64,000 nt of DNA. It comes from Clavulina sp. PMI_390 (Eukaryota > Basidiomycota > Agaricomycetes > Cantharellales > Hydnaceae). The stretch is taken from the NCBI GenBank assembly GCA_015039315.1, contig WIDE01000003.1:620001-684000 (forward strand), in the 5' to 3' direction. The translations under genes were made by a program, and so were the position numbers. Positions 1 to 64,000 of this stretch are shown one piece after another. The notes under the pieces were generated by a model. It ran no database searches. It saw nothing but the letters and a program-made list of their open reading frames with translations, and was not told where the DNA came from. Position 1 is the stretch's first letter. Every line of letters starts with the position of its first letter.

Positions 1-305
1 AATTCGCCAGTTGCCAAGTGTGATCTTGGGCGCTCGCCTCCAGCCAGCTCCAGCCCACAGCATTCCAGTTTCGCCAATTTCGCGCTTGATCTCATTTCGG
101 GCGTGGGTAGCCTAGTAATCACCACATACATATTTTCAAATAGAGAGAGGAGCATGTTGTTGATGAGGCAGTGCAGTGCAATTGGATGCAGTTCAACTTG
201 GGCTCGGGCCCAGGGCTGTCAAACCATGTATATAAATACTCACTACCTTCACTCTCCTCTGTTCCACTCTCTCCTCATCACTTCAACACTCCAACACTAT
301 AACCC
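1..305 (+). promoter_or_regulatory. Upstream region of the SPFH gene with a TATA-like box
   Basis: No gene is seen here. A TATATAAAT element at 229-237 lies about 70 bases before the ATG at 306 and is followed by a pyrimidine-rich CT stretch (about 245-290) of the kind found at fungal transcription starts. This suggests a TATA-type promoter for the SPFH gene; the transcription start itself is inferred. Confidence 0.5.
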
Positions 306-2890
306 ATGTCTCTGAATCCCTTCCCCGCCCCTGGCGCTTCTAGCGCGGACTACGACATCGATGCGTTCAGCTCTGGCGGTGGCACAACCATCTATGGTGA
401 TGGGAATGCCCTCGATGCCAGTGTCGGCTCTACAATGAAAGGCAAGGCTCGTGTCGCCAATAACATCCCACTCGAGGTTGCCGCGCCAGTTGGTAGTTCC
501 AAGTTTGCACAAAGTGCAGTGGACTATACGCCAAAGAATGATTCCTTGTTCATCCGCATCGGGACGGACGGCGTGTTGGGCGCACTGCATAAGCTTGACG
601 AGGCACTCCAGACTGTACGTGCGGTAGATCCCTGCCAAGAACGCTTAGGCACCCGCATCGCATTTCCTCACATTATTTCAATCGATCCAGGAACACCACA
701 TGAGTATCTTGTCTGATCGTCACCCTGTGTCTTGGACTGGGTACGAGATCCAGGCAGGTGAAATTGGCCTCATCAACCATGGTGGACTTCCCGAGATCAT
801 CACCAAGGCAGGGCGGTACCCGCGTTTCCCTCTCCGGTGGGCTTTCATTGCTATTTTCTTTTTTCAACCATCTCTAATTGTCTTGGCGATTCTTGGTACC
901 TTGGCAAATCATAAAGCCTGTGGTGGGCGCGAGACTTTGAGGGTACCAAGGGACTAACTGATACAGTCATCGAGTTCCAAGGCCTCACAATCGTTCAGGT
1001 GTCGCAAAACCAGGTGCGTCCCTTTCTTCAGTAACTCGTCTCGATTTACGGTGGGCCCACTTGGCATTTGCTTATGCAATGGTGTTCCTCGATAGGCCGC
1101 TGTTATTTGCGACCCTCAGAATCAGGTCTTCATCGTTCGAGTATGTACTTTCCCGTCACTGACGGGACCCCGTGAAGTTAACCGATTTGGTAGAATGGAG
1201 GATTTGTTGCATTTGCGATTGAGGGAGCATACAGGGTTCTTGGTATCGTTGATCAGACCCATCTTCCTACTCCGTATACAGATCGAGTAAGTGAACTTGG
1301 CTTTGGGAAAGGTTTATTCTAATGTCCTCCGCTTTAGATCACAGGTGCTATCCTCGGATACACCCACCAAGTCAAGATGCAATCGTCCCTCGGATCGGCT
1401 ACTGAGGAATACGTCGCCGCTCTATTGTGAGTCATCAAACGCCGTTCAAGGCCGCTATCAATTCACCTTCCTTATTCCTTAGCTTGGATATCCCAGCCAA
1501 CAACTGTGTGATTCTCCAACGAGGTGATGATCTTGAGCTTGTTGGCGCAGGCCAACACTGCATCACCAATCCTAATGTCACCCTACGTGGCATTTTCACG
1601 ACGGGAGAAAACCAAATTGAGATGCCCACCAAAGATATCTTCACTCGCGATCAGGTTCCTGTGTCGCTGACCATTTACCTGAAATGGTGAGCCCTGCTTC
1701 AGTCTGGTTTGATACAGAACCCCAGAAACTGACAATGCTTGACGCGTGCTATCAGGCAACTGATGGAACCCTTGAAGGTATTTATCAGCATGATAATCCA
1801 AGAGATGTCAATCAGAAGCGTTCCATGCTAACTCCTTCGTCAACTCTCAGCTTACTACTCATGGGTACAACAACCCTTACGAGGCTTTACGTGACAAAGC
1901 ACAGTCCATCTTGACACAGATCGTGGCCCACTGTAAGCAAGCAAACCTTTCTCAATTCAAACCCACTTTGCCTAACAAGGTGCTTGCCTACTCAACATTC
2001 AGTGGACTACAGCAGCATGGTGAAGCAGCGCTCTATTGGTCCCGATAACCTGCAGGAGGATGGAAATGACAGTTCGGCGGCATTCTTGGATGCGCTCAAG
2101 ACTCGGGCCATGGACGACCTCCTTGTTGCTGCAACCGATTACGGGATTGTCCTTAAGGATCTTGGTTCGTAAACAAAATGTTATTGGATTCCGCTGGAAC
2201 TTGCACTGATGCTGAGGAAATCCACAGCTGTGATTGATCGGCAGTTCAAGGGTGATATCGCTCAGACAATGGACAAGCTCACCACAAGGGCTCTGCAGGC
2301 TCAGGTCGAGGCAGCAGTAAGTGGCTCTCATGGACATGCTCAAAGTCACAGTTCTGATGTTCTATTGTAGAACGTTGATCGGGAGAACAGCAACAAAGTT
2401 AAGCAGGAGGAGGGCGCACTCTCCGTCGCTCGGGTTAAGGCGCAGCAGACTCAGGTACGTCTGCATCCAACCTGCGATCGTGTTAATTTCGACAAATTCA
2501 CCATCCGTTCATCTTTCTTAGACCGAGGCTGATGCACGCGCCTATGCCGTCGTCGCTAAAGCCAAGGCCGACGCCGAGGCTTTACGTATCCGTGCACAGG
2601 CCGAAGCCGAAGCGACGCGCATTGCAGCGAATGCCGAGGCTGACGCGATCGGTGTCAAGGCCCAAGCAGGCGAGCAAGTACACGACGACTTCGCGCGCGA
2701 GATGGAACTCAGGAGGATTGAAGTCCAACGTGTTGGAGCGTACGGCAACCGTACTGTCTTTGTTGGCGAAGGCACTGGAGCGGGTGGTGTCGGAAGTGGT
2801 GTCGTGCAAGGCTATGCCTCCTACAAGGGGATGGAACAGGCTCAGGCTGACAGTGCTGCTGCTGCTGCTGCTTCCAAGCCGAATGCATAA
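306..2890 (+). CDS. SPFH/Band 7 (prohibitin-homology) flotillin-like protein
   Basis: This is a multi-exon gene encoding a fungal SPFH/Band 7 protein. Members of the family scaffold membrane microdomains or mitochondrial and vesicular membranes; the exact role of this fungal branch is unclear. Exon 1 (306-614, 103 codons) is a variable leader. Later exons carry the conserved core, including the segments VIEFQGLTIVQVSQ, LDIPANNC, NPNVTLRG, EMPTKDIFTRDQVPV, ALRDKAQSILTQIVAH and DFAREMELRRIEVQRV. Between about 2370 and 2700 the product is an alanine/glutamate/lysine-rich coiled coil (repeats of the type AEADA, AKADAEA), usual for the flotillin C-terminal half. The tail ends in an alanine run and TAA. 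The ATG at 306 is the first start after the TATA-like box. An intron starting near 837 must end at about 917, because that restores a family-like WWARDFEG segment. No transmembrane helix is needed, so membrane attachment is probably peripheral. Confidence 0.9.
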
Positions 2891-3298
2891 AACCTCCATA
2901 TCTAACAAACCCTACACCTCCATATTCATCTAGGGGTTCTGTTGCTATTAAGATTGATACCATCTCATGTGTGTAAAATATGCAGTTAATGACATGTATA
3001 GTGGTCTCAAGCGAAGTGAGAAGTCAATTCCGACGTTCTTCCGGGATTTCTCTATTCATAAAAAGCACTCTTCTGTCCGATCGCCCTTAATTTGTCTCTG
3101 AAAACTGTGAAGAAATGACAACATCTCCTATTTTCGCAGGGTTGGACGGGCATGAGCTGGCCTCCTCTTCTTGTGCTGTGGTCTGTTTGGACGGTTGTCA
3201 CGTGCATTAAGTGTTCAACTTTCATTTGACGGTCGTTGACGACTGTGTAACACGTTTTCTCGCCTTCTTTATGCTCTAGTGCTCGCCAGTGGGCGCCT
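2891..3298. other. Intergenic region between the SPFH gene and the serine-rich gene
   Basis: About 400 bases holding the 3' end of the SPFH gene and the presumed promoter of the downstream gene. I see no clear TATA box, repeat or coding segment. Confidence 0.5.
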
Positions 3299-6200
3299 AT
3301 GTCGGTCTCTCGACGCCCCACAAGCTCGCGGCCCACGTCTGCCATCTTTGTTGGCAAACTCGACCTCTCCAAGGACCCAGACGACATCCCTGAGAGGTCG
3401 CGCACGTCACTGTTGCCATCGCCGCCGCATACAAACTCGAACAGCAGCGGGGCTGGCAGCACAGGGAGAAGCAACGCTCGATCTCCCTTTGTCGACTCTG
3501 AACCCCCCATGTCCGACCCTAAGACCCCATCGTCCACCAGCGGGCCTCGTCGCCCAACATCTCGCACCTCCTCCTATCACTCTATACGCAGCCAACCCCA
3601 TTACGATGACGACGATGACGATTACAACGACCGAAGAAACCCTAACGACGATATAGACGAAGACCATACTGCGAAACTCTCCGATGACCGACGGTCCCAA
3701 GGTAGTGGTTCGACAGGTGTACACTCTGCCGCGAGTGGCAGCTCCGTTGGTGCACTCGCGCGAGCAAAAAGTCTTGCAGACCGAAATCGCGCTGTGCTAG
3801 ACAAGCTGGCATCGATTCGAGCTGGGTCTGTGAGATCCAAGACGCGCTCGCCGGCTTTGGCCCCCCGAACCCCTGGTCAACGAGAATCCTCTGCATCCCC
3901 TTTTGGCCGTACCGTGTCAGACAGGCAGCCCACCACTACTCCAGCATCTCGGATGACATTTTCTAAACAAAGAGAACGCAGTGATTCATCGCTGGTTCGT
4001 ACTCCTGCCTCTGGCTCGGAGACTGAGCGAGAACCTCGGTCATCCGATGATTACTCTGTTACTCCCCCAGCATATCCTCGAGAGGACAGGCCCAGATTAT
4101 CTCTAGACAGTGCTAGCAGCACGAGATTGCGATCCAATACATCTCCATCACCCCCTCCTACCCTAACAAATCGCCCAGCAACCATACGACAATCTTCCGA
4201 GCAATCAGACTCTCCTTCAACATACCGTGGCACCCAGCGCCGTGATGATAACTTTGGGACCTCGTTTGCCACTTCCAAGTACAAGTCCAAGGCTGGGAAA
4301 CGGGCTCCACTCCCTCAAATTTTCCGAGACAGTGGGCTTAGTTCTGAAGAACCGGTAAGCAAAGTTTTTTGGTGTTTACTAAAAACAGCCAGCTCGCAAG
4401 CTTATTTCTTTGCCATTACATCAGGAATCGGCAACAACTTCTGGTTCCTCTTCCCCAGTCGTCTCCACCCGCAGTCAGCGGATGGGAAAATCTACCTCAT
4501 CAGGCGTCCCATCGGAAACATCATCTTCATCGTCTCGAAAAGGACCTTCCCCAAGCCTCAATAACTCGACCGCATCCTCATCGTCCTCTCAATTCCATTC
4601 TTCGAAGCGCTCACATACCGTGAGAGAGCCAGGCGCAGGTGCAAGACCGCGACTTCCCCACGCGCGCTGGCCCAGTGAGACCGATGGTTCCACCACCGAA
4701 CGCCCTCCGCGGCAAGGCTCTTACCGCTATGAGCAACGAGGAGGGAGCGAGGAGAGTGCGATTGCCCAGCGGTCAGCCAGCGTTTCTGGCGGTAGATTCT
4801 ACCAACCTCCAGAAACTGTCGGCAAAAGAACCCTCTTTGGAGAGGAAATTCGAGCTGCGGGACTCAGCCCACGCACCGATAGGTTTGCTGACCGAGAACG
4901 ATTCGAACATCCGCCTTCGCCGTCGAAAGGCCGCGGGCGGAGCGTGGATCTGCGAATGAGCCTACCTTCTACATTCAGGCCCGAGGGTGTTCCAGAACTT
5001 GACTCTATTCGCGAGCAGGAGCAACTGCTTCCCTCTAGGAGCCGCGATGGTGCCAGCGCGGGAGGTGCAAATGAGCTATTCCAGCGTTCGCCAAATCGAA
5101 ATGCTACAACTCGCAGACCCGGCACTGGGAATAGCGCTGACCGCTTCCAGTCTAGCGTTCGAGCATCGCTAACGAATGGAGCCGGTCCCTCACGGCCTTC
5201 CACTTCCGTTGGAGTTTATTCGACCCTCCGGGATCGAGATCGAGATCGCGAGCCGGCGGAGGATCGCATTACATCTCTTGCCCTCACTCAATCTCGTGTT
5301 CCATCATCCACCGGCGGACCGTCTACGTCGTCGCAACAATTTCCTCGGCGAGGATCTCCATTTGATCCACCCGTGCCGGCCGAGCAGCGCCGCTATGAGA
5401 GCCCTTCTTTCCGTCCTCTCTCATCTGCGGCACAGCATCAACTCATGGCAAGTCCAGGGTCCAGCGGGAATAACAACGACCATTCGGATATATTACTTGA
5501 TGCCCTCAGTCTTTTAGACACAAATCTTTCCCGACTAGCCTCTTCGGGGGCGAATTCTAGTGCGGCAGCATCTCAGCAAGCCAACGAGTGCTCGCGAGCC
5601 GCATCAAGCCTCGTTGATCAGATGAGGGCACTAAATAGCCGACTGCGATCAGCCTCATCCAGCGCTCTCGAGGAACATGTTGAAGCAGACCTTGCCGCAT
5701 CCTCTACCTCGGATCTCGATGCCGAGCACCTAGCTGTGGAAGCTGGAATCTGGAAAGGTGTCGGAGGAGAGTTCAGGGAAAGCTTGAAAGCGAGCGACGA
5801 GCTTGTCAGGACGCTTACGAGCTTCTTCCTTGCCTTTGGCAAAATGCTAAAAGACACTAATGCTGCCGTTGGTACCGGTTCTCCAGGAGGCACACCCAGT
5901 CGCCGGGAGAGAGAACGCGAGCGTGAATGGGACAATCAGTTGAGCAGCGCTTCCGCGTTCTTCCCTCACCGAAGAACTGCATCTGGATCTCGTGAAGCCA
6001 GTGTCGCTCCTGACACTTCACTTCCTCTGCGCTCCGCAAGTCGTACCAGTTTTGATGGCGGTCACGCCAGGCGAACTATCGATGTTGCCTCTCGTGGGCC
6101 CAGTGGCGGGACAGCGGCAGATGAGTGGGGCCATCGTCTACAGGCAGCCAACGTCGAACGTCTGACAAACTCGGAGGGCGGACGGCGCAGTCTGGATGAT

Positions 6201-7226
6201 TACACGCCAGCCCGAAGAAGTTTAGATGTTCGAGCGCGCGAACGGGATCGTGACCGCGAGGGTGTTGACCCCTACGTCCGTTCATCTACTTCCATGAGTT
6301 ACGTACCCCACCAGCGAGAATTCGAGCGGCCGTCAACGGCTTCGCCACAACCATCCAATCGCCTCCTAATAGGCCTAGGCTTCCCAAAGACGGAACCTCG
6401 ACGTCCTGGTAGCGGCGCCGGCGTTTTCTCTGCAATTTCCTCGCGTCGTTTCTTCAGTGGCTCGACTATCAAAGAGGACGCTAGTACATCCTCTAAAAGT
6501 CCAACAAGCACCAAAAGCCCGACAAGCACCGGTACTAGTGGTCATGCTCGCTCCCTCACATTATCGAATGCATCTGCAAGGTCGTCGCGCACTGCAGACC
6601 TCTCAATGGAGAGCGACGATCAGGCCTATGACTCCCCCACTCCTGCAGAGAGGAACAAGTCTTTCCGGCGCACGCTTCGCAAGAGTCTCCCGTTTACCTC
6701 TGAACGCCCCACGGCTTCTCAGCGTCCTCCACTCCCAACAGTTGTATCTGAATCCCGCACAATCACTTCCCCTCGCAAAGATCGCAAAGGCAAAACATCC
6801 ACTACATCCAATGCAACGGTCCGAGGCTCCTCGATCCGATTGACTGGTGGAGGTGTCCTTCCCACAACACAACTCACACCTGCTTCAGTCAACACAAAGG
6901 GACGCATATACTCTGATGACCCTTCGTATGACTTACCTCAGTCGCTGAGCCGCTCGGCCGGCGTAAATGCCCTCGCAAACGCAGGTAGCATTAGCGACGC
7001 TGATGACCGCAGATATGGCTCTATCAGTTCACGCAAGAGGACCATCTCTGCAGTGTCAGAGAGTTCAGCTATCCTCGCAGACGCTATTGCCAGCCCCACT
7101 GTGCTCTCTCCGACTGTTTCATTGGCGAGAGAATCATCAACTGGTTCTGGCTCAGTACGGGGGAGCGTCTCCGAGAGCGAATCCTCTCGTGGTCGACGGG
7201 GTACTATTGGCGGATTATTTCGCTAA
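3299..7226 (+). CDS. Large serine-rich low-complexity protein, function unknown
   Basis: Two exons, 3299-4354 (352 codons) and 4425-7226, joined in phase 0 across a 70-base GTAAGC...CAG intron, encode about 1,285 residues. Most of the protein is serine, proline, threonine and arginine rich and looks disordered, with an acidic run of aspartates near residue 105. Two parts look structured: a short helical, basic segment (residues about 155-180, AKSLADRNRAVLDKLASIR) and a longer helical block of about 125 residues (coded by 5490-5870) rich in leucine and alanine and containing two cysteines. The C-terminus ends in GGLFR. Many RSxS/RxxS contexts suggest phosphorylation. I do not recognise the family. 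The profile resembles cell-cortex, septin-associated or spindle-pole scaffolds of basidiomycetes, but that is only an impression. The uninterrupted frame and clean splice junction make it a real gene. Confidence 0.85.
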
Positions 7227-8170
7227 GTAAGAGATCTTGTCACGTATCAAATCTCGAGTGATCACTGATCTGCGCGCACATAGGTGACTTGTTAAAACAC
7301 TTCCACTTGCTCTAACTTATCCCTTTCGGTTTCTTCTGACGTCTTTTTCCTCGTCTCTGTATCGTCTCTCAAAACTCCTTACACACTTCAACTTTCCCTT
7401 AATCTCTTGCACTACTCCCACATCCCAAATTTGGACATTTTGACAATTCTTCTACCCTGTCTATTATGTCTATTATATTTTCGGGCTATGTTTCTCGTCC
7501 ACCCATCCAGTCTCCGACGTGCTCTTCGACTCTCTCTCGCTTTGTTCGCTCGTTTGCTGCTCCCAACAATCCAGCTCCCTGATTCCGTCCGCCTTGTCCT
7601 TTAACTTTACTCTCTCTCCTTCCTGTGCAATTATGATCTTGATGATCCATGTCCTACACTGCACTAACCCTTCTCATTGTGTGATAGGTGTCAACTATTA
7701 TGCCCTAGGAGCTCGCTTGATAGTGACAGAGTCAACACCATCACGGCGAGCTCTTGCCCACTGACTGGAATGGTCAGTGAGATGTCCCATATATACTATG
7801 GAGCGGGCAGACATCAAGCCTGCAAGCATCAATCTCAGGCTGTCTGATCTCGTGGATTCGTCCATCAGGGCTGGCTCCTTGAGATCAGCAGTCTAGTAGA
7901 AGGCGTGCTTTGTAGATGCCCTATAAAGGACTTCAGTGCGTGTATCACCTTATGGCGTGCACGATGGCGAGGTCTGTGCCGACTGGAGTAGTATTCTGGG
8001 CAAACATCCTATAGAATATACATATCTCACGGCACGAACATATCAGATTGACTAGGAATACAGCGTGCTGAATCAAACTGGAATCGCGTTACAGCCAGGA
8101 ATGCAGAAAGATGGAGGCGATTGGAGCACAAAGTGTATAGGAGAAGAAATGTTAAGGGCATCATCTACAA
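7227..8170. other. Convergent intergenic region
   Basis: This 944-base stretch lies between the stop codons of two convergent genes. It begins with a CT-rich tract (about 7300-7620) and has several short open frames that lack splice signals or family resemblance. I see only 3' untranslated sequence here. Confidence 0.5.
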
Positions 8171-11100
8171 CTACGAGAGGTCAAAGCCAGCATTGGATGT
8201 GATAGCTTGAATAAGTTTCTGTCGCAGGCCGGCTTCAGAGGAATATTGGGGAAGCTATGAATAAGGAAGCTATCAGTTAACAAAAAGCCAGGGCAAACGA
8301 CGCGAGGATGAAATCACCTTGAGAAGATTGACGCATGTACTGCTTGTGGGAAGCCGAGAGTCGTCTAGTCCAGCATCACGGATGGAAAACCTTGGATTCA
8401 GCTCCTTGAACCCACTATAGACGAATATTCTATCAGCACAACGATTGTCGCGAACCTCCGTGTTGTCACTTACAGTAAAGGGGGCCGACTACAGCTAGTG
8501 ACGAATCGCAACAGTTGCGAACGCTGCTTCTGGTCGAGGCTTTTGGCAACCTTCCAGAAACGTCGGATGACTACATGATCCGGGTCATAAACGCCTCCGT
8601 AGATGCAGTTCTGTTGCAGGTCATCGATGTCAACTGGTTCCTCGACACCCCCAATGAGAATCTGAAGTTCCTTCTGGTTGAACATCCTGGAGGTGATGGT
8701 GTGTTGATGAGCTGTTACTGAATATATGGCCGAACTTTGTTGGAAGACAGACGTACCGAAGCCATTTGGGGTCAATCATATCCGAAACACCCTCGAACAA
8801 GGCCTACAATAAGGCGGCTCAGAATCAACCCACGGAAAGTACCAGGAGGAATTCTGGGAGTCTCACCTCGCTTTGTTTCTTGATTTGGGTATTCAAGTGG
8901 TAGTGCGCAACGAGGAAGATATAGCGTATCCGGTTCTCCTGCGTCACAGGCGTGTTGCTTCCGTTGGCAATCAAGTCAATCGATTTGGTGACGCCGAATT
9001 CTTCTCGCTACGCAAACCATAACAGACAATTCAGATAAACAGGTTTTGGGCATTTGGAATGAATGCACTTACCGTCACAGTGAAGTTCAGAGAAAGATCC
9101 TCAACCTTTCCGTCGTAGTGTTTCAGGAAGACGAGTCCTTGGTACAGCTCTGGGTCCAGGGACTGAAGATCATCTAGATAACTCTGCTTGCCGAGCCACT
9201 ACAAAAGTAATGAAGCAACCTCGTTGTCAGTAACGAATTCAGAAAATGCATCATTATTTCACTCGCCTTGCCCAGAAGGAAGCTTGCAAAGGCTACGTCG
9301 ATCAGGATTCCTTCATACAAGGCCTTGCCAAGAACACGTCCAATGAATCTATACCACTCAAGTTGATGGGCTGATTCGGAGCCAACAATGAGTGATGATA
9401 TCAGAGGTAAAGTATTGAAATCCCTCACGTTCTTTGGCATACGAATGGGAAGCAGGATAAAGCTCTTGGCGCGCCGTTGCAGACCATAACCCTCGGTTCG
9501 TGTCGAAAACTTCCTTGGTCAGCCTAAGACGAGCGGATAAACTGAGTATGATATCTATATGAGAGACTTTGCAGACATACGAGGTCACAAATTCCTTGAA
9601 TACACCACCTAGCGAGAGATGCCTTATGAGCATGCAGCGCCTATTGAATAGTCAGACAAAAATGGCACGTACCTCCATCAATACCAGCCTCCTCGTTCCC
9701 CCACTCGTCAATAAACGTGATCGCCACACGATCCTTCAACCCCGCTCCAAGCCTCCCCAGCTGATCGAATCCATCCTTTGCCACATTGTTCCTCCGGATT
9801 GTCGCTTTGTGCTTCGCGCGTCCAAAGAAGTCATCCAGGCCTCGGTTATGCGCATCATTCGCAATGAACTGCTGGAAGATCTCCACGCGCGTGTTGAACG
9901 GAATGGCGAATGGAATATTGTTGAGGATGCCGAGGCGCGGGGAGATGAACGCCATCTCGCGCTTGGAGAGTACGCGCCGACTGCTCCCAAATCCTGCACG
10001 CGGGAATCGCGATGACCTGAGGAGCTCCATGGGGTCGTCGAGGTCCATTCTACTACCGCCAGTGGGGTCATCGTTCAGATTTCGCTCCTCAGCACTAAAA
10101 AAAAACACGAAGTGAGCCAGGGAGGATAATTAGGTGCTTGAGAGCGAGCTTACAGAACTGCAGAGACGAAAGAGCCAAGGTCGATTTGGCTAGTAATCAA
10201 CCAATGGTCTGGAGGAGTGAAAGGTCGACGGGAGCTAGGTGGAAGAAATTAGGAGTGCTCATGAGCCGACGCCAATTGGACAATTCATTAATGTAAAGAA
10301 GTCACAAACGTACTCTCTGGCGTGAATGGCCTGCAAACAGGCCGTGACCTTGTCCCTGACATTTTCCCATGTCACTCCCTTCATCCCCGGGACTATGCCA
10401 TCCTTGACATTGGCCTGGTCCTCGTGCCAGTACAGAGGGAAGGCGACATTCAGCAGTTGTCGTGAGAAGGAGGTGAGCTCGTCAAGGGTAAGAGGATTAA
10501 CGTGCGTGCTTGTGGAACCAGAGTGGTGCGATGAGCCAAAGGAAGAGGAGAAGAACTCGTCATCGCCCATGGTGAGGAGGGTGTGCGTGTAGATGTCAGT
10601 GAGGAAAAGGAATGCAGGCCAGGCATCCGTCATCGAAGGATCTACATCAGTGTTTTTCAGCGTCAGTCTGTCGCAGCTAGTACGAGGCCGAAGAATGACA
10701 ACGGGGCTGAATCTTACCAGTAAACATTTCTACGGCGACCTTTGGATCCTCCTCCTTGCCCAATCTCGACCTTCTAATGTGTTCCCTCCACACTTCCTTG
10801 ATTAATCTGCTCCCACCAGACCCGCCACCAACATTCAGCACCGTGCTCATGACACGATCCCGTTTCGACGGCCATACGATCCACAAACTGTTCATAAAAT
10901 TGAACAGCGGGACACGCGTCTGGACATGTCGCTCCGTGCGCGTCAACAGAGTGTTGATATGGGTAGGGGCATGCAGCGTGTTGAGGCGGGTGTATGTCTT
11001 GGTGTCAAGAACAGGGTGCGATGGTCCCGCCTTCCTTGCCGCAGGCCGCGAGGGACCGGGGCCATCAGAGTCGCTATCTGAGGAATCCGCAGTTGTCCAC

Positions 11101-12443
11101 GAGCCCTGTGCATCCGCTGCCTTGGCAGCTTCGAGGCAGCCGATAGGGAGAGAGTCCATGAGGAGGGTGAGTAGCTTCAGGTACATGTTCAGCGTCTGGG
11201 CAGAGGCTTTGGGCAGTCGTGCAGAAGCAAAGATGAGGAGATTCGCCAACAAGTTGACTCTCGCCAGATGCGAGTTCAGCTGCTGTTCTGCGGTCGACGT
11301 CTCGTTAGCAGTCATCGATGACACTAGGGCGGGTAGGTCGAGGCTCGAAAGTGGGTCAAATGGAAGGTTGGAGGCGAGGAAAGTGAGTGTGGTAGCGGGG
11401 AGGCGATTTGGCAGGAGAGGGATGGTGAGGATGTTGGTCACGAACTGTGTCAGAGCGAACTGGTAGTGTGGAGATGTAGGGGATAGAATTTGGAGAGGTT
11501 GTGTCCCCAGTGTTATCAGTAGAGGGATGGTGGGGGTTGTCTTTGCTTCTATTGGCTACCAGCACAAAAACCACAAGGATTAGTCAATCAAAAACGGTGG
11601 CCATATCAAGGGGAGCCATATCAAGGAGGGCTCACAATACGAGTAAGGGCGGAGAAAATGTGGGAGTAAAAGCCTCTATGTAAGAGGTATTGACAAAAGT
11701 CGGCTGATAAGGATGATCCGACTCGAGGTAGGGCGGCTTCGAAACCTTTCGAGTCGAGCAGCGAGGTGAGGAGAGTAAGGTGAGAAAGAGACTCGCTATT
11801 CCTGATTGATTGATCATTCACCCATTAGTCTTAGTTTCTGAATAAACTTGGTCAAACGTACTGAGGGGCCAGAGCCACAGATTTAAGCAGGAGCAAGCTG
11901 ACTTGTCGAAGCAGCACGTTCCATGCCTCGCGATCGGTGCCTGAGAAGGGTGTAACTAGGTTGTCTGCAATAGTTATGACGCGTTAGGTGTCGCCCAGGT
12001 TGTTCCATGAAAGGTTACGACAGGCACTTACTATTCGATCCTACAAGGGTGGACCAGCGAGCAAGGCGTTGCTCGTCATCCGGACCACCTGACCAAGACA
12101 CAACCAGGCATCTAGTCCACTGAAGGAGATTTCCGGAGCATCCAGTATCGAATTGCGCCCGGAGTTGTTCGCGAACCTGTCGACTCTGAGCGCGCCCTCG
12201 ATACCAAGCCTGGATCTTGACAGCGCTTTCGGATCTGGAACAAGTGAGGAAGATTACAGGAGGATTGGAACCGGGTCCGGGTATGTGTGATGGCACGACT
12301 CACCTCTTTACCGCATTCAGTCGCTCCTCCCTCCTGGCCTTGACGCCCTCGAGGATGGTATCATGCGAGGTGGTGGACGAAGCACCGCCGAGATTGATCG
12401 CACGGCGGGACTTGCCCGAGTCTGGAAAGAAGGACTGGTTCAT
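8171..12443 (-). CDS. hul5: HECT-type E3 ubiquitin ligase, Hul5/UBE3C-like
   Basis: This is a HECT ubiquitin ligase of the Hul5/UBE3C group, which extends ubiquitin chains on proteasome-bound and misfolded proteins. The ATG at 12443 starts a leader containing INLGGAS, and the next exon gives an IQ-like helix (SAVKIQAWYRGRAQSRQVRE); this pairing is the N-terminal signature of UBE3C/Hul5. Exons between 12.1 and 10.2 kb encode a helical substrate-binding region. The HECT domain runs from about 10.1 kb to the stop: ISPRLGILNNIPFAIPF, DEWGNEEAGIDGG, YRFIGRVLGKALYEGILIDV, ELYQGLVFLKHYDG and a C-lobe with LPTSSTCVNLLKLPQYSS. The catalytic cysteine of the TCVNLL motif is coded at 8333-8335, and the protein ends in the usual short acidic/hydrophobic tail (GFDLS). 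More than ten short introns split the gene, and the last falls between NLLK and LPQY. All key residues are present, so it should be active. The internal exons of the middle region are less certain than the two ends. Confidence 0.92.
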
Positions 12444-13503
12444 CGGCACTCGTCTGTCAAAACTTGCAACTTCTCAGTCGTGAACAGCTTTCGTCAGCCT
12501 TTAGGACAAAGTTGATGTGCACTGTTGACCGACATTTACGGAGTCGATTGTTCTCGAACAATTCCCACGGTGCCACCACATTTGTGTGAGGACGCACCCA
12601 CCAACAACCACCATTGAAGCTGGAAAGACTGAAGGTACTCACAAGATATTATTTGAGCCTCATGAGGAAGCAAATACACACTCTTTGGTTTCGGACATTC
12701 TGACCTACTTTTCTGCCTCAATAACTGAGTGACGAAAGCTAACCTCAATCCTCACCAGCCACCCAAAGGCATCGTTCATTCAGACTCTATATCTTAATAG
12801 TGTATGAACCCCCGTACATGTGTCCACAAACTATGGGCTTTGAGTAACTGGCTCTCGCAATCCTATTGATGCCACTCTCCTGATGGCATGTGTGATCTCA
12901 TGTGCGTGTCCGCAGTCTATTTCCTGCATTAGAAAGGTGCGTAGGCTATCTACTACCTGGGCGTTCCCTGAACGGAATTGTGTATCCATACCAACTTGGC
13001 GCCAAGTCCTATATCGGCCGCATATGATTATTGAAGGTCAAATGCACGAGCTTTTCTCAAAATGGAAGCTGGTCCGGTTTCTCAGATGTCACTTCTCGAA
13101 AGGTTTTCCCTCTGCCCAGTCCCGCATGAACATCAAGGAAACGCACAGGCTTAATCATGCTTTGATCGGAAGCCTAGTTTTTTTCACGTTATTTCCTCAT
13201 ATTTCTCAGCAGACTCCACAGTAAGCCAGGCACCATGCCCCGATCGACCACATAGGCGAATAGGAGCCGCCGCACTGCCAAGCTACCGTAGCCGCTCCTG
13301 TTGTGCCCCCATAATAAAAAGGCTCTCCACTCCGTGCCCTCCGATTCACCTTCCCTCTTGTCTTCCCCCGGTTCACTTGCTGCTCGACAAACCTTGAACG
13401 GTCTTTTTTGTCCTCTACTTCACTCCTTTAAGAGCTTTGGTCTCTTTTCCCTCTCTTCATCTATCCTATCTTTCGTTCCTTTGCTTTCTGCTTGATTCTC
13501 AAG
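12444..13503. promoter_or_regulatory. Divergent intergenic region (HECT ligase / GH5 copy 1)
   Basis: This 1,060-base region carries the promoters of two divergently transcribed genes. On the GH5 side an AT-rich TATA-like stretch (ataataaaaagg, near 13311) and a long CT-rich run (13330-13490) precede the ATG. I see no additional gene. Open frames here do not match the codon pattern of neighbouring genes. Confidence 0.45.
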
Positions 13504-15508
13504 ATGCTGCTAAAGACTCTTACTCAACTATTGACGGTCGCAACTGCCGCCTTCGCCGCCCATGGTCAGTACAAACGCCGTCATGGCCACACTGAGCGCG
13601 CAAGAGGGTTTGGGATGAACATGAATGGCCTCAAGCGCCTCCAAAACACCACTCTCGCGGGCGTGAACGCTTTCCCGGCTGATGGTTTCCACGGCGTGAA
13701 CTTGGGAGCCTGGTTCGTTTTCGGTGAGCTCTCTTCTGCAGTCGGCCATGGCGAGAGAGACCTTGACTGTGGCGTCTTCATCTTTCCTCAGAGCCATACA
13801 TGGCGGTTGATGAATGGCTATCGATGGTGCGTCCGACTGTGGTTTTCGGACTTCCTTCTTACTAATCTTCTTGGCGGGCGTGGTGTTTGACAGGGCGGTG
13901 ACAACCTTTGTGGTGACTGTACCCAGTGTGTCAACGACGAGTTCCACCTGACTCAGCGTCTGGGCCAAAATGCTTCCAACACCGCATTCGCTAAACACTG
14001 GTCGACGTTTATTGATCAGACTGAGGTCGACTTGATGAAATCGTACGGGATTAATTCTGTAAGTGGTGTAACAAATTAGTCATGGTTTCTGGGGCATTTG
14101 TCACGAAAAGCTGCTCAAACCTCGAACGTGTTTTGGACATTATAAAGGTTCGCATCCCCCTCGGCTTCTGGATTATTGAGTCCACCGTCTATGCCAACGA
14201 GACTTACCCACAAGGAGGACTTGACTACTTGGTACGTAATTGCCATATTTGCTCGCTTCTCCTATCCTGATATCCAACCTTTTGTTTCTGATTTCTACAG
14301 CGTAAAGGCTGTGCCATGCTCAAGAACGCAGGAATCTCCGTCCTCCTTGATTTCCATGCTGCGCCTGGTGCGCAAACCGCATCGAACCCTTTCACCGGCC
14401 GCTGCGTTAGCAACCCCGGATTCTGGACGCAATCCAACGTGAGTTTCCTATTGGAGTCTTCCTTAGTGCCTTCAGGAAGCATCAGGCTCACCATTTTTTG
14501 CGCCACAGTTCGATCGCTTGAATCAGGCTGCCACTGAACTCGTCACTATCGTTCACAATGAGCCGGAAAACTTTGGTTCTGTCTGGGGCGTTGAAGCGCT
14601 CAACGGTTGGTCATAAACATCCGAGTTTCTATGCGTGAATTGCCGCTCTGACATGCTAGGGCATTGATTGATGTGCAGAACCTCCCACAAATGGCGCGGA
14701 AACTCCTGGGTACTATACTTATATGACTCAGTTTGTCGCTGCTGTTCGCAACGCCGAGAACTCACTAAATGTGTCTGCCTCCGAGAGGCTGGCTACTACC
14801 TTCATGGATGTTTCCTGGTATGTCTGTTCTGAACGGTGTTCGTTTCATCTTGATTTCTTACGGCCTTTGCGATCGTATACAGGCAATGGCAAAATAGTGC
14901 TGGAAATCCTGCATACATCGAGAACGGAGGGAACGCTTACGATAGTCACCTGTATTACTCCTTTGGCGCAGTGAGTCGTCCCTATCATCATCTCCAAACG
15001 TCCAAGTCCTCAAAACTCCTCTCCTCATGCCCTCAGCCATGCGATTCAATCGGTTGTGTCTCTAATACCCTCGCCTCTCATATAAGCTTTGCGTGTTCCG
15101 CTTCCAAGCTGTCGAGCAATGCGGCCGTGTACAACACACCTACCTTCCTTGGAGAGTGGTGGCTCGAACCACTCTCTGGCACATTTGATTATTTCGACCA
15201 AACCTCCGTGCGCGCGTTTGGTGACGCGCAAAAGAAGGGCTATTCTCCCGAAGGCGGAAATGGCGGTTTCGGGTGGTTCTTCTGGAGCTGGAAGATGACG
15301 AATTCAGATGCTGACGGAAGTAATCATATGAGGTCATACAAGGATGCCGTCTCTCAAGGCTGTGAGTGTGTTTTCCTCAACGGAGAAGCCTTTGATACTA
15401 CGGAACCACCACACGCTAACGCTTTATTCTGATATAGATCTCCCCTCGAATGCCTCTTCCTACTATAATGACGCCGTGTGTCGGGCGACTGCCCAGCCTC
15501 AATGCTAG
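13504..15508 (+). CDS. Secreted GH5 glucan 1,3-beta-glucosidase-like protein, copy 1
   Basis: This gene encodes a secreted glycoside hydrolase family 5 protein of the exo-beta-1,3-glucanase type, likely acting on fungal cell-wall or environmental beta-glucans. A signal peptide (MLLKTLTQLLTVATAAFAA) is followed by a basic KRR segment suited to Kex2 processing. Recognisable motifs in order are GVNLGAWFVFEPY, GINSVRIPLGFWIIES, ISVLLDFHAAPGAQTASNPF, VTIVHNEPENFGSVWGVEALNEPP (acid/base Glu in NEP), MDVSWQWQNSAGNPAY and FLGEWWLEPLSGTF (nucleophile Glu in GEW). About eight introns interrupt it, and one splits the acid/base Glu codon. Its C-terminus (CRATAQPQC) is longer than in copies 2 and 3, which stop right after NSAIC. 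Unlike copy 3 it has no intron before the YNTP segment. It is the most divergent of the three copies and lies outside the duplicated segment. Confidence 0.9.
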
Positions 15509-16749
15509 ACAGAGCTCATTGATTTCTCTGTTCTCACCCTTCGTTGCTTTCCTATTGCTGATACCGAAATATTCGCTCCTGGCGTGCATTTAATTTCTTT
15601 CTTTGGGGTTCTCAGTTCGTGCTCGCAAGATTTTCGAATGTCCTAGTCTAGATGTGGTACTGGTACCTTCTCACCTTGCTGGATTGACGATAATACATTC
15701 ATTTCGATTGCCGGGGGCTCTTCAGCCACAGATTCGTTAGATATTGTTGAGATCAAATATCCGTGTTAGTCCAACAAAACTTGAGGGTGCCGAAGGAGTG
15801 GTCGAAAACGGGCCAGGCTGGTGTAACAACGTCACGGTGACGACTCCCACGGTTCAAGACTGGTCTTCTGGCCTTTGCAAGCTGCCTCGCTCTGGTTCAT
15901 TCCTCCTGTTATCACCTACCAGCCCGGCTTCTCCTTACCGTATCATAGTCAAAATATTCAATTGCCGTGTCTATCACTGAAGAATTACCCGCAACTGGGA
16001 TCGGGCTAGGTCAACTGAACTCTCCAAAACACAAACTCTCCGCAGCTTCGAATCCTCCCAAACAGTTACCGTGGAGTGCATTTCTTCCCTGAATTGAATG
16101 GATAGACTCTTCATCGTCTTCCCGCTCTGGGATTGAGCGCGTAATGTTCCAGCATCCTCGTGCTACTCCCAGCAGCTTCCATCTGTAATTACTGGAATAA
16201 TCGATTTGCCGCTAGGAAGCCAGGATTCTCCAACGCGTACCGTCTTCATCAATGGCCCTGGATATCAAGCCCCTTAGTGTTCCTAATTGTGCAGCACGCG
16301 GTTGATTGTCAATTGGAAATTGATCATACCGCCGACGTCCAAGATCGTCGCTAGACCCATCAATCTCCTGACCTAGAAGCTAACTACCTAGGTGGAGCAA
16401 AGCCGCCCGCAAAACAAGCAACATATTTGCTCCATGTGGACTGCTAATCCAGCGTGTGACGCATCGAGGCTACCCCAAATTTGATCAATACCAACTATTG
16501 ATGAAACACTCTGATGACTCCCTCGATGCCGACATGTGCCTCGGTCCTCGATACCACTTCCCTCATCTCCACCTCGCGTCATGCGTCGGAGGTCAAACCG
16601 ATCAGGCGCTCCACCCACATCTCTAGTATAAAAGCGATACCTCCCCGTTATGCCAAGAGCCAAGCTTCACTATCCCTTATAGCTCGGTTCGTATTCGACC
16701 TCATCACTGCGTTACTGACAACCCTAACCGTTTTTATCCAGGCTTTATC
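15509..16749 (+). promoter_or_regulatory. Intergenic region with TATA box for the secreted beta-rich protein
   Basis: The 1,241 bases between GH5 copy 1 and the next gene contain the 3' end of copy 1 and, at 16627-16634, a TATAAAAG box 116 bases before the ATG at 16750. I saw no complete gene or clear repeat in the rest. Confidence 0.5.
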
Positions 16750-17909
16750 ATGGTTGCCTCGTCCATTCTCCGTGCCTCCTTCGTCGTCTTGGGCCTTCTG
16801 GCTCCTGCCCTTGCGGCTCCTGGTGCTCAAAGTGTCCTGACTCCTTACGGTCAACGCCCAAGCGCGAACGTCCACGCTGTTCCAGAGGGTGCGCTCGCTT
16901 TACCCTTCTTGCACCCGATATTTCCCAGCTCTCGCTGACGTTGACTGACGGTTGGACTTGATTCGCTTTTAGGTGGTGAGGTCCGCCACGTTGGGGACGA
17001 GGTTCACCTTGTCGATGCCACTGGAAACGTGCTTCACGTTGCCCAGAACGACGGGACCAAGGTCCGCGCGCAGCCTACACCCGCCTCTGATGCCGCGGAG
17101 GCTCTTGCTACTGGTTGGATTGCTTATGCCTCATGTGAGCACTTATTTCCATACACTATGTGATCTTGAATTGGTTCACAAGCTAACGATTCGTCGCATC
17201 TCGATTGGTCCCCCTTCCCTTTTTTTCTCTGTTCCTCCTTCGTATCACCCCGTATTGCTGGCCAACATAGGGTCCAACACTGGCTCATCCCCCATCAGCT
17301 CGTTCACAACGACCTGGAAGGTGCCTGCCATCCCCGCCAAGGATGATGGCCAGACCCTCTTCACGTTCAACTCCATCGAGCCTGCCTCTGGAAACGCCAT
17401 CCTTCAACCAGTGCTCCAGTACGGTCCTTCCGCTGCTGGTGGAGGCAAGTATTACGCTGTTGCATCTTGGTACCTTGTTGGTAGCAACGTGAGCCTCTGC
17501 CGTTTCCGTCTCATATCTCAGTTACTCATCCACTTGCGCTATGTAGACCTACTACACTACCCCCGTTAAGGTCGCCGTTGGTGATACCCTCGACGGAAAA
17601 ATCACGCTCACCAGCTCCTCTGGCTCGTCGTACAACTACAACAGCGTCTTCACCAACATCAGCGGAACCTCCCTCGCGGCCAAGGGGTCTGCTGAGCTCA
17701 CTTGGGCGACCGAGACTCTCGAGGTCTACAGCATCGCCAGCACGAGTGACTTCCCCACCGGCTCGACCGTCTTCTCCAGCATCAACTTGAAGACCAAGGC
17801 TGGCACCCCTAGCGTCACATGGAGCGCCAAGAGCTCGAGCGCAGATGGTGTTACCACCACCGTCAACACTCAGGGTGCGACGAACGCCAAGATCACTATC
17901 AAATACTAG
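16750..17909 (+). CDS. Secreted beta-rich protein, concanavalin A-like fold suspected
   Basis: Four exons (16750-16888, 16973-17134, 17271-17488, 17547-17909) join in frame to give 293 residues. The N-terminus is a clear signal peptide ending near ALAAPGA. A propeptide-like stretch follows, then a domain of alternating short hydrophobic strands with features such as TTTWKVPAIP, LFTFNSIEP, AILQPVLQYG and YYAVASWYLVG. This strand and motif spacing resembles secreted fungal proteins with a lectin/glucanase-like (concanavalin A) sandwich, including the glutamic-peptidase (G1) superfamily, but I cannot identify a catalytic pair with confidence. There are no cysteines in the mature domain, and the C-terminal half is rich in serine, threonine and valine. 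Its position between two secreted GH5 genes and its own TATA box suggest a strongly expressed extracellular protein. The gene call is firm; the function is open. Confidence 0.85.
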
Positions 17910-19441
17910 GCAGCTGGCATCACGGAGCCCAATACAAGGAGCCAGACCTTTTCATCCATTTTATCTAGTGTATCTGTGTACATTATGATTAAGGGAATGT
18001 GAATAGGTATCAGGAGATTACTTGGTAGATGGGGACTTGAATGTTTGACGCCTGCCGCTTGACCAGCTGTCAGATTCGAGCTGGCGAGACGTGTATTTGC
18101 CTCAATGCGACGAGATACTGAGTTCCACAGCAACTGCCGACTTGGCTTGAAGTGTTGAAGAGTGTTCAGAGGATGACTCTCCAATAATGTGACTAGATCT
18201 CCTTATGAAGTTTGCACGCCCTCGCTACTATAGCTGACGCAGTTTCTCAAAAGCCTCTTCATTCAATTGGTGCTGGAGGTGAAAAGGTATGTCGATAGTC
18301 TGGTGTTGGGCGCTTGCCGCCGCCACTGAGAGACTCGTGATGCATAACTTGAAATGAGCGCTCACTCGTGGTCATAAACTCATGGCAAGATGATTCTGCA
18401 AAAATCCCTCAAATTTTTCATCTTTGAGCTGGAGCCCATCTTACTATCCTGGAAAGACTTCGCCCTTGACCTCGTGCTGCCGTGGGGATTCCCTGATGAC
18501 GGAAGGACCGGCCAGCCTGAGTTGGTTTCCATTCGGTGTATATTCCAGTCGTCACTGAGAAGGGAGCGCAATACCACGCTCGAGAGGTCCGTTCATGCTC
18601 TGCCAGGTCCCTCAATATATGTTTCTATGGTCAATGATCAAACATCAATACTAAGCTAGTATAATGAGAGCCAGGCTTGCCAGCGAGAGCATTTATCGGG
18701 CTAGCCACAGCCGCTATTGCTCATACCCTGCGTCCTCTTCCGCATGTATCGCGTCGGACCTCTCGCCGTGGATTTGCCTTTGCAAGGGAGGTTGACGATA
18801 AACCCATAAACACGAGTTACCAACTCCTGCCACCTTTTGAGTCACCCCCGTAAACTCTGAATCAGGACAGGGCTCAAAAGTCTTGAGCCCCCTATAAATC
18901 CACTGGCTCTCTGTTGCTGAGGCCGCTACAACGTCTATGGTCTTTCTGTCGATCCGTCTTGGAATGGCACTCCTCCTGAGTCATAGCATTAAGGCCGGGG
19001 GAACAATTTACCATATCTTCGTTCGGGTAGGGACTATAGGTTGTAGTAGTGATCATCCCCCTCGCAACAAATTGGATCAGTGTCTTGGCACTCCGGCGGC
19101 GGCGCCAGAGTAATGATTTGACATGGAATTGAGTATGAATCAGCGGAACCTTGTGGTGCTAATACATTGACCTCGATTGTCAGTGGCCGAGACTTGAGGA
19201 TTCTCCTTGACCTTGAAGGATTGAGCATCCACTCCGGCCGATCATGTTTGCCAAGCTGATGTTGCCTGTCCGCTTATAAGGTCCAAACCCCTCTCTTCCT
19301 CACTTTCCCCCCAAGACCTTTCAGCATCATATAGCCTCGAACGGGCTCCCACTTTCATTGTGTTCCTCGTCACTCTCTTGAGAACTATTTAGCGCTCTTT
19401 ACATCCTCTTCCTACTCCTTTGCCTAACCTCTTCACCAAGT
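17910..19441 (+). promoter_or_regulatory. Upstream region of GH5 copy 2, duplicated before copy 3
   Basis: No gene is seen. From about 18300 to the ATG this region is clearly related to 22620-23743. Shared landmarks are a tgcaaaaatcc/aaatttttcat block, a ctgatgacggaagga block, a cattaagg-ccggg block, a ggcggcggcgcca block and CTCCGGCCGATCAT followed by a TATAAG/TATAAA box (19275-19280 here). These conserved blocks are the best candidates for regulatory elements common to copies 2 and 3. Confidence 0.55.
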
Positions 19442-21540
19442 ATGCTCCTTAGCACCCTTGCCCAGATATTGACCGTGTCTACCGCCGCTCTTGCTGCCCA
19501 TGGGAATCAAAAACGTCGTCACGGTCATGGACACCGTAGCTTGGGTATGAACATGGGTGGTCTCCAAAGGTTGAGGAATACCACCCTCGTTGATCGCGAT
19601 CTGTTCCCTACCAGCGGCATCCATGGCGTAAACTTGGGCTCCTGGTTCGTTTTCGGTACGGAAGATATATTCTTGTATCCTATTACCGTGGTGGGCACAA
19701 CTGACATGTCTCTCGTTCCCAAGAGCCGTACATGGCTGTGAATGAATGGACCTCCATGGTATGAGTAATCCTGGCTCGTATCCCAACCACGGCCTCATAA
19801 CATCTTCCTGATAGGGTGGTGATGGCCTCTGTAACGACTGCACGCAGTGCGTCAACGACGAATATCGACTCACTGCTCGTCTTGGCCAGAGTGCTGCAAA
19901 CACTGCATTCGCCAAGCATTGGTCGACTTTCATCACCCAGAGCGACGCCAACCAGATGGTGTCCTACGGCATCAACTCTGTGAGCTGTTCCATCCAATCT
20001 TCTTGTCACTGCTGCCTAAATAGGGTCCCAAACGCCATATAGGTGCGCATCCCTATCGGCTTCTGGATCATTGAATCGACTGTCAATTCTGGCGAGACCT
20101 ATCCTCAAGGTGGCCTAGCGTACCTGGTAGGATCTATCATAAGATATATGTCACGCTATGGATTACGACTCATATTATTCCCCATTTGCAGCGCAAAGGT
20201 TGTGCGATGCTGAAGGCGGCTGGTATCTCCGTTCTTCTTGATTTCCACGCCGCTCCTGGTGCCCAGACCGCTTCCAACCCTTTCACTGGACATTGCGTTA
20301 GCACTCCTGGCTTCTGGACCCAGGCAAATGTGAGTCTAAGATGCCATGGCTTCCCTATTGCCGCGTTCTAATCTACCTACCTTGGGATTTAAAGTTCAAT
20401 CGCCTGAACGCCGCCGTTTCCGCCCTAGTCACCATCGTTCATAATGAGCCCCAGAACTTTGGCTCGGTCTGGGGTATCGAGGCTCTCAATGGTAAGGACT
20501 TTGCACCTAGAGTCCATTGTTGACGGTTGATGTTTCCGTTTCTCAGAGCCACCCACTGATGGTTCACAGACCCCGGGTTACTACACATTCATGACCCAAT
20601 TTGTTGCCGCCGTTCGTAATGCCGAGAGTGCCCTTGGTATTTCGTCTGCCAACCAACTTTCGACCACTTTCATGGATGTTTCCTGGTAAGACGTCTCCAG
20701 TCACATCAAGTCACACTCGTGGCTGACGCGATGGTTCAGGCAATGGCAAAACAACGCAGGAAACCCGGCCTACATCGCCAATGGAGGAAATGCTTACGAT
20801 TCCCACTTGTACTACTCGTTCGGCGCGGTAAGCTCAGAACATGTTCTTGTCTGACGCGACTGAACCAATCATCCACTTCTAGCCTTGCGGTCCTAACGGC
20901 TGCGTCTCTGCAACGCTTGCCTCGCATGTGAGCTTTGCATGTTCCGCAGGTGGTGGGCGCGCACAGTCAGATGCATCGCAGTACAACACTCCTTCCTTCC
21001 TTGGAGAGTGGTGGCTTGAGCCTCTGTCCGGAACTTTCAGTTACACTGACCAAGCATCTGTGCGCGCATTTGGCGACGCCCAAAAGCGAGGATACTCGCC
21101 AGAGGGAGGGAACGGCGGCCATGGGTGGTATTTCTGGAGCTGGAAAATGACCAACTCTGATTCGGATGGAAGCAACCATATGCGTTCTTACAAGGATGCT
21201 GTTTCCCAGGGCTGTGAGTATCTTCGCCATGAACCTTTGCGTCCTCTTCTGGCTGAATTAATAAATTTCCTTCTCTAGATCTCCCTTCCACCGCCTCTTC
21301 TTATTACAACAGCGCCATTTGTGGTTGATACGATTGACCGCCAAATCCTCTCCCGCTCTTGTAAGGCGTTGTCCAATTGCTTCTCTGCTATATATTTCTC
21401 TTTGGGAACACTGGAAATGTATTTAATTGCTCTTTGTATGGTAACTACATTGCCGTCCCCTTGTCTATCTATATATCCACTTACTGTTGTATGCCCCCTA
21501 TGTGAGCAATGTTCGGCCCCAGGTTACCGCCATGATCGTG
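18300..21540 (+). repeat. Tandem segmental duplication, unit A (contains GH5 copy 2)
   Basis: This unit pairs with 22620-25890. Homology covers about 1.1 kb of upstream DNA, the whole gene and about 200 bases after the stop (shared acactggaaa/atactggaaa and ccctatgtgagcaat blocks). The edges are estimated by eye. Confidence 0.7.
19442..21328 (+). CDS. Secreted GH5 glucan 1,3-beta-glucosidase-like protein, copy 2
   Basis: This is a paralogue of the genes at 13504 and 23744 with the same order of motifs: signal peptide (MLLSTLAQILTVSTAALAA), Kex2-like KRR, GVNLGSWFVFEPY, GINSVRIPIGFWIIES, LLDFHAAPGAQTASNPF, VTIVHNEPQNFGSVWGIEALNEPP, MDVSWQWQNNAGNPAY and FLGEWWLEPLSGTF. Both catalytic glutamates (NEP and GEW) are present and the acid/base Glu codon is again split by an intron (G/AG). 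Tryptophan-rich GWYFWSWKMTNSDSDGSNHM near the C-terminus is shared by all copies. It ends NSAICG-stop. It has no intron just before YNTPSF, where copy 3 has one. A signal peptide and a TATA-like promoter support secretion and regulated expression, possibly in wall remodelling. Confidence 0.92.
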
Positions 21541-23743
21541 AGTATCAGGATTGCTGCAACATTGTGGACGAAAAACCCATGGATAACAAGATATAATCTA
21601 TGATTACTATCTATGAAATTATGAGCAAGCAGCTTCCTTACTATGTATATTCTACAACAAAAATATCGCCCCTGAAGACCCCTCGTCATCTTCAGGTGCG
21701 CTGAGACATAATTCTAGCCCAGCTTTTTCACATGCCCTCTGGCCAATAGCTATTTCACCTCGGGTTCAAAATTGAGATGGATATTATATATACTTACTTA
21801 TGCGGACCAGCTAAGAAGCTCCTTGCTTACGATGCCTTTCCCATTCCCTCGCATTTACACAAGTCTATTATTAGGCCTGAGCATGAGACCCGCGCGTTAG
21901 TCTTTCGTTGGGATCGGAATTGATGCTCAGAGCACAAGGAAGAGATCATAAAACAGCACTCCAATATGATTAGTAGCTATATCACTGGCGATAGGTTGTG
22001 GAACGAACCTGAATAGCTACAGGTGCAATAGAGTCGGCCATCCTCCACCAGATTTCCGAGTTCGATCCATGGTCCACAGTACGAAGTGGGCATTGATCCA
22101 TGTATCTTCTCATGCGATTGATAACGTATCGGCAGTGATATATCAATGATGGGACAGAGCGAGAGCACAGGTACCGTTGGTTTGGCTGAGCCCTAAACAA
22201 GTATTTAGGCCCCCTTGTCCCCATTTATCCGGTCTAATGTCTGCAATCGGTGTTGGGAGATCCGTTAGGGTCGGGAGGAGCTTCGAAATCGAACGGTACA
22301 TGGAGGCTAGCGGTGTGTCGCTATACCAGTGAGCGGTTCGAAATGATGAAAGGTGAGGCTTGTGTTGATGACAGGGTGATCTTGCTCTAAGTGCACTATT
22401 TGACTTATGCTGAGGTCTCGGTATGCCTTCATCAGCGAAGAAAGCGAAGACGGCGGTGGTCAGACTCGGATCACCGGCGAGTTTAAATTTCCTTTGTGAA
22501 AATCGACTGCTCTCTCTGCTATGCTACTAGCTGGAGCTGTATATCCAAATCGTCATTGTTTCGATCTGGAGCACTATCGAGATTCAACTACGGCATTTTC
22601 TGAGAAAAGTGCACGCATGATCGGGATTCGGGCGCTCGCCGCCGCTACCATAGCATGACCAAGTGCTCGCTCAGCGACATCAACCTAATTATCTCAAGAC
22701 AATTATGCAAAAATCCCGCAAATTTTTCATTTTTGTGCCCAGTACACGACGTGCTATTTTGGGAGCACTTCTCCGAACCCATGCTTTGTGGTGATTTGCA
22801 CTGATGACGGAAGGAATGACCAGGCTGACTAGTCTTTCATTCGGTTGACATTCTTGTCTTCACTAGGAAGAGACCGCAATACTACGCCCAAGATGCCCGT
22901 TCATGCTTTGCCAGGTCCCTCAATAATTGTTGATATGGTCAATTATCAAACCTCAATCTAAAGCTATCACGAGCGTAGGGCTCGTTAGCCATAGCATTTA
23001 ACGGGATAACTACAGCCGCCATTGCTCTTGCCCTGGGTCCTGCTCCCGTAGGAATCGCTTCGGATCTCTCGCCGCAGTAGCAATGGACTAGGGTCGAGAA
23101 CCTATTGACACGAGTTACCAAGCCCCGAACATGTCACCGGTTTCGGAGTCACCCTAATCAGCATAAATAAGTACCGCTAGTGAGAATATCACTCCGTCTA
23201 TGGTTGCTTAGTGCCCAGGTTGCTACGTTGACTGGGGCGTTTCTCTCGATTTATCCACGAAAGACGCTCCTCCTGAGTCATAACATTAAGGTCGGGAGAA
23301 CATTCTACCATATCTCCTTCGGGTAGGGACCGCAGCTTAAAGTGCTGATCATCCCCTTCGCAACAATTTGGATCAGTATCTTGGTTGGCACCCGGGCGGC
23401 GGCGCCATGTTAATAATATTGATCTTGATTCGAGTATGAATTAGCGAATCCTTGTGGTGCTTATACCTTGGCTTCGAATGCCAGAAACCGAGGCTTGAGG
23501 TATCACATTGACATGGGGGTTGGGCGTCCGCTCCGGCCGATCATAGTCACCAGCCAATATAGCCTACCTACTTATAAAGTCTTACCCTCCCCCTCTAACC
23601 TTTCCCCCCTAGACCTTCAGCGTCGTGAAATCCCTCTTCCCCAGTCCTCATCGGACTCCCACTCTCACTTTGTCCCTGGCCACTCTTTTTCATAACAACG
23701 TTCCTTGCCTCTCCCAAACACTCTTTCATCCTAAATTAGGAAA
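21329..23743 (+). promoter_or_regulatory. Intergenic region between GH5 copies 2 and 3
   Basis: This 2.4 kb stretch has no recognisable gene. The first ~200 bases match the 3' flank of copy 3. The part from about 22620 on matches the upstream region of copy 2 and includes CTCCGGCCGATCAT (about 23531) and a TATAAA box (23573-23578) some 165 bases before the ATG. The middle (21700-22600) is single copy as far as I can see, AT-rich, and may contain decayed sequence. Confidence 0.5.
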
Positions 23744-25890
23744 ATGCTCTTTAGCACCCTCGCCCAGGTATTGACCGTAGCTACGGCCGCCTTCGCTGCC
23801 CATGGTAATCACAAACGCCGTCATGGCCATGGGACACGAAGTGTGGGGATGAACATGAATGGCCTCCAGCGTCTGAAGAACACCACTCTCGTTAATCGCG
23901 ACCTCTTCCCTACAAACGGGATCCATGGCGTGAATTTGGGTGCTTGGTTTGTTTTTGGTAAGCACCTTTGTGATAATTTTATTATTATGACGTGGAAATA
24001 GATTGAAACCTCTCCCGTTCTTCAGAGCCATACATGGCAGTTGATGAATGGACCTCCATGGTGCGAGGATCTCGGAGTAGTATGTGTAAAATAATGGACT
24101 CATAGTTTCCCCTCCATAGGGTGGCGATGGTCTCTGCAGTGACTGCACTCAGTGCGTCAATGACGAATATCAGCTCACTGCCCGACTTGGACAGAGTGCT
24201 GCGAACACCGCGTTCGCCAAGCATTGGTCAACTTTCATCACTCAGAGCGACGTCGACCTAATGGTGTCCTACGGAATTAACTCAGTGAATCACTTATGTT
24301 TCTTTTTGAAGTAAATCGCTGAACTGACCTGACAAACGCTAAATAGGTGCGCATCCCGATTGGCTTTTGGATCATTGAATCGACCGTCAATGCGGGCGAA
24401 ACTTACCCTCAGGGTGGCCTCGCGTATCTAGTGAGATTATTTCGATGCGGGAAATACCTCTTGGAACTCATGATTTTACTTTATTTTAGCGCTCAGGCTG
24501 CGCCATGCTGAAGAATGCTGGCATCTCTGTTCTGCTCGATTTCCACGCTGCCCCTGGCGCCCAGACAGCTTCCAACCCCTTCACTGGACACTGTGTTAGC
24601 ACCCCCGGCTTCTGGACTCAGTCTAATGTGAGTGAAAAGCGTGATATTCTATTGTTTGCTGCATTTCCTTAAATTTTGGCACCACAGTTTGATCGTATGA
24701 ACGCCGCCGTGTCTGCTTTGGTCACCATCGTTCATAACGAGCCTCAAAACTTCGGCTCAGTGTGGGGTATTGAGGCACTCAATGGTAAAGAGTTTTCATC
24801 TATGTTTTATATTGGTGGCTGAGATGTTTGTTCTTCAGAGCCACCCACCGATGGTTCCCAGACTCCCGGGTATTACACATACATGACCCAATTCGTTGCC
24901 GCCGTTCGTAATGCGGAGAGTGCTCTTGGAATTTCTTCCGCTAATCAGCTTTCAGCCACTTTCATGGACGTTTCCTGGTGAGAGTGCTCTGCCCACGTAA
25001 GGCTACACTTGCGACTGATAATCTGTTTGAGGCAATGGGAAAACAATGCTGGAAATCCAGCTTATACTGAGAATGGAGGAAATGCGTACGATTCGCACTT
25101 GTACTACTCTTTCGGCGCGGTGAGTGGCGTGTATCCCTGTTTGACATTGTTGGAGGCTGAATCCACACGGCTCTTAGCCTTGCGGTTCTACTGGCTGCGT
25201 CACTGATACCCTCGCCTCGCATGTGAGCTTTGCCTGTGAAGCAGGAGGGGGTCGTGCAGAATCGGATGCCGTGAGTCCATGAATCAATCCGCCTCAAATC
25301 ATTACTTACATGGGCCGCGTTCTACAGCAACAATACAACACCCCTTCCTTCCTTGGAGAGTGGTGGCTTGAACCACTCTCTGGGACATTTGGATATTTCG
25401 ATCAAGCTTCTGTTCGTGCGTTTGGCGACGCTCAAAAGCGAGGATACTCGCCAGAGGGAGGAAACGGAGGCTATGGGTGGTACTTCTGGAGCTGGAAAAT
25501 GACGAATTCAGACGCAGACGGAAGCAACCATATGAGGTCGTACAAGGATGCTGTTTCTCAAGGCTGTGAGTGTTTCTATTCCAAATATGTCCGCTTCGCT
25601 CCAGCTAAACCATTACAAACTTTGTTCTATAGATCTTCCTTCCCCCGCCTCCTCCTATTATAACAGTGCTATTTGTAGTTGATGGATTAGACCTGAGCCA
25701 TCCTTTGTGCATACAGAACATCAATCAACTATTTCTGTGCTGTCTCCCTCTCTCTAGGAGATACTGGAAACGTATGTACTTGTTCACAATGTCGTGACTA
25801 CATTGTTATCTCTTATCTATATATAACCACTCATTGTTGTATGTTCCCTATGTGAGCAATATTCTGTCCCAGCTTCCTACCAGAACGGTA
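22620..25890 (+). repeat. Tandem segmental duplication, unit B (contains GH5 copy 3)
   Basis: Partner of the unit at 18300-21540, with start-to-start spacing of the two genes of 4,302 bases. Promoter blocks, exons, intron positions and 3' flank correspond; introns and flanks are clearly more diverged than exons. Edges are estimated by eye. Confidence 0.7.
23744..25682 (+). CDS. Secreted GH5 glucan 1,3-beta-glucosidase-like protein, copy 3
   Basis: This is the closest relative of the gene at 19442. It has a signal peptide (MLFSTLAQVLTVATAAFAA), a KRR processing site, GVNLGAWFVFEPY, RIPIGFWIIESTVNAGE, LLDFHAAPGAQTASNPF, GSVWGIEALNEPP with its Glu codon split by an intron, MDVSWQWENNAGNPAY, FLGEWWLEPLSGTF and the tryptophan-rich C-terminal block, and it ends NSAICS-stop. 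It has one intron the other two copies lack: 25271-25327 (57 bases, GTGAGT...CAG) between ESDA and QQYNTP. Without splicing, that segment would hit an in-frame TGA, so the intron is required. Catalytic residues are intact, so it should be active and secreted. Confidence 0.92.
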
Positions 25891-26161
25891 TTGCAGGCGG
25901 GAGAAAAGGAGATGAGAAAGGGATAATTACGCCAATCAACCATATATCAAAACAATGCAGATGCAGGAAATGCGCACAATTCTCCTTGGTACTATATCAG
26001 AATGGGGGTTGTTACAAGACAAACAGCACTCAAAATATGAAAGAGAAATCGACTCTGAAAGCCCGATGTGACAGCAGAAAGCATATAGTGCGCAACAGCA
26101 CAATATCAACCCCTCCATACATGCAACCGAGCCCAAAGGAAGGGAGACCACACTTGCGCGT
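25683..26161. other. Convergent intergenic region between GH5 copy 3 and the giant gene
   Basis: This 479-base stretch holds the 3' end of GH5 copy 3 (homologous to the copy 2 flank up to about 25890) and the 3' region of the minus-strand giant gene. No gene is seen. One edge of the suspected inserted block would lie here. Confidence 0.5.
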
Positions 26162-28662
26162 CTACTTCTTGTGTGTTTTCGCGTGCCTCTGCATTGTACC
26201 TGACTGCGCAAACTTTTTACCACAACCGTCCACGGGGCATGTGAAGGCTAGATCAGCACCAAATAATTTAGATCGTTAGAGCTACAAGAAACGAGACAAA
26301 GAGATATAATGACTCACGCTTTTCTCCCGTGTGCGTTCGCATATGATCAGCCAACTTTGATCGACCCCCAAATGACTTGTCGCACCCTGGCCAAGTACAT
26401 GGGAAACCTGAATTGTACTAGTTATGCCTTGGCAAGGAGCTTGTGTGAAAACGATACAACTTACTCGCTGCATGTAATTCAGGTATTAGTGGAGGCACCA
26501 ATTACAAAACATTCGAAAGTACAAACCTTGTTCTCCATTATGCTGTGCTACATGATACCTTAGGGTATGCGAACTGGCATATGAGCGTCCGCAGCCTTCC
26601 ACAGTACATTTGTAGGCTAAACCCAAATCCAAGTAAGGTTAATGTAGTCGTAATGAGAGATTCTGCACACTTACGCTGCAGTTTCGGATGGTTCTTCACA
26701 TGCTTATCCCTGTCGCACTCCTGCGAGAATGTTCGACCACAAATGTCGCATTTGAAGGCTAGTCATCCGGCATCCATGAGTTCACACTATCCACTCAAAC
26801 GCCAGGCGCAGTAGGTAGTAAGGACTCACGCTTTTCTCCCGTATGTTTTCGCATATGCCTGGCTAATTTTCCCGGTTCAGGGAATGACCATTCGCAACCA
26901 GGCCATGTACACGAGTAGGCTGATTCGGCGGTAATTATTTCAATGTGGAGGGCGCAGCGGTAAGGGCTTAACTTACTGTCTATAGATCAAGACCATCTGT
27001 GTGTGAGCCTGTGTGTTTAACAAATGGCATGGGAGCACGCACCTTTTGCTCCGTTATGCTTGGCCACATGCTTTTTGAGACGCTCTGGTCTGGTAAACGC
27101 GCGACTGCATCCTTCCCAGGTACATTTGAAGGCTAAATCGATGCGAAACAAATTAGATCATAATATAAATAAATGAGACCCAGACATCGAAAGAGAATAA
27201 CGCACGCCTTTCCTTTGTATGCCTTAGCATGTGATCTCTTACCTTCCCTCGGCTCCTAAAAGACTTGTCGCAGCCATCCCACGTGCACTTGAAGGCTTTT
27301 TTTTTTTTTTTTTTTTTTTCAGCTTAGGGCTCAATTATCACGTAAAGAGATCACTCACGCTTGATTCCCTTGTGTATCTTCATGTGGTTACTGAGGTGCT
27401 TCCTAGCTCTGAATGTCTTGTCACAACCGGGCCAATCGCACTCATAAGCTGGATCAACAACAATGACGTGAGCCCAGAGCCACAAAGGCAAGCCAAAAAC
27501 AAAAAACTCACGCCTCTCTCCCGTGTGGGTTCGCACATGATTAGCTAGATCCCAGGCTGTCACACATGCCCGATCGCAGCCCGGCCAGGTACATAGGAAT
27601 GCTGTTTGTGCAACAATAAGTCCTCGACTAGCAACAACCTGTGCAAGATACTGTACTCACATTTTTCTCCTTTGTGTCGCTTCAAGTGAACCTTCAAATT
27701 GGCATTCCACGCAAATGACTTATTGCATCCCGGCCAAGAGCATTTGAAAGCTAAAAAAAAGTTTATGGAACGGAAGGGATATGGGGAGAAGCAGGGAGAA
27801 CTCACGTCTCTCGCCTGTATGCTTTCGCATGTGCGAATTCAGGGCGCTTTTGCTTACGCAGGCGCGGTCACACCCAGGCCAATCACACTTGAATGCTAGC
27901 CCAAATGCAGAGTTAGACGGCACAGCCGAATGCACGCGAGAGGAAACAGAGCATACGCCGAATTTGCTCATGAACGTATCTAACATGAAGGCGTAATGTC
28001 CCAGGTTGCTGAAATTCCCTGCCGCAACCCTCGAGAGAACAATTGTAGCCTGATTTGGGGTTACAGTGATCAGTTCGAAGGAGAAACAGACGAATTATAG
28101 TGATACTTACGTCGGATGCCAAGATGTACAAACTCGGTATGACAGACCAAGGCCCAATTAGCCGTTGTGCAAAAATCACAATATTCGCACTTGAATGCTG
28201 CAAATCTGCGTTAGCACACCCATCATGTAATATTTGGAAACAACATACGCCTCAGCCCTAGATGAATATTCCTAAAATGTTTACTACGGGATGAGGGATA
28301 AGAAAAAGTTTTATCACAGCCAGAGCATGAATATGCTGCAGGTGGTACAGGTTTAGTTAGCAGCGGATGACGCAGTAATAATACGTCGACTCACCTTGAC
28401 AGTTCTCATGGAAATCGCGGATATGGATGGTGCAGCTGGACTTGCGTGTGTATACCCGTGGGCAATCAGGATACGGGCACTTGTGTGGTACAGCTGCCAA
28501 GTGATTACGCTTATCTGCATCCCTCTGTCCTTGATGCTTGAGCTGAAAATCGCCCCCGCTGACAGGTTCATATCGCCAGAAGCGATCAGACTGATCAGTC
28601 AGTAAGGTTTGCACCTCACACCGAAAACAGTCATAGACACGCAAGTAGGCGACCACCGACGA
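26162..28662 (-). repeat. Zinc-finger exon array (one C2H2 finger per exon, 15 fingers)
   Basis: In transcription order the exons are 28395-28662 (finger 1 with a helical lead-in), 28249-28335, 28111-28197, 27957-28049, 27806-27895, 27661-27750, 27512-27601, 27359-27448, 27206-27295, 27043-27132, 26830-26919, 26675-26758, 26527-26616, 26318-26407 and 26162-26247. Nine of the ten exons for fingers 5-14 are exactly 90 bases; the finger-12 exon (26675-26758) is 84. Every internal intron (51-123 bases) is phase 1 and cuts the inter-finger linker, so canonical linkers such as HTGEKPF and HTGERPY appear only after splicing. Most fingers have the form CxWPGCDxxF...L..HM..HTGE. The last ends THKK-stop. 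Confidence 0.88.
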
Positions 28663-31600
28663 CTGGAAGGGACGGCGCACATTCGATGGTCGTCATTGAA
28701 TGATCGCGCGATGCGAATAAGAGGTTTAAGCACCAATGTCGATGACCATTACAAATAAAATATCGTATTGTCAGCTCAGCGAATGTGCGCGGTAGTTATC
28801 ATGAACACAAGGGCCACTCACCATCCAGGACTGCCAACCTCCCAACCGGTAGTGCGGACAAAATCGACTAATGGTCTCAAATATGTCATCGCGACGCATT
28901 GATGCTCCGCCGGGCGAGTGTTGAAGCACGGCAACCGTCAAAAGAGCCAGGTCGTAGAGGGGAGCACTAGCCAACGCATCTTCGTCATCGTCATCAAGAT
29001 CCGTGGCCTGGAGATCCAAAGTATCCTCGTCGCTGTCGTTCAGACTTCCGTGGGGGGTTGGCGCATCTCCTTCGATTGGCGCTGGGTAGAGGTGAGAGGG
29101 GATAGGTGGGATCGACGCGACTGTAGGTTGTCTGATCCGCGAGAGAATACGAATCACACGGCGTAGTATTTGGATCTAGGATCCCTTTATGAGTCAGCTA
29201 TGACCAAGCGAACGGAGGGAAAATACGCACCTGTTGATCGACGCCCTCGATGAAAGGACTAAGATCCATGTCCTTTGATCGTTCCTCCACAGTAGCAACA
29301 ATGAATGATAAATGATCTTGGTCTGAGAGCTTGTCAGCTGTGCTGCTGATTTCTGCACATGTATATTCCAGAATCAAGAGCTTGTGCATGCAGAGGTACG
29401 TGTAGCGCTCGCCGAGGATCAGTATTCGGGAACTGTACTTCCAGCATCCTGGATGGTCAAACGGGAAAACGATGCAGAACCGCCCCAAGGACAAGCGGAC
29501 CACGAATGGCTTGACGGGTGATTTTTTGCTCGACCAGTAACCTAGCTTGCGCGAGCCGACTCTAACTGCGTACCATTGCGATTTTTTCAGAGCTTCCAAA
29601 GCAAGGATAAAGTTCTCATAAATCGGATCACGGAGGAATCGGTCGATGGCTGCATCTGATGGTAAATTGAGCATCCCATCATATAGCAGGGCAGGCAGCT
29701 AGCATTTAGAACGTTATTAGAGTAAGATATAGCGAAAATTAAGATTCCTTACTGCCTTTCCCCAAGAGGCTAAATATTTGGGGTGGTACGTGTGCAGAAC
29801 TGCTGCAAGCCATAGCAGAAGCGGCGCCAGCTCGTCGAACTTGCAGCCAAAGAGTAGGAAATCGATGAAGGCCCCCACTGTCTCTTTAATTTGATCACGA
29901 GTCATCCCTTCGCGGTCTAGTCCTTTTGATTTTAGGAGGAGAGTAAAGAACATGCTAGTAATTCGACAAGAAGGTTAGGACTGTTAAGAAGGGAAAGTCA
30001 AGATATCACGTACTACGGGCTGTCCCCCGCATTGTCATCCAGAATATGACTTGCGTTTTCCAGTTCTGCCAGGGTTGGGTCTTTTCCTAGGATAAGGCCC
30101 GTACTCCACCCATCGGGAAGCCAGCCGATAGCCGAGCCTAGCTCTTTGGTTTTCTCCACAAAAACTTTCTTGATTGGTTTATCGGGCCGTGTGGTGTTAT
30201 GGTACTCAGCGAGGCCGTCAACGAGATTGCTGAATCGGGCGACACGGCGCTGAACCTCTTCGTGGCTCGTATCGCGTTTGGGTGGCGGGTATTGTTTACG
30301 AATCTATCTCAAGGGCTCAAAAATATTCCCGTGGATAGTACAGGTGTACAGACACTCACTCGATCGACTACATCGTGCTCGGCTTGAGGCATGTGGTTCG
30401 GAGAGAATTTTCCCAGGGGACGTCCACCAGGCGCCATGTTGAGCGATGCAGGGCCCACAGCATCAATGAGGAACTCTTCAATCCCTCCTGAGAGGGTCAG
30501 CCGTCGCGAAAGTTGGCGATCGAGCCCGCGTAGGCGATATACCCGAACCTGCGCTATATGCTCGAGCAGCTTGAGGACATATATAAGGTGTCGCTGGCGC
30601 CGACTCGATGGTTGGGCCAGCGCCTGATCCTCCGAATGGCGCAAGTGAGCGCCTCGTATCGACCAGCCCGCATAAGAGATCGTAATGAGAGCATTGTCTG
30701 GCTTGTCAGCCATGAGCTCTTGGTATGGTGCCCAGAGATCGGCGCTGACGGGATACTGCTCAATGCACAAAGCGATCACCTTCATGAGCTGCTTCTTGAG
30801 GGCGCGACACGTCCGGAAGTAGTAATCCTGGTGTTCTGGATGAGCGGTGGACTTGTTGACCTCCTCCAAGCTTCGAACGTGATCGTCGGGGTCAATTCCC
30901 AATGGATCGAGGGTAAGGTCGTGGATGAGCTCCGTGGTGCCAGGGAGCAAACTGAGGACTTCGAGGATCTCGGGGTCGACAATCTCTCGCATGGCCTCGT
31001 TTCGGGTCTGATTCAACACATTGAGCCGCTCATCCGAACTCTCGGCATTATGTAGCTGGACGTGTCGCCGGCGCGCCTTTTGCTTCTCTTTCGCGCACCG
31101 TTCATCCCACACTGCAAGGGCTGCTAGTAGCCTCTCTTGACGAGTATCCTCAAAGACATCCGACATCAGCCCTGCAAGGATTTCTTCTCGCGCCTCTTGG
31201 TTCTGAGCGAAAATATCGTCCACCATCTTGTCCTCATCCTCATCCATCAAGGACACGTCGTCTGAAAAATCGTCATCATCTTCGTCCGAGAGTTCTTCTT
31301 CATCCAGAGAGAATTCATCGTCTGTGTCTGAATCGTCGCTTGATTCGGTTTCGTGACCATGAGAAGCACGACCTGACTTGGATTGACGATGTGAGCGAGA
31401 GGGCCGTGATGAAGAGGATGAGGAGGATGAGGAACTGCTTGAAGAGGACTCTGTTGAGGAATCCGAGTCCGAATCATGAGGCTCTGGATTTGGTGGTGGA
31501 GCGGTTCGTTTCGCAGAGCATTTCTGAGGCTGAGACGATCTACGCGGATTCTTGAGGCGGGTAGTAGTGCCGCCAGTCCCAGAACACACATACAAGTCTG

Positions 31601-34600
31601 TCGAGACTTGAGGATTGTTCTGCTCCGTTCGACGGTAAATAGCCAGTGACACGTTCTCAGGGATCGAGGTTTGATATGGATCCTCTGGGACGATGGGGGC
31701 CGAGGGGTTGGATATCGCAACTGAACGGGCGTCATCTTTGAATGTGAGACTGTCGCCATCGCACACCACAGCTGTGTAGTGCCCGCCCCCTAGATCCTCG
31801 CCATGGTGATACGCAAACCCGACGAGTTCCCAAATCTCCTAAAATGAATAATAGTGGTGTGAGTAGACATAATAACAGGAATGGTGTCTGAACCCTACCT
31901 CTGGGGGTATCTCGGTTTCTCCGTCGAGCAAAACAGTCCGTCGAATGACTCGATTTATGCGGACAGGTGCTGTAGATTTGACACCCGTCTCGCCCCGACG
32001 AAGACCCATAATGAGTAGAGGCGAATCGAAAGATACGACCCGGTCTGGCTCTGCCTGTTTGGCGTAATAATCGCACTCGCAGACGCGTTCGTTGATTCGA
32101 ACGATAGCTCGAGGTCTCCTCAACCATTCTTCTAGCAGGTCACTTGTGCTGGTCGGTGACGTGCGGGGAACAATGGTGTAGAGTGAAGGCACACCTGTCT
32201 GGACGTATGGGCCACAGCGCTTGCACTGTTGTGAGGACTTCATCGTCGCTGTTGGGAGACGCAGGACGTGTAGCAGTGTATCAACAAAGTCGCAAACGTC
32301 GTGCTGCGCGGTCAGCGACCACTCGAGGCCAAGAGCTAGGCTCGCAACGCGGAACGCTTCCATGAATGTGCCAAATTGGCGGTCGATGATGGAGCTGAGG
32401 GCATTCTGGGCCATGGAAGCAAAGAGCTCTCTCAAAGATACTCGCACTGGATCATCGCTCTTATCGAGTTCGAGGTGCTCGGCAACGGGGCGTAGGCTCT
32501 GCACTCCACTAATAGCGTAGCACTTATTCCCAGTATTACGAATGCCGCCCGTGGACGGGCCAACGGTCTTGGAGGGCTTGGAAGGAGCTGAGTGACGGCG
32601 CGAGCGAGTTGGCGGAGGATTAGGAGGGAGAGCTGGCTTTGACGAGGTTGTAGTCGAAGGGGCGAGGGCAGGGGCTTGAGTGAGCGATTTTATAGGCCTT
32701 TGAACTTGCTCAGCTTGAGCGTCAGTCTTCTCGAGGGATGACTTGATAGAGGTCCCGGCACGATGGGTCTGGGTGGCCGGCGAGCTGGTGGACTCTGGCT
32801 CTTGTACTAGTTCATACAGAGCTAAACCAACAATCTCGGACGCTCTGTCATCCAAAAAGGTTGTGTCGTCCTGGGGCTCATCAAGCTCGGTTCGTTCGTG
32901 ATCATTGAAATGCCACCATGCGTTGCCATGTCGGACTGCAGTGGTCCAGTGACCTGCTTCCGGATCAGACGGCAGATTCGGATTAGGATGGCCCAATGTG
33001 AATCCTCTCAGTGCCCAGACCTAAAAATGTTGGCATCATCAGTATGCGCGCAACTATTATACTCCCAGTTCAAGCTGACCTTCTCCCCTCGATCGAGGGT
33101 CTGAATACGAATCACGGGGTTGAGATGGATAGACGTAAAGTCTCGGCCATGTAAACCCTCCTTGATCCATGTGTTTCGCGTGATGCCAATGGGGAGAAAA
33201 CGGCCAAAGCGCGAGGGGTTGAACGTCACAGGCTTGGCTGTCCCAGATGCCACTTCTTGTTGGTGGTGGGGGCAGAGTTCGTCAGGAACAACTCCCTCAA
33301 CAAACTCCCAATTCTCGACGGAGAGGCTTCGATCTACAACATCTTGGAAGCTGTGCACAACAACTGCTTTTGATGCGTCGTCCCTAGTGGCACTTCGAAT
33401 GCTAGAAGCATAACGCCGAGCCAGAGGTCTCCGCTCGCTGCTCGTGCATTGTGCACATATCGCAGATTCGAGCACAAATGGCGCCGACGGCTGAGAAAGT
33501 TGCATCCCTATTGCAGAGTAGAGGAACTCTAGGAATTCATGGGCATCATGCATGAGTGCCCAGTCCCAGCTCTTCTCATCGCGCAAAAAGCGCATGGATT
33601 CAATCAAAGGAGTCGGATCCACAGGGCCAGTGAGGACAGGGTCGATCATTTCTCGCAAAATTCGATTTAGCACACATCCTGTGCGGTTTGGTGTGCCATT
33701 TCGATCGAGGCTGAACCTTTCACAGTCGTGGTGACGACTGAGGCGATCCCACATGGGCAAAGCTAGCTGTAATGGAGCATTGACGAAGCAATTGGCTCCA
33801 AAGTTGAGAATGCCACGCGCCGGACCTAGTCGCGCAAGCTCCTCTGCAGAGGGTCGACAGCTTCCTGGATTGCCAAGGACAGGTGGTGGAGAAGAGGATC
33901 TTGAGGGAGGGGGCGAGTGGGGGACAGAGGAGCCTTCACTGTCGCTAGGGTCACCGGGATTACCAGCGTTGGAACTCGCTTGGGGGTCAGGGAGCGGAAC
34001 ATGGTCTGCCTCGGGGCTCCCATGAGGAGAGTTTCCTGAAGACGAAGAGGAGGACGATGGAGTCGTGCCTCCTTCACCATCTCGACGACGCTGGCGTCGA
34101 CGTTTATTGCGCTTACGAACATGAGCAATTTTTTTTTCGCGGCGCTTTTTCTCTCTTTCAAGCTGGGCCCCGGACAATGCACCACTTCCTTCGTGTTGGT
34201 TTATTTGGTCGGGGCTCAGTGGCCGTCGCACGCGCTTGCTGCGCTGGCTGTTACGATGTCGAGTGGAATGATTTTGTTGTTTCTCCTCATCTGGGTGCGC
34301 TGTCGTTTGCTGAGAGGGTGGATTGGGGGTGCGTGACGAGCCGGGACCAGACTGAGCGGAAGACGCGCTAAGAGTAGCAGCAGAACGCCCAGAGGCTTTT
34401 GAGAGTCGTGGAGAGGAAGGAATAGGTGAAGCCGGTGGGCTATCAACCCTTCGCCGATTAGGCTTGGGCTTCTTTTGGGCTTGCCGGCGTTTCTGTGGTT
34501 TCTTCCAGTCGGGATCTGACAAGGGAGGCTCGTCAATGGGCTGGTCTTCGGCATCATTGTTCGCAAGCACTCCAAATTTGTTTGGCGACACGACAGACGC

Positions 34601-37021
34601 TGTGATGTTTGTTGATGAGCGACGGCCCTCCAGAGTTACGCTGGTGGCTGTAATCAGGAAAGCATCCTAGTTAGCCAAACGTCTAAACACCCGTTAGTAC
34701 ACCTCGAGCTCACTTGGCACATCAGCCTTTGGTGCCGGGGTGCGGGAAGCATCGACACGTCGACGCTTGACAGCGTTTTTGTCTGCACGTCATATAGAGA
34801 TAAGTAAAGGTATGAATATAGCACAAAGGAAGGGCATACTTGGAGTTGCTGAGAGCGGGCGCTTTGCTTGATCGTGGCCGGGGGGAGACTACAAGAAGCA
34901 CAAGTCTTTGTGAGTTTTTATGCGGGGATCCAGGAAAGATCAAGCAGCTTGGGTACAAACGCGAGCCGTAACATTAGGTTTCGATTCTCGTTTAGTATTC
35001 TTTGAGCTCTTTGAGGCCTTGTCGTCTGTTGGATGGCCTATCCGTAATATGTGGATGAGTCGTCCGAGACCCAGGCAGGATGAGATTATAACGTACCCTG
35101 AGATGCTGCCTTTGGTGGCTTTGCTTCAGGGGAGACAAAACGTTGTCGTTTGGTCGCGTTACCGGTATTAGTAGCTGCAAATGGCGAAGATGTCAGATAT
35201 CAGGGTTCTGGTGTGGGGAGGCAAAATTCTAGCTTACATGGTGTCGTTGGCGGCGGCCGTTTCGTGTTCTTCTTTTCGGCCTGCGGGACAAATATGAGCT
35301 AAGAGAAAGGGCGTAACTGGTGGACGCTGATACGTACCGCTCGCGGAAGCGTTGAACGATTTGGGGCCGGTTTCTTAGGAGAAGCAGACGGCTCGGTTGT
35401 TTTCTTCGTCGCTTTCGTTCCTGAAAAGGGAGACCCTACCGATGTCAGACGGATTAAAAGAGACCATAGTGTGCTTCCATACCTTGAGAGTTTTTTGCAG
35501 CCGACAATGGAGCAGTAGTCGATGCGGGCGGTTGGATGTTGGGTCCGTCTTGACGGCGAACAGGCTTGGACTCTGGGCGGGGGACGGCGCGAGTTTCTGC
35601 GGGGAAATTTGCAGGGCGAATCGCGGGCCCTCTGACAACTCTCGAGGCTGGCAGTCCCGTCACACCTGCTCTCGGGAGTGGGGGACTCGGAGTCGGTCGA
35701 TACTTCTGGGGCATGGGCAATGCGCCGTAAAGGGACATCTTCTTGGCAGGAGATCCATGAAGCTTGGCTTTCGACCAGTGAGAAGCTTGCCAAAGATCAT
35801 CGCCATCCCGTGGCGCATGTTCTCCCGCGAGTGGTTTAGAACCTAAAGCCGCTAGGCATTGCGCTTTAGTGAAGACATCTAAAATTATTATGAACGCAGT
35901 ATACATACCGTGACTTGCTTCGCGTGAAGGTGTCGTTGCCTGTCAATAAGGCGTTATGAATGGTGGTGTATAGGAATAGAAAGCGAATAATACACACAAG
36001 TGGAGGGAATGGGTTCGACAGTGGAGACTCTCCTCGAGGAGGTCGCGGAGGGGCGTCCGAGGCAGGAGGAGCCTGACTGGATCTCTCTCGACCATCTAGG
36101 ATCATGGCACGCTCGATTTAGAACCTGATTCGTTGACTTTTGCGAATGTACTCACAGTTTTGGAGCTTTTGGCTCGCTGGTGTCTGAGGGATTCTGGCGT
36201 TGGCCAACGGTGACGGCGTATTAGGGCGCGAGAAAGAGCCTTCTGTTGACAGGCTGAATTGTCGGCGATGATGTTGTTCACCAAGCGCTGAGAGGGCAGC
36301 AATGATCAGGATGTATAAGGGCGCTTGCGGGATAGAGAGAGCTCACGTTTATGCGGTTGCGCATTTCCTGTGGTGATATGAGGCTGGTTAGTACCTTTGG
36401 CCGGAGGCACAGTCGCTATCGAATGGCCCCTCAATGTGAGAAGGTGTATCAAAACATCGTCAGAGTGTCAAACATACTTGGAGTAGTCAAAAAATAGCGT
36501 TTTGTGGCAAATGGCTAGAAGGATCCATGTAGCGAGAAGGTGCTGAGAATAGATATGAAAGTGCGCGGCACACCTGCGCAGAGGACGGTTGATTAGACCT
36601 TGAGGTGTCACTGTCGTCACTTGTGAGGTCGAATACTGGAGCCTTGACTGAACAGGATGTGCCCCAGGAGTCGGGTGTTTAGTTCGAACAATACCCAATT
36701 TTATGGAAAGGCTCAGAAGGCTCACGTTTTGGGATCAGCGGGCGCTTTTTGGGCTCCTCATCACTGTCGTTGGTGAGGTCAATAGTTTGTTGGCGCAACG
36801 AGGCGCTCCGAGTCGGTTGGTCCTCTTCCTCACTGTCATCAATGATCGTGATGCTCGGAGGCACGACGCGCGAAGTTGGTTGATCCGCATCTGAGGGCGG
36901 GGGATCGAGTCAGAATAGGACCGAACATTTGGGAAGTACGAGAGCGCGCACCTCGATGGTTGGGGGGCGGTTGCTGGTCGGAGGCACCGCGTCCAGCGGC
37001 ATTTTGAGGTTTCTTTGGCAT
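26162..37021 (-). CDS. Giant fusion: SUMO-binding motifs, two USP domains, GIY-YIG-like segment, 15 C2H2 fingers
   Basis: I traced this gene exon by exon. The ATG at 37021 opens a 70-base exon; 36726-36890 and 36599-36647 follow in phase and carry three SIM-like motifs (ITIIDDSEEED, TIDLTNDSDEE, VFDLTSDDSDTS). Small basic/proline-rich exons fill 36.5-34.7 kb and are the least certain part. Main exons are 33080-34647, 31899-33020, 30360-31838, 30014-30303, 29753-29954, 29231-29698, 28822-29175, 28395-28662, then fourteen finger exons; all phases agree over about 2,330 codons. USP core 1 has Cys box GILNFGANCF (Cys at 33788-33790) and His box EAGHWTTAV (His at 32949-32951). USP core 2 has GIRNTGNKCY (Cys 32520-32522) and GGGHYTAVV (His 31779-31781). 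An acidic/serine tract is followed by ISYAGWSIRGAHLRHSED and GIEEFLIDAVGPASLN, like a GIY-YIG nuclease. It would act in the nucleus, removing ubiquitin-like tags at DNA sites. Automatic annotation might split it near 28.7 and 31.8 kb. Confidence 0.72.
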
Positions 37022-38116
37022 TGCTCGCTCGAGAAAACGCAGATAGACGGGATGAAGGAATCGCAAAGTCGCAAGAATGTTGGAGGGCGATTTTTTGGTG
37101 TTTTTAGCGAGCGCTCAGTAAATATACATCCCATGGTCTGTAACAACAATCCACTTTGGGTACCTTGGTTGGACATATCGGGTTTAGGGAAGGAAGTTGT
37201 TGGCAAATCACAGAAGCCCCGAATTATGTCCTCGACGAATATTTGCTGGCCCACAAAGATTGTTTCCCGCAACATTTCTTAGCATCTTTGGGCTTGCCCA
37301 GTGTGCATAACTTTCAGGAAGACTGATAGCACAACTCACAGAGCGAGGAGATCGGTTGACGCAGTATATGCGGTACAACACGGGTTCTTCATTGGATCAG
37401 CAAATCGAGGCGGTTCATGATTGGCAGAATAGAAGTCGGAGGCTTAGGGCATCCGAATTGAGCAGCTTACATAAATGGATAGTCGTCTAGACTCATCAAT
37501 ATATCCCTATGCAGCTTTCTTACAGCCTCGAATAAATCAGAATGCGTGACTCTGAGCTTCTCAATGCAAACACTGGTACAGCGCTTGTTCAGTTGACAAA
37601 GGGATGGGCAGCTTGGGAGAATAGTTAGGTATTGAGTATATTGCACCAGTCACCAAAGTATCAGCAACGTAATTTGAATGGTATCCTGAGAATACACTTA
37701 CTAATGCTATTCCATTCCTAGACTTCATCACGTCGCCCAGACTGATTCAAGCGGGTTATTTTTCAAACCAACTTCGCGCCAAGTTTTTTTATACATTGGT
37801 TCAGATAAAAATGATGGTTTGTGAGGCTTATTGTGGGTACAATACTGAAATAATGAGCAAGAAAACAACAAATGCGGTAATACAACGCGAGTGCGTGACA
37901 GTGGAGCATGGGCGAGAGTGCAGTCAGTGTGGGAGGTGGGGAGCAGGGAGGAGAATGGCGCCAGGATCAAGAGGTTCTGCCAAGATGTGAATGCGCCAGA
38001 ATAGAAGTTGTTCGGCGGGCGACGTGTGGGGGGCTGTACGAGAGACTAGAATGGCGGCTGAGAAAGTGCGAGTTAGTGGCAGCAACGGACAGCATAGACG
38101 AGCTCAGTCTGCGTGG
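37022..38116. other. Intergenic region upstream of the giant gene
   Basis: This 1.1 kb stretch should contain the promoter of the minus-strand giant gene and the 3' end of the small gene beyond it. I see no TATA box at a convincing position and no coding segment. A TGACGCAGTA sequence at 37357-37366 recurs at 38987-38996. Confidence 0.4.
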
Positions 38117-38799
38117 TCACTCGTGAAAAAGGCATCGCTTGAGGCGCGGGTGTGAGCATAATTCAGCGGTGCTGGCACAGAAAACACAGCGCTCGCGCAC
38201 AAAACGCAGAGGGCGCTCCAACGATACTAGGGGATTAAGAGCGCCGCGACTACGCGGCGGAGGAGTTGAGAGGCGGTCAACATGGGGCGGAGGAGGCGGT
38301 GTGGAGACTCTGCTAGTGTTGAGATCGTGCGCGGCTAGGATAGATGGGTCATGTGGGCCAATCGAGGACAGGGTGTACGCGTCTGGTCGTATAGATATAG
38401 GTGACTGCTGTTCTTGAATATACGGGAGCCCCAAGGGCTCGGAAGTAATCGAGTAGCATTCGTTTTGGAACGAGAGACGAGTCTCAGTCTCTTCATCAAG
38501 AGGGGAAGCCATCTCGACGTCGCTGTCACTTCCGAACAGAGAGCTTAGGAGTGAAAATCAATCTAACAGTAGGAGACTCACAGTGAAACGCAAGAGCTAG
38601 CATATTTTTCAGGCGAGGATTCAGGGCTGTTTGGTACCCGGAGTACGGAGAGGTCATCAAGGTGTAGAGCCTGCATCTGAGCGCGTCGCGCGAGAAAGAT
38701 CGCAGCTGAGAACATGCGCTGAACGCGGAGGAATTGTGACTGGCGTACTTTATTGTGTAAATTCTCGGTCGCCAGATCGGCTTTATTCGCTCTCATCAT
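38117..38799 (-). CDS. Small two-exon protein, function unknown
   Basis: Exon 1 (38582-38799) and exon 2 (38117-38528) join in phase 2 across a 53-base GTGAGT...AAG intron to give 209 residues. The N-terminal part is helical and basic (MRANKADLATENLHNK... ARRAQMQAL), the middle is acidic and serine rich, and the C-terminal third contains two proline runs and ends with a cysteine/histidine cluster (CVFCASTAELCSHPRLKRC followed by LFHE). The CxxC...C.H...C pattern could bind zinc, but I do not recognise a family. It lies 1.1 kb upstream of the giant gene on the same strand and inside the same suspected inserted block, so the two may have moved together. The ATG at 38799 is chosen because it opens the frame. 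An extra upstream exon cannot be excluded. Confidence 0.55.
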
Positions 38800-39002
38800 C
38801 TTTAAGAAGGATTACGCCGTTGAGATGCAAGAGACAGTCAAAAGCGCGTGGGCATTCTCCGATGTCAACAGCTGTCAACAGTCCTCAGTTATGGCGTCTC
38901 AGCTTCGGTTCAACCAACATAGGGGGGCCGATTGACGCAGCGATGACCTAGATGCCCTTGTGACAGAGGAAAACGTTTCAACCAACTGACGCAGTACCAT
39001 AG

Positions 39003-39355
39003 GCACAATACAACACCCCCTCGTTCTTGGGCGAGTGGTGGCTCGAGCCGCTCTCTGGCACGTTCGGCTACTTTGACCAAGCGTCTGTGCGTACGTTTGG
39101 TGATGCACAGAAGAGGGGCTACTCGCCTGAGGGAGGAAATGGAGGTTACGGATGGTATTTCTGGAGCTGGAAGATGACAAACTCTGACTCAGATGGCAGC
39201 AACCATATGCGTTCATACAAGGATGCTGTCTCGCAGGGTTGTGAGTGTTTTTACTCTTAAATATGCAATTTGGTCTGGCTAAATTGGTTTCAATCGTATC
39301 TACAGATCTTCCCTCTACTGCTTCTTCTTACTACAACAGTGCTGTTTGTAGTTGA
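39003..39355 (+). pseudogene. Truncated fourth GH5 gene: last two exons only
   Basis: This segment encodes the C-terminal part of the GH5 proteins found at 13.5-25.7 kb. It starts exactly at an exon border (an AG at 39001-39002, then codons for AQYNTPSFLGEWW), continues through the GEW nucleophile motif and GGNGGYGWYFWSWKMTNSDSD, uses the same final intron (about 39242-39305) and ends NSAVCS-stop. No promoter, signal peptide or NEP-bearing exon precedes it, so it cannot make an enzyme alone. The reading frame and splice sites are undamaged and its protein is almost identical to copies 2 and 3, although its codons differ at many third positions. It was therefore under selection long after separating from them and was truncated late. 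It lies 13 kb from copy 3, beyond the giant gene. Confidence 0.85.
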
Positions 39356-39608
39356 GGGACACGGCCATCAAATTGTGCCTTCAACTGCAGCAATTTTCCG
39401 ATCCCTTTCCCTGCTACCTGTCTCACTTATCGGAAAAGCCCTTTTACTTCACAATTCTTCCAGGGCCCATATTGCCATTCTCTCGTATTATTGTCGTGTA
39501 CATATTTGCTCGTTTCCAGTTGCTCGGTGCACCTTTCTGCGTGCGATGTTTGGTTCTATTGAATTGTTTTGTGACATTCGCGTCCGAACCTGTCACGCTC
39601 ATCCCAAC

Positions 39609-42235
39609 ATGATTGCAGAACTAATCCTGATGCTTGCGGGACACCCATCGTCTTTATTTATACCCTCCGGAGAGTTAGATCCTGCCTTTGAACCATACCT
39701 GCACCCTGGGGAGCGGGCAAGCTTGGAGTATCTCGCGCGGATTGCTCTTCGCTATCGACGACTCAAATCCACCATCGAGGTCGTTGGGGGTGCTTCTGAG
39801 TATCTTGCGAGCATGTGCTCCGCCGTTCGAATTATTTTGAAAGAGTACGAGGCCCTGGTGGTAACGACTGAGAGTCGTGTATTACACCGCGACGACGAGA
39901 TTGTGGCGAGTGGCTCGTTTGTCCCACTTGCTTCTCTGAAAGCAATATTCTCCGAATGGGATGCGCCTATGGCTGCACTGCATGCTCTTCTCGAGCACAT
40001 CCAAAGCAGTGGTCCTGCCCAAATCACACCAGGGCAGCTAATTGACCTCCTGCTGGAGCGAAAAGCAACTGGCGTCGCGCGGATCGCGTCCATAATGAGC
40101 GAACTCGCGGTTGCAGTGCAGGAAGTATGGCGCATGCATCTAATTGCCTATCTTGTCCATGGCTCTCTTTCCCCCCATCACCCATTCGCCCTCCTCAAAC
40201 CCCATCGTCTCAACACTGATGTTATGCCAAAATGCATCAATGCCGAGACTCGCGACTCTATTTTCTATATCGGTAGAGCCATTATGACCGTCCAAGCCGC
40301 GGGTTCGTCCTCACGCCAGCAACAGCTCCCACGGTCAACCGCTTTGACGCACGCAAAGATGCTGTCCCAAGTTCTTCCCGCGGACGGACGTGAATTTGAG
40401 GCCGTCATAGCAAATATTCGCTCCAATATCAGCGAATGGTTATGGACTACAGTCCTCACACGGAAAGATGTCGATGATGCCATTGAATCTTTGTATGTTC
40501 TATCCTATTTTGGGAGCTCGCTGCCGCTATTGATATCAATTACAGTGCCAATTTCTTCTTGATGCGAAATGGAGAGTTCGGCGTGTCATTAATTAGAGAA
40601 ATCGAACGGTTGAAGAAATCTCGCCTTACTCCCCGAGCCTCTTCTCGTGGACCAGGCATCAGTGTCATCAGAGAGCAAGATCTAGCACTCGCCCTCCTAC
40701 GGGCCTCGTTGGGAACAACGGCTCAGTATGATCCCTCCCTATCCAAACTCAAATTTACCCTCCCCACTGGCCCTCACCGTCCCTTCCTCACTTCCCTCGA
40801 TGCCAATCCTGATGTTTCAATGGTATCGATGCGTTCTATGGCAGCTGAATCCAACTTCACTCACGTTTTACTTGGAACACCGCTGGAGCTCACTTACACT
40901 CTTACGTGGCCCCTTGATCTCTTCCTCACACCTGCCGATCTGCGGCTCTACACGCACCTCTTTGCTTATTTCTCGGCAATCCGCCACACCCACCAACAAG
41001 TAATGAACTGCTGGACAACACTCTCGAATTCTCAACGAGCAAGACGGCGGTGGGTCGGAATCGGGGAAGGGGGAGATCTGGCCCGAGGAGGAGAGGGTGT
41101 ATTGAGACGTAACGTGTTGAGATGCGGGTGGGGTGTTGTCCGGGAGATGTTGCGATTCCTTGATGCCTTGTGGGGATATATCTGCATTGACGTCGTCGAG
41201 CCTCAGTATCGAGCCTTGAGAACCGCTTTACATGGTAGAGGAGCTGGGAAAAGCAGAGCGTTTTCATCTGGGACTGAAGGGTCTACACGTAGAAAGAGGC
41301 GAGGCTCAACATCCTCTGCGCGGAGCGGCACTGATGGTGATACGGATGCCGAATTAGAGAGTACAGTTCCTGACCAGGAGTACGCGAGGAGTGCTACTCC
41401 AGCAGCCGAGAGTGCGCATTCAGGAGGTCGTAATCCCTCTGGGCGCTCACGGCGCTCCTCTGATGCCGGCGAAACTACCGGAGGGCGTTCACTCAACCGT
41501 CCACAATGGTCTACTGCAGTAGAGGATCTCCCATCAGGACGGTCTACCACTGCTCTCTCATCGTCCTCATCCCCCCTCGACTTCGCTACATTACGGACGC
41601 TTCATAGTGCGTACCTATATGCACTCAGCACCGGAAGCTTGCTTGCAAATGCTCAGTGCGCTGAGACCATCAAGGCGATCATGGAGCTCTGCGTAGTATT
41701 TGTCGGCACAATCGAGCGATGGGGAAGCGATATCCTGCCTGGGTTGTTGGAAGACGGCTCCTTAGGTACAGGAGACGAAGATAGACTTTTGAAGGACCGA
41801 TGGAGAACGATTCGTGACGTAAATGAGGTTCGTGATATGTCTTACTCTTGAGACTGTTTGACTGACTAATCGTTCTTGTTTGTCTCCCAGTCCCTCATAG
41901 GCTTTATGGAAACCTTCCACGACCAACTTATTTCCTCTCTCTCATCGCATGCACCTCTCAATACGAACGATGCGACAACTACAGCTGGGAATACCTCGAC
42001 ATTCTTTGCCTCTAGTTCTCCTTTTGCCGGGGGTGGGCTAGGGAATATCAGCACAACTGGTACTGGCGCATCGGGAAAAGCGCGCATCGCTTCACTAAAT
42101 CGCGCGACGGACGCCGAGGTGCGGAGGACGGTGGAGAGACTGTTGTTGCGGTTAGACTTCAATGGGGCAGGAGGAGCGACGGCCAAGAAATCAGGAGGGA
42201 AGCAGATGGGGATTCTACAAGAGGGTGGACTGTGA
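39609..42235 (+). CDS. GCP4: Gamma-tubulin complex component 4 (GCP4, Spc97/Spc98 family)
   Basis: Three exons (39609-40492, 40546-41827, 41891-42235) join in frame to give 836 residues. The start MIAELILMLAGHPSSLFIPS, followed by FEPYLHPGERASLEYLARIALRY, is the typical GCP4 opening; GCP4 proteins help build the gamma-tubulin ring complex that nucleates microtubules at spindle pole bodies. Conserved features include VHGSLSPHHPFALL, FFLMRNGEFGVSLIREIE, LTYTLTWPLDLFLT and YTHLFAYFSAIRHTHQQVMNCW. A serine/arginine-rich low-complexity insert lies at about 41240-41580 (residues about 520-635), longer than in animal GCP4. The ATG at 39609 is preferred over an in-frame non-ATG opening further upstream because GCP4 proteins begin at this motif. 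The truncated GH5 fragment ends only 253 bases upstream, so the GCP4 promoter either spans it or is very short. Confidence 0.92.
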
Positions 42236-42472
42236 TAGACTGGCAATGTATCGTCATGGATGTGTACGAGCCCTTTTCCTTCAAGGCGTGTGCTGGCGTG
42301 CAAGGAGTGAATAATGCATTGAGATGGCTGGATGTTCAACTGGAGTATTTAGCTCGGGAATAGTGTACGATATCACTGTGATAATAAAGAGGATGCATAT
42401 GTGGAAAGAGATCAAAGGAACTAAAATAAAGCAGAATATCGTCCCTAAAAACATACCAAAAGACACACAACA

Positions 42473-45400
42473 CTAAGAACGCGATGAAAAGAAAATTTCC
42501 ACAAGGACATTTGCTGCCATGATGCAAGCATATGCTAAAATTAACACTAAACCCCACCTCCTATCTAAAAAGTAGCCATTCCAAGGCACCCATATGAGAG
42601 TGGCTACGAGGAGCGCCAACAATCCAACACAGCTGACCAACAGCGTGTTGTCGAATTCGACCGGATACGCCTCACCCGTCTGGGCAATAACGAACGTGCC
42701 CGAGAGCCCGATACCGAGTAGAATGTTGAGCATAGGCCCGCCAAAGCAGGCGGAAAAGCCCATGATGGGAGCGAATTGTGCAACAGTGATGTCGGCGACA
42801 AAGTCAGCGAGTGAGTTGCCGATCGCAAAGATGGTTAGGCCGATGATGGCATCTGAGAGCCCAAAGATGAGGCCGAATGTCTATAATGGGAAGGAGAGCA
42901 TTACGAGAAGAAGGGAGGATGCAAATAGGACGTCAGTTCATGAAAGGTAGCGAGAGGATGAGAATGAGGACGTACGGTAAGGACCTGCACCACTTCATCC
43001 GCAATAGCCATGATCCACACCATGGCGACCGTGAAGCCCATCAAACAAAGGGCTAGACGGCCAACGCCGACCTTTGCAATGCCCGTCTTCTCGCTTTGCT
43101 GCGATAGCATCTCCACCGCTGCTAGATCGTCATCTTCCTCGGCATGCAGCTGTAAAACTTCTTCCCCTCCGACGAGGAAACGCTCGTCTTCTGGGCCCTC
43201 CAGCCTCACTTTGCCCTTTAACCCTCGCTCTCCATCCCCAAAGACGACAACTAGCATTGCCCCACTCACGCCCACTACAAATGCGGCGAGTAATAACCAG
43301 GGTAGCAGGCGAGGCATGCTGATAAAGCATACGGCAATGCAAAACGCAGGGCCAAAGATGAGCTGAGCGGCTGTCAGATATTTGTTAAACAGCCTTGGGG
43401 TAGGGGGCGCTTCTGAAGATGAAGAGGAAGCATAGGTTCCGCTAGAGGACCGACGGTGCGAAGTTGGGAGGTTTGAAGCCTCAAGCGTTGGCGAAGATGT
43501 TTCGTACGACTCATCCTCATCATTGGAATTGCTTGTAGGGATAGGGTCATCATTGAGCTGGAGCTGAGGACGTACCGTCCCTGCACCCTGCACAGCAGGG
43601 ACACCCGACGAGTCATGGTTGTCGTCAATCCGCAATGTCAGCTGTTCGTCTTCATGACTGATACGCTGACGCTCGTTAGGTTCTCCTTCAAGATCAAGTT
43701 CTGGCTCGTCCGCGGGCGATGCCCAATCCATCAAGGAGTGATACGACCTCTCAAGAGCGTCGCCTGATCGCGGAAGCGGAGACTCAAGATCAATTAGCCT
43801 GCCTTCTCTTACTCGATCCTCGGCCTCGCTCCGTCTCCTACTACTACTGGGGCTAAGACCTCGGTGGTCCTGCCCGTCGTCGTCGTCGCGAATGGATGGC
43901 TCAGATAGCCCCCGCGAGTCTGGCCCAGAACCATGCAGACCACCTCCCTCCCGCAACACCACCACAGGCAACGTCAGCGTGAGGAAGAAGACAGCAGGCG
44001 CAGCGAGCACAGCAGCGCTTTTTCCTAGGGCTGTCTTGCCTTTGAGATTGACGAGGGTAGGGAAAAGGACATGGGCTATGCGTTTGAGGCGTCTCATCCA
44101 TCGCTTGCGTCTCGATGCTGTTCTCGTGGGTGGAAGAGAGTGGGATTTAGGAGTGCGTTTGAGAGCAGCTATTGTCTGGGGTACCAAAGTTGAAGATGTA
44201 GTTTCGTGCTCTTCTGGGGAGGTATTTGGCTCGGGTTCATTCGTGGGCAAGGCAGGGGCGGAGAGTGGGGTCGCTGCTGGAATCGGCGATGGAGTCGGAA
44301 GAGCCAGCACTGGCGGGCGAGAAGGGGAGAGAGGGACATCAAGCGTCAGGTTCGGTCGCGAATCAACAGTCCCTCCTTCGGCTCGCCGCGCTGCGATTGT
44401 CAGCTGGCCGTCTGCATGAGGAGCAGTGGAAGATGATGACAACGTCGATGAAGACGCGTCTCTCCGATGTGAGTGACGTTCTGGAGGACTGGCACCAGGA
44501 GCGAGGGTATCATCTGCCGCCTCGGGAGCGAGCAAGCCATTTCGTTGCCGGCGCGTACTTGGGCTATGACTCCTCCCTATTGAAGGGCTGCGTGGAGCTA
44601 CGTTCTCACTCCCAGCTTCGCCACCCTGTAGTTCCATTTCATCACTTGAACGTATGTCACCTTCTCTCCTGGTTGACGTGGACGAGCGCGAAGACCGCCT
44701 TGACAATCTCCGTGGAAAGTCGTAATGTCCACCGACGTACGAAGGACTTACAGGAGAGTCGAAAGCTGCTAGCACTGCCACGCCACTCTCGCGCTGCAGG
44801 CTCGTTACAACGTTCCGGAACTCGAGTGCACCAAGGAGTGAGAAAGATTGAAGGCGCTGATGGCTCTGGTGTGAATGTGAAGGGCGACGCGGGAAGGTGT
44901 TGTGTGGATGGAAGATCGTGTGGTCTAGATAGGAATGATGAGAACGGGAGAGGTCATCGTGGTGTGATGACGGATTGGGGAGAGTGTGATTATGGTGGGT
45001 GAAGTAGGATGTTGATGCAGAGGGACTCCGGGCGAGACCTGGGCGCGAATTAGAAGAGGCAATTGCGTGATGTTGCATTGGGTGGGGGTAGGATTTGGAC
45101 CGCCGATGCGAAGAGAAGGATATTCCTGAAGGCATGGACTGTGTTCGCCTTCGCTCGCTTTCAGTCGTTGTTTCTTGCCTGGGCGGAAAGCCGGGGGTAG
45201 CGAGATGAATGCCAATCGACTCATCGGGTTGGGCTTATCATGATAGTGTTATATAAGTAAGACTGCCATGAGGCTGTAAAACAAGTTGAGGAAGACTCAC
45301 GTTCGTCCTGGTAGGGTTCCACGAATATGCTCGGAATATCATCGCGCTCGAAGGCTCGCCGAGCTTCGTGAAGGGAGCGTTCTTTTCTCTCCCTTCGCTT

Positions 45401-46266
45401 GTCCCACCAGGTGGAAAGGACCACAACGATCACGTAGCATATATAGAGACCAGCAAGCAGTGCAGCCTCCCAGGCCTCAATGAGCCCATCGAACAGAATC
45501 CAGAAGAGCATCCCCATGGAAACCGCAAAGAAGCCAACGTCCCTGAGGAATGGGACAGGGTTGACGTGAAAGGACTGGATGACACACATTGAGCCAGCGA
45601 CTACGGAGACGATGAAGGAAGCTGCGCCGATGAGCTCCCCTATTGCGAGACTTCCGGAGCCAGCACGCATGGCGGAGAGAGTCGAGAAGAGGTCAGGAGA
45701 GCCATTCCCAAAGGCGAGAAAGGTAACGCCAGCTATGTTATCATCCAGCCCAAAGACGTCTGCCAGGGTCGCGAGGTTTGGGATGAAGAAGTCGGACGCA
45801 GCAATCCCAATAAAGGAGAAGAGGAAGAGAAGCCAGAGCAGGAGGCCCACTATATATCATCGCATGTTAATCGAGTATGAATCGTGAAAGTCATAGTATT
45901 TATACTTGCCAAACGCAAAGGGTCGTGCTGCAGGGGGTGCGCAGAAGTACGCATCCGGGTAGGAAACATGCAAGAGCGTGTCTGATTGAGGGCAGGTAGC
46001 TTGGACATGACTACATTGTTGTTCTACTGGTATCGATAGCGGTTCGCACTATCAAAAACGAGGTCAACACTGGTGCACGCGCTCGGGAGCCACCACATCT
46101 CCCTGTAAATCAGCACACTCACTTCGTCATTGGCAAGAAGATCTTGATTCAGGGGAAGAGTAGAGTTGGGATAGGCAGAGACGGTGTTTATAACTGCCCT
46201 GGATGATAATTTCCTTTTCCTCTGTGAGGACGCGAGCCCCCAGAGTAGCACCGAACGGAGCTGCAT
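42473..46266 (-). CDS. NCX/NCLX-type sodium(cation)/calcium exchanger
   Basis: This encodes a Ca2+:cation antiporter of the NCLX / yeast YDL206W type, a multi-pass membrane protein of mitochondria or endomembranes. A first exon near 46266 is followed by a lumenal cysteine segment (CSHVQATCP ... YFCAPP; exact splice site uncertain). The first membrane block holds IGIAASDFFIPNL and alpha-repeat 1 (GVTFLAFGNGSPDLFSTLSA). The second block near the C-terminus holds alpha-repeat 2 (GLTIFAIGNSLADFVADITV ... GFSACFGGPMLNILLGIG). Both repeats keep the GN(G/S)..D core that binds the ion. Between them is a cytosolic loop of about 600 residues that is serine, arginine and acidic rich, with many RRxS sites. 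A large loop is normal in the family and probably regulatory. The ATG at 46266 lies only 115 bases from the start of the divergent gene at 46382. Confidence 0.88.
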
Positions 46267-46381
46267 CCCATCCGGATGGGTCACGTGATGCGGGCGTGTT
46301 GTTTGTGGTTGTGTGTCCCGTCGCTTTGTTGCCCACAACTCTTTTGCCACACACACAAACAACGCTTGCTCGTCGGTGACC
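46267..46381. promoter_or_regulatory. Compact bidirectional promoter (exchanger / Bqt4)
   Basis: Only 115 bases separate the ATG codons of two divergent genes. The stretch contains GGTCACGTGATG at about 46278-46289, a CACGTG E-box palindrome embedded in TCACGTGA, which could be bound by basic helix-loop-helix factors and serve both genes. No TATA box is seen. Confidence 0.6.
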
Positions 46382-47808
46382 ATGGCTCTGATGACGCCCG
46401 CCCAACCCTCCACGACGCCCACCGTCGCCCCACGTGTACCACGCCCCTCGGAGCTCCCCGATGGCGACCGCAATCCTCTTCTCTCAACCAGTTGCGTGTT
46501 TGTTTCATGTTTCTCTCTCTCCCCCATCACTTGCTAATAGTGGTCTCACTTTGATTGCATGCACTCAACTCGCGCTTCTCGCCGACAGTCGATGCCGGCG
46601 CTGGCATCGTCAAGTTCCAGGTCATCACCCGCGACAAGGAAGAGATCACTGTCGGCCGTCTCAAGATCCCCACCGTACGTCCTGCCACCTGTTTACCCCA
46701 CGAAAAACGCGAAAAACACGCGGTAGTCGTGTCCCATCGCGCGACCCCCGCCGCGTGAACTCACCAACCCTTTGACGCGTTTCTTGCCATCTATCACAGC
46801 CCGGCGAAGGCCATGCCTTTATCCTCCGCCGTTTTGACACCCAAGCCATCTCTGTCTCAACCATGATACGCGCCGCTTTCCCCACCCTGCCGGACGACAT
46901 CGAAAAGGCAGAGACTGTCTGGGTCCGCACCGCCTTTGATACTGCTGGTGCAAATGGATCTGGGGCGCGCCGTCTGGCAGGCGTGTGGGCCCCCCTCGAG
47001 GTTGCCGTTCATCTCGCTCAATACTACCAGGTCGAGGAGATCATCGCGCCCCTCGTCAATGCCGTCTACGACCCCAAGAACATCCCCCGACGATCCACCC
47101 GCTCTTCTGCCGCCGTCGCAGAGACTAACACCGCCGCTGCTCCACCAAGCCCTGCGCGCGCACCCAGCCCCGGCAAGGCCAAGACTCCCCCTGCTAAGCG
47201 TCGTCGTGCCGAGTCCCCCTCTGCCGTGCCCTCCTCGTCCGGCCCAGCTACCCGTCGTCGCAGTGTAGGACCATCGCCGGCCCGCGTGACTCGCTCCTCT
47301 GCCTCCCCAGCGCGTCAGCTAGCTCCCACCCCTGGCGGCCGCCGCTCCTTGCGTAGTCCACGACCCCCGGCTGTCCCTGAGGAGGCGGACGAGCACACAG
47401 ACGTTGACACGCCAATAGCTGCAGACGCCGAGCGCGAGATTGAGGAGGCTAAGAACATTGTGGACGCAGTCAAAGCCGCTGCTGCCCTTAATGACTCCCC
47501 GATGGTGATCGATTCTGTAGCGGTCAAGCGATCCCGCGAAGAAGAGGGTGCTGCGACATTGACCCTCAACATCCACCAGCCGCGCGAAGGAGAGACGATG
47601 GAGGTCGCCCGTCCGATTGCGACGAATCGACGAATCCAAATGACCCCGTCACGCAAGGCTGCTGCTTGGGGTGCTGTTCTCTTTGGTGTTGGACTCGGTG
47701 CAGTGTGAGTGGCGGATAATTATCTTCGCTTTCGTATCAACCCCTCGATTGACTCATTATACTCTTTTTGAATTGCTATACAGGGCTTTCCTGCCTAGTT
47801 TCCTGTAA
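46382..47808 (+). CDS. bqt4: Bqt4-like inner nuclear membrane protein (APSES/KilA-N domain plus C-terminal anchor)
   Basis: Four exons (46382-46490, 46589-46674, 46800-47704, 47784-47808) give 374 residues. Residues about 35-165 form an APSES/KilA-N-type domain (GHAFILRRFDTQAISVSTM, AGVWAPLEVAVHLAQYYQV, IAPLVNAVYDP). The middle is basic and proline/serine rich with KRRR and RRS clusters suited to nuclear import. A helix rich in Glu/Ala lies near residue 310, and the protein ends in a single hydrophobic helix (AAWGAVLFGVGLGAVAFLPSFL region) with almost nothing after it. This arrangement is that of fission-yeast Bqt4, which anchors telomeres to the inner nuclear membrane and binds DNA-bridging partners. 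The tail-anchor helix is completed only by the tiny 25-base last exon. Similarity to StuA-type APSES transcription factors is limited to the domain; the tail anchor favours Bqt4. Confidence 0.85.
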
Positions 47809-48682
47809 TCGCGCAAAGGCTTGCGTGTTATCGGCTGCACGTGACAGTGCTGCAGTGCGGTTTGATCGCCGTACGAAGGATCCACTCTCACAACACATTC
47901 TACTCATATATCCCCTTTCTGTTTGTGTCTGTGTCTCTCTGAGATGTTGTCTTGAACCCTTAATGTCTTTTTTCTCTTTTCTGCTTTTTACGGTGACGGG
48001 AGGCTCTTTCTTCCGCCAGCTCCCATTGTTTATCGCGCCGCCACTCAACCAACATTACATGTGCGAACAGAATCCTCATCACAATCGTCCTTCATTTCCC
48101 TCTCATTTGGTCTTTTTTGTTTTCTATTTTCCCGGTGCAACCTATCTGTCTGGTCTACCCACACTCCTTCATGGCCTATTGGGAACACTGAAACGCGAGG
48201 TAATCCACCTCGCGCAGTCAGCTTATATCACTTACTTCCTGGTCCAATTAGGGAGTTACAGACTTTTTTTACATATTAGCAAAAGGTCTACCTGGGGGTA
48301 TGTCATCATGTCTAGTCTGCTCGAGGCTGACGGTGACATAGACTCGAGACGCAGATAGGAAAGTCTACTTCTTTTTTCCCCTCTTTTGAGACTTTTGTAC
48401 CATCAATGACCCCGCGCGCGATACCTCCCTACCCTAACTCTACCTATGATCTACATACTCGTCCTTCGTGAATTTATTGCGTGTTTGTGATTTTTGATGA
48501 CACAACTTGATCATGATCTGAACATCCTGTTTTGTCACACTGACAGCATAATTGTGTCACCTTTCTTCCGACTTTGAGCTGATTCTCGATCGCAGCTGTA
48601 ACAGCGCTGACAAGAACTCGTCCCGTAGTCCTACCCATATATCCTTAGGGTCTTCGGAATCCTCGTCAGATAGAATCAAATT
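47809..48682. other. Intergenic region between Bqt4 and Sds22
   Basis: These 874 bases contain the 3' end of the Bqt4-like gene and the presumed promoter of the next gene. T-rich and CT-rich tracts are present (47930-48150). No gene is seen. Confidence 0.5.
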
Positions 48683-50922
48683 ATGAGCGCAAACGAGGCA
48701 AAACCAACAGACGCTGGGTCTGACCCGGCGTCGATCCTGAAGGACTTGTCGTTGTCATCACAATCGGAGCCTACCACCTCATCGACCTCATCTGCACCTA
48801 CTATCTCTCCCCATCCTGCTCTAGTCACAGACTCGAACGCACCTGTAGCCTCGAGTAGCACTGACTTGGAACCAGCGACAACAGAAGCATCTCTGCAAAC
48901 ATCTACATCTCCTAGCGAAGCAACTACCAAGCCGAAGAAACAGGCCATCGTAGTATATGAGGGCGATGAGCGCTGGCAGCCCCCGCGCCAAGCAAAGTTT
49001 GCCAACCCTGGATCTGAGCCCAATGCTGACGGAGAGGAGCAGGAGGAAGAGGAAGAAGGCTCGGATTCCGGGGACGAAGAAGATGACGCTGAAGATGATG
49101 AGGAAGATGATGAGGAGGGAGATGAGGCTGCTTCGGGTGATTTGCTTGCGGGATACCCAGATGACGCAGAGGTGAGCTGCTCCTTCCCACTTTCTATGCT
49201 TTCGGCTCCCCGCAACGTTTATTGCTCTATTGAATGTCTCTTTTCCCCCTTCTTCCTACTCCATGATTTGAATTAATGCTCAAACTAACCAAACCTTACC
49301 CGATGTTACCTGACGACCTGTTGACCTGGCCACACTCAAACCCCGATCCGCAAAACGATAGGACATTCAACTCTTACATTCCAAAATCGCCTCCTTACCT
49401 CTACTACGTCTGCCTCGTTTCGCCAAAACTCTACACACTCTCTGTCTCCGGCAAAATGCCATCTCCTCACTCCCGGCTTCCGAGTTCGGGCCCTTGACCG
49501 AACTTGAGGAGCTGGATGTATATGACAACGCCATTAAGGACGAAGGCGTCGGCAAAGGGAGCGGAGTAGTCGGATTAGCGAAACTAAGGTGAACATACTC
49601 GTCTATTTTTTTTTCGAAGGTCCATATAGCTGACCTAGTATGGGGGTGCTTGACGTGTCCCAGGATCCTCGATCTGTCCTTCAACCTTCTCCGCGCCGTG
49701 CCGCCAATACTCGACACATTACCTTCTCTACACACCGTTTATTTTGTGCAGAACAAGATTACTAAGATTGATGGACTAGCCAGCCCCAGTATTGGGGCTT
49801 CGCTCACCAGTTTGGAACTAGGGGGGAATAGGATCAGGGTGAGTCTATCAAAGTCAAAGTCACTCGCGTAATTGCAAAGCAGCTCGGTAATCAACTCTAC
49901 TTCCGCCTTTTCCTGCCTATCCTGGCGTCAGATGATTGAGGGGCTGGGAGCCTTAGTGAACCTGGAGGAACTGTGGTTGGGGAAGAACAAAATTACGAAA
50001 CTCGAGGTCCGCCCACCTTCCCGCTCGCCTACGGTCTCCTCCCTTCGATATTTCCGAAGCCGCTGATTCAATTTTCTTATGATAGAATCTCTCGTCCCTT
50101 ACAAAACTTCGGATTCTCTCAATTCAATCGAATAGGATTGTCAAGATCGAAAATCTTGACGCTTTGGAGAATCTGGAGGAGCTCTACCTCAGTCATAATG
50201 GTGTTGAGAAGCTCGAAGGGCTTGAGAAGAATGTACGTCACTCGCAGCGAATTTTTTCCGTCCTTCAAGCTCCGACCTCTTGTTTGCTGCGGTTGGATGA
50301 GGAAATAATTTCTCCATGCCATGTTCATATCATTAATTTGCTGCGCCTATCCGAAACAGGTAAAACTGACAACCCTAGACGTTGGGAATAACCGCGTGCC
50401 AGAGGTGGAGAATCTCAGTCACCTCAAGGCCCTGACGGAATTATGGGTATGCCCCCCTCTCGGCTCGCCCCTCTTCCTCTCCTCTGATGCCCCACATCCC
50501 TCGCACGCGACAGCTGAACGACAACCAGATCCCTACCTTGCACGCGCTCTCGCCTGAGCTCGGGCACATTGCAGCCCTCGAAACAATCTACCTTGAAGGG
50601 AATCCGTGCCAGCGCGACGACCAGAGTGGCTATCGAAGGAAGGTGCAACTTGCACTGCCCCAGGTGCAGCAAGTGGACGCAACGTGCGTGTCCGTTCCTG
50701 TTATTTCGATCTTCTCTCTTCTCTGGGGCGCTACTCCCTCATTCTCGTGCTTGGGCGATGGCTTGGTGCCAAGTCGCTGCAAGTCTTGCGCCAGCGCCGA
50801 GCTAGATCTGATTGGCTTGAGATTTTGGGCCTTTTGCACAGCTTGGCGAGACTTTTTGTACCAGCGCTAACGAATTGTGCTTGGTATTGGATAGATTTAC
50901 GAGAGCCGTGATGCATATGTGA
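48683..50922 (+). CDS. sds22: Protein phosphatase 1 regulatory subunit Sds22 (leucine-rich repeat protein)
   Basis: A multi-exon gene for Sds22, a leucine-rich repeat protein that binds the PP1 catalytic subunit and controls mitotic phosphatase activity. The N-terminus is a long disordered region of about 160 residues, serine/threonine rich and then strongly acidic (runs of Glu/Asp coded by 49030-49130). It is followed by the LRR solenoid. Recognisable repeats are LCLRQNAISSLP, LDVYDNAIKD, LDLSFNLLRAVP, VYFVQNKITKIDGL, LELGGNRIRMIEGL, LWLGKNKITKLENL, LSIQSNRIVKIENL, LYLSHNGVEKLEGL, LDVGNNRVPEVENL and LNDNQIPTL, then the cap with YLEGNPCQRDDQSGYRRKV. The last exon begins at 50895 and gives DATFTRAVMHM-stop, matching the DATFVR-like end of Sds22. 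Several introns are about 60-100 bases. The acidic N-terminal extension is longer than in yeast Sds22. Confidence 0.93.
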
Positions 50923-52628
50923 TAGAGGCACCAAATGGCTCTCAACTTAATTGACAACATTGGCGCCAGTGCGGCTTCGCCGCGGTCAGGAGGCATAGCC
51001 CCTTTGAGATATATTTGTCTCGCTATTCCCCGCTTGTCGAAGGGATTCAGCATCTGTCCTACATACGACTTTACCGGTTCATCTCTTCTTCTTGTGATGA
51101 CAGGGGATGTTATCATTCGTGTCACCAAATAAGGCTGTATCAATCAATGATCAACATGTATAAAATTGTTGTGTGGTCACTCAAAGAGTTCGCCATGGTC
51201 TTGCAATGCGGCATGGCAGATCGTTCGTGGGAACATCAAACATCCATCGAGGACGCTCGACTTCGGGATGGCAGTACTCCGCTCCGACAGAGAGGGAATG
51301 ATGAATGGATGACGCAAATGGGGCTTCGCTGGTTGCTAATTTTTGTCTCCAGAAGAAATCACGCTCAAAATCCTGCTCTTGGAAGGCTGCAGCGAGTTAC
51401 GATTAAGCACGAAAGTGCATTTGTTCGTTGGGCTCGTGCATGAATCGCGGCATCCCATGTGCTTGTTCGATCAAGAAGGCTGTACTGCCACTGCAGCCCA
51501 AATGGCGCGGACGAGCATGATGATGCTCTACAATGCGCCGGCGTGCGCGCCCGTTGAACTGGCAGGCGCACTGGCGTCTGTCGCTTGGGTGACAGCAGCA
51601 TGGAAGCCACGAGGATGATTGTCCATCAACAGGAAAGAAAGGCCACTGAAGCTATAGAACGGGGATTGCGACAATGATAGGCTCGTAGATCGAGGCAAGA
51701 ATATTGGGCAATCATTAATTGTTGCCACATTACATTGACAAAAGGCTGTAGTCCGGTCGATATGTTGTGACTTGTTTGTCAAACCCGATCTTGCTCGCGT
51801 CCCAGCAGGGAACACGCCTGCACGGCGCGTTGTAGCAAGCCATCACCACACGGCTACGCCTCACTTCACAGCTCTCAAGCTCTCTCCATACACTGCACTA
51901 TCATCTCGAATATGGCGACTTTGTTACAGCTCAATTGTCAGTGTCCTATACGACTTTGCTAGTTCTCAAACAAGGAAGTTAGTGAGTGGCGAATGTATTT
52001 TGTGTTCAGAAACCTGATTTCCCCCCCTCCCCGTTAATCGCGGATACCCATGGCGGACTCTCCTCCCTCGCGACCCTGCTGACTCTTTGGCCCGCACGAG
52101 ATCGCCAAGTTTCCCTCGTCTTCTATTGACGCTCATCGCCTGATATGAGCCATTTCCTTGGTCCTGAATTCATTCGTTCGATGCCACTCGTGTTTCATGT
52201 CGAGATCAATTTCACCGAGCCCCAGGGTTAGCCTCACGTCAGAAGGGTGGGACGAAAGTTTCCTCTTGCAATAAATTCTTTGCCAATCCCTCTGTTCAAA
52301 TTGGTTCGGAGCATTCCACCACTCATAGTTAGTTCACAGCCTCCTCGTCAATCCTGATTCGCACCTCCCGTGAGTGCACCTGTGGCGCGCGCGCCGCTGA
52401 TCTCTAACGTTGCCTGCGGGCACCCGCAATGACATCGCCCCCAAAAAGTTCTACGATGACACCCATTCTTAGGATCCAGTTAAAACCCTCTCGGGCTTCT
52501 TGGCCAAGGATAACACTCCCTATCATCTGATCCTTTAAGTACTCGCATCGCGAATTCTCTTCCATCGAGGATCTCCCTTCGCACTCCTGCTTTGACCTTC
52601 GTTTCTACCAACCCCACTGCCGATCCAA
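50923..52628. other. Intergenic region between Sds22 and the Zn2Cys6 factor
   Basis: This 1.7 kb stretch has no convincing gene. Short open frames on both strands lack splice-compatible neighbours or motifs. The last ~600 bases (52020-52628) are C/T-rich and probably hold a long promoter and 5' leader for the transcription factor gene, including a gtggcgcgcgcgccgc stretch near 52381. Confidence 0.45.
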
Positions 52629-53850
52629 ATGGAAAATCACTCGTTTTCTCAACGTCGTGAAACCTCCCCAGCATCCCCCTCCCAGCCCCGTCCTGTTGTC
52701 GATATTCGCTCACCACTGCCAAAAAACTTGCCCCGCTATACCCCTCCATCGCTACCCTACTCTTCAGGACCAGCAGCCCCACCCTTGGGGCAGCCACTTG
52801 GTTCTGCAAGTCCAGTCACCCCATCCAACCCGATGACCGCACATGCACTTCGCCTTGCCCCTCACCCAAATGCAGTTCGCCATATCCCTCACAGCTCACC
52901 CACATTACAGTCGCACCCCACATCACGCCTCCCTACTCTAATACCAGTGGCGGTGCAGCAGGTTAACGATGAGCGGACGGGCCGATTATTAGTGCCCCAA
53001 CCAGTAAAAGGTTCAATTGTTCGTTCAAAGTCTGAGAGCCGCGTCGGTCGTTCTCACAGCCTGCACGGCTGTTGGACTTGCCGTGGACGTAAGAAGGTGT
53101 GTCCTGAGAAGTTCGCCGTAAAAATAATGCTGAAGCTGTCGTCTAGCGTTGCCCACTTGAGCAAGACGACGAGGGCAATTGTTCAGCGTGTAAGAGACTT
53201 GATTTAGAGTGTCTCCAGGGCTACGTGAGTGATAATTCAAAGTGTTTCTCTCCACGATGCGGCGATTTATCGTTCTCTGATTGCTTCATACTCCCCAGGA
53301 ACATCCAATGCCTAAGGGTTTGAAGGTTGCGCACGTGCTTCCTCGCAGAGCCAGGTCAACACATCCACACCCAAACTCGCATCTGAAGAAATCGTTGAGT
53401 CCCTCCGCCCCCGCTGCACAAACTGCTCTTCCTCCCACTATCGTTGTCACGAACCCTCTATATGCAGCTCGTGATGACTTGACCCAATCCCTGGTTCACA
53501 ACGACAGCTTCCCTGATACTACCACTATGCCGGGTACCCCCTCGTCGCTTGCATCGACGCCAGCCTCGTCTGCCTCGTGGGATAACTGGTTCTCCCCGGG
53601 CGCACCGTCGTCATTTAGCGGCCAGGGGTTTGGGGAAGTTTCTTACGTTAGCCCAGCTCATGCTGAGTCAATGTATCAAACTGTCCAGATATCTGCCCCG
53701 CAATCGAACGCTCTTCAATACTACTGGATGGACCTGCAATCTGTCCCTGGGATGAATGGAGAATACTCGTTCACGACCAACACCCTTTCATTTCCCCCAG
53801 ACGAAGATAACTCATCTTCGAACGGTGCTTCCCACCGCCAGACCTGGTGA
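52629..53850 (+). CDS. Zn(II)2Cys6 transcription factor
   Basis: Three exons (52629-53096, 53147-53224, 53299-53850) join in phase 0 to give 365 residues. The DNA-binding zinc cluster is split by a 50-base intron: exon 1 ends with GCWTCRGRKK and exon 2 continues RCPLEQDDEGNCSACKRLDL then ECLQGY. Together they give C-x2-C-x6-C-x9-C-x2-C-x6-C, the fungal binuclear zinc cluster. It is preceded by about 145 residues rich in proline and serine. The region after it is serine/threonine/proline rich with no coiled-coil dimerisation segment that I can see and no 'fungal-specific transcription factor' middle homology domain, so the protein is short for this class. It probably acts in the nucleus as a sequence-specific regulator; targets cannot be inferred. 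Genes around it are not an obvious pathway. Confidence 0.87.
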
Positions 53851-56593
53851 GGCCATTAGTCTGGATCTACACCGCTGTCTTGTCAAGAAGAGGGAGCTTG
53901 GGGCTGCTTTCATTCTCTAAGCTGGGCCTAGACGTGCGCCGCTATTGAGAATATTCCTTATCTATCGTGTCTCTTGTCTAGACGTTGTTATTGACTTTCC
54001 TAATCGTTCCCACCTCTCAAATCTCTCCGTGGACTACCCCTATGTCAAGACGGTATTCTTACGGTGTGAATGTAAGTAATTCACTTCACCGCTCCACTTT
54101 ACAACTGTCTCACATCTATGACGTGTGGACTTCAGTTTGAGTTGGTTATGTTTCGTTCTCTCCTTTTTATTCGCTAGATTGGTACGTGTATCAACCGTCT
54201 AAGCCACTATGAGTCCAGCTCACACAGAGGATTCCCCTCTCAGTACTCCACAATACCTCCTGGGTTTCTGATGGAAGACTGATAGTTTTGCTTAAACGCA
54301 CGTGGGGCCTCATGCGCCAAAATTTCTTGAACCCTTTCCTACACTAGGGTTCTGGCCAACCTGCTTTCTGGCAATGCAACGAGTCTCACACGATGTTATT
54401 CGCTATCCTAATATCTATGTGCTTGACTGGTTCATTCCTTGCTGTCGCACATGGCCCTAGGACCTTCAGAGACAATTGGCCGCAAGGCCTGTGGTGTCGT
54501 CACGATCTTCCATCAGGGACTCCTCCGCGAGACTTCTTGCCTTCCCTTGATTTCTATTCTCCGCCATGCAGGACGCGCATTTGGGACATTGATTAAGTCC
54601 CCCTTACCGATCTCTCATCCCTATCGACATGTAACAGCTCAGCGCGGCGGGCCAATATCCTTGATATGGTTCAAATGCACCCCTAGCCTTGTAGCGTGTG
54701 ACCAGCAGTAACTCCTGAGCTGGATGGTCACAGGGCAACCGTTCATTCATCTCCATCATCGTTCATCCATTCGCGATCTCACCCTGGAACAACCTCAATC
54801 CAAGTGAATGCCTGAACTGACGCTGTGATCAATCAGCATAGCCTGTGGATAAATTTTTGCTCAGCGCTTCTTCCTGCGAATCTAGGAACAACCTATAATT
54901 GCCACCGTCGCGGGACTGATCAGCTCTTTCACGACCTCGATATGATTGTCGGCCATGCTGATATGGACGCGCGCTTGAGATGATTGACCAAGCTCCACTG
55001 GCGTCAATCGACTGGCTCACGGGTATATGCATACATATACATGACCATACGAATATTCGGCTATCAAATAATGGAACTCACAACGATAGGCTGTATCGCT
55101 GAAGCCCGCTCCGTCCTGAAAAATTCAGGAGAATATATAAGTGTAGCTCATTTATGAGAATGGTTTCAATTGGATTGACTGGATCGGGCTGAGAAATAAG
55201 TTCAGTATGAGGCTGCCACGCAAACGGGCAGACTGGGGACACGAGTCAAGTGAATTGGTTGCGGACGCAAGCTCAAGGCACCCTAGAAACCTCTCAATCT
55301 GCTCCTGCTACTTTTCCGTTTCACTGTACGCATATAGCCTCTTACGTGTCGCCCAATGAATGATTCAGTAAGATCGAGCTGGCTCAACGATTACCCAGAG
55401 CCTGAGCTAAATTGTTCCATACAGGCGCTGCATGACACGTAGACACTCTTAGCATGCCTGACCAGACCTTTGCCGATTTTATTGCATCTGAGAGCCGCAC
55501 GGAAAACCTGGCGGAAGCTCAACAGCCCCGCTCCAATCACCTGGGAATCCCGCTCGGTTGTTCACCGAAGGAGCGGCTGGAGGAGTGAGACTAAAACACC
55601 CAATATTACGCCCTCACACGAGCATGACCGTGTGCTTTGTAGGTAAGACGAAACAATCTCTCTACTTTCCCGCTCAATCCCTTTTTCGACTGCTGGTACC
55701 TCTAACGCTAGGAATCGCGACCAACCCCCCCCCCCCCCCCCCCAACCAGAGCGCGATCCTGCCGACCCTACGCCAGCCCCTTGTCCCTCGTGTATGAAAT
55801 ACGCTCTCCTTGTCGGGAAGCGCTTGGACTCCTGGTACCCCCCGGTACGTCGAGTGACACGTCTACATCTCTGTTCATTCCATGCTTCGCTCACACGTTT
55901 GGTTCTTCGCGCGACTCTACACGGGCGAATAAAAGGACTCCCCCAAGCTCGAAGTAACCCGAGGACCTATCAAGAAGCATAACGATTCGGGTCAATCAAC
56001 GCGCACCCAGATATGCAAGCTGTTTATTGTCTGCAAAACTCCCTGCTTCATGCCTCAGACCAACTCTGTCTGGACCAACTCCGCCTAGCAACATGAGCTG
56101 ACGAAAGCTTCTCACTCATGTTCCTCCACTGTACTCACTTGCCTCGCTTCTATGAGGGCGGTCGACTTGATTCCTCCATTCCCGTCAGCAAGTCACTCTC
56201 GTTTCATCTCTACAAATTTCCGAATAGGCTGGTTCCTTTTATATCTCCATGGACAGACAAGTAGGTTTAATTTCGACATCTTTATAGAGTTTGAGCAGTC
56301 TCAGAGCCATAATCTTATATTTCTGATCCATGACGAGCATGACTGCAGTAGATATTTATGGCAATTTCGACTAGTTATCAACTAGACGAAATGCAACATG
56401 TATTTTTTTCCGTCTAACAAGTAAAAGTCCAAATACAAAGAGAGGGATGAATATACAGCAACACCCATAAAGCAGGAACTATGCGAGGGAGTCCGTGGGG
56501 GAGATGATCAGCACCGTCCCACGTACTCACAACCGCGGGCTGCTGGCGGTATTAACATATTAGAGTCACTAGCACTTGCTGCTACTAGCAAAC
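53851..56593. other. Gene-poor region of 2.7 kb
   Basis: No supported gene. Features seen: a C homopolymer of 19 bases (55725-55743), and an ATG-initiated 67-codon frame (54393-54596) with a hydrophobic N-terminus that could pass for a signal peptide but has no other support. There are no terminal repeats, reverse transcriptase or transposase motifs in any frame. It may contain long regulatory DNA or decayed sequence. Confidence 0.5.
55725..55743. repeat. Poly-C homopolymer, 19 bases
   Basis: An uninterrupted run of 19 C on the + strand (G on the other strand) inside the gene-poor region. Length is likely variable between isolates or prone to sequencing error. Confidence 0.9.
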
Positions 56594-57762
56594 TCACGAC
56601 GAGGCGGGCTTAGCGATGAGCTGCTCAATGAGTGGGGCAATCGCCTCGGGCTTGGTGGTGGATGCGTATCGCTCAACGACCTTGCCGTCCTTGTCGATGA
56701 TGAATTTCTGATGAATATCGCCGTTAGCACACGAATAAAAGCACACAGATGCTGGGGTTATAAGAACGAAGCTCACTTCAAAGTTCCACTTGATGCGGGT
56801 GAGACCAAGGATGCCAGCCTTCTCGTTCTTGAGGTACTTGAAGACCTCGTTAACGTTGTCTCCGTTGACATCGCTCTTCGTCATGAGCTACATATGAGGT
56901 AAAAGCAAGAAAGAGCATAAGGTTAGTATTCTAGCTCGCACTGATAGTACTCCATGATGCAAACGGGGAAGAACGGAAGATAAGAGGGGTCGGAAGTAGT
57001 ACGAAGGCGGAACATGATCGGAAGCTCGAATGTGAAATATTCCGATAGACGAGCGTGCATCGCTTCCCCGTCGAGTAATGCATACAAGCATCGATCGAAG
57101 GATAGCAAATTGAGGCACCACAATAAAAAAAGTGGGTCGATGTATGTAGCAGGAATAAAATAATGGAAATGATTCAGAGTTTGGTTTGGGAGGAGAGGAA
57201 CGTACAGGGAAAGTGACGCCATGGTTCTTGACGCAGAAAGCGCCGATCTGCTCGTCTGAGCCGGGTTCTTGGCCACCAAACTACGCGAAAAGGAAGGGTA
57301 TGGAAGGTTTCGGGTAGTGTAATGAAAATACGTGAGAAGACCATGCGTAGCGCAATATTGCGAGAAAGGGGTCGAAATGTACCTGATTGCAAGGGAATCC
57401 GAGGATGATAAAGTCCTGATCCTTGTATTTTTCGTAGAGGGCTTGGAGGCCGGTATATTGGTAGGTGAAGCCACTGCAGATGCGCGGGTGTGGCGATCGG
57501 GGGTCAGTCAGGCGAGCATTAATGACGACGGAGCATGAACGGACCATTCGGAAGCGACGTTGACCACCATGACCTAGGAGAAGGGTGAGATCGAGAGGCG
57601 AGGATAGTGATGGTAGACGACTTACAACTTTGCCCTTCAGCTGGTCGAAGGAGTAGACGCCATTCTTTGGGGTCTCAGCCTTTGGGAAGGCGGTGAATTA
57701 GAATGACGGTCTGATGTATTAGACGGGCGTGTGATTACCTTGAGCTCGTAGAACTTGGACAT
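56594..57762 (-). CDS. Glutathione peroxidase (thioredoxin-type Gpx/Hyr1-like)
   Basis: The ATG at 57762 (MSKFYELK) opens a multi-exon gene of about 163 residues. It encodes a non-seleno glutathione peroxidase of the fungal Gpx3/Hyr1 type, which reduces peroxides using thioredoxin and can act as a redox sensor. Signatures are VVNVASECGFTYQY (peroxidatic Cys), LGFPCNQFGGQEPG (conserved Gln), a later [13 protein letters not shown] segment whose Cys may serve as resolving Cys, and [14 protein letters not shown] (conserved Trp and Asn), completing the catalytic tetrad. The stop is at 56594-56596 after AKPASS. At least four short introns separate these motifs. The reading frame stays open upstream of the ATG to another ATG at 58140, giving a possible 126-residue N-terminal extension rich in Arg and Ser with few acids, which could target mitochondria. 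The divergent SCP2 gene starts 877 bases away. Confidence 0.92.
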
Positions 57763-58639
57763 GTTGGAGAAAGAAGAGGTAGGAGGGAAGGGTGTTTGGG
57801 TAGAGGAAGGGTGTTGGGAGGATACTGATGTAGTGCTACTGATTGCGCGACTATAAGAAGGATGGGGCGCCGACTCGGTACCGAGACGGAAGTGTCTATG
57901 AACCGGTGCGCTGAGACCGCGGGCCCTCACAGCGACCAGACGAGGCAATACCTGAGAACGAATGATGCTCAGCTCAATGCCGTGCTCGGCACGACGAGTA
58001 AGCAAGGGTGTGTCGGATGGAAAGGAAATGCAGGCCGAGTGCTGCCAGGGATGAGGCGTCGATGGGCCTCGACTGGTGTAATGAAACAGGTTGGTAGGTA
58101 CACCGATGCGGTGCTCGAGGTGCGAATTGAATGGCTGCAAGGTTGGGGCCGCGGGCCCTTGGAATAGTGACCACGTACAGACCAGAGACGTGGTACGATC
58201 TGAGAAAAGAAGAGATATTGCTCAGCAAATGCCGTACTTCGGTACTACTAATGCTAAGCAATTGCTGCTCGCAGGCAGTTGGCACGGGCCCCGTAACTTA
58301 TATAAATTGTTGCTTTCCTTGTGTGTTCGAGAAGCAAAAAGACACCGGCTCCGATGCTCGAACACGATCATGCCAGCCTACTCCTGCACAATGAATGGCA
58401 AGACATCTGCCATGTGAATCCGTAAATGAGGTCATTATTGCATCGAACATGCGTTCCCTGCTGCAAACCGGGTTTCGGTTCGGAGACGGCTATCTTTTGC
58501 CGTTACTCGTCGTCACTGCTCGTCACTCGTGACAGATTGACAGCCTTCCGCTCTCCACTCGGGTGCATTCTCTCCACGTCTTAAACACACTCTCCACCAG
58601 CTACCACCACCACACTACCACCCACTCTCTCTTCACACT
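57763..58639. promoter_or_regulatory. Divergent intergenic region (Gpx / SCP2)
   Basis: This 877-base region separates two divergent genes. A TATATAAA element near 58299-58306 and a CT/CA-rich run (58555-58635) precede the SCP2 ATG. The left half is open in frame with the Gpx gene on the minus strand and may be coding in a longer isoform. Confidence 0.45.
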
Positions 58640-59617
58640 ATGTCCGACATCATCGAGCCCGGCTTCAAGGTCAGTACACCATCGCCTCCAGATATTCTCA
58701 CGTAAAAACACGTCGAAGACTCATTCTGTCTCTTGCGCCCCATCTCATCTCATATGATATGCAACTGCATGCGCTCGGCAGCTCTCCAACCTCCTCGCAG
58801 AGGTCCAGGCTGTCTTTGCCAACAACGAGAAGGCCAAGCAGGAGCAGATCAAAAAGGTCCGTCCACTCTGACAACATTGCATCGTGCTTGACCTCGTCTC
58901 ATCATCTACTCTGCAATCAACAGGTGAACGGCATCTTTGAGCTCCACTCCAAGAACGACGCTGGCAAGGAGGGCATCTGGACCATCGACCTCAAGAAGGA
59001 GGGTAAGGTCACCAAGGGTGCCTCCACCGCCAAACCCGACGTCATCATCAGCTGCTCTGGTACGTCGCCGTCCTCCCGCCTTTTCCCCCGTGCATGTTGG
59101 GATATCTAATCTCATGCTTTCATACCATGCCACTGTACAACCCCCTGCACTCATCATCAACCATCAGATGGTGAGTGTTCTTCCAATGTCCACATGGATG
59201 CGGGGTTCCATAATGAATATTACCACTGACACATTTCCCCGCCCGTCCGCGCGCGCCTTTTTGTTTTTGTTTTCTAGACAACTTCATCGCCATCTCGCAA
59301 GGCAAGCTCAACGGCCAAAAAGCCTTCATGACCGGAAAGCTAAAGGTCAGTTATCGCAATCAGCAATCTATTGACTTCACTTCTCACAATATACTTGGTT
59401 CCTTCATTGCTCATTCCCTATTTCTATGTCGCTATTCACATGGCTGGATTCTTCATTATATGTCTATATAGGCAAAGGGCAATATCATGCTTGCTACCAA
59501 GATGGAGGGTGTTCTAGGGGTACGTTCTCTTTTTCTTCATCACGCATCTTTGTTCGTTTTCCCGTCTAACGCACTGCGATCATTATCCAGGCTGCCAAGC
59601 CCAAGGCCAAGCTATAG
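58640..59617 (+). CDS. SCP2 sterol-binding domain protein
   Basis: A small multi-exon gene encodes about 130 residues consisting of one SCP2 domain, which carries sterols and fatty acyl chains and is often peroxisomal. The ATG at 58640 gives MSDIIEPGFK, then exons encode the helix LLAEVQAVFANNEKAKQEQI, GIFELHSKNDAGKEGIWTID, LKKEGKVTKGASTAKPDVI, a DNFIAISQGKLNGQKAFMTG segment, KAKGNIMLATKMEGVLG and a final exon AAKPKAKL-stop. The C-terminal tripeptide AKL is a type 1 peroxisomal targeting signal (SKL-like), so the protein is probably imported into peroxisomes. Introns are about 60-210 bases. The domain is complete and of normal length. Its divergent partner, glutathione peroxidase, could reduce peroxides made by peroxisomal lipid oxidation, which fits co-regulation, but that is inference. 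Confidence 0.93.
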
Positions 59618-60193
59618 TCGCATCTCTCTTCATCTGCTTTCATGAGAGACAAAGCAGCAGCCCCTGTTATACCGATGTGGATGTATCTATAGCCTAGCAT
59701 CTTGGTTGTAATCTATCCTTGCACCTCATTTCTCTACTTGCTGTTTGCTCGGCAAGCCTTGCCCGATAAAACTCACCGATGCGAGCAGACCGACCTTAGT
59801 GTACTTTGAGATGAGTATAGTGCATTGAATCGATCGATCGACTCATTGATTGGATACAATATGTCATGAGTTGGGGTGTTGGTGTTACAGGGGAAGAGAG
59901 TATCCACGAGCAAACCGCACGAACCAAGTAAGAGTGAGCTCTAGCCACCTAGGATCGATGTTGATCCTGGGTGATATTCAAGAAAAGAGAGAACGCATAA
60001 GAAAAAGAGATAAAGAAGTCGTTCGGAGATTTTCGTGACGGGTGGGAAATAGTAGGAGAGGAAAAGGCATTACGGAAAGGAAGGACACGTAGTGGGGAGG
60101 AGTTGATGAGAGAATATCAACAGGCTAAGCTTGAAATGGGACCTAGCACTTGTAACAGACGGGGAAATGACGATGGCAAAGACAAGCGGCCCT
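59618..60193. other. Convergent intergenic region
   Basis: These 576 bases lie between the stop codons of the SCP2 and Mgm1 genes and contain only 3' untranslated sequence as far as I can see. A cgatcgatcgactcattgatt stretch near 59830 is slightly repetitive. Confidence 0.5.
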
Positions 60194-63100
60194 TTACGAG
60201 TCCTTGAAGAACCCACTGAACAGCCCCTGCTGCCTCCTTGGCGAGGGCTGTGTGTCCTTGCGCAAGTTCGCCAGACTCTGTAGGGACTTCATCACCTGCC
60301 AACCACGGATGAATATGAAAAAAGGGAACCAACGTGGTGAGCAGTCACTTTGGTGAGAGAAAGTCTGCGTAAAAAGGACGTACCGACTCGAGCTTGTCCT
60401 TGCGTTCCTGCAAGTCCAAATGATCACGGATGGTCGGGTTCTCTCTCGCGAACCGTGCAATCTCGTCCCGATCCAGGTCGTACATCAGTCGACTATCAAT
60501 TTCCCTTGGGAACTAAGGGGATAGGAAGCGAATTAATCGTCAGCAACTCGAGGGTCCTCGAATCACTACGCTATGCTCTATGCTCACCTGATAGAAGAAC
60601 TGGTCCAACAGCTCAATGTTCAAGAACATCGTTGCCGTGTAGGCCAGCTTATCCGAGACGACGTTTAAGAATGCTTCTGGGCAGAACACATCATTGTCTG
60701 GGCCGAGTTTACATCGCTTGTTCTTGAGAGCAGCGAGCCGAAGCTTGAGGACGTTGATGCGCTCTGAGTAGAGCATGGCGTGGCGGGCTAGAAGAGGATC
60801 GTATTGATATTATTCGTCAGTAGTAGCAATGCACGGGGGAGAATACGGGCCGAGGAACATACCATCGACGACATTAGCAGGGCTATGCCGATATGTATCT
60901 GCCTGGACAGGAAGAGCATCCTCAGGATCAGGCTCCCTACCCTCTTTCTGCGCCTTCAGTCTCCTCTCGATCCTCTTCTTCTCTTCATCCTCCAAGCTCC
61001 TCACATAACTGACCAAGCCTGCGAGCCTCCTTCCTCCACCCACTCTTGCCCGAATCTCCGCCATCTTGCCCACACATGCTTCCATCTCCTTCTCAAACAG
61101 CTTTACTGTACGTTCCCGGCCGGCCTCCCACTCGCGCGGCTCGATTTCAACCTCGTACTTGTACGGCTTAATGCAGTTCTCCACCTGGTCTGATGCAACA
61201 CCCAATCGCTCTCGTAAGATACCATGTGATAAGTCGATGAGGCGCGCGGCAGTCGTTGGGTGATGATTGAACGGCTCTCCCTGAGCAATGCTATCAATCA
61301 ATGCCCTCAAGCCATCTGCGACGAGATATGTCGAGTCCCTGCCCACACCGCTTTTTGTGAGGAGGGAACTTGCTGCATCCAGCTTATATCGCCAATAAGG
61401 CTCCAAGTCTGCTGCAGTCTTTACTTTGGAAAGGTCTGCGCCTGCGGCTGTGAGCTCCGCCACACGTGCGTCGGACCAGTACAGCTGCTCGAGAACGTCG
61501 AGTGACTTCTCGTCCAACATAACCTTAAGCTTGGCGCGGATCTCTGGCTTGGTGAACGCGCTGGCATGCGCCTTGAATCGCGCTTTGAGTGCATCGATAG
61601 TCTCAGCGACATACGACTCAGCGCTCACGCGTCGGTCGTTGTACTTGACTTTGAATTGGTACGACGCTTCCTCAAGCTCAAGTTGCACGGCGTTCGAGAT
61701 GCCATGGAGGGACGAGGCCATGGATGACTCGAGCACATCCATGAGCCGCCGCCGGAGCGTCGTCGTGCCGACCATGATGCTTGGGTTTGCCTCTGCTGAA
61801 AACTGTTCCGGGTGTGCGTGGAAATAGGTGTCCTCACGACGCGTCACAGCGTTTGTGAGATTCCCGCCTCCTCCAAGGAGACCCTTCCTTTCGTCCCGAG
61901 GCGTCGCCTTGCTTACTACGCCCACATAACCAAGGTGAAGCGGATACCGGTTCCCCCTCAGAATCTGTGCACCTGCCTCAGGTGAAACAAGGTCCATCTT
62001 CGTCAGCACGCCGATGGTTCGCAGGCCCAACGGGTCGACCTTACGACTCGCTCGCAGCGCTGGCGAGTTGGCCAAATCGACATCCGCAGCGCACACTGCC
62101 AGGATGATATTGGGCTCGCGGATGTACTTTTCACAAAGCGCGGCGATGTTCTCTTTGAGGTTGTCGGGTTGGTCGAGTGAGCTGATCTGGACGTACCCGG
62201 GTAGGTCGATGAGTGTCAAGTCGGGGACGTTGGGGGAATAGATTCGGAGGTCAATGGGCTTGTCGGACACTGCTTCTGTGGAAGGGACGGCAAGATTGAG
62301 GTCGGTGAGGGTCTTTTGGATCTGCGAAAAGTCGTGCATCTTGCCCAACGCAAGCCCAGGGAATTCGCCATATTCGCGAGGAGCTTCCTTGCCTGCTTGG
62401 GCGGGCGTGTGGATTAGCGTGAGCTCAATCGGCCGGCGTGTCACCATATTGTCGCCCCTGTTGAGTGAAAGCAAAAGAAAGAGAATATCAGACCACTATG
62501 AAGGTGGATGATACTAGTAGGATGTGACCAACTTTGGCAAGAACTGATGACCAACAATGGCTTCAAGAACAGAGCTTTTCCCTGAACTCTGACTGCCGAT
62601 CACAACGATGCTGGGCAACTTCAAGGTGTCGCTCTGGTCAATGCTCAGGAGCACTGAGCGAATCTCGATGAGCTTCTTGGTGAGGTGCATGAGGGTGTTG
62701 GGGTCCGCGCCGACATCTCCTTTTCTCCGCTGCTCTTCTTGAGAGTCGGAAGGAGCTGACATGGTGGCTGCCACAAGCGCGGCCACGGCCGCAGCCTCCT
62801 CGTCGGATCGAGGACTCTTTCCAGAGCTCGAAGACGAATCCTCCTCCGATGATTTGGATTTGGAGCGCTCGTTCGACGCTTTTCGGGAGGGCTTAGCATA
62901 GAGGTCTTTTAGAAATTGAGGGGTCTCGACACTGGGAAGCTCGACGGAGTTGAGGGTGCTAGAGATAGAGCCAGATACGGAGGAAAATGTGTCGGTGGCT
63001 GAGCCCACAAACTCTGCTGCAGAGTCTTGCGCCCTCGTAAGCCAGCCTGTTGTTGTTTTCTTAAACTCTAGCAGCAAGAAAAGACGAATTTCAATATGTC

Positions 63101-63442
63101 GTCAAGCTGATGAATCTGAAACAAACGAGCAGGCCGAGGGTGCTCACCTTCGAACTGATAGTTTGCATATCCGACAGCTCCAGCGCCGACGGTAGCGCCA
63201 GCAATAGGAACGCGGAATGCACGAGCTATGAATCTTGGAAGTGCTGAGTACGATATTGCGCGAACATGGACATGGCGCTGCAGGCGAGCAGCAGAGGTGG
63301 AGGGTGATGTCAGGAATGGAGACAGTGGCCTGACCGATAATCTTGAGCGAGCAGTCGACGCAATGAGGTTCGAGTATGCCCTCTGCTTGATATAGGCGTC
63401 GAATGCGGTAGGATTCAGTCGCCGTCGTGCCGCAAGTAACAT
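60194..63442 (-). CDS. MGM1: Mitochondrial dynamin-like GTPase Mgm1/OPA1
   Basis: This gene encodes the inner-membrane fusion dynamin Mgm1 (OPA1 in animals). The ATG at 63442 starts a long arginine/serine-rich mitochondrial presequence, followed by a hydrophobic anchor ([20 protein letters not shown]). A serine/acidic linker where Mgm1 proteins are usually cleaved comes next, then the GTPase domain: G1 [11 protein letters not shown]2 region [11 protein letters not shown]3 DLPGYVQ and G4 TKMD. The middle and stalk follow ([20 protein letters not shown]) and an assembly region ending in the last exons ([51 protein letters not shown]), with stop at 60194 after FSGFFKDS. All GTPase motifs are intact. 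Introns interrupt the G1-G2 interval and the C-terminal portion. The minus-strand start lies 169 bases from the divergent F-box gene. Confidence 0.93.
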
Positions 63443-63611
63443 CGCGCACAACAGTCGAAACGCTGACGGAGGGTCACGCTCGGCACCGTGCCAGTGTCAC
63501 AGCGTCACGCCGGAAACGTGCTGACTTCTTTGCACCTGGAGTACTTTTTGTGGAAGTTGGGCCAGCTTCTGCCACTGAGATTCTATCGGTTTGAACGCTG
63601 TGTCACGGAGA

Positions 63612-64000
63612 ATGTTTCCAAATTCTATAACAACTCTTGGAGCTCATCATGACACCGAAACTTTTGACGCTCCTCTGTCATCTCCTGGGCCTTCTTCGTC
63701 TCCGACACCAAAGTATTCTGTCATTACTCATCCATCAATTGCATTTTGACATACTTATTGTATGTGTAGTGACCATGTTGCCGCCTTGAATCCCAAAGTG
63801 TGCCACATAATTTCCATCCATGACACCACAGGCGAGCTCCCTGCAGAGCTCTTGTACTCGATTTTTGAACTTGCATGCGTAAATATTCGCGATATGGATT
63901 TCTCTGCTCATAAGCGGAAGCCAATGGACACCCTGAGACAAATGCGGGCGTCAATTACAGGGACCTGCTCTCGATGGCGCGACGTTGCCCTAGCGTCGCC
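63612..64000 (+). CDS. F-box protein, 5' part (cut by the window end)
   Basis: Exon 1 (63612-63712) joins exon 2 (from 63770) in phase 2 across a 57-base GTATTC...TAG intron. The N-terminal ~35 residues are proline/serine rich. After a short linker comes GELPAELLYSIFELAC and then TCSRWRDVALASP, which matches the F-box pattern common in basidiomycetes (LPxELLxxIF ... CxxWRxVAlxxP). F-box proteins recruit substrates to SCF ubiquitin ligases through Skp1; agaricomycetes carry very large, variable families of them, often with leucine-rich repeats C-terminally. The rest of the protein lies beyond the window, so the substrate-binding part is unseen. The start ATG is the first one that keeps the frame open through the splice; it is plausible but not certain. 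Confidence 0.75.

Follow-up and report, generated by a model that had tools for sequence, protein, structure and literature searches.

Fungal mitochondrial genomes harbor mobile ORFs that replace the C terminus of a host gene, as reported for atp6 of Allomyces and for atp6, atp9, cox2, and nad3 of Glomus, the Glomus atp9 case carrying a GIY-YIG enzyme (PMC3630166, in part). In these cases the inserted C terminus is attached to the host gene and the native one displaced, with a LAGLIDADG or GIY-YIG ORF between them, and the ends have diverged in DNA while the protein is conserved (PMC3630166, in part). A GIY-YIG insertion of mitochondrial origin in the nuclear genome of Ustilago maydis is described as recent and apparently inactive, with mitochondrial codon use (PMC7593156, in part). 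In ANKLE1, residues Tyr486, His498, Glu551, and Asn565 place the last three at +12, +65, and +79 from the tyrosine (PMC10287932, in part).

The stretch of DNA analyzed here, termed the window, comprises 64,000 nucleotides of Clavulina sp. PMI_390 (GCA_015039315.1, contig WIDE01000003.1, positions 620,001–684,000, forward strand) and contains a giant gene that can be set beside these systems. Like the mitochondrial ORFs, it lies between two diverged 3′ ends of a host gene, with the protein kept and the attached copy completing the host gene, but it is nuclear, intron-rich, and longer than 2,300 amino acids, carries USP, forkhead-like, and C2H2 domains, and varies in orientation among loci, its nuclease activity, its mobility, and a foreign origin of the attached end being putative (compared with PMC3630166, in part). 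A mitochondrial location is contradicted by the contig, which exceeds 680 kb and holds genes with spliceosomal-type introns. With the Ustilago insertion it shares a GIY-YIG-type gene in a fungal nucleus, inside another gene, but it is a spliced member of a diverged family without a PF01541 match (PMC7593156, in part). As in LEM-3/ANKLE1, a large eukaryotic protein has a single nuclease block (nuclease-like in the giant gene), and the spacing of the second Tyr, His, Glu, and Asn is almost identical in the window copy, whereas the candidate first Tyr lies 49 residues upstream as against 33 (PMC10287932, in part). Unlike LEM-3/ANKLE1, the scanned parts of the giant protein show neither an ankyrin nor a LEM domain, and no profile used recognizes GIY-YIG in it. 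KDZ and other fungal DNA transposons are also multi-copy, a likeness by description and not by sequence, but around the giant gene (22–42 kb) no long terminal inverted repeats were found and, in the parts scanned, no transposase domain. Compared with ubiquitin-specific proteases (USPs; peptidase C19, PF00443), nearly the whole profile is matched and the Cys and His boxes are retained, but the giant protein has two such domains, each of a different USP lineage, and joins them to DNA-binding and nuclease-like domains.

Gene Structure and Domain Architecture

On the minus strand, 22 exons running from 34647 to 26162 splice to 2,331 codons without a stop, with introns of 51–159 nt that are GT-AG in 21 of 21 cases and exon-end phases of 0, 0, 0, 2, 0, 0, 0 and then 1 through to the last finger exon (Table 1). 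A sequence-only reading had proposed such a gene of about 2,330 codons from agreement in splice sites and phase; in the rebuilt gene the exons are indeed open and in phase. The giant gene is confirmed as real, joining two USP domains, a nuclease-like block, a weak forkhead-like domain, and 15 zinc fingers in one gene.

That separate adjacent genes were wrongly joined into one model is highly improbable. The annotation does hold only a piece of the gene at the related locus C113, a hypothetical protein of 727 amino acids that lacks forkhead, fingers, and the beginning of the USP part, which is the kind of splitting by automatic annotation that the sequence-only reading had predicted. Independent support for a single gene comes from three relatives (C113, C280, and C204), in which the domain order is repeated with matching intron phases over the common domains at ∼40% identity in the core; moreover, the USP scores go up once exons are joined and the forkhead match runs across a splice.

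Table 1. Features of the giant gene and its flanks in the window
Feature	Position	Strand	Basis or remark
Probable first exon	36952..37021	-	ATG at 37021, GT donor, phase 1 into next exon; read by eye
Exon carrying a pair of SIM-like motifs, near 36852 and 36783	36726..36890	-	Motif scan, weak tblastn; boundaries by eye
N-terminal low-complexity exons, taken together	34697..36678	-	Short collinear blocks shared with C204 and, in several cases, C113
Exon, bulk of USP1 including Cys box (near 33800)	33080..34647	-	Splice model, Pfam UCH
Exon, USP1 end (His box) and most of USP2	31899..33020	-	Splice model, Pfam UCH
Exon, USP2 end, acidic linker, and GIY-YIG-like block (31031-30360)	30360..31838	-	GIY-YIG at motif level only
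MID domain exon 1	30014..30303	-	Splice model, paralogue comparison
MID domain exon 2	29753..29954	-	Splice model, paralogue comparison
MID domain exon 3	29231..29698	-	Splice model, paralogue comparison
Exon, MID end and first part of forkhead-like domain	28822..29175	-	Splice model, forkhead profile
Exon, remainder of forkhead-like domain plus C2H2 finger 1	28395..28662	-	Splice model, profile, finger pattern
14 exons of 84-93 nt, one C2H2 finger each, internal ones phase 1	26162..28335	-	Stop at 26162
Attached 3′ coding end, complete glucanase-like neighbor	25319..25686	+	Match to next tandem copy spans 22695-25875
Orphan copy of glucanase-like 3′ coding end, far side of giant gene	38994..39359	+	Stop codon by eye

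The USP Domains

Both USP cores noticed from the sequence score above the Pfam UCH cut-off (23.9 bits) once spliced, USP1 at 42.4 bits over 240 of 254 profile positions and USP2 at 36.9 bits over 233 of 254; as single exons, the first gave 28.8 bits and the second 26.6 bits (whole exon, two stretches). Comparison with the PDB yielded marginal matches only. Across the family, the catalytic Cys box was found by eye in 12 of the 12 USP modules seen and the His box in 11 of 11, with the third residue variable (N, D, or K at the aligned place), and dN/dS between the copies at C275 is 0.11–0.14. By profile and catalytic boxes the USP domains of the window belong to peptidase C19, with removal of ubiquitin as their predicted activity. 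In the tree, window USP1 groups with C113 (100/99) and USP2 with C280, C204, and C27 (98/98), and this grouping with different loci rules out a local duplication as the origin of the pair.

The GIY-YIG-like Block and the DNA-binding Domains

In the block between USP2 and MID, all nine rows aligned share Y.G, R, E, and N, in that order, as invariant residues, a His follows the Arg in six, and the first GIY motif is reduced to a Y.R, present in eight and placed 49 residues ahead of the second Tyr. Nine residues in total are invariant over these rows at ∼20% identity, five of which are those required by GIY-YIG nucleases; beyond the ANKLE1 residues, the signature is the one we assume for these enzymes. 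Counted from the second Tyr, the H, E, and N of the window copy lie at +12, +65, and +78. The block is kept in C134 and C247, where USP domains were looked for and not found.

Profile checks on the spliced product divide, with UCH and C2H2 above their cut-offs and PF01541 absent, from the giant protein and its relatives alike, in the Pfam scans. Searches of NCBIfam, PHROGs, and PDB sequences gave no match supporting GIY-YIG, with stray weak matches in one of nine members each. An hhalign comparison with eight T4 GIY-YIG proteins and UvrC scored 11.8, below the top value of 14.5 among 60 column shuffles and below the 12.3–18.2 obtained with alignments of USP, FKH, and MID. Structure prediction from two sequences gave a mean pLDDT of 39 and a model that is all helical but for stray residues. 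The GIY-YIG-like segment of the sequence-only reading therefore stands in its invariant motif residues but not in any of these comparisons, and we describe the block as GIY-YIG-like at the level of motif, with DNA cutting as a putative function.

A forkhead-like domain spans exons 7 and 8, which the sequence-only reading had overlooked. Against PF00250 (cut-off 27), the C113 copy scores 27.7 bits, whereas the window copy matches weakly at 19.1 bits (E 0.0015, falling to 13.4 bits when the query is longer), C280 at 16.0 bits, and C204 not at all. The fingers score 195.6 bits with the zf-C2H2 profile over 14 stretches of the spliced product, and 15 are counted by pattern, the number originally given, exons 8–22 carrying one apiece. 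Their number varies among copies (15, 12, 9, and 9), as do the residues at what we take to be the contact positions.

A Modular Multi-copy Family

Relatives were found in 13 places on 11 contigs, the window counted, some of them seen only in part. C113, C280, and C204 repeat the USP–GIY–MID–forkhead–fingers order, with 39–45% identity between C113 and the window over the frame of the exon at 34647–33080, and since four paralogues in one genome have this order in common it is not a chance join. Across the family none, one, or two USP domains are seen, with forkhead and C2H2 fingers in one branch. C275 and C15 are tandem arrays of family members, and the USP and GIY-MID parts of the C275 copies have different histories, indicating that modules have been exchanged between members. 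These comparisons place the giant gene in an old, modular, multi-copy fungal family, of which the GIY-YIG-like block and MID are the most constant part.

The domain scans named no protein family with this domain order, as the sequence-only reading had anticipated, and among the literature matches listed no paper was identified as describing the combination. Protein database searches, in which ∼8,000 candidates sharing most words were scored and which are no evidence of absence in other fungi, returned no match for the full product with region 1100–1720, a single match, the C113 gene, for an alignment of exon 3, and none for a broader alignment, which missed the C113 gene too. Viral and bacterial contigs scanned with the exon-3 alignment held no relatives, and an Rfam scan found no RNA.

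Duplicated 3′ Ends Flank Some Family Genes

At all three testable forkhead/finger loci (window, C113, and C280), the 3′ end of a neighboring gene is present on both sides in diverged copies, the neighbors being a glucanase-like gene in the window and a sugar transporter and a GH115 gene at the other two loci. In each pair one end is attached to the neighbor and the other is an orphan, with 81–88% DNA identity between them. The ends differ by dN 0.023 and dS 0.71 over 75 codons at C113 and by dN 0.032 and dS 0.93 over 425 codons at C280; those of the window show three amino-acid differences in 82 codons with dS saturated, and no stops occur in the codons compared at any of the three. Each orphan, we infer, belonged to a working gene throughout most of its divergence. 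C27 is a weaker case (30 codons, dN 0.097, dS 0.95), and a search of the flanks of C35 and C134 showed no duplicated end; C204, C247, and C90 were left out of the test, and C15 and C275 are tandem repeats. This layout is known from the self-copying genes of mitochondria.

A genome search scoring best candidates only gave, at E ≤ 0.001, no further DNA match to the ends at C113 and C280. At C280 the gene is reversed relative to the duplicated ends, so that orientation is not constant among loci, the ends enclose a 542-codon open frame, and the duplicated stretch takes in introns and downstream sequence. In the window, the match of the orphan dies out within a few bases of the common stop codon. 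The neighbor, presumably a glucanase (pieces tested in Pfam gave no match), belongs to a tandem cluster of three, all matched by the orphan at 76–79%, and the orphan could be a relic of a fourth member. The attached copy has its 3′ UTR in common with the next glucanase-like gene, which the orphan does not, and in both the window and C113 the GC3 of the attached end is closer to that of the 5′ part than is the GC3 of the orphan; if anything, this weakly suggests a native origin for the attached end. Apart from the glucanase-like cluster and the finger exons, the window shows no duplicates at the protein level (E ≤ 1e-8). Between 22 and 42 kb, long terminal inverted repeats were looked for and not found; 14 short inverted pairs occur there, and the single pair enclosing the giant gene (14 nt, at 24137 and 37916) is probably due to chance.

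A Possible Homing-type Gene or Host Family

By analogy with the mitochondrial mobile ORFs, the giant gene may be a nuclear homing-type selfish gene with putative nuclease and mobility, our preferred reading, to which we assign a probability of roughly 0.4. It is supported by the domain architecture, the flanking diverged 3′ ends, the invariant GIY-YIG residues, and the mitochondrial layout, as well as by the finger numbers and contact residues that differ between copies and the differing module histories at C275. In a fuller and distinctly tentative form, a finger-guided GIY-YIG-type nuclease with SUMO-binding and deubiquitinating modules would, in mushroom-forming fungi, enter the 3′ coding end of a host gene and repair it with its own recoded end, the finger array setting a different host gene (glucanase-like, sugar transporter, or GH115) in each lineage. 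Binding by fingers and forkhead would bring the protein to its host gene's 3′ coding end, and the GIY-YIG-like block would cut alleles without the element. Repair would then copy the element in, along with a silently diverged 3′ end that would keep the host gene working and no longer be a target, and the old end would be left as an orphan on the far side. The SIM-like motifs and USP domains might act, at the break, on SUMO and ubiquitin marks, or shield the protein from degradation. Were this true, the locus would hold a naturally occurring drive of a eukaryotic nucleus, finger-guided and self-rescuing, and the question would arise why such an element needs deubiquitinases.

The main competitor, though itself short of likely, is a host family of large DNA-bound deubiquitinases, serving as regulators of transcription or chromatin or in genome defense, that grew by segmental and tandem duplication, the flanking ends being remains of tandem clusters. 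This would fit the Cys and His retained (by eye) in the USP modules, the dN/dS between C275 copies, the family arrays at C275 and C15, and the tandem cluster next to the giant gene. The loci without duplicated ends (C35 and C134) and the UTR and GC3 data, which give no sign of foreign attached ends, also favor a host family and weaken the homing-type reading, which is weakened further by the varying orientation, the window orphan's match to all three cluster genes, the introns and downstream sequence in the C280 duplication, and the failure of any profile, library, or structure test to back GIY-YIG. Against a host family stand the duplicated ends of C113 and C280 without another DNA-level match, the rest of the window without protein-level duplicates, and the need, in all three testable finger-bearing copies, for loss of the second gene's 5′ part alone with the end intact in the codons compared. 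A variant of the host family, in which the GIY-YIG-like block is an unrelated domain that does not cut DNA and the protein is a deubiquitinase with DNA-binding domains, follows a logic comparable to that of other chromatin deubiquitinases. It agrees with the negative HMM, PDB, and profile searches and with a structure model that is useless at its pLDDT, but is unlikely in view of the five invariant residues that fit the GIY-YIG requirement, their ANKLE1-like spacing in the window copy, and the persistence of the block in C134 and C247. The selfish-element engine suggested by the sequence-only reading thus gains from the copy number, module exchange, and flanking ends and loses from the counts just listed, and the chromatin-editor and genome-defense roles that it also offered are compatible with the data. 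Even as a host family, the genes would combine DNA-binding arrays with nuclease-like and deubiquitinase parts, an arrangement that annotation has broken up at C113.

The N-terminal Region

Upstream of the USP domains, the region up to 37021 is supported by short tblastn blocks in collinear order, seven shared with C204 and four or five with C113 (best E 7e-11 and 3e-9, respectively), chosen by order from a match list that also contains chance matches. Acidic stretches that we take to be SIM-like fall among these blocks. Two such SUMO-binding-type motifs, a feature first noticed in the sequence-only reading, were found by motif scan in one exon (Table 1), which itself matches the upstream regions of C204 (E 0.004) and C113 (E 0.007) weakly by tblastn. 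From these short motifs, SUMO binding is a putative property of the giant protein.

Structure of the giant gene

Minus-strand translation and splicing between 34647 and 26162 yielded a gene of 22 exons and 2,331 codons, free of stop codons, rebuilding the exon chain of about 2,330 codons, with agreeing splice sites and phase, proposed in the sequence-only reading. All 21 introns are GT-AG (51–159 nt), and every internal boundary from exon 8 onward is in phase 1. One C2H2 finger in exon 8 and one in each of exons 9–22 give a total of 15, the number originally counted. Both claimed USP cores (USP1 and USP2), once spliced, cover the Pfam UCH profile nearly end to end and exceed its curated cut-off. 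The earlier domain list stands for the USPs and fingers and omitted a forkhead-like domain across exons 7–8; the window copy scores 19.1 bits, below the cut-off of 27, and the relative on contig C113 reaches 27.7 bits. The conserved stretch from the GIY-YIG-like block to the forkhead-like domain, named MID here, has no Pfam match. By eye, the acceptor side of the finger intron at 27319–27296 is unusual, with over 20 consecutive A residues leading into the AG.

Two SIM-like motifs lie upstream, near 36852 and 36783. Blocks within 36909–35089 have matches, arranged collinearly, upstream of the related gene on contig C204, and four or five N-terminal blocks match upstream of the C113 gene. The N-terminal region is likely to be part of the giant gene; its membership falls short of certain because the blocks were chosen by order from a match list that also contains chance matches.

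The segment at 31031–30360 carries some of the motif residues expected from its earlier description as GIY-YIG-like. Across a broad nine-row alignment (A2, whose numbering is used here), with identity down to ∼20%, E1, Y120, G122, R131, D135, E185, N198, G202, and G203 are invariant in all rows, the His after the second Tyr is kept in six, and the Glu lies +60 to +72 from that Tyr. In the window His, Glu, and Asn are found at +12, +65, and +78, as compared with +12, +65, and +79 in human ANKLE1, whose active residues are Y486, H498, E551, and N565 (PMC10287932). Neither library profiles, PDB sequences nor profile-profile comparison supported GIY-YIG, and the structure model of the block failed. 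We regard the block as GIY-YIG-like by motif and somewhat more likely than not to be a true member. The sole PF01541 match returned genome-wide lies elsewhere, at C1:511596–511727, and by eye we take it to resemble SLX1.

A family with GIY–MID as its most constant core

A search of the 39.4-Mb genome (301 contigs) placed the family at 13 places on 11 contigs, the window included, with relatives on C113, C280, C204, C27, C35, C15, C134, C275 (three tandem places), C247, and C90. The copies on C113, C280, and C204 each join one USP, GIY, MID, and a forkhead-like domain, with identical intron phases over the shared domains, and carry 12, 9, and 9 fingers, respectively. USP–GIY–MID is present in C35, C15, and two C275 copies, where the stretch searched showed no finger array; the USP part alone was detected at C27, C90, and the third C275 place; and no USP was found beside GIY–MID at C134 (L029) or C247 (L039). 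On this distribution, GIY–MID is the most constant core of the family, with the USP and DNA-binding parts as modules.

These modules seem to have been exchanged between copies. The two window USPs fall in different lineages of the USP tree (support 100/99 and 98/98). The tandem copies C275a and C275b (L031/L032, C275:140001–160000) are 92–95% identical in amino acids over the USP half and 17–43% identical beyond it, the models being uncertain far toward the C terminus; in a stretch downstream, identity rises again, to 94% of the DNA. C275a pairs with C275b in the USP tree (100/100) and with C35 in the GIY–MID tree (94/99, just below the tool's mark). USP dN/dS among the three C275 places is 0.11–0.14.

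Duplicated gene ends at the flanks

The giant gene lies between the 3′ coding end of a complete neighbor (attached end) and a diverged lone copy of that end (orphan end). Three tandem glucanase-like genes occupy 13529–25875 (DNA identity 64–85% by stretch), the orphan being a fourth 3′ end standing alone. By eye, a splice acceptor marks the beginning of the match between the ends, and the match runs out a few bases from the stop codon; the true tandem genes also have downstream sequence in common. A small control covered the remainder of the window: at E ≤ 1e-8, protein-level duplication was confined to the glucanase-like cluster and the finger exons.

Features flanking the giant gene in the window
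Feature	Coordinates	Remark
3′ coding end of complete glucanase-like gene, left of giant gene	~25319–25686	apparently two exons
Orphan repeat of glucanase-like 3′ coding end	38994–39359	beyond the 5′ end of the giant gene
Gamma-tubulin complex component gene	39264–41851	PF17681, PF04130; right after orphan end
Dynamin-family gene, MGM1-like	60810–62495	

C113 shows the same arrangement for a sugar transporter (PF00083), whose C terminus is repeated; here too the similarity ends near the stop, and a genome search that scores just the best candidates gave no further matching place. On C280 a GH115 gene (PF15979) has its 3′ half repeated, introns and downstream sequence included, in the orientation opposite to that of the window and C113 and with another open frame between. 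This 542-codon frame (C280:455592–457217, L022), which separates the family member from the complete GH115 gene, is by eye F-box/LRR-like.

The dN/dS of the flanking ends is low. Attached and orphan ends differ by dN 0.023 and dS 0.71 on C113 (Nei-Gojobori, 75 codons) and by dN 0.032 and dS 0.93 on C280 (Nei-Gojobori, six pieces totaling 425 codons); for the window, the 82 codons compared show 3 residue differences and a saturated dS, a few of these codons possibly being intron. No stop codons occur in the compared codons of the three loci. We infer that until recently each orphan end was under selection within a functional gene, though it now stands without the remainder of that gene.

The C27 flanks carry a 30-codon repeat, no duplicated end was found at C35 (flanks 6.0/8.4 kb) or C134 (5.0/11.5 kb), and C15 and C275 are tandem repeats; the comparison leaves out C204 (contig too short), C247, and C90.

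A possible homing-type gene or a host gene family

Fungal mitochondrial mobile ORFs, encoding LAGLIDADG or GIY-YIG endonucleases, enter a host gene with a foreign C terminus and displace the native one, the DNA differing and the protein being kept (PMC3630166). The nuclear Clavulina loci resemble this layout, and the best reading, with a probability of about 0.4, is that the giant gene is a selfish nuclear gene of homing type, with a finger array that would pick the host gene. The analysis establishes the gene, its family, the duplicated ends at the flanks, and the low dN/dS of those ends. Cutting, copying, the foreign nature of either end, and the roles of the USP and SIM-like parts are putative.

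The earlier suggestion of a selfish element's engine is favored by the multi-copy family and the flanking ends. Nearly as likely is that these are host genes, a family lying among relics of tandem genes. Against homing, and holding our confidence at its level, are the inconsistent orientation between loci, the two loci (C35 and C134) without a duplicated end, the candidate nuclease, putative at the motif level, and UTR and GC3 signs that lean, weakly, against a foreign attached end. The attached end in the window has a UTR common to the next glucanase-like gene, which the orphan lacks. GC3 is nearer to that of the 5′ part in the attached than in the orphan end both in the window (0.49 and 0.62; 5′ frames, not all coding, 0.49–0.59) and on C113 (0.69 and 0.75; 5′ part 0.60–0.62), and the two ends are alike on C280 (0.52 and 0.53).
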